From positions 241,485 to 305,484 of the forward strand of contig JAHYIO010000030.1 in assembly GCA_020543525.1 (NCBI GenBank): 64,000 nt of DNA. The letters are read 5' to 3'. Positions 1 to 64,000 of the stretch are shown here, one piece after another. Each line of letters starts with the position of its first letter. Within the stretch, counting starts at the first letter, position 1. The notes beneath the pieces were generated by a model. That model was not told the origin of the DNA, searched no databases, and was given only the letters and a program-made list of their open reading frames with translations. The stretch comes from Coriolopsis trogii (taxonomy: Eukaryota > Basidiomycota > Agaricomycetes > Polyporales > Polyporaceae). Position numbers and translations under genes: made by a program.

Positions 1-2796
1 TCCATGCACGTCGCCCCGAGCGACCGGACGGACGACAGCTGGACTACTTTCGACATATCCAGCCTAGCACGGATCCATCTCCTGATTCACCCTTTACAGA
101 ATGCCCTCATCGCGCTGATCTTTGTCGGCTGCGCTGAGCCACACCACACGGTATAAAAACCCGCTGCTGTTGTATCGTGGAGACGCAGCATATCGCGGCT
201 CTTGCAATCCCTATACGCACAGCAGCGCACCGCCTATGATCGGACCTGCGCGCACACCGTTGAGCACAGAGTCCCGTATTAGAGGTGCGTGGGCTGCCGT
301 GTTCTCTTTCACCACCTCCCCACATGACCTTCTCGTCTATCCACATTGTCTTAAACGACACAACGCACACGCTCGTCCGTGTCCACAACAGCCGGGTGCA
401 CCCCGTGCCGATGTCCTTGGGCACCACACACTCATGCCTCGCGAGGGCGCGCTCACTTGGGTGCGCATCGCTTGCTGAGTCGTGGCGGCCGCAAGGATTG
501 GTACGGGCGAATCTACCGGCTGCGGTGAACGCAGTGGCGACGTCGCGTCCTCCCGTCCTCCCCGCGGCAATATCGCTGTCCTGTCAGACGGGTGGATAGC
601 CCATTGGGGCTGACTCACTGCGGTATTGAAGTAGTACGTACGTATTCTGCGCGGTCGCGCTGCTCGAACGTCTGGAGGTAGACATGGAGCGATGGACAGC
701 ACTTTCATTTCGGTGGAGCGAGGGTGAGTAGGACGTAATCAGCGTATGCCAAACACACCTTTGAGCCTCCTCTGGAGAAGTTCGGCTAGGCCTTGAAGGC
801 CAGAAGTAGCTTCTTCAGGGATAGCGGCGCGTATAGTGCGGGATAGGGAAGAGAGAGACCCAGGCATGCAGGCCGTAGTGCTGCGTGCATGGATCATGGT
901 GACAGACATAGTATTGTAGGCGCACGTCGATGTATCTATCGCCGGAATGAGATGAACGTCAGTCAAATTGCGATATGAGGGAAATGACAGGCTTAACGCT
1001 TAGGCGGTATCTCCTCGCAATCTCCCAAGAGGAGGCGCACGAGTGTCAGGAGGCTGTCAAGGAACTGTAACTGCAATTGAGTAGACGAGAATTGTGGGGA
1101 TTCTTCCTCCTGCAGGGTTCAGGCCTGGATGTTCTCCGAATCAGTCGGGCAAGGAGTGAGGTGGAGATTGGGAGGTGGACCTGAACTTCTTTGCAAGGGT
1201 TAACTACGTGCCGCTGCAGCGTTTCGGACGTCTTATAGTTCCCAGAGCTGTTGGTCATGGTCATGAGGCTCGGATGTCGAGTGGCGGCCCAACAGCTGTC
1301 CACTGATCTCCTCGCAATCGCCACCAGTTATATGGGCGATTGGGTTGCGATGAGGACGTCCTGTAAATGACAATGTCGAACGGGTAGGGGCCAGGCTGGC
1401 TTGCTGCGTCGGCAGCACCACAGCCGTACGCCTTCCAAACGGCATGTCGTCAAAGTCGCCTCGATCGGTTGGCCCAGCTTCTGAGAGTCCGGCCAGGGCT
1501 GCCGACAAGCAGGTTGGTACCTGTTGGTACCGTTATGATATGACTGCGATATGGAGCAGGTTGAGACAGCGCATAGCGAACCTCGACAGCAATATGCCTG
1601 ATAACTCACGAGTGCCCAGATGCGACAGCGAGGACGAGACGTACCCGCTGCAGCATCCAGCGAGACAGGTTGTATCAAGTTCGGTAGAGAGTGTGCAGCA
1701 GAAGCTTCGTACGGGTCCTCCGCTAGAATGATGATGCGCGCTGCTAATGGGAGTCTAGGCAGACCGAATGTGGCACGGGTTTGGCAGTACACGAAGCGCA
1801 TCGTCCGTGCCCGCAGAGGGGTCAGTGGAGAAGCGCACTTACGTTCCGGATGTGAAGCGTCCAGTAAACCAGAGAACTTCAGATTGATGGTCGCGTACAG
1901 GCACATCGATTCAGTCCCCTTAGGGCCTGACAGCATGCGGCTATCCATGTCAGCTGTACAAGAATTACAACAACCTGTCAGACAGCCATAAGCTTTGATG
2001 TTGCTTCGTGTGCCACACACCGTGCGCCATGAAGTAGGTTCATTGTTACCAGGTTCAGTGTGCATCTGCGCGTGCCGGAGGATGGTACCCAGTGCAGAGA
2101 CTATGGAATGGGACTAGCCTAGCGGCCAGTGACCATCGTAACTGCACAAATGAGTTATTCTCTGGAGCTCGACTTGATCAGCACAGATGACAACTCGGAG
2201 CCAAGTTTCTGGGTTTCTCTCAATAGATTAATCTCTTGGGCGAGGAGGTGAGATAGCTCCCACTTACCTATAACACACTCTGAGCTGTCAGGCGCATTTG
2301 ACGTTGGACGGACGAGTCGCAGGAGACGAATAGCATGATCTCTTCCTCGCGCTGACTCACGGCGTTAAAACTGGTATCTCTTGGACATTCTGTTTCAAGA
2401 ATAAATGGGGAAGAAGACGATGTATTTTGATGGAGTTTTGAGTACGCTGAAGGCAAGGGATGCGTAAGGATGTGGTCGCGAACTGTGACAAGGGCCATGG
2501 CTGCCATCCGCGCTTCAGACGGAAGCGCCGCGAGACGCCCGTGCAGTCATTCGAGCGGAGCCGATAGAGGTCATACGCGGAACCGCGGTCTCAAATCGAA
2601 GCGGAGCTCAAAATACTGCCACACCCGAGTGCAGCCTTGTCGCCCACGCCCTACCCATCGTCCTCAAGCCGACACACAGCAAGCCGACGTCAAGACTCCA
2701 ATCAACGACAATGGTGAGCATACACACGTCCCCGACGCACGCCCTGTCGCATATGGAGCAATGGAGGATCCTGCCAGAGTGATCAATATGGGATGG
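1..2796. other. No recognisable gene
   Basis: Open frames on both strands, including a 245-codon minus frame at 1328-2065, show no family resemblance, no consistent exon structure and no conserved motif that I can name. The last few hundred bases are probably the promoter and leader of the eL8 gene that follows. Confidence 0.5.
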
Positions 2797-4080
2797 ATGG
2801 TACGTCGTATCTACAGATGTCATCCAAGAGTTTGTGTTGATGTACGGACGCGTTCTGTAGGCAGGATCCCTCCTCTAGCAAATCATATCTCAATGCAGAG
2901 CTTCCTTGTCGTCGACGGGGATAGCAATGACGCTTGAGTAGTTGCTGGGCCCACACACGCTCGTCGTGTGCGGGCGATAGAGCTCCGAGTGCACAGCGAC
3001 GGCGGCGGCTACTTGTCGTGTACAGCCTGCTGACTGTCTCGTCTCAATGACCAGCCCAAGGCCACCAAGTCCACTGGCAAGAAGCCCGCCTCCGCCCCCT
3101 TCGGCGCAAGCAAGGGCTCGAAGACTCAGAAGAACCCTCTCTTCGAGTCCCGCCCCAAGAACTTCGGTATCGGTATGTCGTCAGAGTCCTCCGTTCACAA
3201 CCGACGTGTTGACACCCCCTCAGGCCAGGACATCCAGCCCAAGCAGGACCTCACCCGCTTCGTGAAGTGGCCGGAATACGTTCGCCTCCAGCGCCAGAAG
3301 GTCATCCTCAGCCAGCGTCTGAAGGTTCCCCCCGCCATCGCGCAGTTCGCGCACACTCTCGACAAGAACACTGCTACTCAGCTGTTCAAGCTCCTTAACA
3401 AGTCAGTCACGAGAGTGGTTGCGTATCATCCGCTTGCGCTCATCATATATGCCAGGTACCGTCCGGAGACTAAGCAGGAGAAGAAGGCTCGTCTGGACGC
3501 TCTCGCTAAGGCGACGGCTGAGGAGAAGGAGGCTCAGGCCAAGGTGATCAACACGTTATGCTCCCGTCGTGAGATAGTCCATCTGATAGCGATATCCAGG
3601 ACTCGAAGAAGCCCTTGTTCGTCAAGTACGGTCTCAACCATTGCGTTGCTCTCATTGAGGCCAAGAAGGCGTCTCTTGTCGTCATCGCTCACGATGTTGA
3701 CCCCATTGAGCTCGTCGTTTTCCTCCCCGCCCTCTGCCGCAAGATGGGTGTACCCTACGTCATCGTCAAGGGCAAGGCTCGTCTCGGTACGGTCGTGCAC
3801 AAGAAGACCGCTGCTGTCCTCACTATCCAGGATGTGAAGAGCGAGGACCAGCGTGAGCTTGCCACCCTTGTCAGTGCGGCGAAGGCCAACTTGTGAGTTG
3901 AACTCCCAATGTCTGTCCACATACGGCAGTACTGACATGCGCTCTAGCACCGACAAGTACGAGGAGCAGCGTCGCCAGTGGGGCGGAGGTATCCGTGGGG
4001 CGAAGTCCACCCAGATGCTCCGCAAGCGTGCCAAGGCTGCTGGTCAGACTCTCTCTGTTGCGAACGCCTCGAAGCTCTAA
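2797..4080 (+). CDS. RPL8: 60S ribosomal protein eL8 (L7a/L8 family)
   Basis: Structural protein of the large ribosomal subunit, in the L7Ae RNA-binding superfamily that binds kink-turn RNA. Exons fit as 2797-2799 (ATG only), 3055-3172, 3224-3401, 3456-3543, 3600-3892 and 3948-4080, all with GT..AG introns and continuous phase. Diagnostic stretches are [57 protein letters not shown], the L7Ae core ([40 protein letters not shown]) and the tail [17 protein letters not shown]. The start is inferred: an ATG followed at once by the strong donor GTACGT at 2800 gives the expected M-PKATK start after a 255-bp first intron. An ATG at 3047 lies in the wrong frame. Length and residues look normal, so the gene is probably functional and highly expressed. 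Confidence 0.93.
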
Positions 4081-4390
4081 GAGATGCTTGGTCATGTCGT
4101 GCTCGCTGTTGTCGGTATGGGTCCCTATCGACCTTCAAAAGACAGATGATTGTCCTCGCTGTATTGCGCAGTATGCTTATGGTACATGGAATGTATGCTT
4201 CATGGTGTCCGGTGGCACACGCTTTCACCACGTATACCGTTGTGCAAGGGCTCGCCGAGCGGATCTGTGCTGAGGACTCAGGAGGCCGAGGCGCTCTTGC
4301 CGGTCGGCCCGGGCGCCTCATATGTATTGTTGTAACTGCATACTAGATATAATCTCTTTCCACTTCGACCATCATCGACGGTGGGATAAG

Positions 4391-5034
4391 ATGCAGCAAG
4401 CTTCGTTCTACGGATCCAACTATGGTTCGCTCAACTTCGACGTCTCAGGCGCATTCATGCCGTCGTCGATGTCGCAGACTTCTTTGGGCGCACAACAACC
4501 AGACTTGAATTCGCCAGAGGTGTTCAAGCAGAACATCCAACTTGCGCAAACTATCATCGGCCGCATCCAGGCCCAGGCTCGAAGTGCATTAGCTGGCATG
4601 TGAGTGTCTAACAGTTGTCGTCGGACGACGCTCGCGCTCACAAGCTTCTCTAATCACGTAGTCAACACGCATACCACCCTCAAGTGAACCCGAATCAGAC
4701 GGCTTGTACGTCCCGTACCACACGGAGCCTTTCTCGAGAGTAGCTTACGACGGGGTCCTTGCATCCAGCGGACATCATCGCACTGAAGCAGTCCCTCCAG
4801 ATGCTCGTCGAGCTCTTGCGTCAGTCGGGCGTCGGCGCGCTGCCGTTGGACCTGTCGCATCTAGCCGACGATACGCGCACGGAGAGCGCGCAGGTCGAGG
4901 AGGAGGGGAAGGTCGTGCAGAGCCTGTACGACCGCCACAAGCGGATACAGGATAGTGCGGCCGTCGTCGCTGGGTTCTTGAACTTTGGCGGAGGCGTCGA
5001 CCAGGCTGCGTCGAGCGGTGCTGGGCGGAAGTGA
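4391..5034 (+). CDS. Small helical conserved hypothetical protein
   Basis: Three exons (4391-4599, 4662-4705, 4769-5034) with in-phase GT..AG introns encode about 172 residues. The N-terminus is Ser/Gln/Gly-rich (MQQASFYGSNYGSLNFD). It is followed by amphipathic stretches likely to form helices (SPEVFKQNIQLAQTIIGRIQ; DIIALKQSLQMLVELLRQSG) and an acidic/basic helix ending near LYDRHKRIQDSAAVVAGFL. There is no signal peptide or membrane segment. The layout suggests a subunit of a coiled-coil or helical-bundle complex, but I cannot assign a family. It lies about 310 bp downstream of eL8 on the same strand and must have its own promoter in that gap. Intron phasing makes the gene structure itself credible. 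Confidence 0.7.
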
Positions 5035-5663
5035 CCGTCTACGGCCGCTGCAATGGGTTTCAGGCGGCACGCTGCAGGTGTACAATGCACCGTTATAATC
5101 TCGATATCAGACAAGTGTGTACGTGGCATGGACAGAACAGTATGGGATTTGTAAAGAGCGTTGCGTGGACCTTGTGAGCTACATCCACATGCGTCCCACC
5201 TGTGCCGTGAAACGTTTGACTGATGTCACCTATACAGTATCGACACTCGTAGTCGTTGGCTATGGCGCGAGTGTAGTGCATCTCCTTCTGGTACAATTGA
5301 TATACCACGTACGATCCAAAGCTTAGTCGTGTGTATGTCAAGAGCTCCATGAGGCTATGCTACAATCTCCTCCTCTCCGAGAGCCCGACCCGCTTTGGGA
5401 TCGCATTGTAGGTTCTGTTCGTAACGTTCTACACCGAAATCCTGTCTCATGCTTGTCATTACCTCCACGCTGACGACCACGACTTGTCCACATAACGTGG
5501 TTCATCCTGTTCAGACCGGCACGACTGCATCGATGGAACGCACACTTCAATGTTTGTGGGAATATGCTAATCTCAGACACAAATAGCTCTTCATACGTTT
5601 ACGCAACAATCTCTATCTTCCCCAGACCTCGATATCGTCAGACTCTTTGACATACTAGTTAAC
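5035..5663. other. Intergenic, nothing recognised
   Basis: Convergent gap between the small helical protein and the minus-strand kinase-like gene. Only short chance frames are present. It should hold both 3' ends. Confidence 0.5.
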
Positions 5664-6787
5664 TCAAACCTCTAGAGCGTTATCGATGCCCTTAATGAAC
5701 ATGGCATGTGTGAGCGTCCCAAGGGCCGACTTGGTACTATCAGGCTTGAAGTCCCGTAGTACTTCCTTCTGATGGAGGCGTAGTTTCTGTCTTGTGTCGC
5801 GCTTACCGCTCGCGGATTCCTCGCGCGGTTGACGAGGCCTAGTCTTGAGTGCTACCCAGGCCCAGCGCAGGATAGCCACGAGTGGCATTTTATCGCCGGC
5901 TGCGTCTTCCTCAAGGAAGACGTGCAATTTCCACACGTATCTGTAGATGGACTCGTCTTCTTCGTCCTCTCCAGGGGGGAATTCGAGAACCAGCTTCCTT
6001 TGATTAAAGAGATCTGACGGTGTGATGCTGCCGAAAATGAGCTTGCACTCCTGGTAAAGTTGGTTACGGAGATCCTTCAGCTGAGCGTCCGGCTGTGACT
6101 GGAGTGATATGTCGACTCTGTCGATACTGTTCTTGTATATCGCATACACGATAACCCAGCAGAAAGACTCAAGGTCGTGATGTGTGTCTCGAGAGACGCT
6201 CTGTTTGTTGACGTAGGCGGCCAGAACCTCCGTTGCGAAAAACAATGCCGTTCCCTGTAATAGCCGTTGAAGGCAGTCAGGTAAGTGATGATCGGTTACG
6301 TGTCCGAGCGACACGAATGATGACATACCGTCAGTCCATCTCCTCTAAGACGAGGTTCGAAACGCGCGTGCGTCGGCTCGGAAGCTCCCGAGCCCGACCA
6401 AGCCTCCCGGAGTTCAGCGTCGGTATCCCTTTGTTGGACGACGACCATGTCGTGATATCTCTCCTTGTCTTTCTTGTCAACAGAGAGATCACAAATCCTT
6501 TCAATAGCCGTCTTGCAGCTAGCATTGTTTGCAACGATATCTGACACGAGCTTGTCGACAAAAGGATTGTGGCGGGAGGGTGCTGTCTTTCCGGCAACGT
6601 CGCCACTCCCACCACTGAGGACATTGTGTGTGACAGCCTCTGATCCGTATTGAATAGTATCGACGAGGTTCTTCTGTAGGAATCTCCGCCATTCCTCCGT
6701 CGACCCAGGTCCAATGATACTATGATGTCTTGCGTGAACTTTTTTGGTGGGGGAAGTTTGTTGTTGAGAGGATGTAGAGCCAGACAT
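5664..6787 (-). CDS. FunK1-type protein kinase relative lacking the catalytic core
   Basis: Two exons, 6787-6329 and 6254-5664 (intron 6255-6328, GTATGT..CAG), join in frame. The second exon starts with GTALFFATEVLA and continues through DTHHDLESFCWVIVYAIYKN. These are the activation-segment end and C-lobe of the fungal-type kinase family FunK1, expanded in mushroom-forming fungi. The first exon resembles the usual FunK1 N-terminal region (NPFVDKLVSDIV). Between them, where the ATP-binding lobe, the HRD-type catalytic loop and the DFG/DFD metal site should lie, there is only a short spacer. About 350 codons remain, well below the normal family length, so this is likely a truncated, catalytically dead relative or decaying copy. 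Upstream exons between 6788 and 7247 cannot be excluded. Confidence 0.6.
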
Positions 6788-7639
6788 GGTAAAGGAGGAT
6801 GAGACGTACTGTATGTAGACTCCATATCGCAATCCATCGTCCTTAAGTATGTTCTGGAAGCGAGGACCGGTGGCAAACAAGGAGATGGTCCTGAAGGCTA
6901 GTGGATGTGGATGATCAGAGATACTTTTCGCCTCCACAAATCTGGAGGACTCTCACATGAACTCCTGCGTGTATTTTCGAGGGAAGCGGAGGCGGCAGGG
7001 TGAGGCACTCAAACGTGATGGTGTCTACCGGCTTCCGGTGGGGCCCATTCGCCGCTTGAATGATATAAACGCAGAGCTCGATCGACGTATCTGTCCGGTC
7101 AGATAAAAACCGAGTCGTAGAGGCTTCGGCTAGTACTTCAGGTGGACAGGAGGACTGTGCCAGACGTGAACAGGGTTCGAACGCCACCGCGGCGAGACTG
7201 CCACGGTCACACGAGGTCACGTGGCGGCACATATCGTATGAACTCATCCCCGTCCCGTGCCCGGCGGGAGTAGCACAGTATCAGTGTAACCTTGACATTT
7301 GAGTGTCGCCGCCGCGCAACATCAGTGCGGCCGTTGAGTAGTTGTCAAGCGAATTTGGATTGACGGCTCTGCGGCTCATGCAGCCGCACATTCATACGAC
7401 AGCTGACAGTACTAGGGGTGGCACAGCTCATGGCATACACGCCCCACTGTTGATAATTGACGGTGACTCGGAGATGACCAGGGGCATGTGGCCGGGGGAG
7501 CAAGTGTGGTCTCGGAGACTACTTGGCTCTTATTGTTGTTGGAACGGCTTATATGCCGCCTCGAGGGCGCATCCACAAATCTTCATGCTGTTCTGCGCAT
7601 AATGCATGTCCCGCGATCGCCCCACAGTGGTCGATTCAT
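6788..7639. other. Intergenic, nothing firmly recognised
   Basis: A minus frame at 6915-7247 could be an extra 5' exon of the kinase-like gene but shows no family motif. The rest has no supportable gene. Confidence 0.4.
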
Positions 7640-8324
7640 CAGCATGTAAATGGGCGACAGAAGGCGACAGGGACTCGCTGATGTAGAGTCGTCCCCGCCT
7701 CCCTAGGCCTCATGAAGCAGGGACACCTGGGCATTATCACTATCCAATGTCGATGTGCGACGCAGGATTTTGCCTCCCGTTCTATTCCCAGGTACCAGAA
7801 GCCCATCTCTTTAGACTCTGCCTCGTGCCTGTCCCAGTCTGGGACAGTGCACGGCCAATCGAAGTTCACTACCTTTTTCACGAAGAGTCGAACAGCGGCT
7901 CCATAAGGTACATTGTGGCAAATCGGACCGTGGGTGCAAGGGCGAGGAGTGTCAGGATCCCATCGGCGATGGTTCGATTAGTGACACTGCTCGCCGGTGT
8001 CACAACACCGCGTGGACCACGAGAGGAGAAAGACTCACAACAAATGATAGATGAACAATAGAATGGACGCGAATGCACTCGCTTCGTCTCTCTCCATCTT
8101 GGCAAACAATCGTGCGACTGAGTGCGCGTCGCTTAGCATTCTCTGGAAGGGTGGCAAAGGGTGGTTCTGTGGACGCGGTATGCTTCATAGCGTGGTCGCA
8201 GAGGTCGTTCAACACTGGCTGCGTCTGAGTCGACTAACAGCTGCTTCGCAGCCAGTACAATGTCGCCATCCGAGAAGTACAGACGAGGGTAGGCTGCATG
8301 CAAAGTTGCGCCTTCTTCAAGCAT
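7640..8324 (-). pseudogene. BTB/POZ-domain protein, frame-broken
   Basis: Reading the minus strand from 8324 gives a BTB start (YFSDGDIVLAAK .. YRVHRTTLCHP), as in the large agaricomycete BTB family that mediates protein-protein contacts. The homologous reading then jumps frame near 8145 to QRMLSDAHSVARLFAKMERD. A likely intron sits near 8000-8055, followed by MYLMEPLFDS. It jumps frame again near 7883 to FVKKVVNFDWPCTVPDWDRH, the WP.T..DWDRHEAE motif typical of these proteins. The C-terminal part is not seen past about 7650. The frame changes do not coincide with usable splice sites. They are either disabling mutations or single-base assembly errors. It forms a divergent pair with the next gene. 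Confidence 0.6.
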
Positions 8325-8582
8325 TGTGGGAAAGACGACGGATAGAAAATGGACGACCCAGGCTGAGGCAACATATGGCCAGTCCTTCTGCAGCAGGCGG
8401 CTATAGACTCGTCCTTCCGGCCCGGAGCTCCGGTGTTAGTTTGCTCAGCACGGAGTGCTGCCAAGAGAAGTTCACCCAGTTCACTCACCACCATCAACGT
8501 ACGTCTCACGAAAAGCCTATCAATGTCATTGAGAGTTCACCCTCGTTGTTTCGTTTCCTTTGATAACGGTTTAGCATTTAGA

Positions 8583-9877
8583 ATGGACGAACAAACCCGG
8601 GTGATCGAACGCCACCCTGAGCAGTATCCGCTGCGACTCCTAAAGTGGAACAGTCCATGTACCACGTCCTCCGTGTACACACACCCATCCTGCGCCATCA
8701 CTCCCAAGTACTTCCAATCTCTTTGCAGACGAGAAGCCAACCGAAAAATACGACGGGGTCCCTTTGGTCAAAATGCCTGTGGGAGACGACAGTCAGAGGG
8801 GCTCGCGGGTCTTCTCCGAGTCAACTTCATCTACAACCCTTTGCAGGCAATATGTGCTTGGAGAAAACACGGAGATTGCTAATGTGGTGCTACAGCAAGA
8901 TGCACTACCGGCGTTGGGATCCGAACAATCCACTCATCGTCACGCCTATCGTCCGCCTGGCCACCAAGTACATGCTGGACGCCATCTACGACAGCCTTGT
9001 GGTCCAAAACTGGCCGCTCACTGTCGAAGACTGGGACAGACAAACGGTGGGGATTGATGTCATGCGTGCACTGCGAATATCTGAGTGCGCTCCAGGCTTA
9101 GATGCGTCCACCAGCGCCCCCATCTATCAGTCCGTACCCGAGCCTGCATCCGCAATCCGCTTCGCGGAGGAGTTTGGCTGCACGGAGACGCTCCCGGCCG
9201 CGCACTACCAACTCCTCCTGACCTGCTCCTTTCTCGACTGGTTCGGCGAGAGCTACAACGGCCAGACCTTTGATCGACCCGCCCGTTCCCGTTGGGGGCT
9301 GCTTCCACATGCCGAGCTCATCCGATCCATGAGGGGACACGACAACATCCACCACTATTGCGGACGAACGTTCTCGGACGACTCAATGTGGAGGGTGCTC
9401 GACGCGCACTGTCTCCCCCCCTCGCTCGATGATGAATTTTCCCAGGAAGCGCTGTCCGAGGCGGAGCGGACGCAGTCCACGCCCTGCTGCGAGTGCGTCC
9501 GTTGCCTATTCGATCTCGTCTGGGACAGGCGGTCGACGATGGATCCGATGAAGTGGCTCAGGGAATGCGAGGGCTGGCGGACGAATGCGACGCTGCGTAA
9601 AGAGTTCCCGCACGGGCTTTGTCCCGAGTGCGATGACCGCTTGACGTCGTGGGCGCGGTCCGAGCGCGAACAGTTCTGGAAATCCCCGCCCGCACCCGTA
9701 TCATCAACGAGCGCATGGTGTGTACTCTCGAGCAGATGTCACATCCTTGGAGTAGTATGCATGTTTATAGTCGCAGCGTTCAGGGTCGTTGGCTTTAGGT
9801 TGGTGATCAAGGTTGGTGACCAGTCACATTGCTCCGAAATCCATGACATTGACTCCTCACATTTCGAAGGACGATGA
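8583..9877 (+). pseudogene. BTB/POZ-domain protein with broken N-terminal half
   Basis: The long C-terminal frame (about 8880-9700) is intact. It carries RWDPNNPLIVTPIVRLATKY, WPLTVEDWDRQ, LPAAHYQLLLTCSFLDW and paired Cys motifs (CCECVRC, CPECDDR), matching the C-terminal half of agaricomycete BTB proteins. The BTB domain itself is split over three frames: MYHVLRVHTPILRHHSQVL, then SNLFADEKPTEKYDGVPLVK, then GLAGLLRVNFIYNPL. The shifts lie near 8713, 8800 and 8860. None fits a GT..AG intron of plausible size, so this is a recent pseudogene or carries sequencing indels. Start and stop are approximate; the true 3' end may lie near 9715 if a terminal intron follows. Confidence 0.6.
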
Positions 9878-10059
9878 TACGTAGGCCCACATTCCGATCA
9901 TAACTTGACAAGCGATAGACGTTCGAGGTCGCGTCTGATGCGGGGAGAGACTGTCGGCAAAGATGATCAGGGAGGCTCGAAAGACGTCGACGAAGTCAGC
10001 GTGTGCAACCGCTTCTCAGGTTACTATATACATAGCCACATAAAAGAATCATGGCAGCA
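9878..10059. other. Short convergent intergenic gap
   Basis: Between the plus-strand BTB copy and the stop of the minus-strand amidohydrolase. No feature seen. Confidence 0.5.
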
Positions 10060-13000
10060 CTAAATAATGTTTACTATACCCCGAGTAGGTGAGATCACTC
10101 CTACGACTTTGCTGTACGCGAGCAAGTCCCCGCTGCGGGTGACCACGAGATCCGCATCCTCGCTTTTACGCTCAACGCCCAACAGCTTCTCGACATTTGT
10201 CGACGCAAGCGCAATCGCCTGTTCCTTTGAGATAGCCCCGTTTGACTCAAGCGCGGCCTACATCGAGCATACGTCAATCAGCAAGCTATGTGAGTAGCGC
10301 ATACGTCGACAGCATACCCAGGCAGCGTCGAACCGGGTGTTTCGCGCCTTGTCAGCGAGGTCTACACCCAGGCCGACAGTCACATTCTGCTCCAGTAGGA
10401 CCACAAACTGGCTCTTCTCCGTCAAAGGCGGCCCAGGGAGGCTGTCGTGCAACACGAGTGTCAACCATGCGCCCGTAGGACTGTGACCTCAATACCACTC
10501 ACATTCGACGCGCCTCCCATTCCTTCGGGAAGGGCCTGGGCTGTGTGAAAATGACGCCGACACCGGCCTGTCCGAGCTCTTTCGCGATGAGCGGAGCCTC
10601 GCGCGCTCCCACGAACGTGAACTTCAGGGGCTTATCGAGTCCGAGCCCCTCCTCGACCTCCGCCTTGAGCGCGATCAGCGACGCCATGATGTCCGCACTC
10701 TCGACGTCTACGACAAGCGGGAGCAGTCCCTGCAGTCCCTCGCGTCAATCATGGCAGCCCACACGAACTCCTGCATGACTCTGAGTTAGGGTCTCCTACC
10801 TTGCGAATCTGGCCGATCACCGTCCCGAGCTTGCCCTCGCTTTCAGATTGGTTCAGAAGGAGATGACGCAGTGCGGCGATCTGCGTACTGACGCTCGGCG
10901 TGCCAACAGGGTGGATGGAGACGTGCAGAGTGCCCGTGGACTGGATGACCGCGCCCTCGTCGAGCTTGTGCTGCGCCCCGGTGCTGAACGCCGCAGACAG
11001 CCCCAGAACGAAACCTCCGCTCGTCGGGGCGACGACGGCTGACGTGATCCCAGACCGATACGCCAAGCTATAAGATGAAGAGAAGCACGTTGTCAGCGCG
11101 CGATTCTGGGTCCGTTTCGTGGGCGGAGAACAAGAGGAGAGGGGACGTACAGTCCGTGTCGGGTGCCAAACTGCAGACCGTCCGCCGCGCGCACGACAGC
11201 GTTGCTCCCGCCCGCAAGTCCGGGAATGCTCTTGATGAGCCCGTCAGGACTGGAGCCGTCCTTTGTCGACGCCTCACCCTCAATCTCCAGCAGACCCAGC
11301 GGCGAGCCGAAACTCGTCAGACCAGGTGCGATGGACCCACCCTCGAGGTCGATATACTCGGCCTCGTCAGTGAGCGCGGTCTGCATGCACTGAATGGAGC
11401 GTGAGCCAGCGCAGACAAGCTTTCCTTCGCGCACAACGGCCCAGAGAGGCTCATCCTCCTGAGTGTGGACAGAAGCCACTTCCTGGATGCCATGTCCATC
11501 TGACGCACGCACGTGCACGCTGCTCAGGTTCGCGAAGATAATGGTGCCCTTCAAGGACGACTGAGGTTCGAGCGGGGGCAAGCCGTCATACTTGAGCGCC
11601 TCTTTCGCCTCGTCGTCGAAGTTGGGCACCTTCGGAACATGCTGGAAGGATGCGGGCTTCGACGGTCTTTTGATACCCGGAAGCTGGGCGATGCCGTCTA
11701 TCCAGACTTGCTGGGGAGTGGCACCGAGCGCGAGAGGGTGGCTATCCCAGAGCACGAGGTCTGCACGAAACGTCTGAGAATCGCACTGTTACGGTGCGGC
11801 GAAGAAACGGAAGCCTACCAGCGTCGTAACCTACGCAAGTGCGTCAGCCATACTATCCTCGACATGCACGAGCGAGCGGCTGACCTTCTTTGACGTAGCC
11901 TATCCTGTGATCTTGACCTAGGATGCCAGCGGGGGTGCTCGTGACCGCAGCAAGGGCCAGGTTGTGCGGAAGGCCGTAGTAGTATGCCTGCTGGGCCTCC
12001 CACAGGAGGAAGCGCGAATCCAACACTGGGTGATCGGACTGGAGAAGCAACATGAGCAGTTGCATGTGTAGAACGGTCATGCGTAGAAGTCACCTTGAGC
12101 ACGACTTTCAGACCGTTCTCGGCGAGGATCCGAGGAGCAAATTCAGATCCGCGATAAGACTCGCGCTTGTAGCGGGAGTGAGTCGCAAAGAGAGCAGAAG
12201 CCGGCGGATGGCCTGGAGACATCTCGGTGAGACTCGACACTGCAGAGCCCAAGGAGTCACTACCGACCATAAGCTGACTTCAGAGTGTCCGGTACAAGGT
12301 ACGTTTCGTGCGCGTGGTGGAACGCGGCGATGGAGAATTTGAACTCGTTCGTGATCTGTGCGTGAGCCCGAGGTGAGTGTACTTCTGGATGGGGCGAGAG
12401 CGTCAGACTCACCCGCACGAGGTCGTCCAAGTCCACAGTTTCGTAGCAGTGAGTATGGACCTGGGATGAGTCAGTACGCCACGCCTCTGATAACCTGGGT
12501 AGAATCTCCCTAATGCACCTTCACACGGCCCCGCAATACATCGACTAGCGCTTCCCATTGCAGGTCTTCCGGATACGCGCCGAGCCCCGCCCAGTCTCCT
12601 CGAGTCGCTTTCGCACAATAGTCGTCCTGAGCTTCCTTGATCTGGCGCGCCTTTTCGTATCTGCGCCAGAGGCCGGGGTCAGATGAGAGTCGTGGCATAT
12701 GGCAAGGAACCACGACTGACCCTTGCCTGAACGCCCACACGGTGTCCATTCGCGTGTTGCCGTACACCCTGTCTGCATATTCACAATGTCAATGTCAACC
12801 CCGCTGAATAACAAACGTAGGACCTGCCGCATACCTGGGTTCTCGCCGCAGGCATGCCTACAATGGTCATCAGTACCCCAAAGCCAGTACAGTCATGTAT
12901 ACGATTGGAGACGCACTTCATCTGCCGGAATCTGAAGTACTTGCTTCGGTCGTACACGCTCGTGTTCGTCTCCCACGGGCTCTCGAGGAGCATGCTGGTA

Positions 13001-14094
13001 GGCGACCGCTCCTCAGTGTGGCGCAGCTTGATGACCGCACCCTGCCCGCCAATCGCATTGGCGGAACCTGGCAGAACGAGAGAAGTCTGGGGTGACATGT
13101 GCGCGCAGTAGTCAGTCACTTCAGGCCGCATGCATGCACATGCCGACAGACGTACCGTCACCCCTCCGGCTGCGCTCAGCTGATATGCGTCGTCGTGAGT
13201 GTTGAGGCCGTCGAGAGCACGCATCCACTGCAGGCGTGGCGTGTGTCAGCCATGATGCACGTACGGGTCCCGCCAAGGAGGGAGAAACGCGCACGGGTAA
13301 GACCGGTCCCTTGCGCGAGTTGCCATCGGAAGTACCGCTCAATGACGGCACAGAGTACACGCCTCTGTATGATCGTCAGCGTCGACGCGCGTCATGCGCA
13401 GGAGACACGCCACACACAAATGACTGTGCAAATCGACGATACTGTGCGCAGGCGGTCAGTGCATCATCCGGGGCGTTACGAGCAACCAGGTCGCACGTAC
13501 CCAGGGGAGATCCATTGGCCTTGGGCATCGACGCGGAATATGGCCTTGTCTGAGTAGAGGTCGCCGTATTGGCGACGGACATCTGGGTCGTTTGCGAAGC
13601 CGACGAGCTTGATCAGCCCACCGTCGAGGAGGATGTCGCCGTGTACGACTTCGTGGCCGTCGTCTCCTCCCGTCCATATCGTCGCGTTCTACATCGCACA
13701 ACATCACCATCAGAGAGTCCCGCTCATATCGACCCAGCGCGGTGCACAGAGCAATGTCGACGCGTACCGTGATGAGCGTCGGTCGCGTGCCAGGGACGAA
13801 CCGATCCGAGTACGAGCGCGTGTGGAAGTCGGGCGGAGGCCCCGGGCGGACGTCCAGCAGACGACACTTGTCCAAGATGTCCTCTGCGTGCAGCGGGACG
13901 TGTACAGCACGCTCGCGCCCACCTTCTCCACCACCAAGGCTCAGCAGGACGCGCGAGCACTGCACGAGAGCAAGGAGCACGACGGCCGATAACAGCGCTC
14001 GCAGACGACGCGACGCGACGCGGGGGTCGCGAGCCATGTTGGCAGGCTCGCCGCGCGCGAAGACGGGGAGTGTCTTGTCGTGGTGGTGGTCCAT
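10060..14094 (-). CDS. Membrane-anchored amidohydrolase-superfamily protein (fungal CE9-type)
   Basis: Start ATG at 14094 (MDHHHDKTLPVFARGE), stop at 10060-10062. The N-terminal region carries one hydrophobic segment (RALLSAVVLLALVQCSRVLL), so it is probably a type II membrane or secreted protein. Splicing about twelve short exons gives NATIWTGGDDG, then the first metal motif IVDLHSHL, then LNTHDDAYQLSAAGGVT, LVLPGSANAIGGQGAVIKLR, the second histidine pair VHTHCYE, AAFHHAHE, SDHPVLDSRFLLWEAQ and DADLVLWDSHPLALGA. This is the metal-dependent TIM-barrel hydrolase pattern of the fungal proteins often labelled carbohydrate esterase family 9. A second amidohydrolase-like half follows (LEGGSIAPGL, VLLEQNVTVGLGVDLADKAR), ending SPTRGIVNII. 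Key His and Asp residues are present and all checked introns are in phase, so it looks intact. The substrate is unknown; N-acetylglucosamine-6-phosphate deacetylase activity is only one possibility. Confidence 0.85.
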
Positions 14095-14516
14095 GGCCAA
14101 GCTTACGTTGACCTGGACTGCGTCGTGCGACGATGAGAACAAGTCGCGGGTGAGTGCGAACTCGGGGTCCCGTTGCGTGAGAGCGGCGCCCTGTGGCTGC
14201 TTCGGCCCGCCCGTACGGATACTGTACACCCAATGCAACACATACACACAATACGGGACGCCCCAATGGCCGAACGAGAGCTGCGAGCGCCCGTATCCTC
14301 GTCGCAGAGGGCGGAAATCACTCCGCGTTCGAGACGAGAAGAAATGGAATCGAGGGCAACGTACTACTACAGCGACGCCAGAGGAAATCGTATACTACTC
14401 GTGCAACCATGTCGTCACGCTCTGTAACGTAACTATAAAGAGTACCAAATAAGTACACGTAGGATACATCCTTTCAACCCACGAAAGCGACGGGACCACA
14501 CCCCGGCGCCGTGCGC
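14095..14516. other. Intergenic, likely promoter of the amidohydrolase
   Basis: A gap of about 420 bp between two genes on the same (minus) strand. It must hold the 3' end of the OPT gene's transcript and the promoter of the amidohydrolase gene. No clear TATA box was picked out. Confidence 0.4.
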
Positions 14517-17377
14517 TCAGTCGCTCAGACGGAGACAGTAGTCGGGGTTCCCCTTGGGATTCAGCGCCCAGGTCGGGAACGGCGTCGCGGTGCCCGACGC
14601 CCCGCCGACCGCGAACGAGTACACGAACACCATGATCTGCGTGCCGCCATCGAGCGCGGCGCTGAGCAGGAAGTTGTACTTGCGGAACCAGCGCGGGCGG
14701 TGCTTGCGCAGGTACCACTGCGAGAAGATCGCGACGGCGAGGGACGTCATCCAGCTCGAGTTGATCCCGACGGAGAGGTAGCCGAGCTCGGCGACGACGA
14801 CGGGCGTGAAGACGTAGTTGAAGCCCGCCTTGGGCCACAGCCGGTGCGCGATGTAGAACGGGATGGGGACGGCCATGCCCGCGATGAGCATCCACGGGAT
14901 GAACCCGTACCGCGCGCCCGGCGCGTAGAGCGGCTTCGCGAGCGCGCCCCACGAGATCGCGGCCGAGTTGTAGGACTGCACCTGCTGCCCGGACCACACG
15001 TTCGTGCCCTGCACGGCGAGCAGCACCTCGCGGTTCCCGTCGATGACGGAGCGCATGACGACGTAGTTGAGGATGCCCCCGATGATGCCCCCGATCGTCT
15101 GCACGGTGAACGTCGCGCGCGGGGGCAGCTTCGTGTACTGGCCCAGCTTCAGGTCGCGCAGCATGGAGAGCGTCAGCTGGTACGTCTGGTAGCCGTAGAG
15201 CGTGAAGAACATGTTCGCGACGGGCTTGCCCGGGATCATCGCGCCCCCGACCATCTGGATCAGGAACTGCAGCGAGGGCTGGTACCCGACCGTCGCGTAG
15301 AGCGTCCCGAGCACCGGCACGAACGCGGCTGAGAAGATGAGCGCGACGATGAAGCCCCACCAGGGCAGGCCAGAGTCCGCGGCGTAGAGCAGGCCGAGGC
15401 CGAGCGCGAAGGTGATGACGAAGAGGATCAGGAACCACCAGGTCGGGACCTCCTTGTACACCTTCATCTTCTGGTAGTGGGCGTCCTGGCACTCCTGAGT
15501 GCGTACGTTCCGGACGATGTTGTACACATCCTTAAAGTGCCAGATGAAGAAGTGCGTGAGGGCAGCTGTGGCGTAATATTGTGAGCACGCGTTAGACGGA
15601 TCACCGGGAACGTTACTCACTGCCGATGTACGCTGTGCGAGAGAGCTGGTAGAGCGTCTGCGAAGCAGCGTAGTACGGGAGACCTTCCTGCTCGAGCTTC
15701 GTGCTGTTGAGCGTGAAGTCGTCGTTGAGGATCGCAAGCTGGTCGTACTGCGTGCCGTTCTCGTAGAAGAGGAGCTGAGACAGGAAGGGGAAGTTCTGGG
15801 CGTGCCATACGTTGCGAGCATAGCAGGCGCAGAACGCGAGACTGGAGAAGTCACAGAGTCAGCTCACACTATCCTTGGCAAACGAGCGCGCACACGTACA
15901 TGCAGACGACGACACCAGAGTAGAGCGAGAGTTGGGTCGCGAGAGGAGTGAAGAGCGATCCGATCGCGCCACCACCAGCACCGATGTAGTTCCAATCGAG
16001 CGAGAGAGCGAAGAGGCCAAGACCCTCGTTTCCGGCAGCACCGCCGAAAATGCTGCAAACAAGCGTCAGCGAAACATGACCGAAATGCAATGAACGTTGA
16101 GAAACACGCACCGAGTGACCCACGCGCTCTTCTGAGCCGCAAGACAGAAGATGGAGATACCGGTGAGAGTGCTAGATAGCGCCGGATGTCAGCGATGCGA
16201 CAAGCACGGAAGCGACATTTTGGACGTACGGAGCGATGTACTCCGGGAACCATTCCCAAACAAAGATACCGACGAGCACGCTCCAGAAGAAAACACGGCG
16301 CTTTCTCTGGAGGAAGATGCCCTTTCCACGGTGCATGGCGTCGAAGAGCTGTACCTGGGGCATGATGAATGGGTACAAGGCCCAGGTCGGGTAGACGAGG
16401 TAGTCCCGGGCGAGACCAGTGAGACCGTAGCCGATAAGCTGGGAAGCAATCAGCCTGTATGCGGGGCGTGAGTAACGGGGCTTCAAAGGAATGACGAAGA
16501 CGTACGTGAAGATGCCAATCGCGGGGTTGACCGCGACGTGGTAGTAGAGGTCCTGAGCAGCAAAGACGGAGATGGCGATTGCCTGGTCTGACGCCGTAGT
16601 CTGATCAGGGGAGGTGAATTCCATCAGTCAAATTGAGCGCGGGCGCAGCACATGTCAACACTGACCGACATGATGCTAATAGCTACATGTTCCTTGATGT
16701 CTGCGGGCGGTGGCAGCGTGTGAGCATGATGTGGAGACAGGGAGAGAGGGAGAGAGACGCACTGAAGGGACCAGGATTGAGAAAGCGCCAGAACCAGGTG
16801 TCGGAGGTGCGGAACCTCTCCATGGAATGTCCAGGGCCAGGGAGGACTATCTCAAGACCGCGACCGAGGATGTAACCAAAGACCTGGAGGAAGAGGCCAG
16901 AGACCTGGACGGTTTGAGGCCGAAAGTACTACAGGACATGGGAGGAAGAACGAGGGAAGCACGTCAGATTACGGGAGAGGAAACGTGAGAGAGGGGGAAG
17001 ACGTACGAAAAGCTCGCCGAGGACGGCGGCGAAGCAGGAGAGGCCGAGGCTGAGGAAACAGGTCCGGAAGGTGAAGATGGGGAGAGTGGGATCGTCTTCG
17101 AGGGAGACGAGACGGAGGGCGTAGTCCTGCTCTGTCTCGATAGGACGCTCCTTGCCGGACTCATCCAAGTCGATAGCACGGACGTCTTCGGAGACCTGGA
17201 GGGGGAGTTGGGGAACGCAGATATGAGCAGAGAGGGAGCACGTACATCACCGATCTCGTTCACATCGACCTTGCCATCGAGGACGGGGAGGACGTCGATG
17301 GGACCTTTCTCGTTGACGATGTCCGACTTCTCGTCGAGGGCGGAGACGTCTGAGGTCTTGCGCTCGATTGTGGCCAT
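14517..17377 (-). CDS. OPT-family oligopeptide transporter
   Basis: Proton-coupled importer of small peptides, or of glutathione or metal-peptide conjugates, in the plasma membrane. The hydrophilic N-terminus (MATIERKTSDVSALDE, start 17377) is followed by many hydrophobic segments: FRTCFLSLGLSCFAAVLGEL, VFGYILGRGLE.VLP (OPT signature), AQDLYYHVAVNPAIGIFTYV, IFGGAAGNEGLGLF, WWFLILFVITFALGLGLLYA and others. The C-terminal signature is FPTWALNPKGNPDYC. At least eight introns split the N-terminal half, while the last exon (about 14517-15560) is long and open. An alternative in-frame start lies at 17413 (MTPAPPDGLFIN). I prefer the second Met because its downstream sequence looks like the normal OPT start. 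No disabling change was seen. Confidence 0.9.
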
Positions 17378-20300
17378 GTTGATGAACAACCCGTCCGGGG
17401 GAGCGGGAGTCAATGGCAGTGAGGGCGTCGTGAGAGGAAGACGGGAGCCTCAAGGGAAGGTGAGGACATTGAGCCGGGTTTATAAAGAGATGCGGCGGAG
17501 AGAAGAGGAGCTTCGGAGCTATGGTGGGGAGATGATGCTAAGTTGGACCCGGATTAGGTAGACCAGGAACGCGCTGGAGGATAAGGAGACCATATGGATG
17601 GCAATGGGATTGATCACAGACATTCGCCACGCGCTGTTTGCAGTCGTCCAGGGTCCGAGGGTGCGGTCGAGATAGCGGCCGGCCGGTCTCAGAGTCTCAG
17701 GGCCCGGAGCTCGGAATGACACTACGTTCTCGTCCAGCCTTGCCCTTGCGGTACTTGGCTCGCACTGATTCGAGGCTGGCAAACGACTAGGACTCTGGCG
17801 GAGGGAGGACTGCATGGACGATGCGGGGTGGTGTCCAAGACACGAAACGGAGGCCGTGCGATAGGCCCGCGACGAGATCTGCGATCGCACACGATATGGA
17901 TGGGAGTCGTGCGAGGCTGAGGCTCCAGCTGTGGCTGCAGTTCGTGTGAGAGTCGAGGGAGGAGAGATCAGAGCATCGTGCCAGGTTCCCATCAGCACTG
18001 TATCGCATCCTCCCGGCCCGCCCTAGCTCCGACCTGGTGAGCAGGAAGCATCGTTTGAATACAACCGCGTACCTTGCCGCATTCAACAGAGAGCCGCCAG
18101 AGGACGTGCTCCAGCTCCGGAGTGAGCGTGAAGGAGAGAAGAGAGGAAAACGGTACTTGTCGATCGGCGGTGGCCACGTGCGGTTGTTTGTGAGCCACGA
18201 GGAGCGACAAGCACGCCAACGTTACTTGAATGTTGTTCCTCCCTCACCGCCACCACACACCTCCTCCCCACCACGCCGTCGGCAGACGCACTCGCCTGCT
18301 ATGTACGCGGTGAGTATACTCCTTCCGCTCTCCGCAGATACAGCAGCCAAACATTTCATGGACTGATCTCGTGCTCCTTCAAGTGTTTGGTTCTGTTCGA
18401 GCGCGGCTCTCTGAAAACAAAAGCACGCCCGTATCTTTATCCTATCTCCACATGGTCTTCGACGTCTGCGGCGCCAGCCAGCACCGCCATCCGTCACTCT
18501 CTTACCAGACGCTCCCCCCTAACCCCTCCAGGCCCCGGTCTATCATTTTCCTCCTCCGCCTTCCCATGCTGCGTGTTCCTTGCCCTCGCAGCTCACCCTT
18601 CCTTCTCGCTCTTCGAGAATATCCTGTCTCGTGCCTCAGTGCTGTGCCTACTATCCCTCACTCTATCGGCACCGATCTTCTGCATTTTTCCCGAGATATT
18701 TCCCACTGATATACGTACGTGATCCCCTTCATGCATCCTCTGCTTTCGCATTATCGTGCGGCCCGAGCAGGCCCGCCAGCTGCGGCCCTCAAACAACCCG
18801 CCAGCGTCGTGCGGCTGCCGTGCAGTCCACCGCTGGAGCCTGACCGTCGACCAGCATCGGATCCCAGCCAGGAGCCATAGGGAATGATTGTCGGTGAGCG
18901 TCCTCCACCCTTCCCAGACTTGGTTTAGACGGCCAGCCTCGGGTGTTTGCCGCGGCACGGCCTCGATCTGCCACGGGCCAGCACCCAACTCACATCAAAA
19001 CCATCTGTCATCTCTCCCGTGTCTCGCTCGCACGCCAAGTCCCCGCAATATTGTGCTAAACCATTGCGCTCCTCAGGGCTCAACCACCCTCCCCTCCGTG
19101 ACACTCTGCGCAGTGCGGGTTGAATGGCCTTCCGACAAGACGGCACGAGGTATCTGATAAGCCTTAACAGCTCCAGCTGCTTGCTTGCTCCACCGTGACC
19201 GTTGTGTGGTCATCATCCGATTCATCGACTCCAAGCTCCGGTACGTCTGCTGAATCCATTGCTTGTGGTCAAGATCCCCACGATTACATACACCGGTACT
19301 CTGAAGTTGGCCGTGTCTCGAATTCTCTCATACTCTTACGAGATCCCGTACGCGCGCAAGTGCTCGCCGTCTAACGGTCTCCTGGCAAGACGAGCGTGCA
19401 TTATACGATCATAGCCGGGGCGCGAAGGTATGCCCGACGCAAGCTGGTACCCATGCAAGCCATCTGTCCTTGACCGCCTCGACCTATCATACGCAGTACC
19501 CTTCCTTCTCTTGGCAAGTGCCGTCTTTCGCTGCCGATGTTCGTTTGGTGTGTTACGCCAGCCCGCTCGCCTCCCTCTACTGCCACCGCTTCTCCTATCT
19601 CTGGCCGCCGCATATATGCGCTTGCTCGCGGCAAATGCACCTAAACAACATGCGGAGGCACAAGGCTTGACAAAGACCTTACCGGCTACACCCACCGCTC
19701 CCGTCGCAAGCTCCGACAGCGTTGTCCGCCGTTCCAATTGCGAAGAGCAGCTCAGTACTACAGTCTGCGCGCAACGCTCATATTCGATTGGCGTCGACGT
19801 CGACGGGTATACACGGCAAGGAGCCAAGATACGCAAAGCGTTCGTGCGTCATCTCAAGTTCAAACTCTCTCCCCGCCGTTCTCCTTCTCCGTCTCCGTCT
19901 CCGTCTCCTCCCCCGGCCACCGGCTCGAACGTCTCCTCTGTCTTCGGCCTCTTACCACGCTTACTGCCCGGTGAGTCCCTGCCGCCTCGGATGGAGACTG
20001 CGCGTCAGTATGCAAGTCATTCACGGACCCACTTTGTGCGTCGAGACACAGCAGGCTCGCTGCTAGTGCTCTATTACACGCCATCCGGCGACCGAGGCCG
20101 TCTAGCTCCAAGCATCAAGCCTGAGCGTGCTCGCCAATGTCAGCACGCCGCTGCCCTACGGTCGTCCGAGAACCTGGCCCTGGCCCCTGGCCCCTGGATC
20201 CTGGTGCATATGGACGGACGTACGCAGGACCGACCCGTGCGTACTCTCCGACCAACCCATCCTCTATACGATCAACACCCGGAGACCCGAGTCAGGTCCA

Positions 20301-20987
20301 ATCGCGAGACGCCGATGGTTGGGAACTGAGGTCGACCAGTCACCGGGCGCGTCGACGATCTGGTTGCCTCGATGCCAGTGCAGGTCAACGCTCGCGAGAC
20401 CGGCCGTCAAATCCAACATGGACAGCAGTGGACACTGGACACTGGACGGCCGCCGCTCCCGGGCCGTGAACGTCGTGCGGTATGTATGCTCGGTGGCCCG
20501 CGGCACGTCTCGACCGGTCAAATGCGCAACGGAACGTGCAGTCCCGGTGACGAACCAACTCGTCACTCTCACGCTCGGAATCCCTGGAAAGCACCTCCAC
20601 TCTCGCATCAAACCGGTATCGGACCGGGTCTGGGGGACCCACACGCGCACACAGCTCTCGCTAGCTGTGACTTCAAGTGTAAGATCACAAACGCTCCCCT
20701 TCGAGCACACGGCTCCGCGCCCAGCGAGGACATCAGACACGCCGATTCCATTAACACGCTATCTACTTTTCAAAGAAACACATGAGTCGTGATGTCATCC
20801 GTAACGTTCTCGGCCAGAAAATTCGTAAGCTATCGGTACGCGATATCGAGCTTCGCGGACCAAACACCAAACACCATAAATACCCGCCCCAACATTTACC
20901 CACAAGCACACCGAACGACCCATGCACGGAAGCCCCTCGTCATCTACTACCTGCGCATCCACCTAGCACACAAACCCCACTCACCCC
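17378..20987. other. Intergenic, no supported gene
   Basis: A 3.6-kb gap. It is pyrimidine-rich on the plus strand around 18.2-18.7 kb, which suits a promoter. A 299-codon plus frame at 19430-20329 has a Ser/Pro dipeptide run and no family resemblance, and I do not believe it. No transposase, tRNA or clear repeat was found. Confidence 0.4.
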
Positions 20988-23651
20988 TCATACAGGGTTC
21001 CTTTTCTCCTCAGTCGGCTGCTCAGGCGCAGGCGCAGGCGCGGCACCGCTCGCAGCAGAAGGCACGCTCCGCTCGCCCTTGAGGTCCGCCGCGTCGACCG
21101 CGTTCTGCTTGTCGCCGAGGTACCAGTTCGGCATGAAGAACGCGAGCGCGAGCGGCACGACCGACAGCACCGTCGCCCCGATCAGCAGCAGCTTCATCAC
21201 GTCCCCGTACGCTGGCGTGCGATCCTCGTCAGCCCCACCGCACCGGACACTGTCAGACGGGAGGGGAGAGGGGAGACTCACCGGCGATGACGCCCTGCCG
21301 TACGGGATCGTCGTACGAGAGCGCCATGACGTCCGTGATGCTTCCGAATAGCTCCGCACGGACCGTCGCGTTCACGTTCGGCAGGTGCTCCGCCAGCTTC
21401 TGCGGCATCGTGTTCGTCCAGATCGCGCCCGCTGCAACGCCAGTTCAGCACGGGAATCGCACGAGAGAGAAAGAGCGAGAGCACTCACCGACAGCGCTGC
21501 CGACGGCCCCGCCAATCTCCGTCCAGAGGAGGACCATCGCGGTCGTGATGGCCATGTCGACGTGCGGGACGGCCGCTTGGGCAGCGACGCTCGAGCAGAC
21601 GGCGGCGAACCCTCCGCCCATACCCTGGAGGATCTGGGTCCAGACGATCTCGGCGTCCGAGCCGTTTGCGCCACGCGAGTGAATCATGAGGCCCACGCCG
21701 CTATTGTACACACCATTTCGTCAGCATCCAGCAAGGGAGGCATAGAGAGGGGTGTCTGAGATGCAAACGTACAGGAGACGGATGCAGAGGCCGACGATGA
21801 GGATGTACTTGTACCGGTGGAAGTAGCGCATGGCAATGCCGGCACAGATGCCGAACACGGTGAGCGCGACGGACTGCGTCTGATTAAAGTACGTCGCGTC
21901 CTCGAGCGACCAGGGCTTGGTGATGAGGATGAACGAGTACAGGTAGGTGAGGGAGAGGTAGAATGAGAACTGTGTGAGCCACGACGGATGTCAGGATGAG
22001 TATAGAGAGCGGTGGCGTTATTGAGCACTCACGAAGTCGAAGAACCCGATCCAGGCGGCGATGACCACCGTGCGGTTGATGAGGAAGCGGCGCGCGAGGA
22101 TCGGCCGGGCAGCGAACTTGAACTCCCAGAAGACGACGACGGGCATGAGGACGATACCGACGACGATCATGGCAATCATCGAGGCTGCAGGAGCACCCAT
22201 GTCAGGCTCGTTCAAGTACAAACTTGGGGCAATGCTCACGGTTATGCCAGCCACTCTTCGCGCTCCGTGCGAGGGTGAGCGGGAGGAGGATGAGCGCGAC
22301 GCTGGTGCCGACAAGGGCGAGGCCGACGACGTCGAGTTGCTGGGCGAACGTCCAAGCCTTCTTGTAGAAGGGCTCGCCGTTGTTAGAGTTGACGACCGGC
22401 ACGAGACCGAGCCTCTTTGCCTTGCGCTCCGCCCAGAAGAGAGTCACGATGAGCGGAGACAGGGAAGCGGGCACGAGGATGGCAAACATGCCGTCTGCGA
22501 GTACACAAGTGAGTATATGCGAAGGGAACGGTATGAGAGAGACGTGTACGTACAGCCCCAGCGCCAACCTGCGCCTTCGAGGACACCGGTAGATATCTTG
22601 GACCCGATGAACGCATTGATGATGAAGGGGGAAGAGGTGAGACCAGAGACAAGTCCTCGCCATTTCAGGGTCGTGATGTCAGCAACAATGACGGACGTCA
22701 AGAGTTGCAGGCCACTGAGGATGTATGTCAGCGCTGTGAGGGAGAAGAGATAGCCTGGTTGTCTCAGACTGGTGTGCGGTCAAACTCACGTATAGCCACT
22801 GGACGAGGAGCGGTCAGCATACTCGACGTAAATGGATACCACGTATAGGACTCACATGGCATAGAGAATGATGCCTGCAGCGAGAGCCCCGACATTGTGC
22901 GTGCCGGCGATGACGATGTAACCGAGGACGTAGAACGTGACTGTCGTACAGATGGCGTCAGTGCATATGAACACAAAGATCGCGTTCGGGTGCAGGGCGA
23001 GTGTGTACGGTCATCGCGTGCGCGACATCTGCCGTGGGCGAGACATGTGCGCGCAAGTGCCGTAAGTGCACGCCAACCCGACGCTGTGGGATTGGAGAGC
23101 GCGGGAGCGACTTACGGACGACGAGGTAAGCCTGAGCACGGGACCTGACGTCGGCAAACTTGGCGATCACAGGCTTTCCGCAGGCGACTGGGAGGGAAGC
23201 AGTTAGTGTCGGACGGGTGGAAGAGATGAGTGTGTCCACTGACTGATGACGGACTGGGCGACCTGGATGGTGGAGATGAGACTGTGCTTGTCGTAGGCGG
23301 AGGTGGCGAAGGGGAGGTAGTTGTAGGTCGTCTGGCCGTCGAGAGAGTAGATGTAGGATGCGAGACCAATCCTGTCAAAGACGTCAGGAAGATGTCGCGC
23401 GGGGACTATATGCGGGAGAAAGCCGGCAGGGTGGGAGACGACGGTGCGGGGAGGAGGTGGACGTACCCAACGAAGAGCCACCACTTTGAGTAACGGCCGT
23501 AGACCTTCTCGGCAGCCTCGACGGCCCTGACCCCGAGGTGGGCGTCCTCTTCAGCCTGGATCTCCTGCTCGAGCTGCTTGGGGAGCTTGGGGACGGCGTC
23601 CTCGGGGAGGGAGTCGTGGACGGAGCCGGCTCTCTTCTCGTCGTAGGACAT
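20988..23651 (-). CDS. MFS transporter of the siderophore-iron (SIT/ARN) type
   Basis: Major facilitator with about 14 predicted membrane spans that imports ferric siderophores in fungi. It starts at 23651 (MSYDEKRAGSVHDSL) with an acidic cytosolic tail, then WWLFVGIGLASYIYSLDGQ followed by TTYNYLPFATSAY. The LDGQTTY-type motif in span 1 is typical of the SIT group. Later segments include FADVRSRAQAYLVV (loop 2-3 motif), YVLGYIVIAGTHNVGALAAG, WRGLVSGLTSSPFIINAFIG and VWTQILQGMGGGFAAVCSSV. The C-tail is Ala/Pro/Glu-rich and ends EEKRNPV. At least eight introns are present, all compatible with GT..AG. No siderophore biosynthesis gene is in the window, so xenosiderophore uptake is plausible but unproven. 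Confidence 0.87.
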
Positions 23652-24728
23652 GGCGGCGGGGGGAGGAGGGGGGAGGGAAGGGACGAGCGAGACATGAGGG
23701 CTGATTGGGAGTGCTATATACTTTCCGAACCGTGGCTGGATCAATTTGGGAGGAGGGAGAACAGGGCGTAGATCGCTCGCCGCGTCATATCTTATCAGAT
23801 ATTGCCATGTCTGGCCGCTCGCTTATCAGATAATCCCACCAGGCCCCATCATTCTCTGTCACTCCCCCTCTCCTCTCTCCGAACATCTCCGAATCTTGCA
23901 TGTCTCGTCCGACTCTCCTCTCGTCCCCTTTCACGCGCGAGACGGCGAAGAGAGAGCAGAGAGCAGCACGAGTCGTGCCAGCGTAGATAGACGCGCGAAA
24001 CAGGCAAGACGACCGGCGGCAATTTGGTTGATCGAAGATCGGCGAGGGCGATCTCTATACTCACCTCCTCTTCATCAACGCACACGTGCAATGTCACTCT
24101 CTCACCAACCTCGCAGCGCAGACGGGTTCATGCTGTCATGGAGGGCTCATACGACCTGGCACGCACACTGCCGTCCCCGCCCTGCGCGGTACCCATTGTC
24201 AGTCCATTTTTCCAATTTCTGAGCGCACGCGAGCCGCCGGACATGAGCACGGAGAGCAAACTTCTCGATCGGGTATATGTACTTACGAGCCCACTTCAGG
24301 CACTACCACTCACGACCTTTCCTTGGCTCGGTCCAGACTGCCTTCGTCATCTCCACCACCCCTCCGCAGCATCGCCAACCACGTTTTCTCCAAGTCGGGA
24401 GTGCACCTCTCCCGACGCCCGTACCTCGCTCCAGTCTTCTCTTCTCTCTTCTCTCCAATCCGGTCCCACCAGTGAAGCATGTGCCAGCCGCCGTTCACCC
24501 TGACCGACCTGGATCGGGAGCGTTGACTCCCGGAATTCGTCTGCCTAGCTAGGGAAGACACACCGGTATGTTCGACCTCGACCCACCCCCGCTACACGCA
24601 CGCCGTGCGTGCGTCGATGCGCAGGTGCAGAACGCAGAACGCCGGCCACTCGGGCTCGCATGCTATCGGTATCGGTCTCGCGAGTCCCCTCCAGGCTACG
24701 AGCGAGAGGAAGAAGGACTGGTTGCTGT

Positions 24729-24771
24729 GCAGTGAGCAGTGAGCAGTGAGCAGTGAGCAGTGAGCAGTGAA
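24729..24771. repeat. Heptamer microsatellite (GAGCAGT)n
   Basis: About six perfect tandem copies of the 7-mer GAGCAGT. The unit is not a multiple of three and is not in a gene. Confidence 0.95.
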
Positions 24772-24966
24772 CGCATACGCACGAGCCTCGCCTGCGCCTC
24801 GGACGCCGCGCGCGCGTTCTCTGCCCCGCCCTGACGCAGGATGGATACTAGATAGGCATAGGGGGGACGGGAAGGTGGGACTCGTATACCGTGCGTATGG
24901 GGGCGTCGACGGAAAGGACGGTCGACTCTGACCTCGATGCCGCCGTCCCCGGTCGGCCAGCCAGAC

Positions 24967-24990
24967 TCTGACTGACTGACTGACTGACTG
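24967..24990. repeat. Tetranucleotide microsatellite (GACT)n
   Basis: Roughly six tandem copies of CTGA/GACT. Intergenic. Confidence 0.95.
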
Positions 24991-25930
24991 TTGTGAACGC
25001 ATCCAGCGCCGCTGATCCAGACGTCCCGCCCCGGAGTGCGATGGTGCAGCGAAGAGAAGGAGAAGACGCGTACGCGCGGTGCAAGATCAGTACATATCCT
25101 GCACCGGTGGGATCTGGACCTCGAGGGGTTTGTTCAGCGTCTTTGTACGCTCCAGATCATGGCAGAGAGGAACGCAGCGTGAAGCGAGGCCACCTGGACT
25201 AGTAGGGACGGTGGGCGGTCCCGCTGCCTCCGTCGCGCGAGCCGTGTTCGAGCGCGGCGGCCGAGTGGTCGAGAAGTCTCTACGTAGGGATCCGGAAGAG
25301 GGCTCGCAAAGGGTTCTATGGCTATCTGAGGCAAGGGGGCGTCGCGGACGGCGCATCTGCTTCGGTGGTTGTGTCTGCATGCATGCGTGGTAGTGAGGAG
25401 GGGGCTGAGAGGTGAGTGCTGGGCGAGTGGAGTAGACTGGCAGGGTGGACAAGGACGTCGACGTCGACAAAGGGAAGGCCAAGGCGTCGCCTACGACCCC
25501 TGCACCTTAGGAGCCTGACAAGGTGACGGGCGATGTGAAGCCACAGCGGCCATGATTATAGAATGCATCGCATAGAGTATAACAGACAGGACAGTACAGA
25601 GGGCCTCGGTACGAGTGTACGACGGGAACGGGATCCGGGTAACGACGACGACGACGACGAACATTAGGAGGTAGAGAGAGTATAGATACAGATACAGATA
25701 CAGCCGTCCACTATCGTATCCAACAACAGCCGGGGCATGCGCGGGGTGGCGCGATGAGTAGGAGGAAGTGTGTACAGTACGTTGCGCACACGGTGCGCGA
25801 GCGAGGCAGAGTCGGCAGTCACGGACCTTGCGCCAGGAAAGGTCCTCCAAGAGTCCCAAACATATACACCGGAACGAACGTCATCAAAGCCAGATGAGCG
25901 AGCAGAAAGCAGGAACGCGAGGGAGAGAGC

Positions 25931-27010
25931 TCAGCGGAGCTTGAGGGTGCGCAGGTGGTGCTGGACCTCGCGGATGTCCCTCCGGTTCCACTCGCCCGTC
26001 CAGGTCGCGTTCTCCGTCACCCACACGCGGGACGACCTCCTGTCCGTGCGCTCGGGGCTCTGCGTCCGCGAGCTCGACTGCGAGTGCGTCTGTGGCGCAT
26101 GGTACGCGTGCGAGGGCGAGCGGCCGTGTCTGCACGCGGCCGTGAAGAAGTCGCGGCTCGGCGTCTTTGGTGGCGGCGGCGGCGGCGGCGGCGGGGGGGA
26201 CATGGCGGCAAAGTCGACAGAGAGGCTCCGGCGGCGCGAGTTGTCCTTGCGCGGGTTCACGACGGGTTTCTCGACGACGAGCGGACGCGGGGTGTGTGTG
26301 TGGTGCGGCTGCGGTTCGATTGGGGACGGGGCGGGAGAGGGGCGCGGGGCGCGGAGGGAGCGGAAGGGCATGATGAGCTCTGGGGGGACGTTCTCGCCGA
26401 GGGTGCGCTTGAGCTTTGCGAGGCGCTTCCTCCGGGTCTCTGTCGCGGTCGGCGTCGGGGGCGTGCGCGGGGTGGTGGGGGTGGTGGGGAGCGCGGGTGC
26501 GGCGAGGGTCGCGGACTTGAGGGGGATGGCGGTGTCGGGGGTGGGCGGGAGGTGGACGCGGGGGTCGGAGGGGGGCAGGGGGACGGCGTTGAGGCGGAGG
26601 ACGAGGGGGGTGGGGAGCGGAGCGCGGGTCGGGATGCTGTTCTTGGACTTTTCGCGGACGTGGCGGGAGAAGGAGTTGGGGGTGGGGAGCATGGGAGAGA
26701 GGGCGTGGGTGGAGAGACCCGAGTCGGAGTCGAGGCTGGGGCGGGGGAGGGGGAGGGAGGAGGCAGAGGAGCTGGCGGAGGACGAGGCGTAGGTGTAGTC
26801 GTACCGGAACGGCTCGGACGGAGGCGCGAACTCGAAGATGGAGCCTTGGCGGCGCTTGCGGTCGCGGCGGGGCTGAGGCTTGCGCTGGTCGGGGCTGTCG
26901 ACGAGCTGGGGGGTGGACCCGAGGACGTCCGCGAGCTTGCGGGTGGAGCGGATGAGGCGGGCGCGCTGGCGGGAGTCGAGGGAGTTGAAGGTGGGAGGGG
27001 GCGCGTGCAT
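25931..27010 (-). CDS. Intrinsically disordered Pro/Ser-rich protein
   Basis: Single-exon frame of 359 codons from ATG 27010. The most conserved-looking part is the N-terminus, with a short basic helix (RQRARLIRSTRKLADVLGST). Long Pro/Ser/Thr/Arg-rich disordered sequence follows, with islands RRKRLAKLKRTLGENVPPEL and RRRSLSVDFAAM, a ten-Pro run, and a C-terminal patch ATWTGEWNRRDIREVQ. The islands could be docking or phosphorylation segments. The long open frame with very GC-rich third positions and the ordered N- and C-terminal patches argue for a real gene. The opposite strand is also open over 340 codons, but that is a composition shadow. No function is assigned. Confidence 0.65.
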   Translation of the reverse strand: MHAPPPTFNSLDSRQRARLIRSTRKLADVLGSTPQLVDSPDQRKPQPRRDRKRRQGSIFEFAPPSEPFRYDYTYASSSASSSASSLPLPRPSLDSDSGLSTHALSPMLPTPNSFSRHVREKSKNSIPTRAPLPTPLVLRLNAVPLPPSDPRVHLPPTPDTAIPLKSATLAAPALPTTPTTPRTPPTPTATETRRKRLAKLKRTLGENVPPELIMPFRSLRAPRPSPAPSPIEPQPHHTHTPRPLVVEKPVVNPRKDNSRRRSLSVDFAAMSPPPPPPPPPPKTPSRDFFTAACRHGRSPSHAYHAPQTHSQSSSRTQSPERTDRRSSRVWVTENATWTGEWNRRDIREVQHHLRTLKLR

Positions 27011-30000
27011 TTGAAGACACGGGTGGGGTTTAGAGGGAGCGGGGAAGGAGGTGGGGGAGAGTTATAGAAGACAAGACAAAAGGAGAGAACAAGACGCGAC
27101 GACCGCCATTGTTCTCTCCTCCCGACACACATCAACACTTGTGCACTGCCTCATCCTTCCCTCGTCCTCATCTGCGTCCCATCCCGTCGTCGTCGTCGTC
27201 GAGAGTCAACTCGTGAGCGCCAATCCGCGGTAACAAGGCGAGGATAAGGACGGTCACTGGCCCTCAACAGATCTTGTAGACGCTTGTTCTTGTCCAAGTG
27301 TGCCGGCCGCAGAGCATCTCCTCTACTCTCACTCTCTTCTCTGCGGTCTCTGCGATGATGCTCATGACTGCGGCCGTAGCTCCTTCCCTTCATTCTCCGC
27401 CCCAAGACACAGCCCACGCCCTTCCAGCCCACATGTCCTCATCCCTCCCTCTCCCCTCCCTCTACCCTACGCTCTGCTGCCCACACGCTCCCGAGCTCTC
27501 CACGCTCGTTCCTCGGTTGTCGTCAAGACACTCGTGCTCTGCCTTTCGTACCTCAGATTGCCTCTTGGATACGTGCATGCGTCTCCCATGACCCTGTGCG
27601 CACCGCCATCTCTTCCATGCACTTCTCATATGTCTCGCCCTGTTCCTATCTCTCCTGCCATCCCCCCTCCACACCCCCCTTGTGACGTCGATCGTCGCTC
27701 TCACCGCGCGCGCTGAACATACCGTATCCCTCATGTCAACCATGGTCCCTGCCTCGATCGCGTTCCGTCTCCGTACGTCTCTCTCCTCAATCGTGGTCGT
27801 CTTGCTTCGGATCTATGCAATGAGCAGTGCGCCTCTTTGCCAACATGATACAGTCATGATGGACGATTGACACTAGTACGTTGGCTACCTAAACCGCCCT
27901 CCGCTGATTGCATCCCTACTGCCATGGGCTCGTCATTCGTTCCCTCTACATTCACACTGCGTGTTCGTTGAGAGGGCTCAGAAGATCGTCCGGAACCGTG
28001 GCACCCCCGCCCCTCAACACACATCATCTTCTCCATGATCCCAGCGCGACTCGGACCTCGCGACGCTTCGTCGTACGTTCTGTCTCAGCGCGAGCCCATT
28101 TGCAAACCACTCATCTCGCACGCAGAACCTCCCTCTCGCTTCCACCTCCGTATCGCTCTCACGTACGCAACGTCCCGGCATGCACGCACCGTCGCGCGCC
28201 CTCTGACCGTGGGGTGCGTTCACCTCGCTTCGTACGCTCCTCTCTCATCCCGACTGTCCATCTCTTCCACATATCTGTCCGAAAGGCGCAGACAATGGCG
28301 CACGTGGAACACGCCGCGACGCTCGAGTGTGGTCGCGAGAACGTCGCGTTGGTCATCACGAGCGGGCGAGCGTCGTCCTCGACCTCCCGAACGCAGACGA
28401 CGATTCGCGATGGGCATCACCACGTCTGCTAGCTTGCACCCGGGCCAGCCGACTCGGAGCGCCTTGCCCTGCGGTGCGCCGCACGCACTCGCGCCAATCG
28501 TCGGCAGGTCGCGAGTCGCTGACGGTGCCTTCCGTCCTCGACACGAGGGCCTCGACGGTCGCGATCCTGGACATGCCCGGCAGCTCCGCACAGGGCGCGC
28601 CCGAGGCGTGGGTTGACTGGCTCGAGTCCCTGGCGTGGCTCCGCACGCCCGGGTCGACGAGGTGAAACAAAGGGCGTATGTGTGGCCCTCTGGCTTGTCG
28701 GCCTGCCGCCTGTGCGGTGCCTCTCCTGCGTACCAGCAGCTCTTCTCGAGGGAGGCAGACTCCAGAGCGTGCGCGATGTCTGGTGCCCGTGGCGGGGAGG
28801 TGGTTCGCTGATCGGGTGGCGGGTCTGCCTTTGGCTGCTGCCAGACATTGCCGACGAGTTTGTGGAGTGTATGGCGGCCCAAGGCTGACTTCTTTTTGCG
28901 GATATGGATACGGATATGGATATGGACGCGATGGGAGGGACCGTTCGGCTCGAGGACGCGTGCGCGGGTGGGGACGGGGTCTGCGCCTGCTTCAAGCTTG
29001 TATTTTGTGTGCGGGCCTGACCCCCCTCCCCGTTCGTTGGGGTGGAAGCTCCTTGGCTACTGTGTTTCTCTCGTGTGTCCCGGATCAGGGGGGACGTCGT
29101 CCTTTAAGCCCTAGACTATCCTCTTCCGTGCTCGGTGATCCCGAAAACGGCCCGGGCGCTGTGGGCGACATGGAGGTCGGGCCTCCTTGAGGTCACATAC
29201 GCTCGCATCCAACCAGGTGGGTCCCGTTCGACAGAGAGAGTTCTCGTGGAGCGCGAGAGAGGGTCCACGCCGGCTCCTCTTCGGTATGTCGATGCTTACC
29301 CTTTCCCCGAGCGCGTCCGCTTTGGGTTGAAGCACTCTGACGGGTGCGGTGACGGATTTGCTCGCATGGTGAGCTGTCGAGTGTGGTCTTCCTCTTCGTG
29401 TTCATGTCGGTCTGGGTCGGCTTGGCGATGTGGATGGCTGTCTATAGCAAGAGCGCTCGATGATGCGCGCCATCGAGACTCGAGCTGACCGAACAGCCTG
29501 CGTTTGGGAGCGGTGCTGTGGAACGGTGGTCTGACGCAGTTTGGTTCAACGTCCTCGCCGCGTGAGGACGAAGGCTCGCTAGTCCGGGACGCAGATGCGC
29601 AGAGCCTCCGGACGTGTCGGCCCCAGAGTGAGACATGCGATGACGAACGTGCCCGTCTTCAACCATTCCCGCTGCTGACGACCGTCTGTTGCGTCTTGTA
29701 TCCAGATTCCACCTGCTAGAGAAACAGGCTCGGGAAGGTTGGAACAAGTCAGGCGCATGAGTGGAGTTCTCCGTCTCTCGGTTGAATCTCCTTCTCCCTT
29801 TGTGATTGCGGACGATGGGCTGTACCGGTGGTTAGGTGACTAGGACGCTTTGCCATCGGCAATGGTCAGTTTCGAGGTTACCCTCCCTTGTGTCGCGGAT
29901 TCCAGCTGAGCGAAGGTCATGACATCCGGCACATGGTATGCTCCGAGTCGACAGCTGCGGACGCCGAGTTGCTCACTCCCAGGACAGGAGCGAAGCTCAT

Positions 30001-33000
30001 GGTCTCCGTACACGTCTCTCGCATATCCAGGCGAATTCCGGCGGGATGAGCACAGTAAAGGGCGGCGCTGCTGATGCGGAGTACGTGAGTAATCGAAAGG
30101 GAAGAACTAACTTCAAGGGCATGTGTACAAACGCGGTCCTTTCTAGGGCGGAACCTTCATTGCTTACACCGGCAAGGGTTTCCCAGATCTGAGAGGCCCA
30201 CTATCGCCCTTGCAGCTTCTCTTCAAGGTAGGCCGAGGAACGCCTTTTCCGTCACTCGACATTGGCAGCTTGAACGAAGGTCGTCTCGGACGCTCACAGA
30301 CCAAGTCATGCCGCCCATAGTCTCTTGGACGCCAGAGAATAGCTGGCTTCGAGGAAGAGGACCTGCTCAGCGTCCCGACACCTGATCTTCCGTTCCGGCG
30401 GCGGAGCGACGGGGTTCTCCAGACTGACTTCGCGGCCTCCCGCGAAGCGTTGTCGGGCATGCCATGCTTTTCATCAGATGCTCGCGCGATACGTTATTGA
30501 TCCCAGGCTAGGCATACGCTCATACACGGCCCGCAGGTTTGCGTCGCTTCTAGTACCTCGTGCGCCCTCTCCCGAGCCGTCGTCGGGTGTCTGACGTGAC
30601 TGTCGGCCTCGCGATGGGCAACTCTCTGCAATTCAAGTCCCGACCTCATCTCGTCCATTCCGCGTTCCCGCGCTAGCGGCGAAGGTCCGCTCCAGATGGA
30701 CAAAGCCGCAGACGGAAACTCTCTTCGTGGACGTGTCCTACTGGTAAGTCATGCCCAAGACGTTGGCGGAGACGCACGAGAAGCGGACGGTTTCACCTGT
30801 ACGCAACAGGAGCGAGCGTCTGACACAAGAACTCAGGAGGGCCCACGTAAACAATGGCAAGTCCGGCATGCTTTCCCTCCCCGCATGTCGCGTTGGCTGA
30901 CATTCGGTCCGTCCAGTACTCCGTGCATTATGCGATGCCCGATGGATCGCGGATGGTATACCTCACTGTCAGTGAGGGACGTCGTATGAGATCGCTCCAG
31001 GCGCGACGACAGAAGCCGCAGGCTACGACGCACGCCTGTGAGCAGCGCGAAGCAGGCTTGTTCTTGTGAGCCAAGCACTGGCACTCCGCGATTGCACGGC
31101 GCGGGATCTGGGAAGTATGCCGACATCTCGACGCTAGAAGACGGGTTGCACCCGGTGTCATAAAACAAATGTTATTTCCGCATGTAGTGGACTCCGTCAT
31201 CCAGGCGGCGCGGGGACACTGAGCTAAATTGAGGCACGGTCGCCGCAGCGTCAGGGATGCATCGAGCGCAATGGAACGGGGCCGACAAGCTATGTTTAGC
31301 TCTGGAGTGATAAATATAACCATGCACATCAGCACGGGCGGTCTATACGATCGCGCCCGTTGCGGGCATAGGTTGTGTATTGGGTCATATCGAGATGAGG
31401 AATAGACCGTTTCGAACCCCGACGCGGGGGAGGACCCCAGACATTCCTTGACATTCAAGAGAGGAGAGTACATGGGAACATACCGAGTCCTTCTCTTGCC
31501 TCCGCCGTGCGCGTACGCTTGAGCAGCCGGCCTCCGAAAAACTGACTAGGCCACGTAGCATAACACCGTCGGAAGCCTGACTCCCGAATAGAGAATCAGT
31601 ATGCGGAGTACTCCGAGTCGTGGCAAAGGCTAACGGCCTCTACCGTTGACCTGTGTTGGAAGCTTTACGCCTGCTAGATGTCAAATCCTCGGATGGTCGG
31701 CGGTCTCCTGGAGCTGGCGACCCTATTGGTACACGAGAACTGTCCGGGACTCCGAAGGCAACGAAGCATAATTCGGAATCAAAGAAGGTGGGTCCTAAGG
31801 CAGCCTAAGCCGTAGAAGTGCTCTCGGAAGATCCCAGGCACAGGATATTGAGCATGTCTCCACGAAGGAAACCTGTGCGGACGAGCTCGTTCGTGTGCAT
31901 GGGCTGCTAGTCAGTGAATCATTCGTACATCATGGTGAGGTAACATAAGAGCTGTAACAAATACCTGTGGGAAAGCCGTAGAGAAGTAGGAATGGAATGC
32001 TTGGTGGTCACCGCATAACCTAACAGAGTGGTCACCCTCCATGTCCATGAGAACGATAGACAAGCGGGGACCTACCGCAAGACGGAGAAGGCGGAGGAAT
32101 CCGACAGATGCCAATCACAATGAGCGGAGCGGTGCAAAGAGTGAGACTGATTCCACCGATATATCCAGAGCATCTGGGTGCAGTGAGCGCAGCATCGCAC
32201 GCCCGGCCGTGGTGAAGATCCAGATGAATCCTGCGTGAGCAGGATTGGGAGGGAGTCTACGGCGATTTCAGCATACCGAACAGGTCAGAGAGACGAAAAA
32301 CATGCCTCGAGTTCCGACTGCTTCCTAGGTGAAGAGCTCGGACGTCCGAAAAGGTATGAGACATGAGGCGGTAATGATGACGGCAGCGACGAGTCCACGC
32401 GTCCTTTATTTTGTAGCGTCGGCTACCTAAACAGATACATGAGGTTACGCCATTGGTTGGATGCTAGAGCGAATCTGTCAATCAGCACTCCAAGCGATGC
32501 ATTGCGGCTCATCTGACATGAAGTGTTGTGTCATGCATCCCGCGGAGAATGATTCATGTCGGCAAAGAGCTTGACATGCTCCGCTGCGGGACCCACACGT
32601 CGGGGCGTGTCGTTCTGGTGCCCAGGAATCAGAGGATGGCGGGCTTTTTGAGAATTCCGAACAAAGTGCGTCTGTTCTTTGGACGAAGCATGGAGGCCTC
32701 TACACAACAATCGTAGCACCTAGTGCGGTGATCGCTAAGTTAAATTCAGAGCGATTACTCGGTACTCACATGCATCGAGAGTGTGTCCCTACTCGGGAAA
32801 GACGCACAACTCCTAGTAGTGTCCCATCTGTGAGACATCAACGTCCGGATGGTGCTGTATTTGGCATGTCACATTCGCTGTCAGCACAAGCGACCGCGGG
32901 CGCATATCACATACTGTCGTCTGCATGTAGAGTCCACCCGGAGTACCGAAGGCGGGCTTTCGAAGTTGAGAATGTGTATAGAGCATACCTCCGGCGCTCT

Positions 33001-36000
33001 CGTCCTCTCCGTCGGGTCGCCGTCGCAAGTCAGCAGACAACTGGAGACAGCCTGGCAGTCATTGTTGCGGGTCAGGATACGACGATGGTCTATCGCCTTG
33101 TCAGAGCGGCCACAAAAGCGAGGGATGCACCAAACGAGACACTTGCGAATATTTCCCGCGCAAAAGGATGACCGAGGCGATTGGTGAGCACGTACGGCCG
33201 CCTTGCGCATTCACACGTGGAGGAATCTCGCGAAGCTCGTTTCAGGGCGCCGCGGAGACGTTGCGGGTCTTCTGCGTCACAGGGACGGGGGCGCAACGGC
33301 ATGGCTCCAGCAAGGCAATCGTACTGCAGACGTAGCTCGTGCCGATGTGACAGCGAAGAGGCGCGAATTGAGAGAAGGTGCGTGCTATGTGACATGTCCG
33401 ATTTCTTCGTCGTTCTCGAGCCTGGAACTTATGGCCTCTACTACTGCCCCACGGAGGGCGCGGGAGGGGGGAGTGGGGCTGTTCTGTTAGCGTGTAGATG
33501 ACGAGATGATAACGGACCATTACGATTCTCACAGAACTCGACGCACGATGAGCTTGCTCGATCAGATGGTATTGTAGTACCTTTGTCGGTCGCCCATCCG
33601 TCCTTGAGATTTCAGCGCCCAGGGGACCCTCGATTCGAGGCCTGGTGATGGTGTCAAGTTGACCCGAAACAGAGTTTGCCCGTAGCTCGCCGGTGCGAGA
33701 GCATTCTACGGTGGCGCATCAGCTGAATTCGCCTTCACCAGGGTTTCATACTCACAGCCTGCATCACATTCCCGCTCATTCGACAGCCATGACAATGGAG
33801 CAGCTATGTATCGGTGTGAGCATTCTCTGTATGTCATGATCGCAACCATTCTCGACGAACAGATATGATGCTCACCCGCCGTCTTGCCAGAAGCCCTTCA
33901 TCAGTGCGCCGTCCATTGAGAGGCCCGCCCTCCAAAATTAGCGAACGCCAGATACCAGACGCATACGTACTATACCGCTCGCGACCCAAATTCGCCAACT
34001 CCTATCTCCGTCCGCCATCATCTATCGCGGAGAGCTCGGGCGCAGTAAACCCTCCCAGTCCTCGCTCGTACCCGCGGCCCGCCGGTGGCTTTCGAGGCAC
34101 GTCTGCGGCAACTTGCGTGCGCATCGACGTTGACCCCCGTTCGACGCACGCACCCGCGCACCGTCGACCCTGATGCCATTCGCGTACAACACGGGGACTT
34201 TCGGTGACTGGAGCGAGATGCCCGGCGTACAAGCATCTGTGTGTGTTCTCGTGGGCGTCGCGTGGGTCTCGCGCTCACCAAAGGACCCACACATCGTCGG
34301 TATTGTTGGAAATATGAGAAAAGGGACCGCGGTCAGTTCGTCCCGGAGAGCCGGCCTGCGTCCCACACACGAGATAAGCAGACATTTGCGGGCGTTTCGT
34401 ACCTGGGATTGGTTTGGTCTCCAGATGAGCGTGACAGATGGTTGGGATGTATGTAGACGTGGAGAACCTGGTGCGATGGTGACCTGTAGATGGGTTCTCA
34501 ACAGCATAGCACTGATACCTCTCAATTGATCGCGGTCTCGGCTGGTGTATGAGTACTTGTAACCAGTGTGGAGCGAGAGTGATTCGACACACCTAGTCGA
34601 TAGATGACACCCTACCTGCCAGACGGCAAAGGACAATGGATATGAGATCGGTCGCATTCCTTCGGTTTACGCGACGTACGGCACTCTATCGTCGTGTCAT
34701 CTTCGGGACAATCACGCTCCACGACGCCGAGTTACTGCACGACCCGTTGCGTGCATCAATCAAACCCTCCGTTCAACAACGAGGACACGGTGTCTTCATC
34801 CTCGGTGTCTATGTCGCACCGCTTCGCCCGCCTACCCGGGCGACCGTGGTGTGGTGACGTTCGATATCGCTTTCTACGATTCACACTGTACGTGACCGGT
34901 GAGCTCGTCCAATGCACTCACGCAGTGTCGCCAAGCGAAGCGTGAGCAACTGACCTCGCGGTAGCCGTGCGTGCTCTATTCTGTGTTCTGTGTTCTGTTC
35001 TGCATCTGATCCCTCCTAACACCGGGCTCGGGCTCGGGCTCGGAACGGACGCGTTCCAAACCTTCACGTCGGTCCGAGTCTCGGGACGTGGCGTCGAGAA
35101 AGGCCGTAGTGTGCGCACAGGGACCCCGGACGCGAGCGATGGCATCGGGCTCGAAGAACGGTGTGAGCGAAAAGAGCGAGTACTTGCCTCGGCACCTGTA
35201 CCCACGGCGGCTAGTTGTAACTGGTCGCCCTCGACGTCGTCTTCGGTCGCGTCCACGTTCGCGTATGTGTGACGCCATACCAGAGCCTTAGCCACGAGGC
35301 GTCTCGGCGTCGACATCAGCGCGTGTGTGCGACGCTCGACGTGAGTACGCACCAGTTGTTCTTGTGGGTTCTTGCACCTATGGGGCACCGTCCCTACCGG
35401 AACCGTGAGGGGCGTGGAGCGGGGGAAGAGTAACCATGCGAATAGCACCCGAGAGAGTCGTCTTCAGTGAGGACCAGCTAGCAACAGAGACCGTCCGGGG
35501 AGAGGCTTCTATAGCTTATGAACCCTTGGTGCCTCTGCCGTCTGCGAGCTAAACTCAATGCCACGTTGCCGAGCATGCAGTGTCTGTCCGTGTGGTCTCT
35601 ATCTGTCAAATTAGCAGTCGCATAAAGTATGAAGGACGAACCGCGAGCATAGGAGTAATGTCGCGGTCGGCAAGCAGAAAAAGGGAGCAGGGGCACGGTG
35701 ATAAGACTCGCCAGCGAACTTCCCGGCGGACAAGGCGCAGGACAGGCGACCTCGAGCAGGTGAACGAGAAGGTGGAAACGCCGCGAGTTCCATGTTCGGG
35801 TCCCTGGCGCAATCGTGTAAGAAGGGCCAACAGAAGGACAAGTCGTGACGCTCTCGTGTACGCACTAAATCCGAACGTCTGAATGTCGAACGGACTGATG
35901 AGCGGGCACGGAATTCCCGGAAGACACGAGGGAACAAGGGGCAGAACACGAACCCGCGAATCTGAACGGGAACAACGAAGTCGACGAGGATAGGGAACAG

Positions 36001-37136
36001 CGTCGGAAGCTTGCGATGTGAGACATTGAATCCACTAGGGAAAGAACGTCAATATACAGCCAGGAGGAGATCCAGGAGAAGGCGGCCTGAGAGTGCATAG
36101 CACTCTCTAGCTCAAGATTCAAAGTGAGCGCCCTCCCCGCGAACCAACAAGTCTCAACCCAGCACAAGGCTCGCCCGAGGTCCGGTCCGTGCTATGAACA
36201 CCCCATTGGCGAGCTGGCCGTCGGTCGCGTTCGTAGATTGATCGTGGACTTCTGAGCATGGTGGCACGGCTTCCCTTCTCCCGTCTAAGTTTGAACCTGT
36301 GCGCTGAGAAACCTGGATGATGTCGCAGATGGTCGAACCTACTCCACCAGGCGCGCCGTACGGGTGTCCGAGAGGTACACGATTCGCTTGACATATCCCG
36401 CCCGGTACGAGTGGAGTCGTTATGACCATCTCCATCGGGTTCGCGGGCCGCGCATGAGGCTCGCAGGGGTCCTGCATTCGCGACATATGAGAGGGGAGAG
36501 GATCGAGGATTCCGTGTACACGATCCTCGATGTACGCCATAACTCCCACGTGAATGGCTGTATATAGATGATGCGCGTTGTAGCTCGGGACTCGGTTTTG
36601 TAGTACACAAACGTTAACACTCACCGCGGCATTAGAGCCGGAGCAGCCCGACGGACGGAAAACGGTCTCTGCGAGGGCGATCAATATATTTGCAGAGACG
36701 ATACAGACGGAGCACTGACCGTCCCCTGCTTGCCACATTTATCTGGGCCTTTACAACACTCCTAGACCCTTCAACCGTTCCAGCCCCAGCTTTAGTCGGT
36801 GGTCGTCAGTCGTCTTCATCCGAGGATGCATGTCTAATATACAACACGTCGCATGTGTGCGTCGATATACAGGATATGGGCGGTGGAGCTCGTATAACTA
36901 TCTGTGAAGCAAGGCACTCCAGTCAGGTTGTCTGGTGTACGCAAAGTGCACAAGGGAGCGTGCCGACCTGATGTGTCAAATCGAGAGGCTTGTCTACTGT
37001 CCTCGTAACCCACTCCAGGTCAGCTTTCGGGTTTCAGTGAGCCCGTGCGATACTGACGGATATCTACCCATGCCCAGGACAGGTCTGTGGAGTCCCCTTT
37101 GGTGAACTTCCTGGGGGCGAGCGGCAGCGGATGCAC
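27011..37136. other. Ten-kilobase gene-poor stretch
   Basis: No protein family, tRNA or complete mobile element could be supported here. It contains CT-rich promoter-like sequence (27.3-28.3 kb), a short GGATAT hexamer run (28901-28926) and many short frames with no conserved motif. It may hold unrecognised lineage-specific genes, long noncoding RNA, or very decayed repeats. Confidence 0.4.
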
Positions 37137-38337
37137 TCACCATCGCCTCTCGTGTCCTCTTTCCCATCCACGGTCTCTCCTCGCCCTATGCACCTCGTCC
37201 AGCTCCCTCCGGTTGAAGACGTCTCCGTACCCGCTCCCGCTCCCGCCACGGACGGTGCTCGGGGTCTCGCTCCCCGCCATCTCCCTCTTCTTCCGCCGGA
37301 TGAGCTCCAGCGCGCGCTGGCGTTCCGCGCTCTCTCGACTTTGCCGCTCTGTGGTGGCGTCTGCGGGCGCGGATGGGGCTGGTCTGTCTGTGTTCGGGCG
37401 CGGTCGACGAGATGTGGAGGAGGAGGAGGCAGAGGCAGAGGCGGGTCTGTCTCGGGCTGCGAGCTGGGAGTTGATGGACGTGAGCGGGTCGTGTGCGGAC
37501 TTGCGGACGAGGTCGCGCATGCTGTGAATCGCAGGCGGTCAGAATGGAGCCGCAGTTGCCCGTCATATGTGCACAGAGGGAGGAATGTGATATGTGAGAA
37601 GCGAGGTGATCGGGAGGAACACGTACCGCTTGCCGTCTTCCTTTGGATCCTTGTCTTTGCTCCGTTTTGGGTCGCGGTCCGAGTACCATGGGTTGAGGTC
37701 CTTTGCGGACGGAGCGAGCGCGACGCCCTTGTCCGTTTCGCGCTCGTTGTCCCTCTCTCTGTCCGTCGGCGCAGCCCTCTTCGTCGAGCGCACCGGGACC
37801 ATCATCGCCATCGATTGCTATACTCCGAGATTCAGACTTGAGCATACAGATATCCCAATCAAGCATAGAGACACGTTCACGCGCACGCGCGTATACGCGT
37901 GCGTGTATGAGGCTGGAAGCGAGACGTGACACACCTGCTCGAGGTCCTCGAAGAGGTTGATGTGCCCGTTCGCGGCCGTCAGCGTGGACGGCCCGGCCTG
38001 GGCTGGTTCCGGTTCTACGTCTCGTCGCCTACTCGGATCGGTGATGATAGCCATGTCGTCGTCGTCGCCCTTCCGCCCGCGCCGCTTCGAGCCTGTCAGC
38101 CCCGCGCGCTGCCTCAGCAGGTCGATGCGGGCTTCCGAGTCCTATCGCAGGAGAGAGCGTGTATTGAATGTTGCAGTGAGGTGCGGAAAGAGACGGAACA
38201 CGCACTGCGAGCATCATGCGCCCTTCCTCGACCGCCTCCTTCTGCCGAGCCTCCTCCTCGTCTTTCCGCACACGCTCGATGTTGTCCCGCCGGTACGGAT
38301 GATAGGACTTGTGGTGGGCGATGTTCAGCTTTCCCAT
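37137..38337 (-). CDS. Cir_N-domain protein, LENG1-like
   Basis: Four exons (38337-38206, 38141-37935, 37817-37627, 37521-37137) join in phase to 304 codons. The N-terminus MGKLNIAHHKSYHPYRRDN followed by IERVRKDEEEARQKE is the Cir_N motif shared by CIR, CWC25 and LENG1-type nuclear proteins. Next come LLRQRAGLTGSKRRGRKG, a charged middle part with LNPWYSDRDPKR, and a C-terminal basic helix (RALELIRRKKREM) ending near GYGDVFNRRELDEVHRAR. This order and length match the leukocyte-receptor-cluster member 1 homologues of fungi, which are thought to be spliceosome-associated. The role in splicing is by family analogy only. No disruption was seen. Confidence 0.82.
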
Positions 38338-38789
38338 TGTTGCGGTCGTGGTCGAGTCGTAGCTGTCGTGTGGAGCGAAAACCTGGCAGCACAGGGCAGG
38401 ACGGGGTGTGGACCGTGGTGGTCGCTTCGAGAGAACGCGGGGAGCACAGCCGCCCATGCTGTTTCGCCATGGGCGCTTCAGACATCAATCGAGCCTCGGG
38501 ACGAGACGACCTCGGAGAAACAATGTAACTCAATTGCTCAATCTAGCTGAAGCTGCAGCTGGACACACATGAGCCACAAATACAGAAACAAACAGACGAC
38601 ATGGGAACAAGTCATTACTGCCGTGCTGCGGCGATTAGTAGTCATGTAGAACTTTTGCACGGAAGAACACGATACGAAGCGTGTGTAGCGTATGCACATG
38701 AGGAGAGCAGTCAAACGAAACGGAGACGGGTAGATAGTGAGGCTATGATACATTCAGCATGAGGTAGGCGTTCAAGATAGCGAGGAGAG
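38338..38789. other. Intergenic, nothing recognised
   Basis: About 450 bp between two genes on the same (minus) strand, containing the promoter of the Cir_N gene and the 3' end of the cyclophilin transcript. Confidence 0.5.
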
Positions 38790-39647
38790 TCATAGGGTAC
38801 CGCAGCGGGTGATGAGAACGTCGGCAGAGGGCCTGTATAGGATGTGATCGGAAGCGTAAGACTCGATCTTGCGTACGATGTCCATGCCGTGGACGACCTC
38901 GCCAAAGACGACGTTGCGGAGGTCGCACCATGGTGCGGGGACGGTGGTGATGAAGAACTGGGGTAGAAGAGACGAGAGGTGAGAGAGGGGGAATCGGGAG
39001 AGCAGAGGGGATACGGACCTGGGAGGAGTTGGAATGGGGACCGCGATTGGCCATGGAGAGGAGGCCGGGACGGTCATGGCGAAGGCGAAAGTTCTCGTCT
39101 GCGTCGGAGAAAGAGGGACGGAGGCAATAGGGATGATGAGAAAGAGAACAGGGAGGGATGATGGGATAACGAGAGGGAGAGGGGAGCTTGGCGGAGAAAT
39201 GAATGGGGGACGTACCGGCAAAGGTGGGTCCGTAGATGGATCGGCCGGTGGTGCCATTTCCTTGGACAATGTCGCCGCCCTGGATGAGGAACTAGAAGGA
39301 GAATGAGATCGCTGGAGGAGATGAGGGGGAGAAAGCGGGGGGCGTACCTGGGGAACGACGCGGTGGAAGTAGGAGTGGGCGTAGCCGTAGCCGTTCTGGC
39401 CTGTAGCAAGCTCACGGAAGTTGCGGCATGTTATGGGACAGATGTTGTCGAAGAGGTGGAAGACGATGCGACCTGCGGGTACGCCGTCGATCTCGACGTC
39501 GAACTGCGAGGATGGGTGAGTACGAGGGCGAGGGAGGGGAGAGAGGACACGCACGAAGACATCCGGCTGGCGTTGAGTCGATGGGCGAGGGTGGGAGAAG
39601 GTGACTGCGTGTTGGGCGTGCATGGACGGCGGGGGGAGAAGAGACAT
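38790..39647 (-). CDS. Cyclophilin (peptidyl-prolyl cis-trans isomerase)
   Basis: Catalyses cis-trans isomerisation of X-Pro bonds. Five exons (39647-39555, 39503-39348, 39291-39216, 39098-39019, 38957-38790) join in phase. The core reads [35 protein letters not shown] (catalytic Arg in FHRV), [42 protein letters not shown] (the Trp linked to cyclosporin binding is kept) and [19 protein letters not shown]. This is the compact single-domain form, with no obvious targeting peptide; the N-terminal 25 or so residues before PDVFFDVEI are Pro/His-rich. The start is uncertain between ATG 39647 and ATG 39623, and a further 5' exon is possible. Confidence 0.88.
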
Positions 39648-41069
39648 GGACGGAGACAGGCGGGGGAGGTCATGATAGCTGGCGGAGGTGTATTTACATG
39701 CGCCGAGGAGGAGGAGGTGGTGGCAGCAGCTGCAGTCGCGTCACGGCCATCTCATCTCGTCCTCGCCCATCTCCGCAGATCCCATCGCTCGGCCCTTGCC
39801 GCACGGACCCCGGCCAGCGCTGATGCGTCCCGACTGTCCGACCTTGCCTCTTGTAAGCATATGTCGCCGAGCTTTGCCAGTCCAGCTGAACTCATCCACT
39901 AACCATTGCCGCAACACACCACGTCTCACCCCACACTCGCACAGCGATCATGCTTTCTCTCTCGCTGTCCCTTCTCTTGCCGGTCCTATCTCAGCATACC
40001 GCACCAACTCATGCCCATCCCATGTATCTATCCCTGTTCACGGTCGTGTACGCTCGACGCCAATGTGCCTCCACACGGCCCACTGTCACCTACGCTGACC
40101 GGCCATACTCTTCCGCGGTGGACTGACCTCGCACGCTCCCGGGAGCTCCGCTCACCTGCGATCCTCGACCAAGATCCTCCGGTGCGTCTATTTCCCTTCT
40201 GCCGAACTATGTGAACCAGTCTCCTGTCTACTGTTCTCAGGCAACATGCTGAGCGCCCCAGCCATCTGTCGTCCGCTTCCGATCAAAAGCTTCTGAAATC
40301 TCCGCTCCTCTATTCACTCCTGTCGCTCGCGACAAGTCGTTCACCATCAACATCGCTGCGACCACCTCCCGTACAACCCCGACGACTGCTCGTTGCCAGC
40401 AGCGCCGTCATCCCGCTCGCAGTCTGTACCAACGTCAACACTTCGCCAATTGGCTGGCATGATGGACCCTATACATACATCGCTCCTTCCCCCGCCGGCC
40501 TGGCTCTCCCCATCTTTATTCCACGCATCCTGCATAGACGTCTGTTGGCCGAGCACAGGCTGCTTCTGTGCCTTGCTCATCGCCCGCACGCCCTCACGCG
40601 CACCTCCGTTTTGCATCACCCGCTCATGCAATATCCAGCGTGCGCGTGCACGGCGCGTGTCCTGCCAAGTCGCCAATGGAAGGATGGGTGGGATGATCAG
40701 TCCCAGTGAGTGATTCTGATGGCATACGACAGCGGACTGTGCGAGCCTCACGAACGTAGGTTCCGTGCTTTGGTGCGTCAGCATCTGCGTGGTCGTCCCG
40801 TGCGTCCTCTCATTTTCATCTTCGCCAATATCGGGTGCGCGGTTTGTCTACATTGATCTCAGACTCTGTCTCGCAGAGCTCTCGTGTCTATATTGCTACC
40901 ATTGTAATTGTGACACATTTGATTCAATCGTGCATACTGAATTCACGTCGTCCGCCTAGATTGGCAGCGCGTCTATGTAGTGAAGCTCGGCTAATCTGTG
41001 TGGCGGTGCTGGCGAGGAGCTGCTACGTGGCGTTTGTTTCGCTCTCTGCACGCTGCGCCCACCTCCTCT
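39648..41069. other. Divergent intergenic region
   Basis: A 1.4-kb region between the divergent cyclophilin and F-box/WD40 genes, rich in C and T, with no supportable gene. It should contain both promoters. Confidence 0.5.
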
Positions 41070-43417
41070 ATGGCCGCCTCTCTCGTAATTCGCGAAAGCT
41101 TCACAGAGCTCTCTTCTGTACCACCCGAGATCGCCGAGCACATCGTCGACCAGCTCGCAAATGACTTCTCCTCTCTTCGCGCTTGCTCTCTCTCCTGGCG
41201 TACATGGCTGCCGCGGACGCGTTATTACCTCTTGAAGAGCATCCGCATGATGCGCAGGACGCAAGTACGCGAGCTCGTCGCCACCCTTGATACGACTCCC
41301 TACATTGCTCCTCTCATTCGCTCTGTAACTATATCTCCCGCATCCCTAGACGACGATGGCCACGGTGTGCTCATCAGACTGGCAACATCTCTCCTTTATC
41401 ATCGCCTCCCACAACTCTCCACATGGAACGTACAGCACAAGTCGTCCAAACATCTCCCGTTCTGCGTCCCTTCCCAGTCTAAAACTATCGTGCATCTTCG
41501 GCGATACTCCACGGTTGACACGCTCCTTCTGGGACCTCTCACCTTTCCGACAACGGACGACTTCTCTGAACTCGTTTCTGCCCTGCCCAACCTTCGGAAT
41601 CTTACTTGCAGAATGATCAGCCTACCCGCTCCCGGACTTTTGCCCCATGAAGTCACCACTGTCTCTGCCCCGCGCCACTTTGTGCCGCTTCCACTCGTTC
41701 GTGTCACTGTACATCCAATTCTCTCTTCGCGAGTCGACTCGTTTCTGACTGCGTCTGCAACCTAGATCGATCACGTCGATCCTCCGCACATTCGCGCGTT
41801 ACTCGACTTGATATCGCCCGCAAGCCTTGAGCATCTGAGCATTGACGCGGCATCTGGTGGAGACGACGCAGCCGTTCGCAGTACGTCCCTGAAGACCGTC
41901 GCTCATGAACGAAAGCTCATCTGATGCATGTGCAGATGCTTTGTATAACAAGATAGCCTGTCTATCACGTCTCCGCGCCCTCGTCCTCACAATGGGCCTG
42001 TGCGCCAACAAGATCGCATATGCGAACACCATCACTCGTGCCTGCGATCTCCTCCCTCGCGTGCGCTCGCCGGTATGGGAGAAGCTCGAGCTTGATTTCC
42101 GTCTTTGGACCGGTGTCTCGATGGACGAGATTGCGGCCGACAAGACTGGAACACTTGGCTATGGGCAGCTCGATAGAGTCCTCAGCGCTCCAGCGTTTCC
42201 CCACTTGAAGACCATCCACATCACAGTCCCGGGCACGGAGTTGCGCGATGCGCTCTGGCACAATGCTGTCCATTCTTGGCTCCCGTCTCTCTATGTCAGT
42301 CCGGTAATCAAGTATGCGCCTCATGCTGGTACGTCATTTGTTTTGTGCTCCGGCTGATTCTGATGACTGAGACCCGTCCCTTGACCTCCTAGATGATATC
42401 TCAACGCACAGACAGGCCTCTTACATCCACGCGATGGTGGTCTCTCCGGACAACGAGTGGCTCGCTTATGCATATTCAACCTCTGTCCACCTCTACCACA
42501 TCCCAACGAGGACCAACGCCGGACAGTGGACACTATCTTGCACCAACCACTTCCCGCATGTACAGTTCTCTCCAGACAGCAGCACCATTGCAGCAGCAAT
42601 TGGAGCGTTGATATTCGTCTTGGATGTGCGCCTTGGTGTGTGCGTGGCGTATGCACAGCTCGAATTTCGAGGGTGGAGCGCCCCTAGTCACTTTACCTCC
42701 CTTGATTGGGCTCCGGACTCGACGTGCATTGCATCCAGCGGGTCTGGGAACAGTACGGTGGAAGTATGGGACGCTCGGACCGGGCGTCGACTATCTGGGC
42801 CGCGTATGCACAATACGCATACGACATACGTCAAGTACTCTCCCGATGGCCTCACTCTTGCGTCCTGCGGCTTTGGCCCGAACTGCTACCTTTGGGATGC
42901 GCGTAGATACGTGCTCCGACGCACGCTCGTAGGCCACTTGAGCACGGTGACCACGGCAGTGTTCGATCCATCCGGTCGTACTGTTGTCACTGGCTCTCGG
43001 GATTGGACAGCGCGCATCTGGGACGTCGCAACCGGAAACATCCTCGCTATCTACGACAAGGCTCAGAGTCCAATAAAGGACATTGCATTCTTTCCTGCGC
43101 ATGATATGTCTGTTCTGGTGGTATCCCGGGAGACTGTCGACATATGCAACAGTGAGACTGCAGAGGTCATTTCCTCGCTCAACTACCATGATGACTGGAT
43201 TCGTTCCGCTTGCCTCTCCTCAGGTGGAGAGTATATTCTCTTGACCCTCGAGGATAGGAGCGTTCAGATCTGGTCCACATATACTGGCTGCCGCATGGCT
43301 CGATTTCCGAATTGTCACTATATATTTACGCCAGATGGGTATAGGCTGATTTCTATGACCCAAACAGGCAGGGTGCAGATACGTAATATGCAACAGATTG
43401 ATATAGAAACTGCCTAA
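41070..43417 (+). CDS. F-box-like / WD40-repeat protein
   Basis: Four exons (41070-41708, 41766-41880, 41936-42328, 42393-43417) join in phase to 723 codons. The N-terminus has the agaricomycete F-box-like pattern (VPPEIAEHIVDQLANDFSSL then RACSLSWRTWLPRTRYYLLK), which would recruit Skp1 of an SCF ubiquitin ligase. The middle has leucine-rich-like stretches (LVSALPNLRNLTCRMISLPA; SPASLEHLSIDAASGG). The last exon encodes a WD40 propeller of about 330 residues with clear blades: STVEVWDARTGRRLSG, CYLWDARRYVLRRTLVGHLS, VTGSRDWTARIWDVATGN and RSVQIWSTYTGCRMARF. The fusion rests on introns 41709-41765, 41881-41935 and 42329-42392. If the last is not spliced, two genes would result. I chose ATG 41070 over 40998 because the F-box-like part follows directly. 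The gene ends only about 55 bp before the repeat array. Confidence 0.72.
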
Positions 43418-43470
43418 CAATATGTTACTATTGTTTTTAGAGGTGTTAAAATCTATATTGAGGGGGTTGT

Positions 43471-44260
43471 TTATGCGCCGGGGGCCTTGCCCCAAGGCCC
43501 CGAGGTGACAAAATGGTTTGGGCCATAGCCGGCCAACCGTTGCTCGGAATCTTGGTGACAAGGGGTCCTTCCTATAGCCAAGAAGCAGGAGTATCCAACA
43601 GTGTTGGTTTTGTGGCTGTGCGCCCAGTCTCCATGGAGATATAGCCAGGTGACAAGTGTCAATGTCTTTTGGCACTGGGTGACAAGCTCAGTGTGGAGCC
43701 CATTGTGACTCAACCCCTGGGCAGAACCCAGGTGACAAGGGGTCATATGAAAGCCAGGATACAAGGCTACAAAATGAGGGTAGAACCAGGCCAATCTATA
43801 GAGTCTCCATTGAGAAATGGCTTGTCACCTGTTATCATCAGATTCTGAGGCAGAGTTGGTCAGGGTGGTGACAAGCTCATTGTAGCTGCCCCTCTAGTCA
43901 GAACCCATGTGACAAGGGATCCCCTGGGAGCTATGATATATGGCTACAAAATGGGGGTAAGATGGTGGCAATCCATGGAGTCTCCGAGGAGAAACAGCCA
44001 AGTGACAAGCAGAGTTTGCGTTCTGGGACTGTCACCAAGGTCATTGAGAGCCTGATTGTGGGCCAACCGTTGGTCAGAACCTTGGTGACAAGGGTCCTTT
44101 GTATAGCCAGAAAAGAGACAAATCCAATGGTACCCATTTTGTGTCTGTACAATGTGTCCCCATATAGAAACTGCCTTGTCACCTCCGGAATATAGCATTT
44201 TGGCATGCTGGGCCTGGTAGATTGGACCATGTGATCTGACCAGCTGTCCAGGTCATATGA
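43471..44260. repeat. Array X: about four degenerate 190-bp tandem repeats
   Basis: The array opens with TTATGCGCCGGGGG and a perfect 9-bp-arm, 3-nt-loop hairpin (43481-43501). About four diverged units follow, sharing the words CCAACCGTTGGTCAGAACC, TGGTGACAAGGG, TATAGCC and CTCCATGGAGAAA. Nearly every unit uses GTGACAAG. A sister array at 54143 starts with the same sequence but uses GTGGCAAG. No open coding frame of interest. Confidence 0.85.
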
Positions 44261-44516
44261 CTGAACTTGCTAGCAGTAAGGGAGTATGGTTACAAGACTG
44301 AATCACCCACCATGTCACATGACCACTTTGAAGGTGGTGCTAATGCGTCCGAAGGATCAATGTTGGCATAGCCTGTTTATTAAGTTCTTTGATGGGCAAA
44401 AGCATGTATACTTGGACAGCGAGTTTGACTGGTGGTGCCCTGCTTGTGCTAAGTGGTCTAACAGTTCTTAACAACCTCGATGGATTATCATTGTCAACAA
44501 TGAGTCTACCAACATT

Positions 44517-45241
44517 GTGCCCACCCTTCCTCCAGCCCCTCTGATCTCCTGCTCCGCTGTGTTATCTTCTCAAGTTGGTGCAGTTCGAGCACATGCTCTT
44601 TTGACAACTCTTGCTCTAGGACCTTCTACTACCACAGCTACAGCCAGCCACCCTTCTGCCCAGAATGACATTCAATGTGGAGCAGCATTTGTTAAAGCTG
44701 TACAGGCTGCGAAACGGGCAAGGCTGGATAGGGAAGGATAACTACAGCCACTACTTGAGTGGTGGAGGAAGGCTTTGGACAAGTTGTCTGGACACTGTGG
44801 ATTGTGCCAGATTACGAGGCCAAAGAACTACCCAATGCAAGATGAGCACAAGATTGTGGATTGTCCAACTATGGTGGAGCTGCTGAAGAAGACAAATGAG
44901 AAGAGTACTTGGACTGGAATAAGCAGCTGAGGTACTATGGGTCAATGGGTGCTTGGTGAAAGTGCCAGATATGGTTCCTTCAAGATGTTCTTCATGCTAC
45001 GAATGGTGGGAAGGGCAAGGGAAGAAGCTGCAAGATGGGGTGGCTGGAGATGATAGGGTGGATAGTATACTGCGCATACTACTGCAATGAGTGGTGTAGG
45101 TTGGCTGAGAGGGAGTTTGGGATAAGTTGGGCGAATGATATGTCATTTGCAGCGTGGTTGGTGAGTAGGAACAAGGATGAGAGGTATCTGAATATTGCTA
45201 CGTTATGGTTGTGGTTGGTGGAGTGTTGGCTAAGGCAGTAG
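44517..45241 (+). pseudogene. Decayed cysteine-rich mobile-element ORF, copy A
   Basis: Fragments in shifting frames: AAFVKAVQAAKRARLDREG, then LLEWWRKALDKLSGHCGLCQ, then ITRPKNYPMQDEHKIVDCPT, then EWCRLAEREFGISWANDMSF. The CxxC..H..C pattern (CGLC..H.IVDC) resembles the cysteine-rich tail region of RecQ-like helicase ORFs that recur in agaricomycete mobile or subtelomeric repeats; I hold this comparison only moderately. Stop codons and frameshifts make it non-functional. The homologous copy at 55105-55705 keeps a longer frame. Confidence 0.55.
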
Positions 45242-46169
45242 GGTAGTGTTTGTGGTGTATTGGATTAGTTGAGTGTTGTAAGAAGTGTTGGTTGATTGTT
45301 TTGGGTTATAAAGTGTGTATGTGAAGTTATGAGAGAGATTTGGTATTCATAGGCTTGGATAAACCCTAGGCTTGGGCAGGACCTAATCCTAAATTAGGGT
45401 TTAAATATCTCTCTGAACACATAGGGAGTTGCTGAGCATCATACACAACAGCCAATCTTCTGCACTTGTAGTCCCACAACCGCGCATCAAGTAATATTTT
45501 GTAACATGCTACTCTTACTAGTATTATGCAAAGGATTCTGATTGAATTGAAGGAGAAGTGCTAGCCATTATTTTTCAGTGTTCCTGAGAGCTTAACGTGG
45601 AAAAGTAGTTCACTATAATATTGCTAGTATTGTAACACACCTACCGTGAACAATCCTTCTATGCTTCATTTTAGAATGCTTATTCCAGGCCTTGAACACA
45701 CAGCTGGCTAGATGATTGGGTTGCACCAGATGCTCCTAGGAACAGACCACCTAGAGTATCTCACACCTAGAGAAGATCATTGTCATTATATAGGGTTAGA
45801 AAAGCGTACACAGATACAGAGCTTGAAGAGGCTTGTGTGCATGCACTTAGTAGATTGTTAATTGCATACTTGTAATGCTGCATAGCAAAGTGCTCAAAAG
45901 CACTGCAGCTGGGTGTGTAAACTTGGTGGAATCCAGATCAAGCTGAGTAAATTTTTCTTGAGAGGTGAACAAGCTCCAGACCTGAGGAGCATTTGTTCTG
46001 CCACCTCTTTCAGAGTATGACAAGCTTTCAGAAAGCCATTAAATTATCAAGATATTTACATGGGACTGTGAGGGACATTGGAAAGCAAACCTCTTCAGAG
46101 TTGAGAGATATCTTGCCTAAATTTGGTGGTGTGTGAGGCTGGAGGAGGCTCACATGTGTGCAGTACAGT
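45242..46169. other. AT-rich spacer specific to module A
   Basis: About 0.9 kb with no gene. It contains a TTAGGGTTTAAATA block near 45398-45411 that resembles the start of the repeat at 46170, suggesting a nested or older copy of that repeat. Most of this spacer is absent from module B. Confidence 0.5.
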
Positions 46170-46862
46170 ACGAGTTAGGGTTATGAGAGATTCTGAGGGT
46201 CCCTGGGTTGAGATTAGACCCTAGGGTAGGGTCTTACAACCCTAATTTAGGGTTTAAATAAGACTTTCCCACCCCCGTCCCACGTATGTCACACAGATAC
46301 TACAGACAGCCATGGGTACCAACTCATGTAGATTAAAATATCTCACGCAGCATCATATCTACACTCTATAGCAAACAGGCATATATTCTCAACTTATACT
46401 GATTTACTATGTCTATATACTCAAATACACTAGGTTCATCTATATACTGGACTGGGATTTTATTCTGGTTAGTGAATTGAAATAGCAGTTATAGGCAAAC
46501 AGCATATGATAAATCCCCCATTGCACTCTGATCGTGGCCGCTGCTTAAAAGTCCAAGTTTGGCATTCTCAGTATGGCAGAATATCTATACACCAAAGCAT
46601 GCAACTTGCATGCTTTGGTGTATAGATATTCTGTCACTGTGAATGCCAAACTTAGACTTTTAAGCAGCGGCCATATCAAATCACACCATTGAAAGGTAAC
46701 TCATATAGTAATATGGCAGGATTATTGTTTCTTACTTGTATAGAGTGACATTGTAATCAGTGTGTTCTTATGTCTTAATGCAGCGGTTCTAACACTGTAG
46801 TTATCTTATCTGGGACATGGTCGCGCTTATCTAGTTGCTCAATCTTATCACGCAGAGATCCG
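46170..46862. repeat. Repeat Y, copy A (LTR-like, with fold-back)
   Basis: About 690 bp nearly identical to 55882-56566. It starts around GGGTTATGAGAGATTC, contains a CCCTAATTTAGGG dyad followed by a TATA-like TTTAAATA, and encloses a 137-bp fold-back. Size and TATA-like motif suggest a solo LTR or a non-autonomous element. I found no TG..CA ends or target-site duplication, so the class is open. Confidence 0.75.
46536..46672. repeat. 137-bp fold-back palindrome, copy A
   Basis: Arms of about 68 bp run from GGCCGCTGCTTAAAAGTC to its complement GACTTTTAAGCAGCGGCC with few mismatches. The core GCATGCAA-C-TTGCATGC has a single unpaired central base. Transcribed, it would form one very long hairpin. 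Confidence 0.95.
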
Positions 46863-47066
46863 GGAGTCCTGGACGCCCTGCGCCGCGGGCCAGCAACCGG
46901 GATCCGAGAAATGCGGAACACACAGAGACGCGGGAGTCCTGGACGCCCTGTGCCGCGGGCCGGCAACCGGGATCCGAGAAATGCGGAACACACAGAGACG
47001 CGGGAGTCCTGGACGCCCTGCACCGCGGGCCGGCACCCGGGATCCGAGAAATGCGGAACACACACC
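46863..47066. repeat. 70-bp tandem repeats carrying the GGCGTC dyad, copy A
   Basis: Nearly three copies of a 70-bp unit. Each starts with GGAGTCCTGGACGCC and includes GGATCCGAGAAATGCGGAAC. A shorter set lies at 56567-56690 in module B. Confidence 0.92.
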
Positions 47067-47312
47067 ACCGGCGTCCAGGACGCCGCTCGCACCAGACATC
47101 GCTTTGATGCAGGCGTCTTTACGAGGGGTGCAATGCGCGCGAGGCGTCCAGGACGCCGCTCATCCCATGCGGATGGGGAGCACAAGCATATGCGAGTGCC
47201 TCATTAGTGCGTGACGCGTCGGGAGTCCTGGACGCCGCACAATTCCATACCACTTATTCGCTCAGTGGTGCCTATAATAGATAGGCAAGGGGCGCAGGAC
47301 GTCCAAGACGCC
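46863..47312. promoter_or_regulatory. Cluster of seven GGCGTCYNRGACGCC-type dyads
   Basis: Palindromes at 46863, 46933, 47003, 47070, 47143, 47222 and 47298 (first base; each 15 bp, arms of 7). Perfect forms are GGCGTCCAGGACGCC at 47070 and 47143; the others carry one or two arm mismatches. They lie just downstream of the Orf1-A stop. They could be binding sites for a dimeric protein, possibly element-encoded; the function is unknown. Confidence 0.7.
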
Positions 47313-47458
47313 GTTCTTGGCACACAGATATTTTTTTGGTACAGATATACACAGTACAATATACAATACACTTGATATACAAAAATATGTCCGAAACAAT
47401 GCGGGGAGAGCGAGATGATACGTGCAAAAACAAATACAAAGCAGCGGCTGAGAACACC

Positions 47459-50400
47459 CTACTCAACTACGAAGACTCGAAGGTCGTTGACGAGGAACGC
47501 GGTGCTGGCATCCTCCACCGCATTGCGAACGTTCCTTGCGTCATTGGCCGTCTTCAGCACCTCACCCCACTTCCTTGAACCATAGGGCTGTGCCTCGTTG
47601 CTGCGAATTTTGGAGAGTCGCGCGAGGAACCAACCTTCGGCCCAAGGACTCCAGAAACCGATGTTGTATGACGACCGGTTCCAGTAGTGAGGCTGGGGCC
47701 ACCACGACATGTCCGAAGTCTGAGTGTTGCGCCAATCTAGAGAACAATAGAATTAGTACCTGGGCACAAGAAAATAAGAAGGAACACTTACTCGAACAAA
47801 CTTTGTACACACCGCAGATGAGAGCTATCTCATCAGCGGTAAGCCCGTCGTCGTACCAGTCGTCCCCTCGGTTCGGGCGGAACGCCTGTCCGTACCGGTA
47901 GACGTCGACCGAGGGCCCCTCGATTGCCGCCGTGACCACCCCGCCGTAGAGAATCTCCATCGCGATTCGCCACACAATCCCTCCCTGGAGGAGAGCAGCC
48001 CGACCTTTGGGACCTCGGAGGAGATCGTACACCCGGCTCTCGTAGTGCCGGTAATCATATCCGTTGAGGGACATTGAGTCGGCGCGCCATCCAAGGCTGA
48101 CTGGGGGAGCGGGCTGTGTCTTCATGGGAGTCCGGTGATCGGGCTTGAAGATGGTGCGGAAGGGAATACCTCTGAGGACGAGGTATTCCGCGGCGGCTCG
48201 GCGGTTGGTGATGGTGTGGACGCGGAGGAGCCGGACGACAGTCGTGGCGTGGGGGACGATGAGCTCCCAGTCGAGCTGCAGGGCGTCGTCGGCGTGGTAG
48301 CGCAGGTAATACCACGACTCCCTGGAGAGCTCCTGCTTGGTGATTTGAAGCGACGGGTGAATGTACCCGACGCGACGGACGTTCTCCGGGCAGAGTGCGT
48401 GGAGGTCCCATACAGCAGCGGGGAGGACGGGAGGCTTCCGCTTGGTGAACCCGTAGACGAATGCTCGCATACAATCGAGGTATGCGTCGTCGATATCGAA
48501 CGCCCCCTCGCCCTCGTCGGCTCGCAGGTATCCAACCACCCGTCGCAGAACCTCGGCAGTAAAGCCGAGTCCCGTCCACTCCTCCGGTGGGTGCTCAACA
48601 CGAACCACCCCGAGATGCTGTCGGAGGACATCGCGCACGGGATCGAAGACGGGTTGGAACTTGATATTGTCTGCGTCGTAAAAGACGCTCAAGTTGTTGG
48701 CGAAGGACGATGTGAGGAAATTGGGGATTTCCCCGTCTTCGATGGGTTGAGGGTCGTGCGGGGGATTGAATCGAGGGGCGGTGGGCAGCGCAGTTTGGGA
48801 CGAGGAGGGTACGGGCTGAGGCGTTGGGGCAACAACGGGGGCCGGAACCAGGACGGGTGAGGGGACGGGGACGGGGATGGAAGGCGCGAGGGGCGGATGT
48901 ACCGTTGGAGCGGGGACAGACGACGACGACGATGGCGCGTTGGCCGTCGGAGGGGCGTTACGGGCGGGCTCACGCAGAGGGGCGAAGGTGAGCGTTGGGA
49001 AGTCGTCGTCGTCGTCATCGTCGTCGAGCTCGTCGTCGGGGCACAGCTTGGGACAAATGTCCCACTCATTGTGGAACGAGTCGTACCGCTTCTGGCGCAC
49101 GGTGTACTGGTTCCATGTGTCGAGGCGGCCCCGTTTCCCTATGAGCTTCCGATAGTCCTTGTCGAGATACTCCGGGGGAACGTTGGGGTCGACCTCGCCG
49201 ACCTCCACCCACAGGAAGACGGGTATGCTGTGCGGGGGGTAGTTGAAGGCCGCGTGCGCTTGTTCGCGAGCGAGGCGGGCAGCCCGCGCCTCCTCAGACT
49301 CATTCGCCATGATTGCCTGCGCCCTTGCCTCCCGTCGCGCGAAGAACTCCGAGTATGATTCCCCGGATTGCTGTCCTGGCCCGTGCGGAATCTTGGGTGC
49401 GGCCGGGACTTCAGCCGGAACTTCAGAGGGCGGCGGCGGAGGCGGCTTCCAGCGTGCGAGGCGGTCCCAGCGAAAGAATCGCGGGACTCCGTACATGGGA
49501 TTCCGCGCAACCTTGGCGGGGTCGCGGTTGGGTGGCGGGGTTGGAGGAGGGACAGCATGAAAGTCGGGCATGCTGGGACGGAGGGGAGCAAGCCAAGGAA
49601 ATTCCTGGCATGCCGCCTGCCAGTGGTCAGGCTTGGGGAGAAGGAGGTAGATTGGGAGGCCGGCGGCAGCCATGACCGGGAGATGGTCAAGCCAGCGCAC
49701 GCGAGCCTCTCCAGGGCCAAGAGCGACGTAAGCGCCGGTGCGGATGCCAGGAGAGAGGTCGGAAATGAATGGATTCTGAAAGGCCGCCAGCCAATTGCTG
49801 GACATGCCCTTTTTCAAGACGAGGGTGACCCAGTGAGGAGGATAGTGAGACGGGGGAGGAGGGAGGATGGTGTGGAGAGAGAGGGCGATGGCGAGGGTGC
49901 ACCGCGCCGCCAGCACCCCCATCGCATCCCTCGCCCGCGCGGCCGCGATGTATGCCTCGTGTTCGTGCCGGTGGACGTGTTCGTACCCGGCCTGCGCAGG
50001 GAGAGGCCAGAAGGGATCGAGGGGGAACTTGGAGGCAGGCGTGGGCGGGATGGCGGCGAAGAGGGTCTCGCTGAACCACAAGAGACCCCGCTCGACCGTC
50101 CGCCATTGTTTGACAATGTCGTCCTTCATGCGGACGCCGTCGGCGAAACGCTCGAACTCCACCCGCTTGAGGTCGACGCCAAGCTGCGCCATCCACCGAT
50201 TCTCGCTGTCGAAGGAGCGGACCATGTACGCGAGCTCAGGGCAGAGCTTGTTGACCCAGAGAGCCTTGCGCAGGTCGCGTCCGTACACACCCTCGTATGG
50301 CGTCTCGAGGATGAGGCCGGGGAGGGAGTCGACTTCGGACGGGTTGATGACGACGAAATCGGACTTATCCTCCTGGTAGAAGAAGTACTTGCGGGGATAA

Positions 50401-50485
50401 GTGGAGCTGTGAACGTATTAGTATGCGATCGTACGATTGACTGTAATTCGGTTACTTACAGGGAGGACAACGCCATTGGATTCAT
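47459..50485 (-). CDS. Orf1-A: ~970-aa protein of unknown function, intact
   Basis: Three exons (50485-50460, 50406-47792, 47736-47459) join in phase to 972 codons. The start is ATG 50485 (MNPMALSSL); the copy in module B has the same short first exon and both introns at matching places. The N-terminal block (about 1-330) has the most ordered sequence (GRDLRKALWVNKLCPELAYM, SETLFAAIPPTPASKFPLDP, RARDAMGVLAARCTLAIAL). A charged helix follows (GESYSEFFARREARAQAIMA), then QKRYDSFHNEWDICPKLCPD, an Asp-only run, and a Pro/Val/Ser linker of about 100 residues. The C-terminal block contains WELIVPHATTVVRLLRVHTI, GWRADSMSLNGYDYRHYESR, GGIVWRIAMEILYGG and a Trp-rich end (MSWWPQPHYW, FWSPWAEGWFLARL). 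No catalytic motif, membrane segment or known domain was recognised. It is divergent from the helicase gene and probably co-inherited with it. Confidence 0.8.
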
Positions 50486-50647
50486 TGTGAGATGCGCGCG
50501 CGAGAGGGGGTGAGTTGAAGCAGGAGGTTATGCTGTGGGGAAGATAGAATGATGAGAGAGAGCGCGCGCGCATGCAAATGATGAGCACTTACGGAGCAGG
50601 AAACCAGGAAGACGAAGATGTAGATATGCGAAGGAGGAACGGGAGGT

Positions 50648-50753
50648 GTGAAGGACAACCCTCACAGAACCCGGAAGAGAGGAGGAGAGTATGTAGTTAC
50701 GAGGCGAAGAAACTATGTAGAGAAGCACGGGAGGTGTGAAGGACTACCCTCAC
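50648..50753 (-). promoter_or_regulatory. Two leader hairpins upstream of Orf1-A
   Basis: Sense-strand (minus) motif GTGAGGGTTGTCCTTCAC at 50665-50648 and GTGAGGGTAGTCCTTCAC at 50753-50736. Each forms a 7-bp stem with a 4-nt loop, a closing T-A pair, a 3x3 internal loop and an outer CGGG/CCCG stem. The nearer copy starts 163 bp upstream of the ATG; in module B the distance is 166 bp. Confidence 0.8.
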
Positions 50754-51115
50754 AGAACCCGGCAGAGGAGGAGGGGAGAGGGAGGGGTACCGAGAGAGGT
50801 CTTGATTGGAGAGAGTGGTTAGCGCGCCGATGATTTGAGACGGCGCGTCGGCGGGAGGTGTTTACGCGAGGTGGTAAGCGAGATGATGGGTCGAAATTGG
50901 GAGGGTGGGCGAGAGGTAACTGTGTTGCTGGCAGCTGGTGGTGGGTGGTGTGTTGTTGAGCGCAAACGGACGAGCGCGAGAATCGGAGGAAGAGTCGGGA
51001 GTGTCGAGCAGGAGATGGTGGGCCTTGCCCTCCAAAACCTGGGGATGCGGGGTGCGGGAGAGAGTGGCGGTCGCTGGGAGGCGACTGATGTTGGACTTGG
51101 CGATTCTCGCGCCCT
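50754..51115. other. Divergent spacer of module A
   Basis: No gene. GA-rich on the plus strand, merging into the conserved block downstream. It includes a CCTCCAAAACCT word (near 51030) also present in module B near 60870. Confidence 0.5.
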
Positions 51116-51320
51116 TGTTTGGTCATGTTTGGTAGGTGGCTGTGCCGGGAAGTCGGTCTTTTGGCTTTTGCCATGCCGGTGGCTGTGCCAAGAAGATAGC
51201 GATAATCTTGAGATTAGACTATTAAGAGATAAGATTATTCCGCAGCACGTGAGGAAGATCGTATCTCAGTTCGCCACGTGGGCGGATCGGGACTTCGACT
51301 CAACATACTGAACGCCTCCG
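51116..51320. promoter_or_regulatory. Conserved noncoding block with paired E-boxes, module A
   Basis: About 200 bp strongly matching 60955-61165: GGTGGCTGTGCCGGGAAGTC, CTTTTGGCTTTTGCCATGCC, a GATAAGATTA word, and two CACGTG E-boxes at 51246-51251 and 51275-51280, 29 bp apart exactly as in module B. It is probably the shared bidirectional control region of Orf1 and the helicase. Confidence 0.65.
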
Positions 51321-51364
51321 CTCTACCATCTCAACTCGCTTCCCTCCCCCACTCCTGCAGCCTC

Positions 51365-51453
51365 GTGAGGGTCGTCCTTCACGTTCCTGCGTCTGGGCGA
51401 CTCTAGGCGACTCTTGGCAACCGTTCTGCAGCCTCGTGAGGGTAGTCCTTCAC
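51365..51453 (+). promoter_or_regulatory. Two hairpins in the middle of the divergent region, module A
   Basis: GTGAGGGTCGTCCTTCAC at 51365-51382 and GTGAGGGTAGTCCTTCAC at 51436-51453, each flanked by GCAG and CTGC that form the outer stem. They lie about 1.2 kb upstream of the helicase ATG with no convincing gene directly after them, so they may mark a second leader or transcript. Confidence 0.75.
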
Positions 51454-51465
51454 GTTCCTGCGTCT

Positions 51466-51560
51466 CTGGCGACTTCGACACGACACCTTAGCGACTTCGA
51501 CACAGACTTACCGGCGACTTCGAAACGGACTTACTGGCAACTTCGACACGAGCGCCGCAC
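51466..51560. repeat. Short GGCGACTTCGACACG tandem repeats
   Basis: About four imperfect copies of a unit of roughly 22 bp, GCGACTTCGACACRGACTTA, follow directly on the hairpin pair. Confidence 0.8.
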
Positions 51561-51815
51561 TAAACCGCCTTTCTCCATTGCCACGCCCGATGTTCCACTC
51601 CCGCAATGACTGCTCTTCTTGCGGGCAGTGAAACATTGGAGTGCAAGCTCGACTTCGCCCGCGACCGCACTCAGCTTGCAACATGCGCAACCTCCTCAAG
51701 ATATAATTCTCGACTATCTTCACTTCCTCATGGACCCTCAGCAGATCGTCAAGCAACACACCACCGCCCTTATCTGACTCCAAGCACGCCGAATCGCGCC
51801 AATGCCCCACAAAGC

Positions 51816-52210
51816 GGCGTCCGAGACTCCGCGCGGCCCACGACGCAGGTCTTCAGCCCGACCCCTCCACCTCTCGCCGCTTCCTATGACTGCTCCATAT
51901 CGGTTCCACTCACCGGCTTCGTGCGGGTTGTCCTGCACGTCCCCGAGATTCCAACTGGCTCTACGTACTGACCCGAGCTCACGATTGTCTCAAGCGGTAA
52001 GCTTTTATGACTATTCAGATAACCTGCCACAACTCGGGCGTCTCGGACGCCGCACGCAGCTGGATGAGCGCATGGACGGGCCTCGGTATGCACCGACTCC
52101 CCCGCTGCGTGCGGCGTCCAGGACGCCCCGATACGTCAGGTCGAGAACCCTCGGACCATAGGGCCGAACCACGATCGACGTCCTGCGTGGTGTGCGGCGT
52201 CTGGGACGCC
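51816..52210. promoter_or_regulatory. Four GGCGTC dyads in the divergent region, module A
   Basis: 15-bp dyads at 51816, 52037 (GGCGTCTCGGACGCC), 52113 (GGCGTCCAGGACGCC, perfect) and 52196 (GGCGTCTGGGACGCC). They sit between the central hairpins and the helicase promoter. Confidence 0.7.
51921..51938 (+). promoter_or_regulatory. Variant hairpin with a compensated stem pair
   Basis: GTGCGGGTTGTCCTGCAC: compared with the standard motif, the fourth stem pair changes from A-T to C-G on both sides, and the outer stem becomes CGG/CCG. Pairing is kept while the sequence changes. Confidence 0.7.
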
Positions 52211-52501
52211 GCCTTCCCCAACGGGGAACAAATCGTCGCAACGCCTGCCCAATCCCGCGTGCTCGCACACTGAACGTTTCTAGAAAGCGCCACCGATCAT
52301 ACGCTGACTGTTTTTCCGTTCCATCTAGTGTCTCTCTTACTAGCTGATGCAGAGCTGTGCCTGTGAGGTGCGAGGTCGCTTAGTGGCCGCGGAGGTGAAT
52401 ATCCTCTTATTTCCATCAGCCGAAATCCTTGGACTCACCTCGCGTCACCATGCAGATGATTTTCCGTCATAGCCTGCCGGCTCAAGCCCCACCGAGAGGA
52501 G

Positions 52502-52507
52502 TATAAA
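52502..52507 (+). promoter_or_regulatory. TATA box of the helicase gene, module A
   Basis: TATAAA 181 bp upstream of the ATG. The matching TATA in module B lies at a similar distance. Transcription would be expected to start about 30 bp downstream, which would place both following hairpins in the 5' leader. Confidence 0.6.
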
Positions 52508-52568
52508 GAGGTCGGGCCATGACCCTGCGTAGCCCCGCTACTTTCCCCCGCTTTCCACCTGCAGTCTC

Positions 52569-52661
52569 GTGAGGGTAGTCCTTCACGTTTCTGTCGAGCT
52601 CACCGTCGCCGTCGCCGCTGCACTTCTCCCCATCTACAGTCTCGTGAGGGTTGTCCTTCAC
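52569..52661 (+). promoter_or_regulatory. Two 5'-leader hairpins of the helicase gene, module A
   Basis: GTGAGGGTAGTCCTTCAC at 52569-52586 and GTGAGGGTTGTCCTTCAC at 52644-52661. Spacings are 67 bp TATA to first hairpin, 75 bp between hairpin starts and 39 bp from the second hairpin start to ATG 52683. In module B they are 65, 70 and 40. Confidence 0.8.
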
Positions 52662-52682
52662 GTTTCTGCTTAATCCGAACGC

Positions 52683-54140
52683 ATGCCTACTCCGCCTGCC
52701 GCCGTCGCGCTTCTCGAGCTTGGTTTTCTCGACAAGCAGCCACTCGTCATTCCGACTCCTTGGAGTTGGAAGGAGTGGCAGCTTTTGACTAGTTTCCCTC
52801 ATGCGCCATGGGCACCCGAGGCAACGCGGGCCACTGTTCGTATCAGCGAGCGCAGGCTGGCGAAGATCAGGGCCTTCGCGCAGAAGTTCTATGCGCTGAA
52901 CAGCGAGTCGGCACGTCTCAAGTTCTGGCGCCAGCCTCAGACCCACACTGTAGCCCGCGACACGCTCAGCGATTGGATCCGCTTGCACTGGGGGACTTGG
53001 GGCATCAACAAGATCATCGACAAGTGCCTGGAGGCCCACGGTCGAGGCTTGTACGACGTTGCGACCAAGTCGGGGGAAACGGTACGTCACCTGGAGACTT
53101 ACGATTAGATTGCTCGCACTGACATTGAGTGACGCAGATCATGACGATGGAAGTCAGCAATGCCTCCGTCGCGTTCAATGACATTGCCGCGAGGCTCTTC
53201 GGACCTGACGCATTCATGTCCGAGAACATGTTGGATCCCGATGTCTACCGCTTCGTCAGCCAGCTCTGCGCGCTCACATGGAACCGATGGCGCAAATCGT
53301 TCGAGGGCTGCCGTCGCCGCGTCAACAACGCGCAGGTCAAGGTGGACGATCTCTACCTCGGTAAGCACCAACCTCTTTCTGATCATGAGTGATAGAAGCT
53401 CACCCTGCTGCCTAGTCATCACGACATCGGAGAAGCCTCGAGTTGTCGACATTCGTCTATGGATCCAAGCCGTAGGCAGGCTGATTGAACAGCTGAAATA
53501 CTTCAAAGATGCCGCCTCCGTCGAGGAGACAGAGCGCTACCGCACCCAAATGGAGGAAATCAAGGCTATTGCTATGCACGGCGACAGTGCTCCCATGGGT
53601 CGTACGTACACCTCGCAGAGCTTTGCGTGAGCTTCCAACGCTAATGATTGTTCAGGTATTCCTGCGTCTTTGAGGCGCGCACTCATTGACATCCCCTCGG
53701 AGGAGGACGTGCAGGCCATCTTGATCGCTGTTGGCGAGGTGATCAACCGCACGAGCCCGGATGAGGATGAGGAACTTCCCGAGGGCGGCATGATGGACTT
53801 CATGGACTGGAAAGAAGGGACGGAGATGTACTCGCATCTGGATGAGCACGCTATCGACAAACTCTTGGGCATCAACCAAACCAACGGGACGTTCCTCGAC
53901 TTCAACGACACGGAGGACCCTGACTGCGCTCATGATCCCTGGTCTGTGGAGGGACGCAAATTCCTCAAGGAAGGATTGGGCGTCCCCCTTCGTTTGAGGT
54001 GGCATCAAAAGGTCGGCATCCTGCGCATCTTCGAGAACAAGTTCGCCCAGAAGAACATGGCGCTCGGAGATGAGGTTGGCGTTGGGAAGACTGGACAGGC
54101 GTTGGCGACGATTGCCGGGTCGGTGCAGTACGAAGCCTAG
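52683..54140 (+). pseudogene. SNF2-like helicase gene A, truncated after Walker A
   Basis: Exons 52683-53081, 53138-53360, 53416-53601 and 53656-54140 join in phase to 430 codons. The N-terminal 320 or so residues are a helical region of unknown family (ERRLAKIRAFAQKFYALNSE, WIRLHWGTWGINKIIDKCLE, QLCALTWNRWRKSFEGCRRR). An acidic stretch follows (SPDEDEELPEGGMMDFMDW), then the start of a SNF2-type ATPase: LRLRWHQKVGILRIFENKF and the Walker A motif ALGDEVGVGKTGQALATIAG. A stop follows eleven codons after GKT, exactly where repeat array X' begins. The remaining helicase motifs II-VI are therefore missing and the product cannot be an active ATPase. The upstream exons are clean, so truncation looks recent. 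The module B copy continues past the window. Confidence 0.75.
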
Positions 54141-54142
54141 TG

Positions 54143-54995
54143 TTATGCGCCGGGGGCCTTGCCCCAAGGCCCCCAGGTGGCAAACTGTTTTGGGCCATAG
54201 CGGCTCATCCGTTGCTCGGATCCGCGGTGGCAAGGGAGCACTATTGTAGCTAGAAAGCATACAAATCGAACGATACCTTACCTGAGGCCATACCATGAAT
54301 CCCCGCGGAGATATGGCTTGCCCATTGCCGAGTTACAGTTTTTGACTTTGCCATTAGTGGGAAAGATGGGGCTGTTGCGGACCAACCGTTGGTCGGATCA
54401 GCAGTGGCAAGGGAGACATATTATAGCCCCAGTCCATAGCTTTCCAACAGTATATGATACATGGCTGTACGCCATGTCTCCGTGGAGAAATGGCTTGCCA
54501 CCTCACGCAGGCACATCCCAAATATTATGCGGTTCTTGAACAGATGGGGCTGTAGTGTACCAACAGGTGGTCAGATTTGTAGGGGTAAGGGAGACCAATT
54601 GTAGCCCCAGTCCATAGCTTTCTAATGGTATATGATACATGGCTGTACACCACATCCCCATGGAGAAACGGCTTGCCCATCGCCGAGTTACGGTTTTTGA
54701 GTTTGCTATCAGTGGGAAAGATGGGGCTGTAGCGGACCAACCATTGGTCGGATCAGCAGTGGCAAGGGAGACCAATTGTAGCCCCAGAGGACAGCTTTCC
54801 AACGGTATATAGATTGTGGCTGTGCGCCCGATCCTCATGGAGATATGGCTTGCCATCTGGTGCAGATGGGTATAAGTACTGTGCAGAACCACTACACATG
54901 GCTCTGTTGATGCCCACGTGTTGCTTGGATCTGTGGTGGCAAGGGAGACATATTGTAGGCTCAAAGACTAGCTTTCCAACAGTATATGAATTGTG
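54143..54995. repeat. Array X': degenerate ~190-bp tandem repeats, second copy
   Basis: Begins with the same TTATGCGCCGGGGG and terminal hairpin (54153-54173) as array X, directly on the end of the helicase fragment. Units share CCAACCGTTGGTCGGATC, GTGGCAAGGGAGAC, CCATAGCTTTCCAA and CATGGAGAAA words. Confidence 0.85.
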
Positions 54996-55104
54996 GCTGT
55001 GTACCATCTCCTCCTCCACTGTGTTATCTCCCGAAGTTGGTGCAGTTTGAGCACGTGCTCTTTCAACAACTCTTGCCCTAGGACCTTCTAGTACCATAGC
55101 TATA

Positions 55105-55705
55105 GCTAGCCACCACTCTGCCCAGGATGATGTTCAATGTGGAGCAGCGTTTGCTGAAGCTGTACAGGCTGCGAAACAGGCAAGGCTGGATAGGGAAGGA
55201 CGACTACAGCCACTACTTGAGTGGTGGAGGAAGGCTTTGGACAAGTTTTCTGGGCACTGTGGATTGTGCCAGATTACGAGGCCGAAGAACTACCCAGTAC
55301 AAGATCAGCACAACATTGTTCATTGTCCAACCATGGTGGAGCTGCTGAAGAAGACGAATGAGGACAGTCAGCGGACTGGTAGAGAGTACTTAGACTGGAG
55401 GAAGCAGCTAAGGTACTATAGGTCAATGGGTGCTTGGTCAAAGTGCCACATACCGTTCCTTCAGGATCTTCTTCATCCTACAAATGCTGGGAAGGGCTAG
55501 GGAACAAGCTGCAACATGGCATGGATGGTATACTGGGCATAGTACTGCAATGAGTGGTGTAGGTTGGCAGAGAGGGAGTTTGGGATATGTTGGGCGAATG
55601 ATATGTCATTTGCAGCATGGTTGGTAAGTAGGAACACGGATAAGAAGTATGTGAAGATTGCTAGGTTTTGGTTGTGGTTGGTAGAGTATTGGCTAAGGCA
55701 GTAGA
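55105..55705 (+). pseudogene. Decayed cysteine-rich mobile-element ORF, copy B
   Basis: The same ORF as at 44517-45241, with a longer open stretch: AAFAEAVQAAKQARLDREGR, LLEWWRKALDKFSGHCGLCQ, QHNIVHCPTMVELLKKTNED, LRYYRSMGAWSKCHIPFLQD. It then stops, and resumes out of frame with EWCRLAEREFGICWANDMSF. The order CxxC, H, C, then a second Cys/His patch resembles RecQ-associated element proteins. Non-functional. Confidence 0.55.
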
Positions 55706-55881
55706 GTAGTATTTGTGGTGTATTGGATTGGTTGTGTGTTGTAAGAAGTGTTGGTTGATTGTTTGGGTTATAAAGTGTGTATGTGAACTTAGAGGGAAGT
55801 AGGGTTGATTATGTGTTGTAAGAAGGGTTAGTTGGTTGTTTTGGGTGTAGGGTTGAAGCTATTGGGTGTAGAAGTGGTGAG

Positions 55882-56566
55882 GGGTTATGAGAGATTCTGA
55901 GGGTCCCTGGGTTGAGATTAGACCCTAGGGTAGGGTCTTACAACCCTAATTTAGGGTTTAAATAAGACTTTCCCACCCCCGTCCCACGTATGTCACACAG
56001 ATACTACAGACAGCCATGGGTACCAACTCATGTAGATTAAAATATCTCACGCAGCATCATATCTACACTCTATAGCAAACAGGCATATATTCTCAACTTA
56101 TACTGATTTACTATGTCTATATACTCAAATACACTAGGTTCATCTATATACTGGACTGGGATTTTATTCTGGTTAGTGAATTGAAATAGCAGTTATAGGC
56201 AAACAGCTTAAAATAAATCCCCCATTGCACTCTGATCATGGCTGCTGCTTAAAAGTCCAAGTTTGGCATTCTCAGTATGGCAGAATATCTATACACCAAA
56301 GCATGCAAGTTGCATGCTTTGGTGTATAGATATTCTGTCACTGTGAATGCCAAACTTAGACTTTTAAGCAGCGGCCATATCAAATCACACCATTGAAAGG
56401 TAACTCATATAGTAATATGGCAGGATTATTGTTTCTTACTTGTATAGAGTGACATTGTAATCAGTGTGTTCTTATGTCTTAATGCAGCGGTTCTAACACT
56501 GTAGTTATCTTATCTGGGACATGGTCGCGCTTATCTAGTTGCTCAATCTTATCACGCAGAGATCCG
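55882..56566. repeat. Repeat Y, copy B (LTR-like, with fold-back)
   Basis: Nearly identical to 46170-46862 over its whole length, with only a handful of differences (for example around 56208-56215 and the palindrome centre). This is much closer than the flanking coding regions are to each other. Confidence 0.8.
56240..56376. repeat. 137-bp fold-back palindrome, copy B
   Basis: Same arms as copy A with one or two changes at the outer left end. The single central base is G here and C in copy A (GCATGCAA-G-TTGCATGC). Confidence 0.93.
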
Positions 56567-56690
56567 GGAGTCCGGGACGCCCTGCAGCGCGGGCCGGCAC
56601 GCGGGGGTCCGAGAAATGCGGAACACACAGAGATGCGGGAGTCCTGGACGCCCTGCACCGCGGGCCTGCACGCGGGATCCCAGACTGTAG
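56567..56690. repeat. 70-bp tandem repeats, copy B
   Basis: Slightly under two units, related to 46863-47066 but diverged (GGAGTCCGGGACGCC and GGAGTCCTGGACGCC starts). Confidence 0.85.
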
Positions 56691-56956
56691 AACTCAGTTG
56701 GTCGTAAGACTCGATCGGGCAGTGTGCTTGGATTGCATGTGTGTGAATCACACCATTTTGAACCGGGCGTCCAAGACGCCCCTCACCGCGCTTCGCTTCT
56801 ACTCCCTCGGGCACATCCGCCATGGCTCCCCCACGTCCTCGCTCCATGCGAGGCACGCGGCGTCCTAGACGCACTCTGCGCGTCACCCCTGGGAGTGGTA
56901 CTTGCACCCTTGCATCCAATGTGCACACATGCGGGACCTGCGGCGTCTTGGACGCC
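56567..56956. promoter_or_regulatory. Five GGCGTC dyads downstream of Orf1-B
   Basis: 15-bp dyads at 56567, 56638, 56766 (GGCGTCCAAGACGCC), 56859 (GGCGTCCTAGACGCA) and 56942 (GGCGTCTTGGACGCC). They occupy the same position relative to Orf1 as the cluster in module A, although the surrounding sequence is largely different. Confidence 0.7.
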
Positions 56957-57239
56957 GCTGGTGGGTGTTCCGCATTTCAGGTGAGGCAACCCAGAGCAGC
57001 ATCGAGCGTGGTGTGTTGAGGATGCCATTGTCGATATAGCACACAAATTGAATCTGTCGAGAGACATTCTATGATACATTATGTTCGAGAATACATGTCC
57101 GAGTGTACAATATCACGAGCACGAGATGCAACCTCTGCACGGCGCTTGATGCTTAGCTGAAGATATAATAGAGCAACGAGGAAACAATCATCAGTCTGAA
57201 TGTATGGAGAAATGGTAACACATAGGCAAAGCACCTCAC

Positions 57240-60200
57240 CTATTCAACCACAAAGACACGGAGTTGGTCGGTCAGGAACTGCACGCTAGCGTCCTCCACC
57301 GCATCCCGGACCTGACCTGCAATCTTGGCGGACTTGAGGTTTTTTCCCCATAGCTTTGACCCGTACAGTTTGGCCTCGTTGCTGCGAATGGAGCTCAATC
57401 GCGCGAGGAACCAGCCTTCGGCCCAGGGACTCCAGAACCCGTTGTTGTATGTGCCGCGGTCCCAATAGTGAGGTTGAGGCCACCACGACATATCCGACGT
57501 CTGCGTGTTGTGGGCATCTACATAAGAGGAGAACATTCGTTTCGTTAGCGATAGTGAATGAATGAAGGAAAGGATACGTACTGGAACAGACTTTGTAGAC
57601 ACCGCAAATGAGAGAAATCTCGTCTGCGGTGAGCCCATCGTCGTACCAATCGTCGCCTTTGTTTGGGCGGAACGTCTCGCCATACACAAAGACGTCCTGC
57701 GAAGGCCCATCGACCGCTGCGTCAACCAGCCCGCCATGCATGACTTCCATCGCTATCCTCCAGACAATGCCTCCCCGGAGCAAAGCAGCACGTCCTTTCG
57801 GACCCGAAAGGAGGTCGTAAACCCGCCTCTCGTATAACGTGTAGTCGTACGCATTGAGAGACATGCTGTCTGCGCGCCATCCAAGTGTCACTGGGGGGGC
57901 GGGCCTGAGGTTCATCGGTGTCCTGTGATCGGGCTGATAGATTGTTCGGAACGGAATACCTCTGCTGACGAGGTACTCTGCGGCTTCTTGGCGGTTGTCG
58001 ATGTTATGCACACGGAGGAGGGTGACCACGGTGGCCGCATGAGGAACTATGAGCTCCCAGTCCAGTTGCAGGACCTCGTCGTTGGTGTAGCGTAGGAAGT
58101 ACCACGAATTCCTCGACAGTTCTCTCCTGGTAACTTGCAGGGAAGGATGTATAAGCCCGGCGCGCAGGATGTTCTGTTCGTTGTCTGGATGGAGGTCCCA
58201 GACAGCAGGGGGGATTGCGGGAGGCTTCTTGAGGAGACCGTCGATGAAGGCTCCAAAGCAGATCATGTACGCCTCATTGACCGCAAAAACACCACCATCT
58301 TCTCGGTCCGAGCGGAGGTACCCAATGGATTTGCGGAGGAGCTCGGTGGTGTAGTCGTTTTCAAACCACTCAGCCGGTGGATTCTCGAGAGGGAGCACTC
58401 CATAGCGCTGACAGAAGAGCTCGGACGCGGAATCGAACTTCGGGAGGAAGTTGACGGTGTCGGCCTGACTGAACTCGCTCAAGTCATAGCCAAATGATGC
58501 CATGAGGAAGGTAGGGATTTCCCCTTCCTCCGTGGCCTCCGCGACAGGTACCGACGAGGGCGCAGACATGTCTCCCGACGACTTCCCCTCAGCTCTCGAC
58601 TTGGAGTTGGATGGAAGTGGCTGCTCAGCGTGAGATGACGAAGGCACAGGCGGAGCCGTCGGGTGAACAAAAGAGGTCGCGGTTGGAGGACCATTCATGA
58701 GCGGCTGGGCCAGGGGTGCGAAGGTCAACGGGGCGTAGAACTCGTCGTCGGAGTGGTCGTCGGATAGCTCGTCATCAGGGCACAACTTCGGACAGATATC
58801 CCACTCGTTGTGGAAAGAGTCGTAGCGTTTCTGTTTGACAGTATACTGGTGCCAGATTTCTTCTCGCTTGCGCCTCCCGACAAGTTGGCGATAATCCTTT
58901 TCAAGGAAGTCCGGGTTGACGTTCGGGTCGATCTCGCCGACTTCTACCCAAAGGAAGATGGGAATTTTATGGGGGGATATTTGAACGCAGCGTTCGCCTG
59001 CTCCCGCTCGAGGCGGGCAGCCCGCGCCGTGTCCGACTCTTGCGCCATGATGTCCTTTGCCCTTTCCTCTCGTCGCTTGAAGAATTCCGCATAGGATTCC
59101 CCCGGCCGTTGTCCTTTGCCGTGCGGGATGTCCGCGACTGCTGGTGCATCTTGAGCGGGTGGAGCGTCGCCTGGGACTGGCAAAGGGCCTTCACTGCTCT
59201 GGGGAACTGCCAGTTGGAAATCGAACCTGGGTTTTAACCGGTCCCAGCGGAACGTGCGAGCCAAGCCATACACAGAATTGGCAGCGACCTTGGCGGGGTC
59301 GACATTTGGTAAACGACGAGGAGCAGGTATGTAGTGTTGCTGGCCAGAGCTACAGATACTCTGGAACCAGGGCTGATCCAACAGTGTCTCAAACAATTGC
59401 TCGGAACGGGGGACCTCGATGTAGATGGGGAGGCCGACAGCAGCCATCACGGGGAGGTGGTCGATCCAGCACAACCGGCGCTCGTCTTTCGTGATGGAGC
59501 AATATGCACCAACGCGGATGCCGGGAGATAGGTCGGGGATGAAACTGTTCTGGAAAATGGTGAGCCAGTTGCCGGATACCTTGGGCATGATGATTTGTAC
59601 CCAGGAGGGAGGATAGTGGGCAGGCGGAGGAGGGAGGAGGGTTTTCGTCAGGGCAATCGCGAGGGTGCACCGAGCTGCAAGCACACCCATGGCGTCTCGC
59701 GCGCGCACAGCTGCAATGCGCGCGGGCCGTCTCGTGAGGATGGATCCATTGATACTTGTACTCTCTGGGGAGGGGCCAGAAAGGATCGAGAGGGAATTTC
59801 GAGGCAGGGGACGGCGGGAGGGCTGCGAAAAGAGTCTCGCTGAGCCAAAGGAGAGCCTTCTCGACGCGGTCCCAGTTGTCGAGCATGTCTTTCTTCATGC
59901 GCACGCCAATTCCCATACCGCTCAAACTCAAGCTTCTTGACATTGACGCCAACCTGAGCCATCCATTGATTCTCGATGTCAAACGATCGGAGCATGTATG
60001 CGAGCTCCGGGCACTTCTTGTTGACCCACAGGGCCTTGCGCAGGTCTCGACCTGATGCGCCACCATCGTACGGGCACTCGAGAATCATTCCGGGGTAGGA
60101 CTCAATCTCGGATGGGTTGATGAGGACGAACATAGAGTTGTCCTCTTGGAAGAAGAGGCGCTTGAGCGGGTAGTTTTGCCTGTGGACAGTTTAGCATGCG

Positions 60201-60248
60201 GATATATATTCTCACAAGTGTCGCAACTTACAGAGTAGACAGCTCCAT
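57240..60248 (-). pseudogene. Orf1-B: frame-broken homologue of Orf1-A
   Basis: Same architecture and intron positions as Orf1-A: a short first exon from ATG 60248 (MELSTL) and a last exon ending RVFVVE at 57240. Matching blocks are GRDLRKALWVNKKCPELAYM, KFPLDPFWPLP, SPGIRVGAYCSITKDERRLC, KRYDSFHNEWDICPKLCPDD, GWRADSMSLNAYDYTLYERR and MSWWPQPHYWDRGTYN. The frame shifts three times against copy A: near 59915 (after EFERYG), near 59715 (before ARDAMGVLAA) and at 58973 or so, where a six-C run is one base short. The last could be an assembly error. The first two look like real lesions. The two proteins are clearly homologous but not recent duplicates, being most alike in the C-terminal block. 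Confidence 0.75.
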
Positions 60249-60413
60249 ATTTTCAATGGTCGGATGAGCAAGCGAGGGAAATGGACAGTCGGACGAGGAC
60301 ACAAGCAGAATATCCTGTGCGCAAGCAAGGTGAGCTATGTGACATATGGGCAATGGAATCGCGAGATAAGCACGTACGAACAGCGAAAATCGGCAGAGGG
60401 CGAGACGGGAGGT

Positions 60414-60609
60414 GTGAAGAACAATCCACACAGAACCCAGAGGTTCGAGATACGCGAGATATGCGAGAGAGGGAGAGAGGGAGAGAGGTAGGTGCCAACG
60501 GGAGGTGTGAAGAACAATCCTCACAGAACCCGGAATGACAACACACAGTGGGTGGGAGAGAGAGAGGGAGATGTATGAGTCGACGGGAGGTGTGAAGAAC
60601 AATCCTCAC
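60414..60609 (-). promoter_or_regulatory. Three leader hairpins upstream of Orf1-B
   Basis: Sense-strand motif GTGAGGATTGTTCTTCAC at 60524-60507 and 60609-60592, plus a weaker copy GTGTGGATTGTTCTTCAC at 60431-60414. The outer CGGG/CCCG stem is kept in the two good copies. Compared with module A the seventh stem pair is A-T instead of G-C. Confidence 0.8.
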
Positions 60610-60954
60610 AGAACCCGGAAGCAAGGGGAAGGAGAGGGGAGACGGGGATCTTGTTGGACAAAGATCGCAGAAGTTCCGGACTGGATACTTGATAGATGGT
60701 GGTCGGAGCCGTATCGACTGGGCGAGTTGGTGGGTGAAACGTCGGTTGTCGCGTGAGGGTGACTACGTGGCGAACCGTCGGAGATGGTGGGATGATGATC
60801 AGAGCCAAAGAGCAAGGGGGGGCGCCAGAAGTGAGTAGAGAAGTGGGAAAGGAGATGGAAGGATTTACCCTCCAAAACCTAGGGATGAGGGATGCGGAAC
60901 AGATGTCGGGTACGTGGAAGCGACGATGTTGGACTTAGCGATTTTCGAGCTTGT

Positions 60955-61165
60955 GTTTGGCGCTGTTTGGTGGGGGTGGCTGTGCCGGGAAGTCGGCCTT
61001 TTGGCTTTTGCCATGCCGGTGGCTGTGCGAAGAAGATAATGAAGATCTCCATGTGGAGATGGCGATTAGACTTCTATGAGATAAGATTAGTCCGCAGCAC
61101 GTGAGGAAGATGGCATCTCAGATCGCCACGTGGACCGAAGCGACTTCGATTGAACATACTCATAC
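60955..61165. promoter_or_regulatory. Conserved noncoding block with paired E-boxes, module B
   Basis: Counterpart of 51116-51320, with CACGTG at 61098-61103 and 61127-61132, again 29 bp apart, and the same GATAAGATTA and GGTGGCTGTGC words. Confidence 0.65.
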
Positions 61166-61220
61166 TCAACGCCTACTCCTGACATCTCGCGGCTCGGCTC
61201 GTCTCCCCTCCTGCAGCCTC

Positions 61221-61300
61221 GTGAGGATCGTTCTTCACGTTCCTGCGTCTCGGGTACCTCCTGGCGACTCTCTTGCAGCCTCGTGAGGATTGTTCTTCAC
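61221..61300 (+). promoter_or_regulatory. Two hairpins in the middle of the divergent region, module B
   Basis: GTGAGGATCGTTCTTCAC at 61221-61238 and GTGAGGATTGTTCTTCAC at 61283-61300, flanked by GCAG and CTGC. Counterpart of 51365-51453. Confidence 0.75.
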
Positions 61301-61721
61301 GTTCCTGCGTCTCGGGCTAATCTGGCGACCTCTGACGACACGTCAACCGTCTCGGCAAGACACGGGACAATAGTCCTGCGGCACCCTTTCTCTTCTGGTG
61401 TATCCATGTTTTCTCGGTGTCTGGTTATCTCGGCTCCTATCCGTGTACACGTGCTCTCCTCCCTCCTCCTCCTCCTCCTCCCTCTTCCTCCTCCTCCCTC
61501 CCCGTCCGGTGGATCTGAAGACGAGCGCGGCGCCGGCTTCGTTTCGAAGTGTTTGGGAGGTCAAACCCTGCTGCCGTCCCGCACACTCTCCGCCGGACCA
61601 TGCGCAAAACTGGCACCTCCTGGCGACTCTCTTGCAGCCTCGTGAGGATTGTTCTTCACGTTCCTGCGTCTCGGCCAATCTGGCGACCTCTGCTGACACG
61701 TCAGCCATCTCGGCAAGACAC
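61256..61721. repeat. 108-bp direct repeats bracketing a CTC-rich tract
   Basis: 61256-61363 is repeated at 61615-61721 (from ACCTCCTGGCGACTCTCTTG to CTCGGCAAGACAC). Each copy carries one hairpin motif (the second at 61642-61659). Between them lies a CTC/CCT microsatellite (about 61451-61500). Confidence 0.85.
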
Positions 61722-61726
61722 TCAAG

Positions 61727-62060
61727 TAGGGCTGCTCAATTCTTGTGGACGCTGGACGTTGGACGCGTTCAGAGCATTTTGATGGACGCAATGGTGTAAG
61801 CGAGAACAGCTGACATCCTCCGCGCGCTTTTGCCCTTTCGGTGGCGTCAACGCTGTCCCACCAGCTCCCGCAAGATGCATATCCCTGAAACACATGCATC
61901 GGCTAGGGTGCCGTATTTCACGAACACAGAAGAATTCCGACGTCATCCCAAGGCTAGTTTAGCTCGCTGCGAGAGCTTTGAGGAGGAGAGGGAGGAGCAA
62001 GACGTCAAAGTGCTCTGAACGCGTCCAACGTCCAGCGTCCACAAGAATTGAGCAGCCCTA
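61727..62060. mobile_element. 334-bp MITE-like element with 58-bp terminal inverted repeats
   Basis: The left end TAGGGCTGCTCAATTCTTGT is matched by the inverted right end at 62003-62060, about 58 bp with two or so mismatches. The interior has no coding capacity. The TAGGGCTGCTCAA terminus resembles hAT ends, but I could not find a clean 8-bp target duplication. It is absent from the corresponding part of module A. Confidence 0.8.
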
Positions 62061-62181
62061 GTACCCACTTACCACACCACTATGTAAGCGACTCCCGCCA
62101 AACGATTCCGTAAACTCTGAGCCGATGCTTGTCCGACTCTTGAGCACCGCGGCTGAATACTGGCCCACGGACGAAGCTGAC

Positions 62182-62621
62182 GGCGTCCAAGACGCCTCGC
62201 AACACGCACGGCTGTGGCGCTGCGTACAGATTTGACACACCATCTCGCCGTCCTGGACGGCCCACGCGCGGCGACCATTCCCCTCGGCAACTGGCGCAAA
62301 CATGCCAAGCCTATGCTCGGCCGGCTTGCCCCCGATTGACGACATTGTCACGGCGCCATTCCCTGCCATACATACACACACAACGTCTCTGATGCGAGAT
62401 TACGATCCTCTCACTAGGTAAGTTCTCACGTTTCGCACACGCACACAGGAGTGAGGCGTCCTCGACGCCGCGCGCCGCTTCCCGACGCCATGGCTGCTCG
62501 CCCAAGGGCTTCAGTGCGCAGAAGTAGTCCCCCGCGACAGGCGGCGTCACAGACGCCTCCGTGCGCAACGTTTATGGCCACAGTGCCTCTTTGACCCGCG
62601 GCGCGCGGCGTCTGAGCCGCC
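62182..62621. promoter_or_regulatory. Five GGCGTC dyads in the divergent region, module B
   Basis: Dyads at 62182 (GGCGTCCAAGACGCC), 62247 (GCCGTCCTGGACGGC, a perfect palindrome with both arms changed), 62455, 62543 (GGCGTCACAGACGCC) and 62607. They lie just upstream of the helicase promoter, as in module A. Confidence 0.7.
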
Positions 62622-62903
62622 GCCTTTCTAACGAGGAACCGCCCGCATCAATCTACGCGTCGCTACCCAAGACCACCCGCTGCTTAAACATACTGGACAA
62701 CGCCACCGATCATACACTAACCGATTTTCCTTTCCATCAGAGGATTCTAGGGCCGCAAATCGTATGGTCCGAGTCGCGTAGTCTCGATGGAGCCACAACC
62801 GAGTGGGTATGATATCTCTGCGATCAGCGATTAGCCCATATCTCACCTCCTATCACCTTGCAGAACAATGTCCCATCTCATGCCGCCAGTACTAACCCGA
62901 CAC

Positions 62904-63063
62904 ACATATATATAAGGCCACGGGCCAGGCGAGCTCATAGTTTACCTTTCCACCCCTTCCCCCCTCTGCAGTCTCGTGAGGATTGTTCTTTACGTTTCTG
63001 CGGATCACCGCCACCGTCACCGTTACACCGCCCATCGCCAGTCTCGTGAGGATTGTTCTTCAC
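62904..63063 (+). promoter_or_regulatory. TATA box and two 5'-leader hairpins of helicase gene B
   Basis: A TATATATAAG box ends near 62915. Hairpins lie at 62976-62993 (GTGAGGATTGTTCTTTAC, last stem weakened) and 63046-63063 (GTGAGGATTGTTCTTCAC). The ATG follows at 63086, 40 bp after the start of the second hairpin. Confidence 0.75.
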
Positions 63064-63085
63064 GTTTCTGTGTGCCCGTCCAAAG

Positions 63086-64000
63086 ATGCCCACCCCACCT
63101 CCGGCATGTGCGCTCCTCGAACTCGCGTTGACCATGAGCGTAGGTTCAGATCCCTTTGACCACCCTGCCCCCTGGTATTGGGATCAGTGGCGCAACCTCA
63201 CCGATGTCCAACACCCCCCATGGGTCCTCGAGGCCGATCCGGAGGACGTGCTCCTGGACGAGGACAAACTCGCCGCCATCCGGGCTTTTGTTCACAAGTA
63301 CTACGCGCACTCGAGCGCGGATGCACGTCTCAGGTTCTACAGGAAGTCCGAAGCCAACTTCGAGGGCCGCGACGCGCTCCGTGAATGGGTCGGCGATCGC
63401 TGGAAATCCTGGGGTGTGAACACAATCATTGATGAGGCCATGGCCGCCCATGGGCGCACTATGTACTCGGTCGCTACCCCCGACGGGTCTTCGGTAAGCT
63501 GCGTGCGACGGTTCACAATTGCTCGGGCTTACAAGGCTGTCTTCGCCAGCTTATGACCATGGAGGAGAGTTGGGCTGGCATGGCCTTCAATGACATTGTC
63601 ACAAGGCTGTTCGGCGCCGACGGATTCAAGCCCGATGGAATGCCCCACTACCAGGTCTCGCGGTTCGTGACACAACTCTGCGCGCACACGTGGCACAGAT
63701 GGCGCAAGTCCTACAGTACGCGCCGTGGGTATGTCAAGAGGGCTCGGAGCGCTGCAGATCAATTGTATCAGAGTACGCAGGCTCCCGACTACTACCATTA
63801 TTACGTGTGCTAACTGTAGGTCTCTATAGAGATAGTGGGGTCGAAGACGCCGCAAATGGCCGCTGTCCGCAAATACCTGAAACAGGTGTCCACGCTCATT
63901 GAGAAGCTCAAGCTCTTCCACGACGCGAGAGTGGTCAACGCGTGAAGTGCACTACTGCGAACAGCAGGAGATTAAGCTGCTGCTCATCGAGGGTGACAAG
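63086..64000 (+). CDS. SNF2-like helicase gene B, 5' part (runs off the window)
   Basis: Homologue of the gene at 52683. Exon 1 is 63086-63493, exon 2 is 63550-63772 (223 nt, the same length as in copy A) and exon 3 starts at 63830. Matching blocks are MPTPPPACALLELAL, KLAAIRAFVHKYYAHSSADA, WVGDRWKSWGVNTIIDEAMA, MAFNDIVTRLFGADGFKPDG and QLCAHTWHRWRKSYSTRRGY. Near 63943 the frame appears to shift by one base (DARVVNA then stop, with HYCEQQEIKLLLIEGDK in the next frame), so this copy may also be inactive, or a base may be missing in the assembly. The ATPase domain would lie beyond 64000. Confidence 0.65.

Follow-up and report, generated by a model that had tools for sequence, protein, structure and literature searches.

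RESULTS

Genes of modules A and B

The window (the whole 64,000-base stretch of DNA that was analyzed) carries two modules, A and B, each with an Orf1 gene on the minus strand and an Orf2 gene on the plus strand. In module A, Orf1A (positions 47562 to 50485; first ATG at 50485, predicted intron at 50459 to 50407) encodes an orphan protein, and Orf2A (52684 to 54140), shortened in this copy, encodes a predicted SNF2-type ATPase. In module B, Orf1B (57286 to 60190) is broken across several frames in this copy, and the 5' part of Orf2B (63087 to 64000) continues past the contig end. In profile searches with SNF2-rel_dom and Helicase_C, the Orf2A piece scored 58.9 bits against a curated cutoff of 23.5, and the Orf2B piece scored 37.7 bits against a cutoff of 24.9. 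Relatives of Orf2 with solved structures were SNF2-family proteins, e.g., fft3 and RAD54-like proteins. By sequence similarity, Orf2 is classed as an SNF2 ATPase; as a RecQ-type helicase it was rejected, with no RecQ model among those listed at E 0.01 and SNF2-rel_dom and Helicase_C matched instead. The partners of Orf2 are two orphan genes. Named sequence records containing relatives of Orf1 or Orf3 came from Ganoderma sinense, Trametes sanguinea, Lentinus tigrinus, Cubamyces sp., Pilatotrama ljubarskyi, and Amylocystis lapponica. Structure prediction for Orf1 gave a poor model, and no RNA reader protein was identified from it; fold comparison of Orf3, the third gene of the element, gave no confident match, so that no reader protein was identified there either.

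Hairpins in the window

A sequence-only reading of this DNA had described fifteen copies of a hairpin, all clear ones sense to the downstream gene. Number, places, and orientation were reproduced: GTGAGGRTNGTYCTTCAC with up to three mismatches gave 15 matches in the window, compared with 0.71 ± 0.95 (largest, 3) in 100 shuffles, and minus-strand copies went with Orf1 and plus-strand copies with Orf2. In module A, the Orf1A leader contained minus-strand hairpins at 50639 to 50674 (outer stem CGGG/CCCG) and 50727 to 50762. The distal Orf2A leader contained plus-strand hairpins at 51356 to 51391 and 51427 to 51462, followed by one at 51912 to 51947, and the proximal leader contained two at 52560 to 52595 and 52635 to 52670, the 18-nt core of the latter lying 22 nt ahead of the ATG. 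In module B, the Orf1B leader contained minus-strand hairpins at 60405 to 60440, 60498 to 60533, and 60583 to 60618. Plus-strand hairpins lay in the distal Orf2B leader at 61212 to 61247, 61274 to 61309, and 61633 to 61668, the last inside a 63-nt stretch 98% like 61253 to 61315, and in the proximal leader at 62967 to 63002 (one G-C to G.U change) and 63037 to 63072 (18-nt core 23 nt ahead of the ATG). An additional, degenerate copy was found on the Orf1 strand in the upstream part of the Orf1 leader of both modules, at 60848 to 60882 (E 0.0021) and, as its counterpart, at 51008 to 51042 (E 0.46). Between the divergent leaders, a block kept between modules (76%; 51125 to 51300 in A and 60963 to 61152 in B) is a presumed divergent promoter.

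The loop-closing stem pair was G-C in the 7 module A copies and A-U in the 8 module B copies, the G.U wobble was present in every aligned row, and stem pair 4 of the copy at 51921 was compensated, C-G replacing A-U, all as first read. The loop was UNGU in 21 of 21 alignment rows, above 8 bp and then a 3-by-3 internal loop, all pyrimidine. This internal loop and the outer stems described with it (GCAG/CTGC on the plus strand and CGGG/CCCG for Orf1) were present, with exceptions in single copies: those at 52644 and 63046 pair CAG/CTG only, that at 51921 pairs CGG/CCG only, and that at 52569 contains a G.U in its outer stem. The inner stem had a T-T mismatch at stem pair 4 in the copy at 60414, within the first Orf1B leader hairpin. 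Sense copies folded into the predicted structure with z scores of -3.7 to -5.6. A search of the 64,000-base window with 4,227 Rfam families returned no matches at the gathering score.

Position within leaders

In the leaders of Orf2A, Orf2B, and Orf3B (the Orf3 leader on C34), a TATA box was followed by two hairpins and then the ATG. The presumed proximal promoters, read from the sequence, were TATAAA at 52502 to 52507 for Orf2A and TATAAG inside TATATATAAGG at 62911 to 62916 for Orf2B, both on the plus strand. In the three leaders the first hairpin lay 65 to 73 nt past the TATA box. All three genes of module B had hairpins in their leaders, including two for Orf3. No such hairpin was found in the A-type Orf3 leader on C4, in the one Orf1D leader read (on C24), or in the element at the start of C28.

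Conservation and covariation

Six hairpins correspond between modules A and B, and their chief difference was a single base pair, which in all six was G-C in A and A-U in B. The stretches flanking these hairpins were 35 to 48% identical in five of the six cases; the hairpins are conserved islands between the modules. In the A/B alignment, 97.1% of 204 cells were paired, and 37 cells were altered on both sides, where shuffles gave 14.2 ± 3.1 and slid versions no more than 9, although the rows are related copies from one genome and these counts are not independent events. Two of five covariation measures failed against shuffles, 29 and 432 of 500 shuffles reaching their values. The sense strand contained 52 G.U and 3 A.C non-Watson-Crick cells, with 30 of the 52 G.U cells coming from two invariant pairs, and 198 of the 204 cells paired in sense versus 181 in antisense. 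The proposal that these are structured RNA elements in mRNA leaders is well supported by the paired and compensated cells, the G.U bias, and the position between TATA box and ATG.

Two readings that dispense with RNA function bear on these data. The copies could be DNA-level dyads merely resembling RNA hairpins, either binding sites for a protein that contacts DNA as a dimer or cruciforms for a replication initiator, and a change in factor specificity would also alter both half-sites symmetrically. This is rather unlikely, as orientation tracks the transcript on both strands, one-sided changes yield G.U rather than A.C in the sense strand, and copies sit downstream of a TATA box in three leaders. 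Functionless repeats, spread and homogenized by gene conversion within a subfamily, would explain the similarity of copies inside one subfamily and the 98% match of 61612 to 61674 with 61253 to 61315. Outer stems, however, vary among leaders, remain paired, and match between corresponding leaders of A and B amid the mostly dissimilar surroundings, and conversion tracts would need to end inside the hairpin; this reading is held to be very improbable.

Subfamily C and genomic distribution

In subfamily C (Orf1, 33 to 47% identical), the arrangement was the same and the hairpin was different (apex GGCUAUACU). The C hairpin is an unbroken helix without an internal loop, its loop was CUAUA or CUACA in 15 of 15 alignment rows, and covariation was present in the C alignment. 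All 117 cells of the nine inner pairs formed in sense, versus 85 of 117 in antisense. An apical G.U followed by a G-C step was common to the A/B and C hairpin classes. Two C hairpins preceded the Orf2C start codon, and the region upstream of Orf2C had no TATA-like match.

Genome-wide, 73 of 75 A/B-type matches in this one genome lay no more than about 33 kb from a contig end (1 match for the reversed-motif control), and matches were almost confined to element copies. Exact C-type matches were all (52 of 52) at subtelomeric subfamily C copies. Element copies were found near telomere repeats, the place of telomere-linked helicase genes. The module is subtelomeric and part of a telomere-linked multigene element. 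The Orf1/Orf2 pair of the "two-gene module" first described was borne out, but it belongs to this larger element, which contains at least a third gene (Orf1, Orf2, and Orf3).

DISCUSSION

There is, in our judgment, about an even chance that the hairpins are cis-acting RNA elements of the 5' leaders, serving trans factors specific to each subfamily and perhaps regulating translation. The transcripts of each subfamily would be recognized by their own trans-acting RNA-binding factor, with the apical G.U and G-C step as a common core, specificity carried by the loop and its closing pair, and pairing alone required of the outer helix. Were transcription to start some 30 nt past the TATA box, the first hairpin would lie perhaps 35 to 40 nt from the cap, where a bound factor could prevent or permit ribosome loading on the mRNAs of the element jointly. 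Iron-responsive elements act on ribosome loading in this way. An element-specific partner is made more likely by the different hairpin of subfamily C, and we think that the reader factor is element-encoded, with Orf1 or Orf3 as candidates, because the motif occurred at little other than element copies.

The hairpins could also serve export, localization, packaging, or stability of element transcripts without translational control. Hairpins in all three module B leaders and the near restriction of matches to element copies, as expected of a self-recognition signal, fit such a role. Having two copies close to the start codon in each leader fits initiation better, and the pieces of Orf1, Orf2, and Orf3 scanned (part of the element's frames) showed no recognizable reverse transcriptase, capsid, or transposase; this alternative is considered unlikely. 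Least probable of the readings weighed is that the element is silenced by small RNAs processed from subtelomeric transcripts that are divergent or folded. The usual dicer substrate is longer than stems of 8 plus 4 bp (A/B) or 7 to 13 bp (C), and neither an invariant loop nor a subfamily-uniform pair would be accounted for by silencing. In its favor, chromosome-end loci of Ganoderma sinense transcribed on both strands are reported to yield small RNAs (PMC4457147).

Beyond a role in translation, a more tentative and on balance doubtful extension is that subfamilies are separate RNA recognition groups, each with its own leader hairpin and cognate element-encoded reader. Regulation would then be subfamily-private, the one-pair A/B switch in all six corresponding hairpins being a specificity change part-way and the C hairpin a completed one. 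Such groups would be a eukaryotic, RNA-level parallel to phage immunity groups. Private regulation could take the form of copy control or let coexisting elements exclude one another. If correct, this would be a posttranscriptional regulon of a telomere-linked fungal element, with matched RNA codes differing among relatives in one genome, and divergence of RNA-protein specificity would be directly testable with short hairpins. It would also draw attention to basidiomycete mRNA leaders and to mobile elements, set aside by one fungal structured-RNA screen, which covered 1,371 Ascomycota genomes and was meant to leave out transposable elements, as stated in excerpts of that report (PMC8216456).

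Comparison with known systems

Published fungal screens, in the portions drawn on here, likewise describe RNA structures that are conserved and covary, part of them in untranslated regions (PMC8216456, PMC5640933); the main text of the second has no occurrence of basidiomyc-, agaricomyc-, transpos-, helicase, tandem, or subtelomer- (PMC5640933). RecQ genes are reported near telomeres in Ganoderma leucocontextum (PMC10817607). The present element resembles RecQ telomere-linked helicase genes in having a helicase-like gene that recurs at chromosome ends next to TTAGGG repeats and differs in its Orf2 of the SNF2 plus Helicase_C type, its two orphan partners, and its shared leader hairpins. Telomeric retroelements (Penelope-like, FoTeR, and similar) carry reverse transcriptase.

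The iron-responsive element has a CAGUGN apical loop and a bulged C below a 5-bp upper helix, lies near the cap, and is read by IRP. The hairpins depart from the iron-responsive element in loop and bulge, having UNGU or CUAUA/CUACA loops rather than CAGUGN, and a 3-by-3 internal loop below 8 bp (A/B) or an unbroken helix (C) rather than a bulged C. The two systems are alike in design, with a conserved upper stem and loop, an unpaired interruption, a lower stem of free sequence, and, for the present hairpins, a possible position near the cap. As in the IRE/IRP regulon, a hairpin occurs in the leaders of several genes, reading by a protein being a proposal here. The present hairpins differ in occurring as two or more copies per leader, almost exclusively in one element family, and in subfamily-specific forms.

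Hairpin copies and structure

Fifteen copies of a hairpin motif had been reported from the sequence-only reading of modules A and B, two copies of a telomere-linked element, and all 15 were recovered by a search for GTGAGGRTNGTYCTTCAC with up to three mismatches (15 matches in the window; mean of 0.71 and maximum of 3 in 100 shuffles). The copy at 60414 has one mismatch in its stem. Including flanks, the element is 34 nt long and comprises a 3- to 4-bp outer helix, a 3x3 internal loop, an 8-bp inner helix holding an invariant G.U pair, and a UNGU loop. Each of the seven copies folded as RNA adopted this structure and formed three or four of its outer pairs (-14.2 to -18.8 kcal/mol; z, -3.7 to -5.6), and antisense folds of four copies were weaker (-10.0 to -15.3 kcal/mol; z, -2.6 to -3.2). 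The internal loop was entirely pyrimidine in the 17 distinct rows (102/102 letters), which is only suggestive because the leaders themselves contained 70 to 77% pyrimidine in the three samples measured. A covariance model of 21 rows (the 15 copies in the window plus 6 copies at other loci) recovers the window copies because it was built from them; its next match was at 60848 to 60882 on the minus strand (E = 0.0021), and the module A counterpart at 51008 to 51042 scored an E of 0.46.

Covariation was assessed across 17 distinct rows (204 cells) against 500 shuffles and slid versions of the alignment. The percentage of paired cells (97.1% versus 83.0 ± 1.5), the number of cells changed on both sides (37 versus 14.2 ± 3.1), and the covariation score (0.445 versus 0.178 ± 0.023) were each reached by 0 of 500 shuffles, and slid alignments gave at most 66.8% paired cells, 9 double-changed cells, and a score of 0.223. 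Six pairs carried a double change (reached by 29/500 shuffles), and 11 pair types were found (reached by 432/500). Since the rows are related, the double changes are not independent events.

Six corresponding A and B hairpins differed at 22 of 216 positions; 12 of these differences were a coordinated G-C to A-U change at the loop-closing pair, found in all six hairpins, and 3 fell on the free loop letter. Identity between A and B in six neighboring stretches was 35%, 36%, 37%, 43%, 48%, and 69%, the last being the interval that separates the two proximal Orf2 hairpins, and was 76% in the shared block from which Orf1 and Orf2 diverge and 56% in Orf2 exon 1. Each leader has its typical outer helix, which A and B share, and each subfamily has its typical loop-closing pair, which is common to different leaders. 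Gene conversion limited to the inner hairpin could yield this pattern but seems less likely.

Genomic distribution and element genes

Across the genome (38.8 Mb in 39 contigs, the window being the right end of contig C27), the A/B motif had at least 75 matches with no more than one mismatch (60 exact and 15 with one mismatch; counts are lower bounds), compared to 1 for the reversed pattern. Within approximately 33 kb of a contig end lay 73 of the 75, the other 2 having one mismatch each (C33:2190319 and C34:1878882). Several motif-bearing contig ends contain telomere arrays; on C2 the array occupies positions 3 to 26 and the first hairpin lies at 153, and on C4 the Orf3 frame runs straight into TTAGGG repeats. 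The motif therefore belongs to a family of subtelomeric elements and is not a common signal of the host.

Orf1 is an orphan with five relatives, including a Ganoderma sinense protein. Orf2 is an SNF2-type ATPase (SNF2-rel_dom, E = 1.7e-9; Helicase_C, E = 7e-16) whose relatives of solved structure include fft3 and a RAD54-like protein; its N-terminal part had one relative, in Sanghuangporus weigelae. Orf3, present on C34, C35, C28, and C4, had 24 relatives, including proteins of Trametes, Lentinus, Cubamyces, Pilatotrama, and Amylocystis, which makes a polypore host probable. Orf2 and Orf3 both point to the contig end. Of the window genes, Orf2A is truncated near 54140 and Orf1B is broken across frames. 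The Orf1A query matched 62 stretches in the genome, which were divided by identity into subfamilies defined here as A (89 to 100%), B (50 to 69%), C (33 to 47%), and D (28 to 42%).

Both the Orf1 leader on C6 and the leader divergent from it contain repeats of another hairpin, whose apex is GGCUAUACU. All 52 exact genomic matches to GCGGCTATACTGC lay beside C-subfamily Orf1 genes (on C4, C6, both ends of C30, C31, and C36), oriented outward from the center. With one mismatch there were 35 matches, 10 of them at exact-match loci; the reversed control gave 49 at one mismatch or fewer. Two C hairpins precede the Orf2C start codon, their apices ending 63 and 122 nt upstream, and the sequence ahead of Orf2C gave no TATA-like match. 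The C alignment used 15 of 33 listed copies, the other 18 duplicating stem letters of used rows. Across 11 pairs, pairing was seen in 91.6% of 143 cells (shuffles, 83.4 ± 1.4), with 5 double-changed pairs (2.3 ± 1.0) and 11 double-changed cells (3.3 ± 1.9); the two outermost pairs were broken in 7 and 5 rows.

No A/B hairpin was found in the A-type Orf3 leader on C4, where the upstream stretch folded unremarkably (z, -1.5), or by descriptor or covariance model in the element at the start of C28, which bears arrays of other palindromes. Neither an A/B nor a repeated hairpin was found in the 2 kb around the Orf1D start on C24, nor a C hairpin within the stretch read at the C-type Orf1 on C28 (37626).

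Neighboring repeats

A separate perfect or near-perfect palindrome, GGCGTCNNGGACGCC, is arrayed between element genes at 46863 to 47312, 51816 to 52210, 56567 to 56956, and 62182 to 62621 (48 matches with up to two mismatches, both strands counted, versus 3.76 expected). These arrays lack a clear strand and thus are possibly DNA sites. A further element on C28 (1.4 to 14.8 kb), with remoter Orf2 and Orf3 pieces (30 to 48% identity to B), carries GTCTGACAGTGTCGGAC arrays (33 sites, with full pairing in 27 on the minus strand and in 11 on the plus). These may represent a third class of hairpin or correspond to the GGCGTC palindromes. Visual inspection of the Orf2B leader region showed an insert-like stretch (~61730 to 62061) with long terminal inverted repeats (AGGGCTGCTCAATTCTTGTGGACGC...), possibly a MITE. 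A 177- to 178-nt tandem repeat has five units at 54189 to 55013, starting just past the Orf2A truncation point, and one at 43517 to 43632. Arms of 63 nt (46574 to 46636 and 56278 to 56340), one per tandem unit, are 97% complementary, and a related palindrome precedes the C-type Orf1 on C28 (L038:7048-7186). At the C4 end, TTAGGG repeats abut the Orf3 reading frame (L033:9040-9095), as if the telomere had been added onto a broken end within Orf3.

RNA- or DNA-level selection

A DNA dyad is as compatible with compensation alone as an RNA hairpin is; strand asymmetry discriminates between them. A/B cells paired in 198 of 204 cases in sense and 181 of 204 in antisense, and the inner nine C pairs in 117 of 117 and 85 of 117 (13 distinct rows). 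Non-Watson-Crick cells in both sets comprised 52 G.U (30 from two invariant pairs), 3 A.C (confined to the two outermost A/B pairs), and 3 others. Hairpin orientation tracks the transcript on both strands, in agreement with the earlier claim that clear copies are sense to the downstream gene. This orientation and the sense asymmetry favor selection on sense RNA. With the compensation in A/B, the asymmetry also upholds the proposed structured RNA element, and an RNA-level element is considered highly probable. An invariant apical step, G.U then G-C, was common to both classes (17/17 A/B and 13/13 C distinct rows), suggestive of a common origin or of a related reader whose loop specificity has changed.

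Leader organization and proposed mechanism

By start of the 18-nt core, the Orf2A leader has hairpins at 52569 and 52644 between TATAAA (52502) and ATG (52684); the Orf2B leader, at 62976 and 63046 between TATATATAAGG with TATAAG (62911) and ATG (63087); and the Orf3B leader on C34 (locus L042), at 5823 and 5898 between TATAAAAG (5750) and ATG (5969). The first hairpin thus starts 65 to 73 nt downstream of the TATA box. Transcription starts approximately 30 nt past a TATA box; if it does so here, the first hairpin would lie near the cap. Distal plus-strand copies (51365, 51436, and 51921 in A; 61221, 61283, and 61642 in B) fall downstream of the shared block and upstream of the proximal TATA box. 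Both modules share a GTAAGC/GTAAGT resembling a 5' splice site, followed by a conserved pyrimidine-rich stretch, an arrangement that by eye hints at, but does not prove, a longer leader that is spliced toward Orf2.

Most likely, the hairpins would define a regulon of 5' leaders in which ribosome loading is controlled by an RNA-binding factor that is specific to the subfamily and probably encoded by the element. Taken singly, the putative subfamily-specific trans factor has about an even chance, and translation as the controlled step is proposed tentatively. Structure models and fold matches of Orf1 (poorly modeled) and Orf3 identified no reader protein.

No literature naming the element or hairpin was found in a search whose scope left out most subscription papers. 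Fungal structured-RNA screens are among the nearest literature (PMC8216456 and PMC5640933; a word search of the main text of the latter gave no matches). According to two further reports, Ganoderma leucocontextum has RecQ genes near telomeres (PMC10817607), and chromosome-end loci of G. sinense yield small RNAs (PMC4457147).
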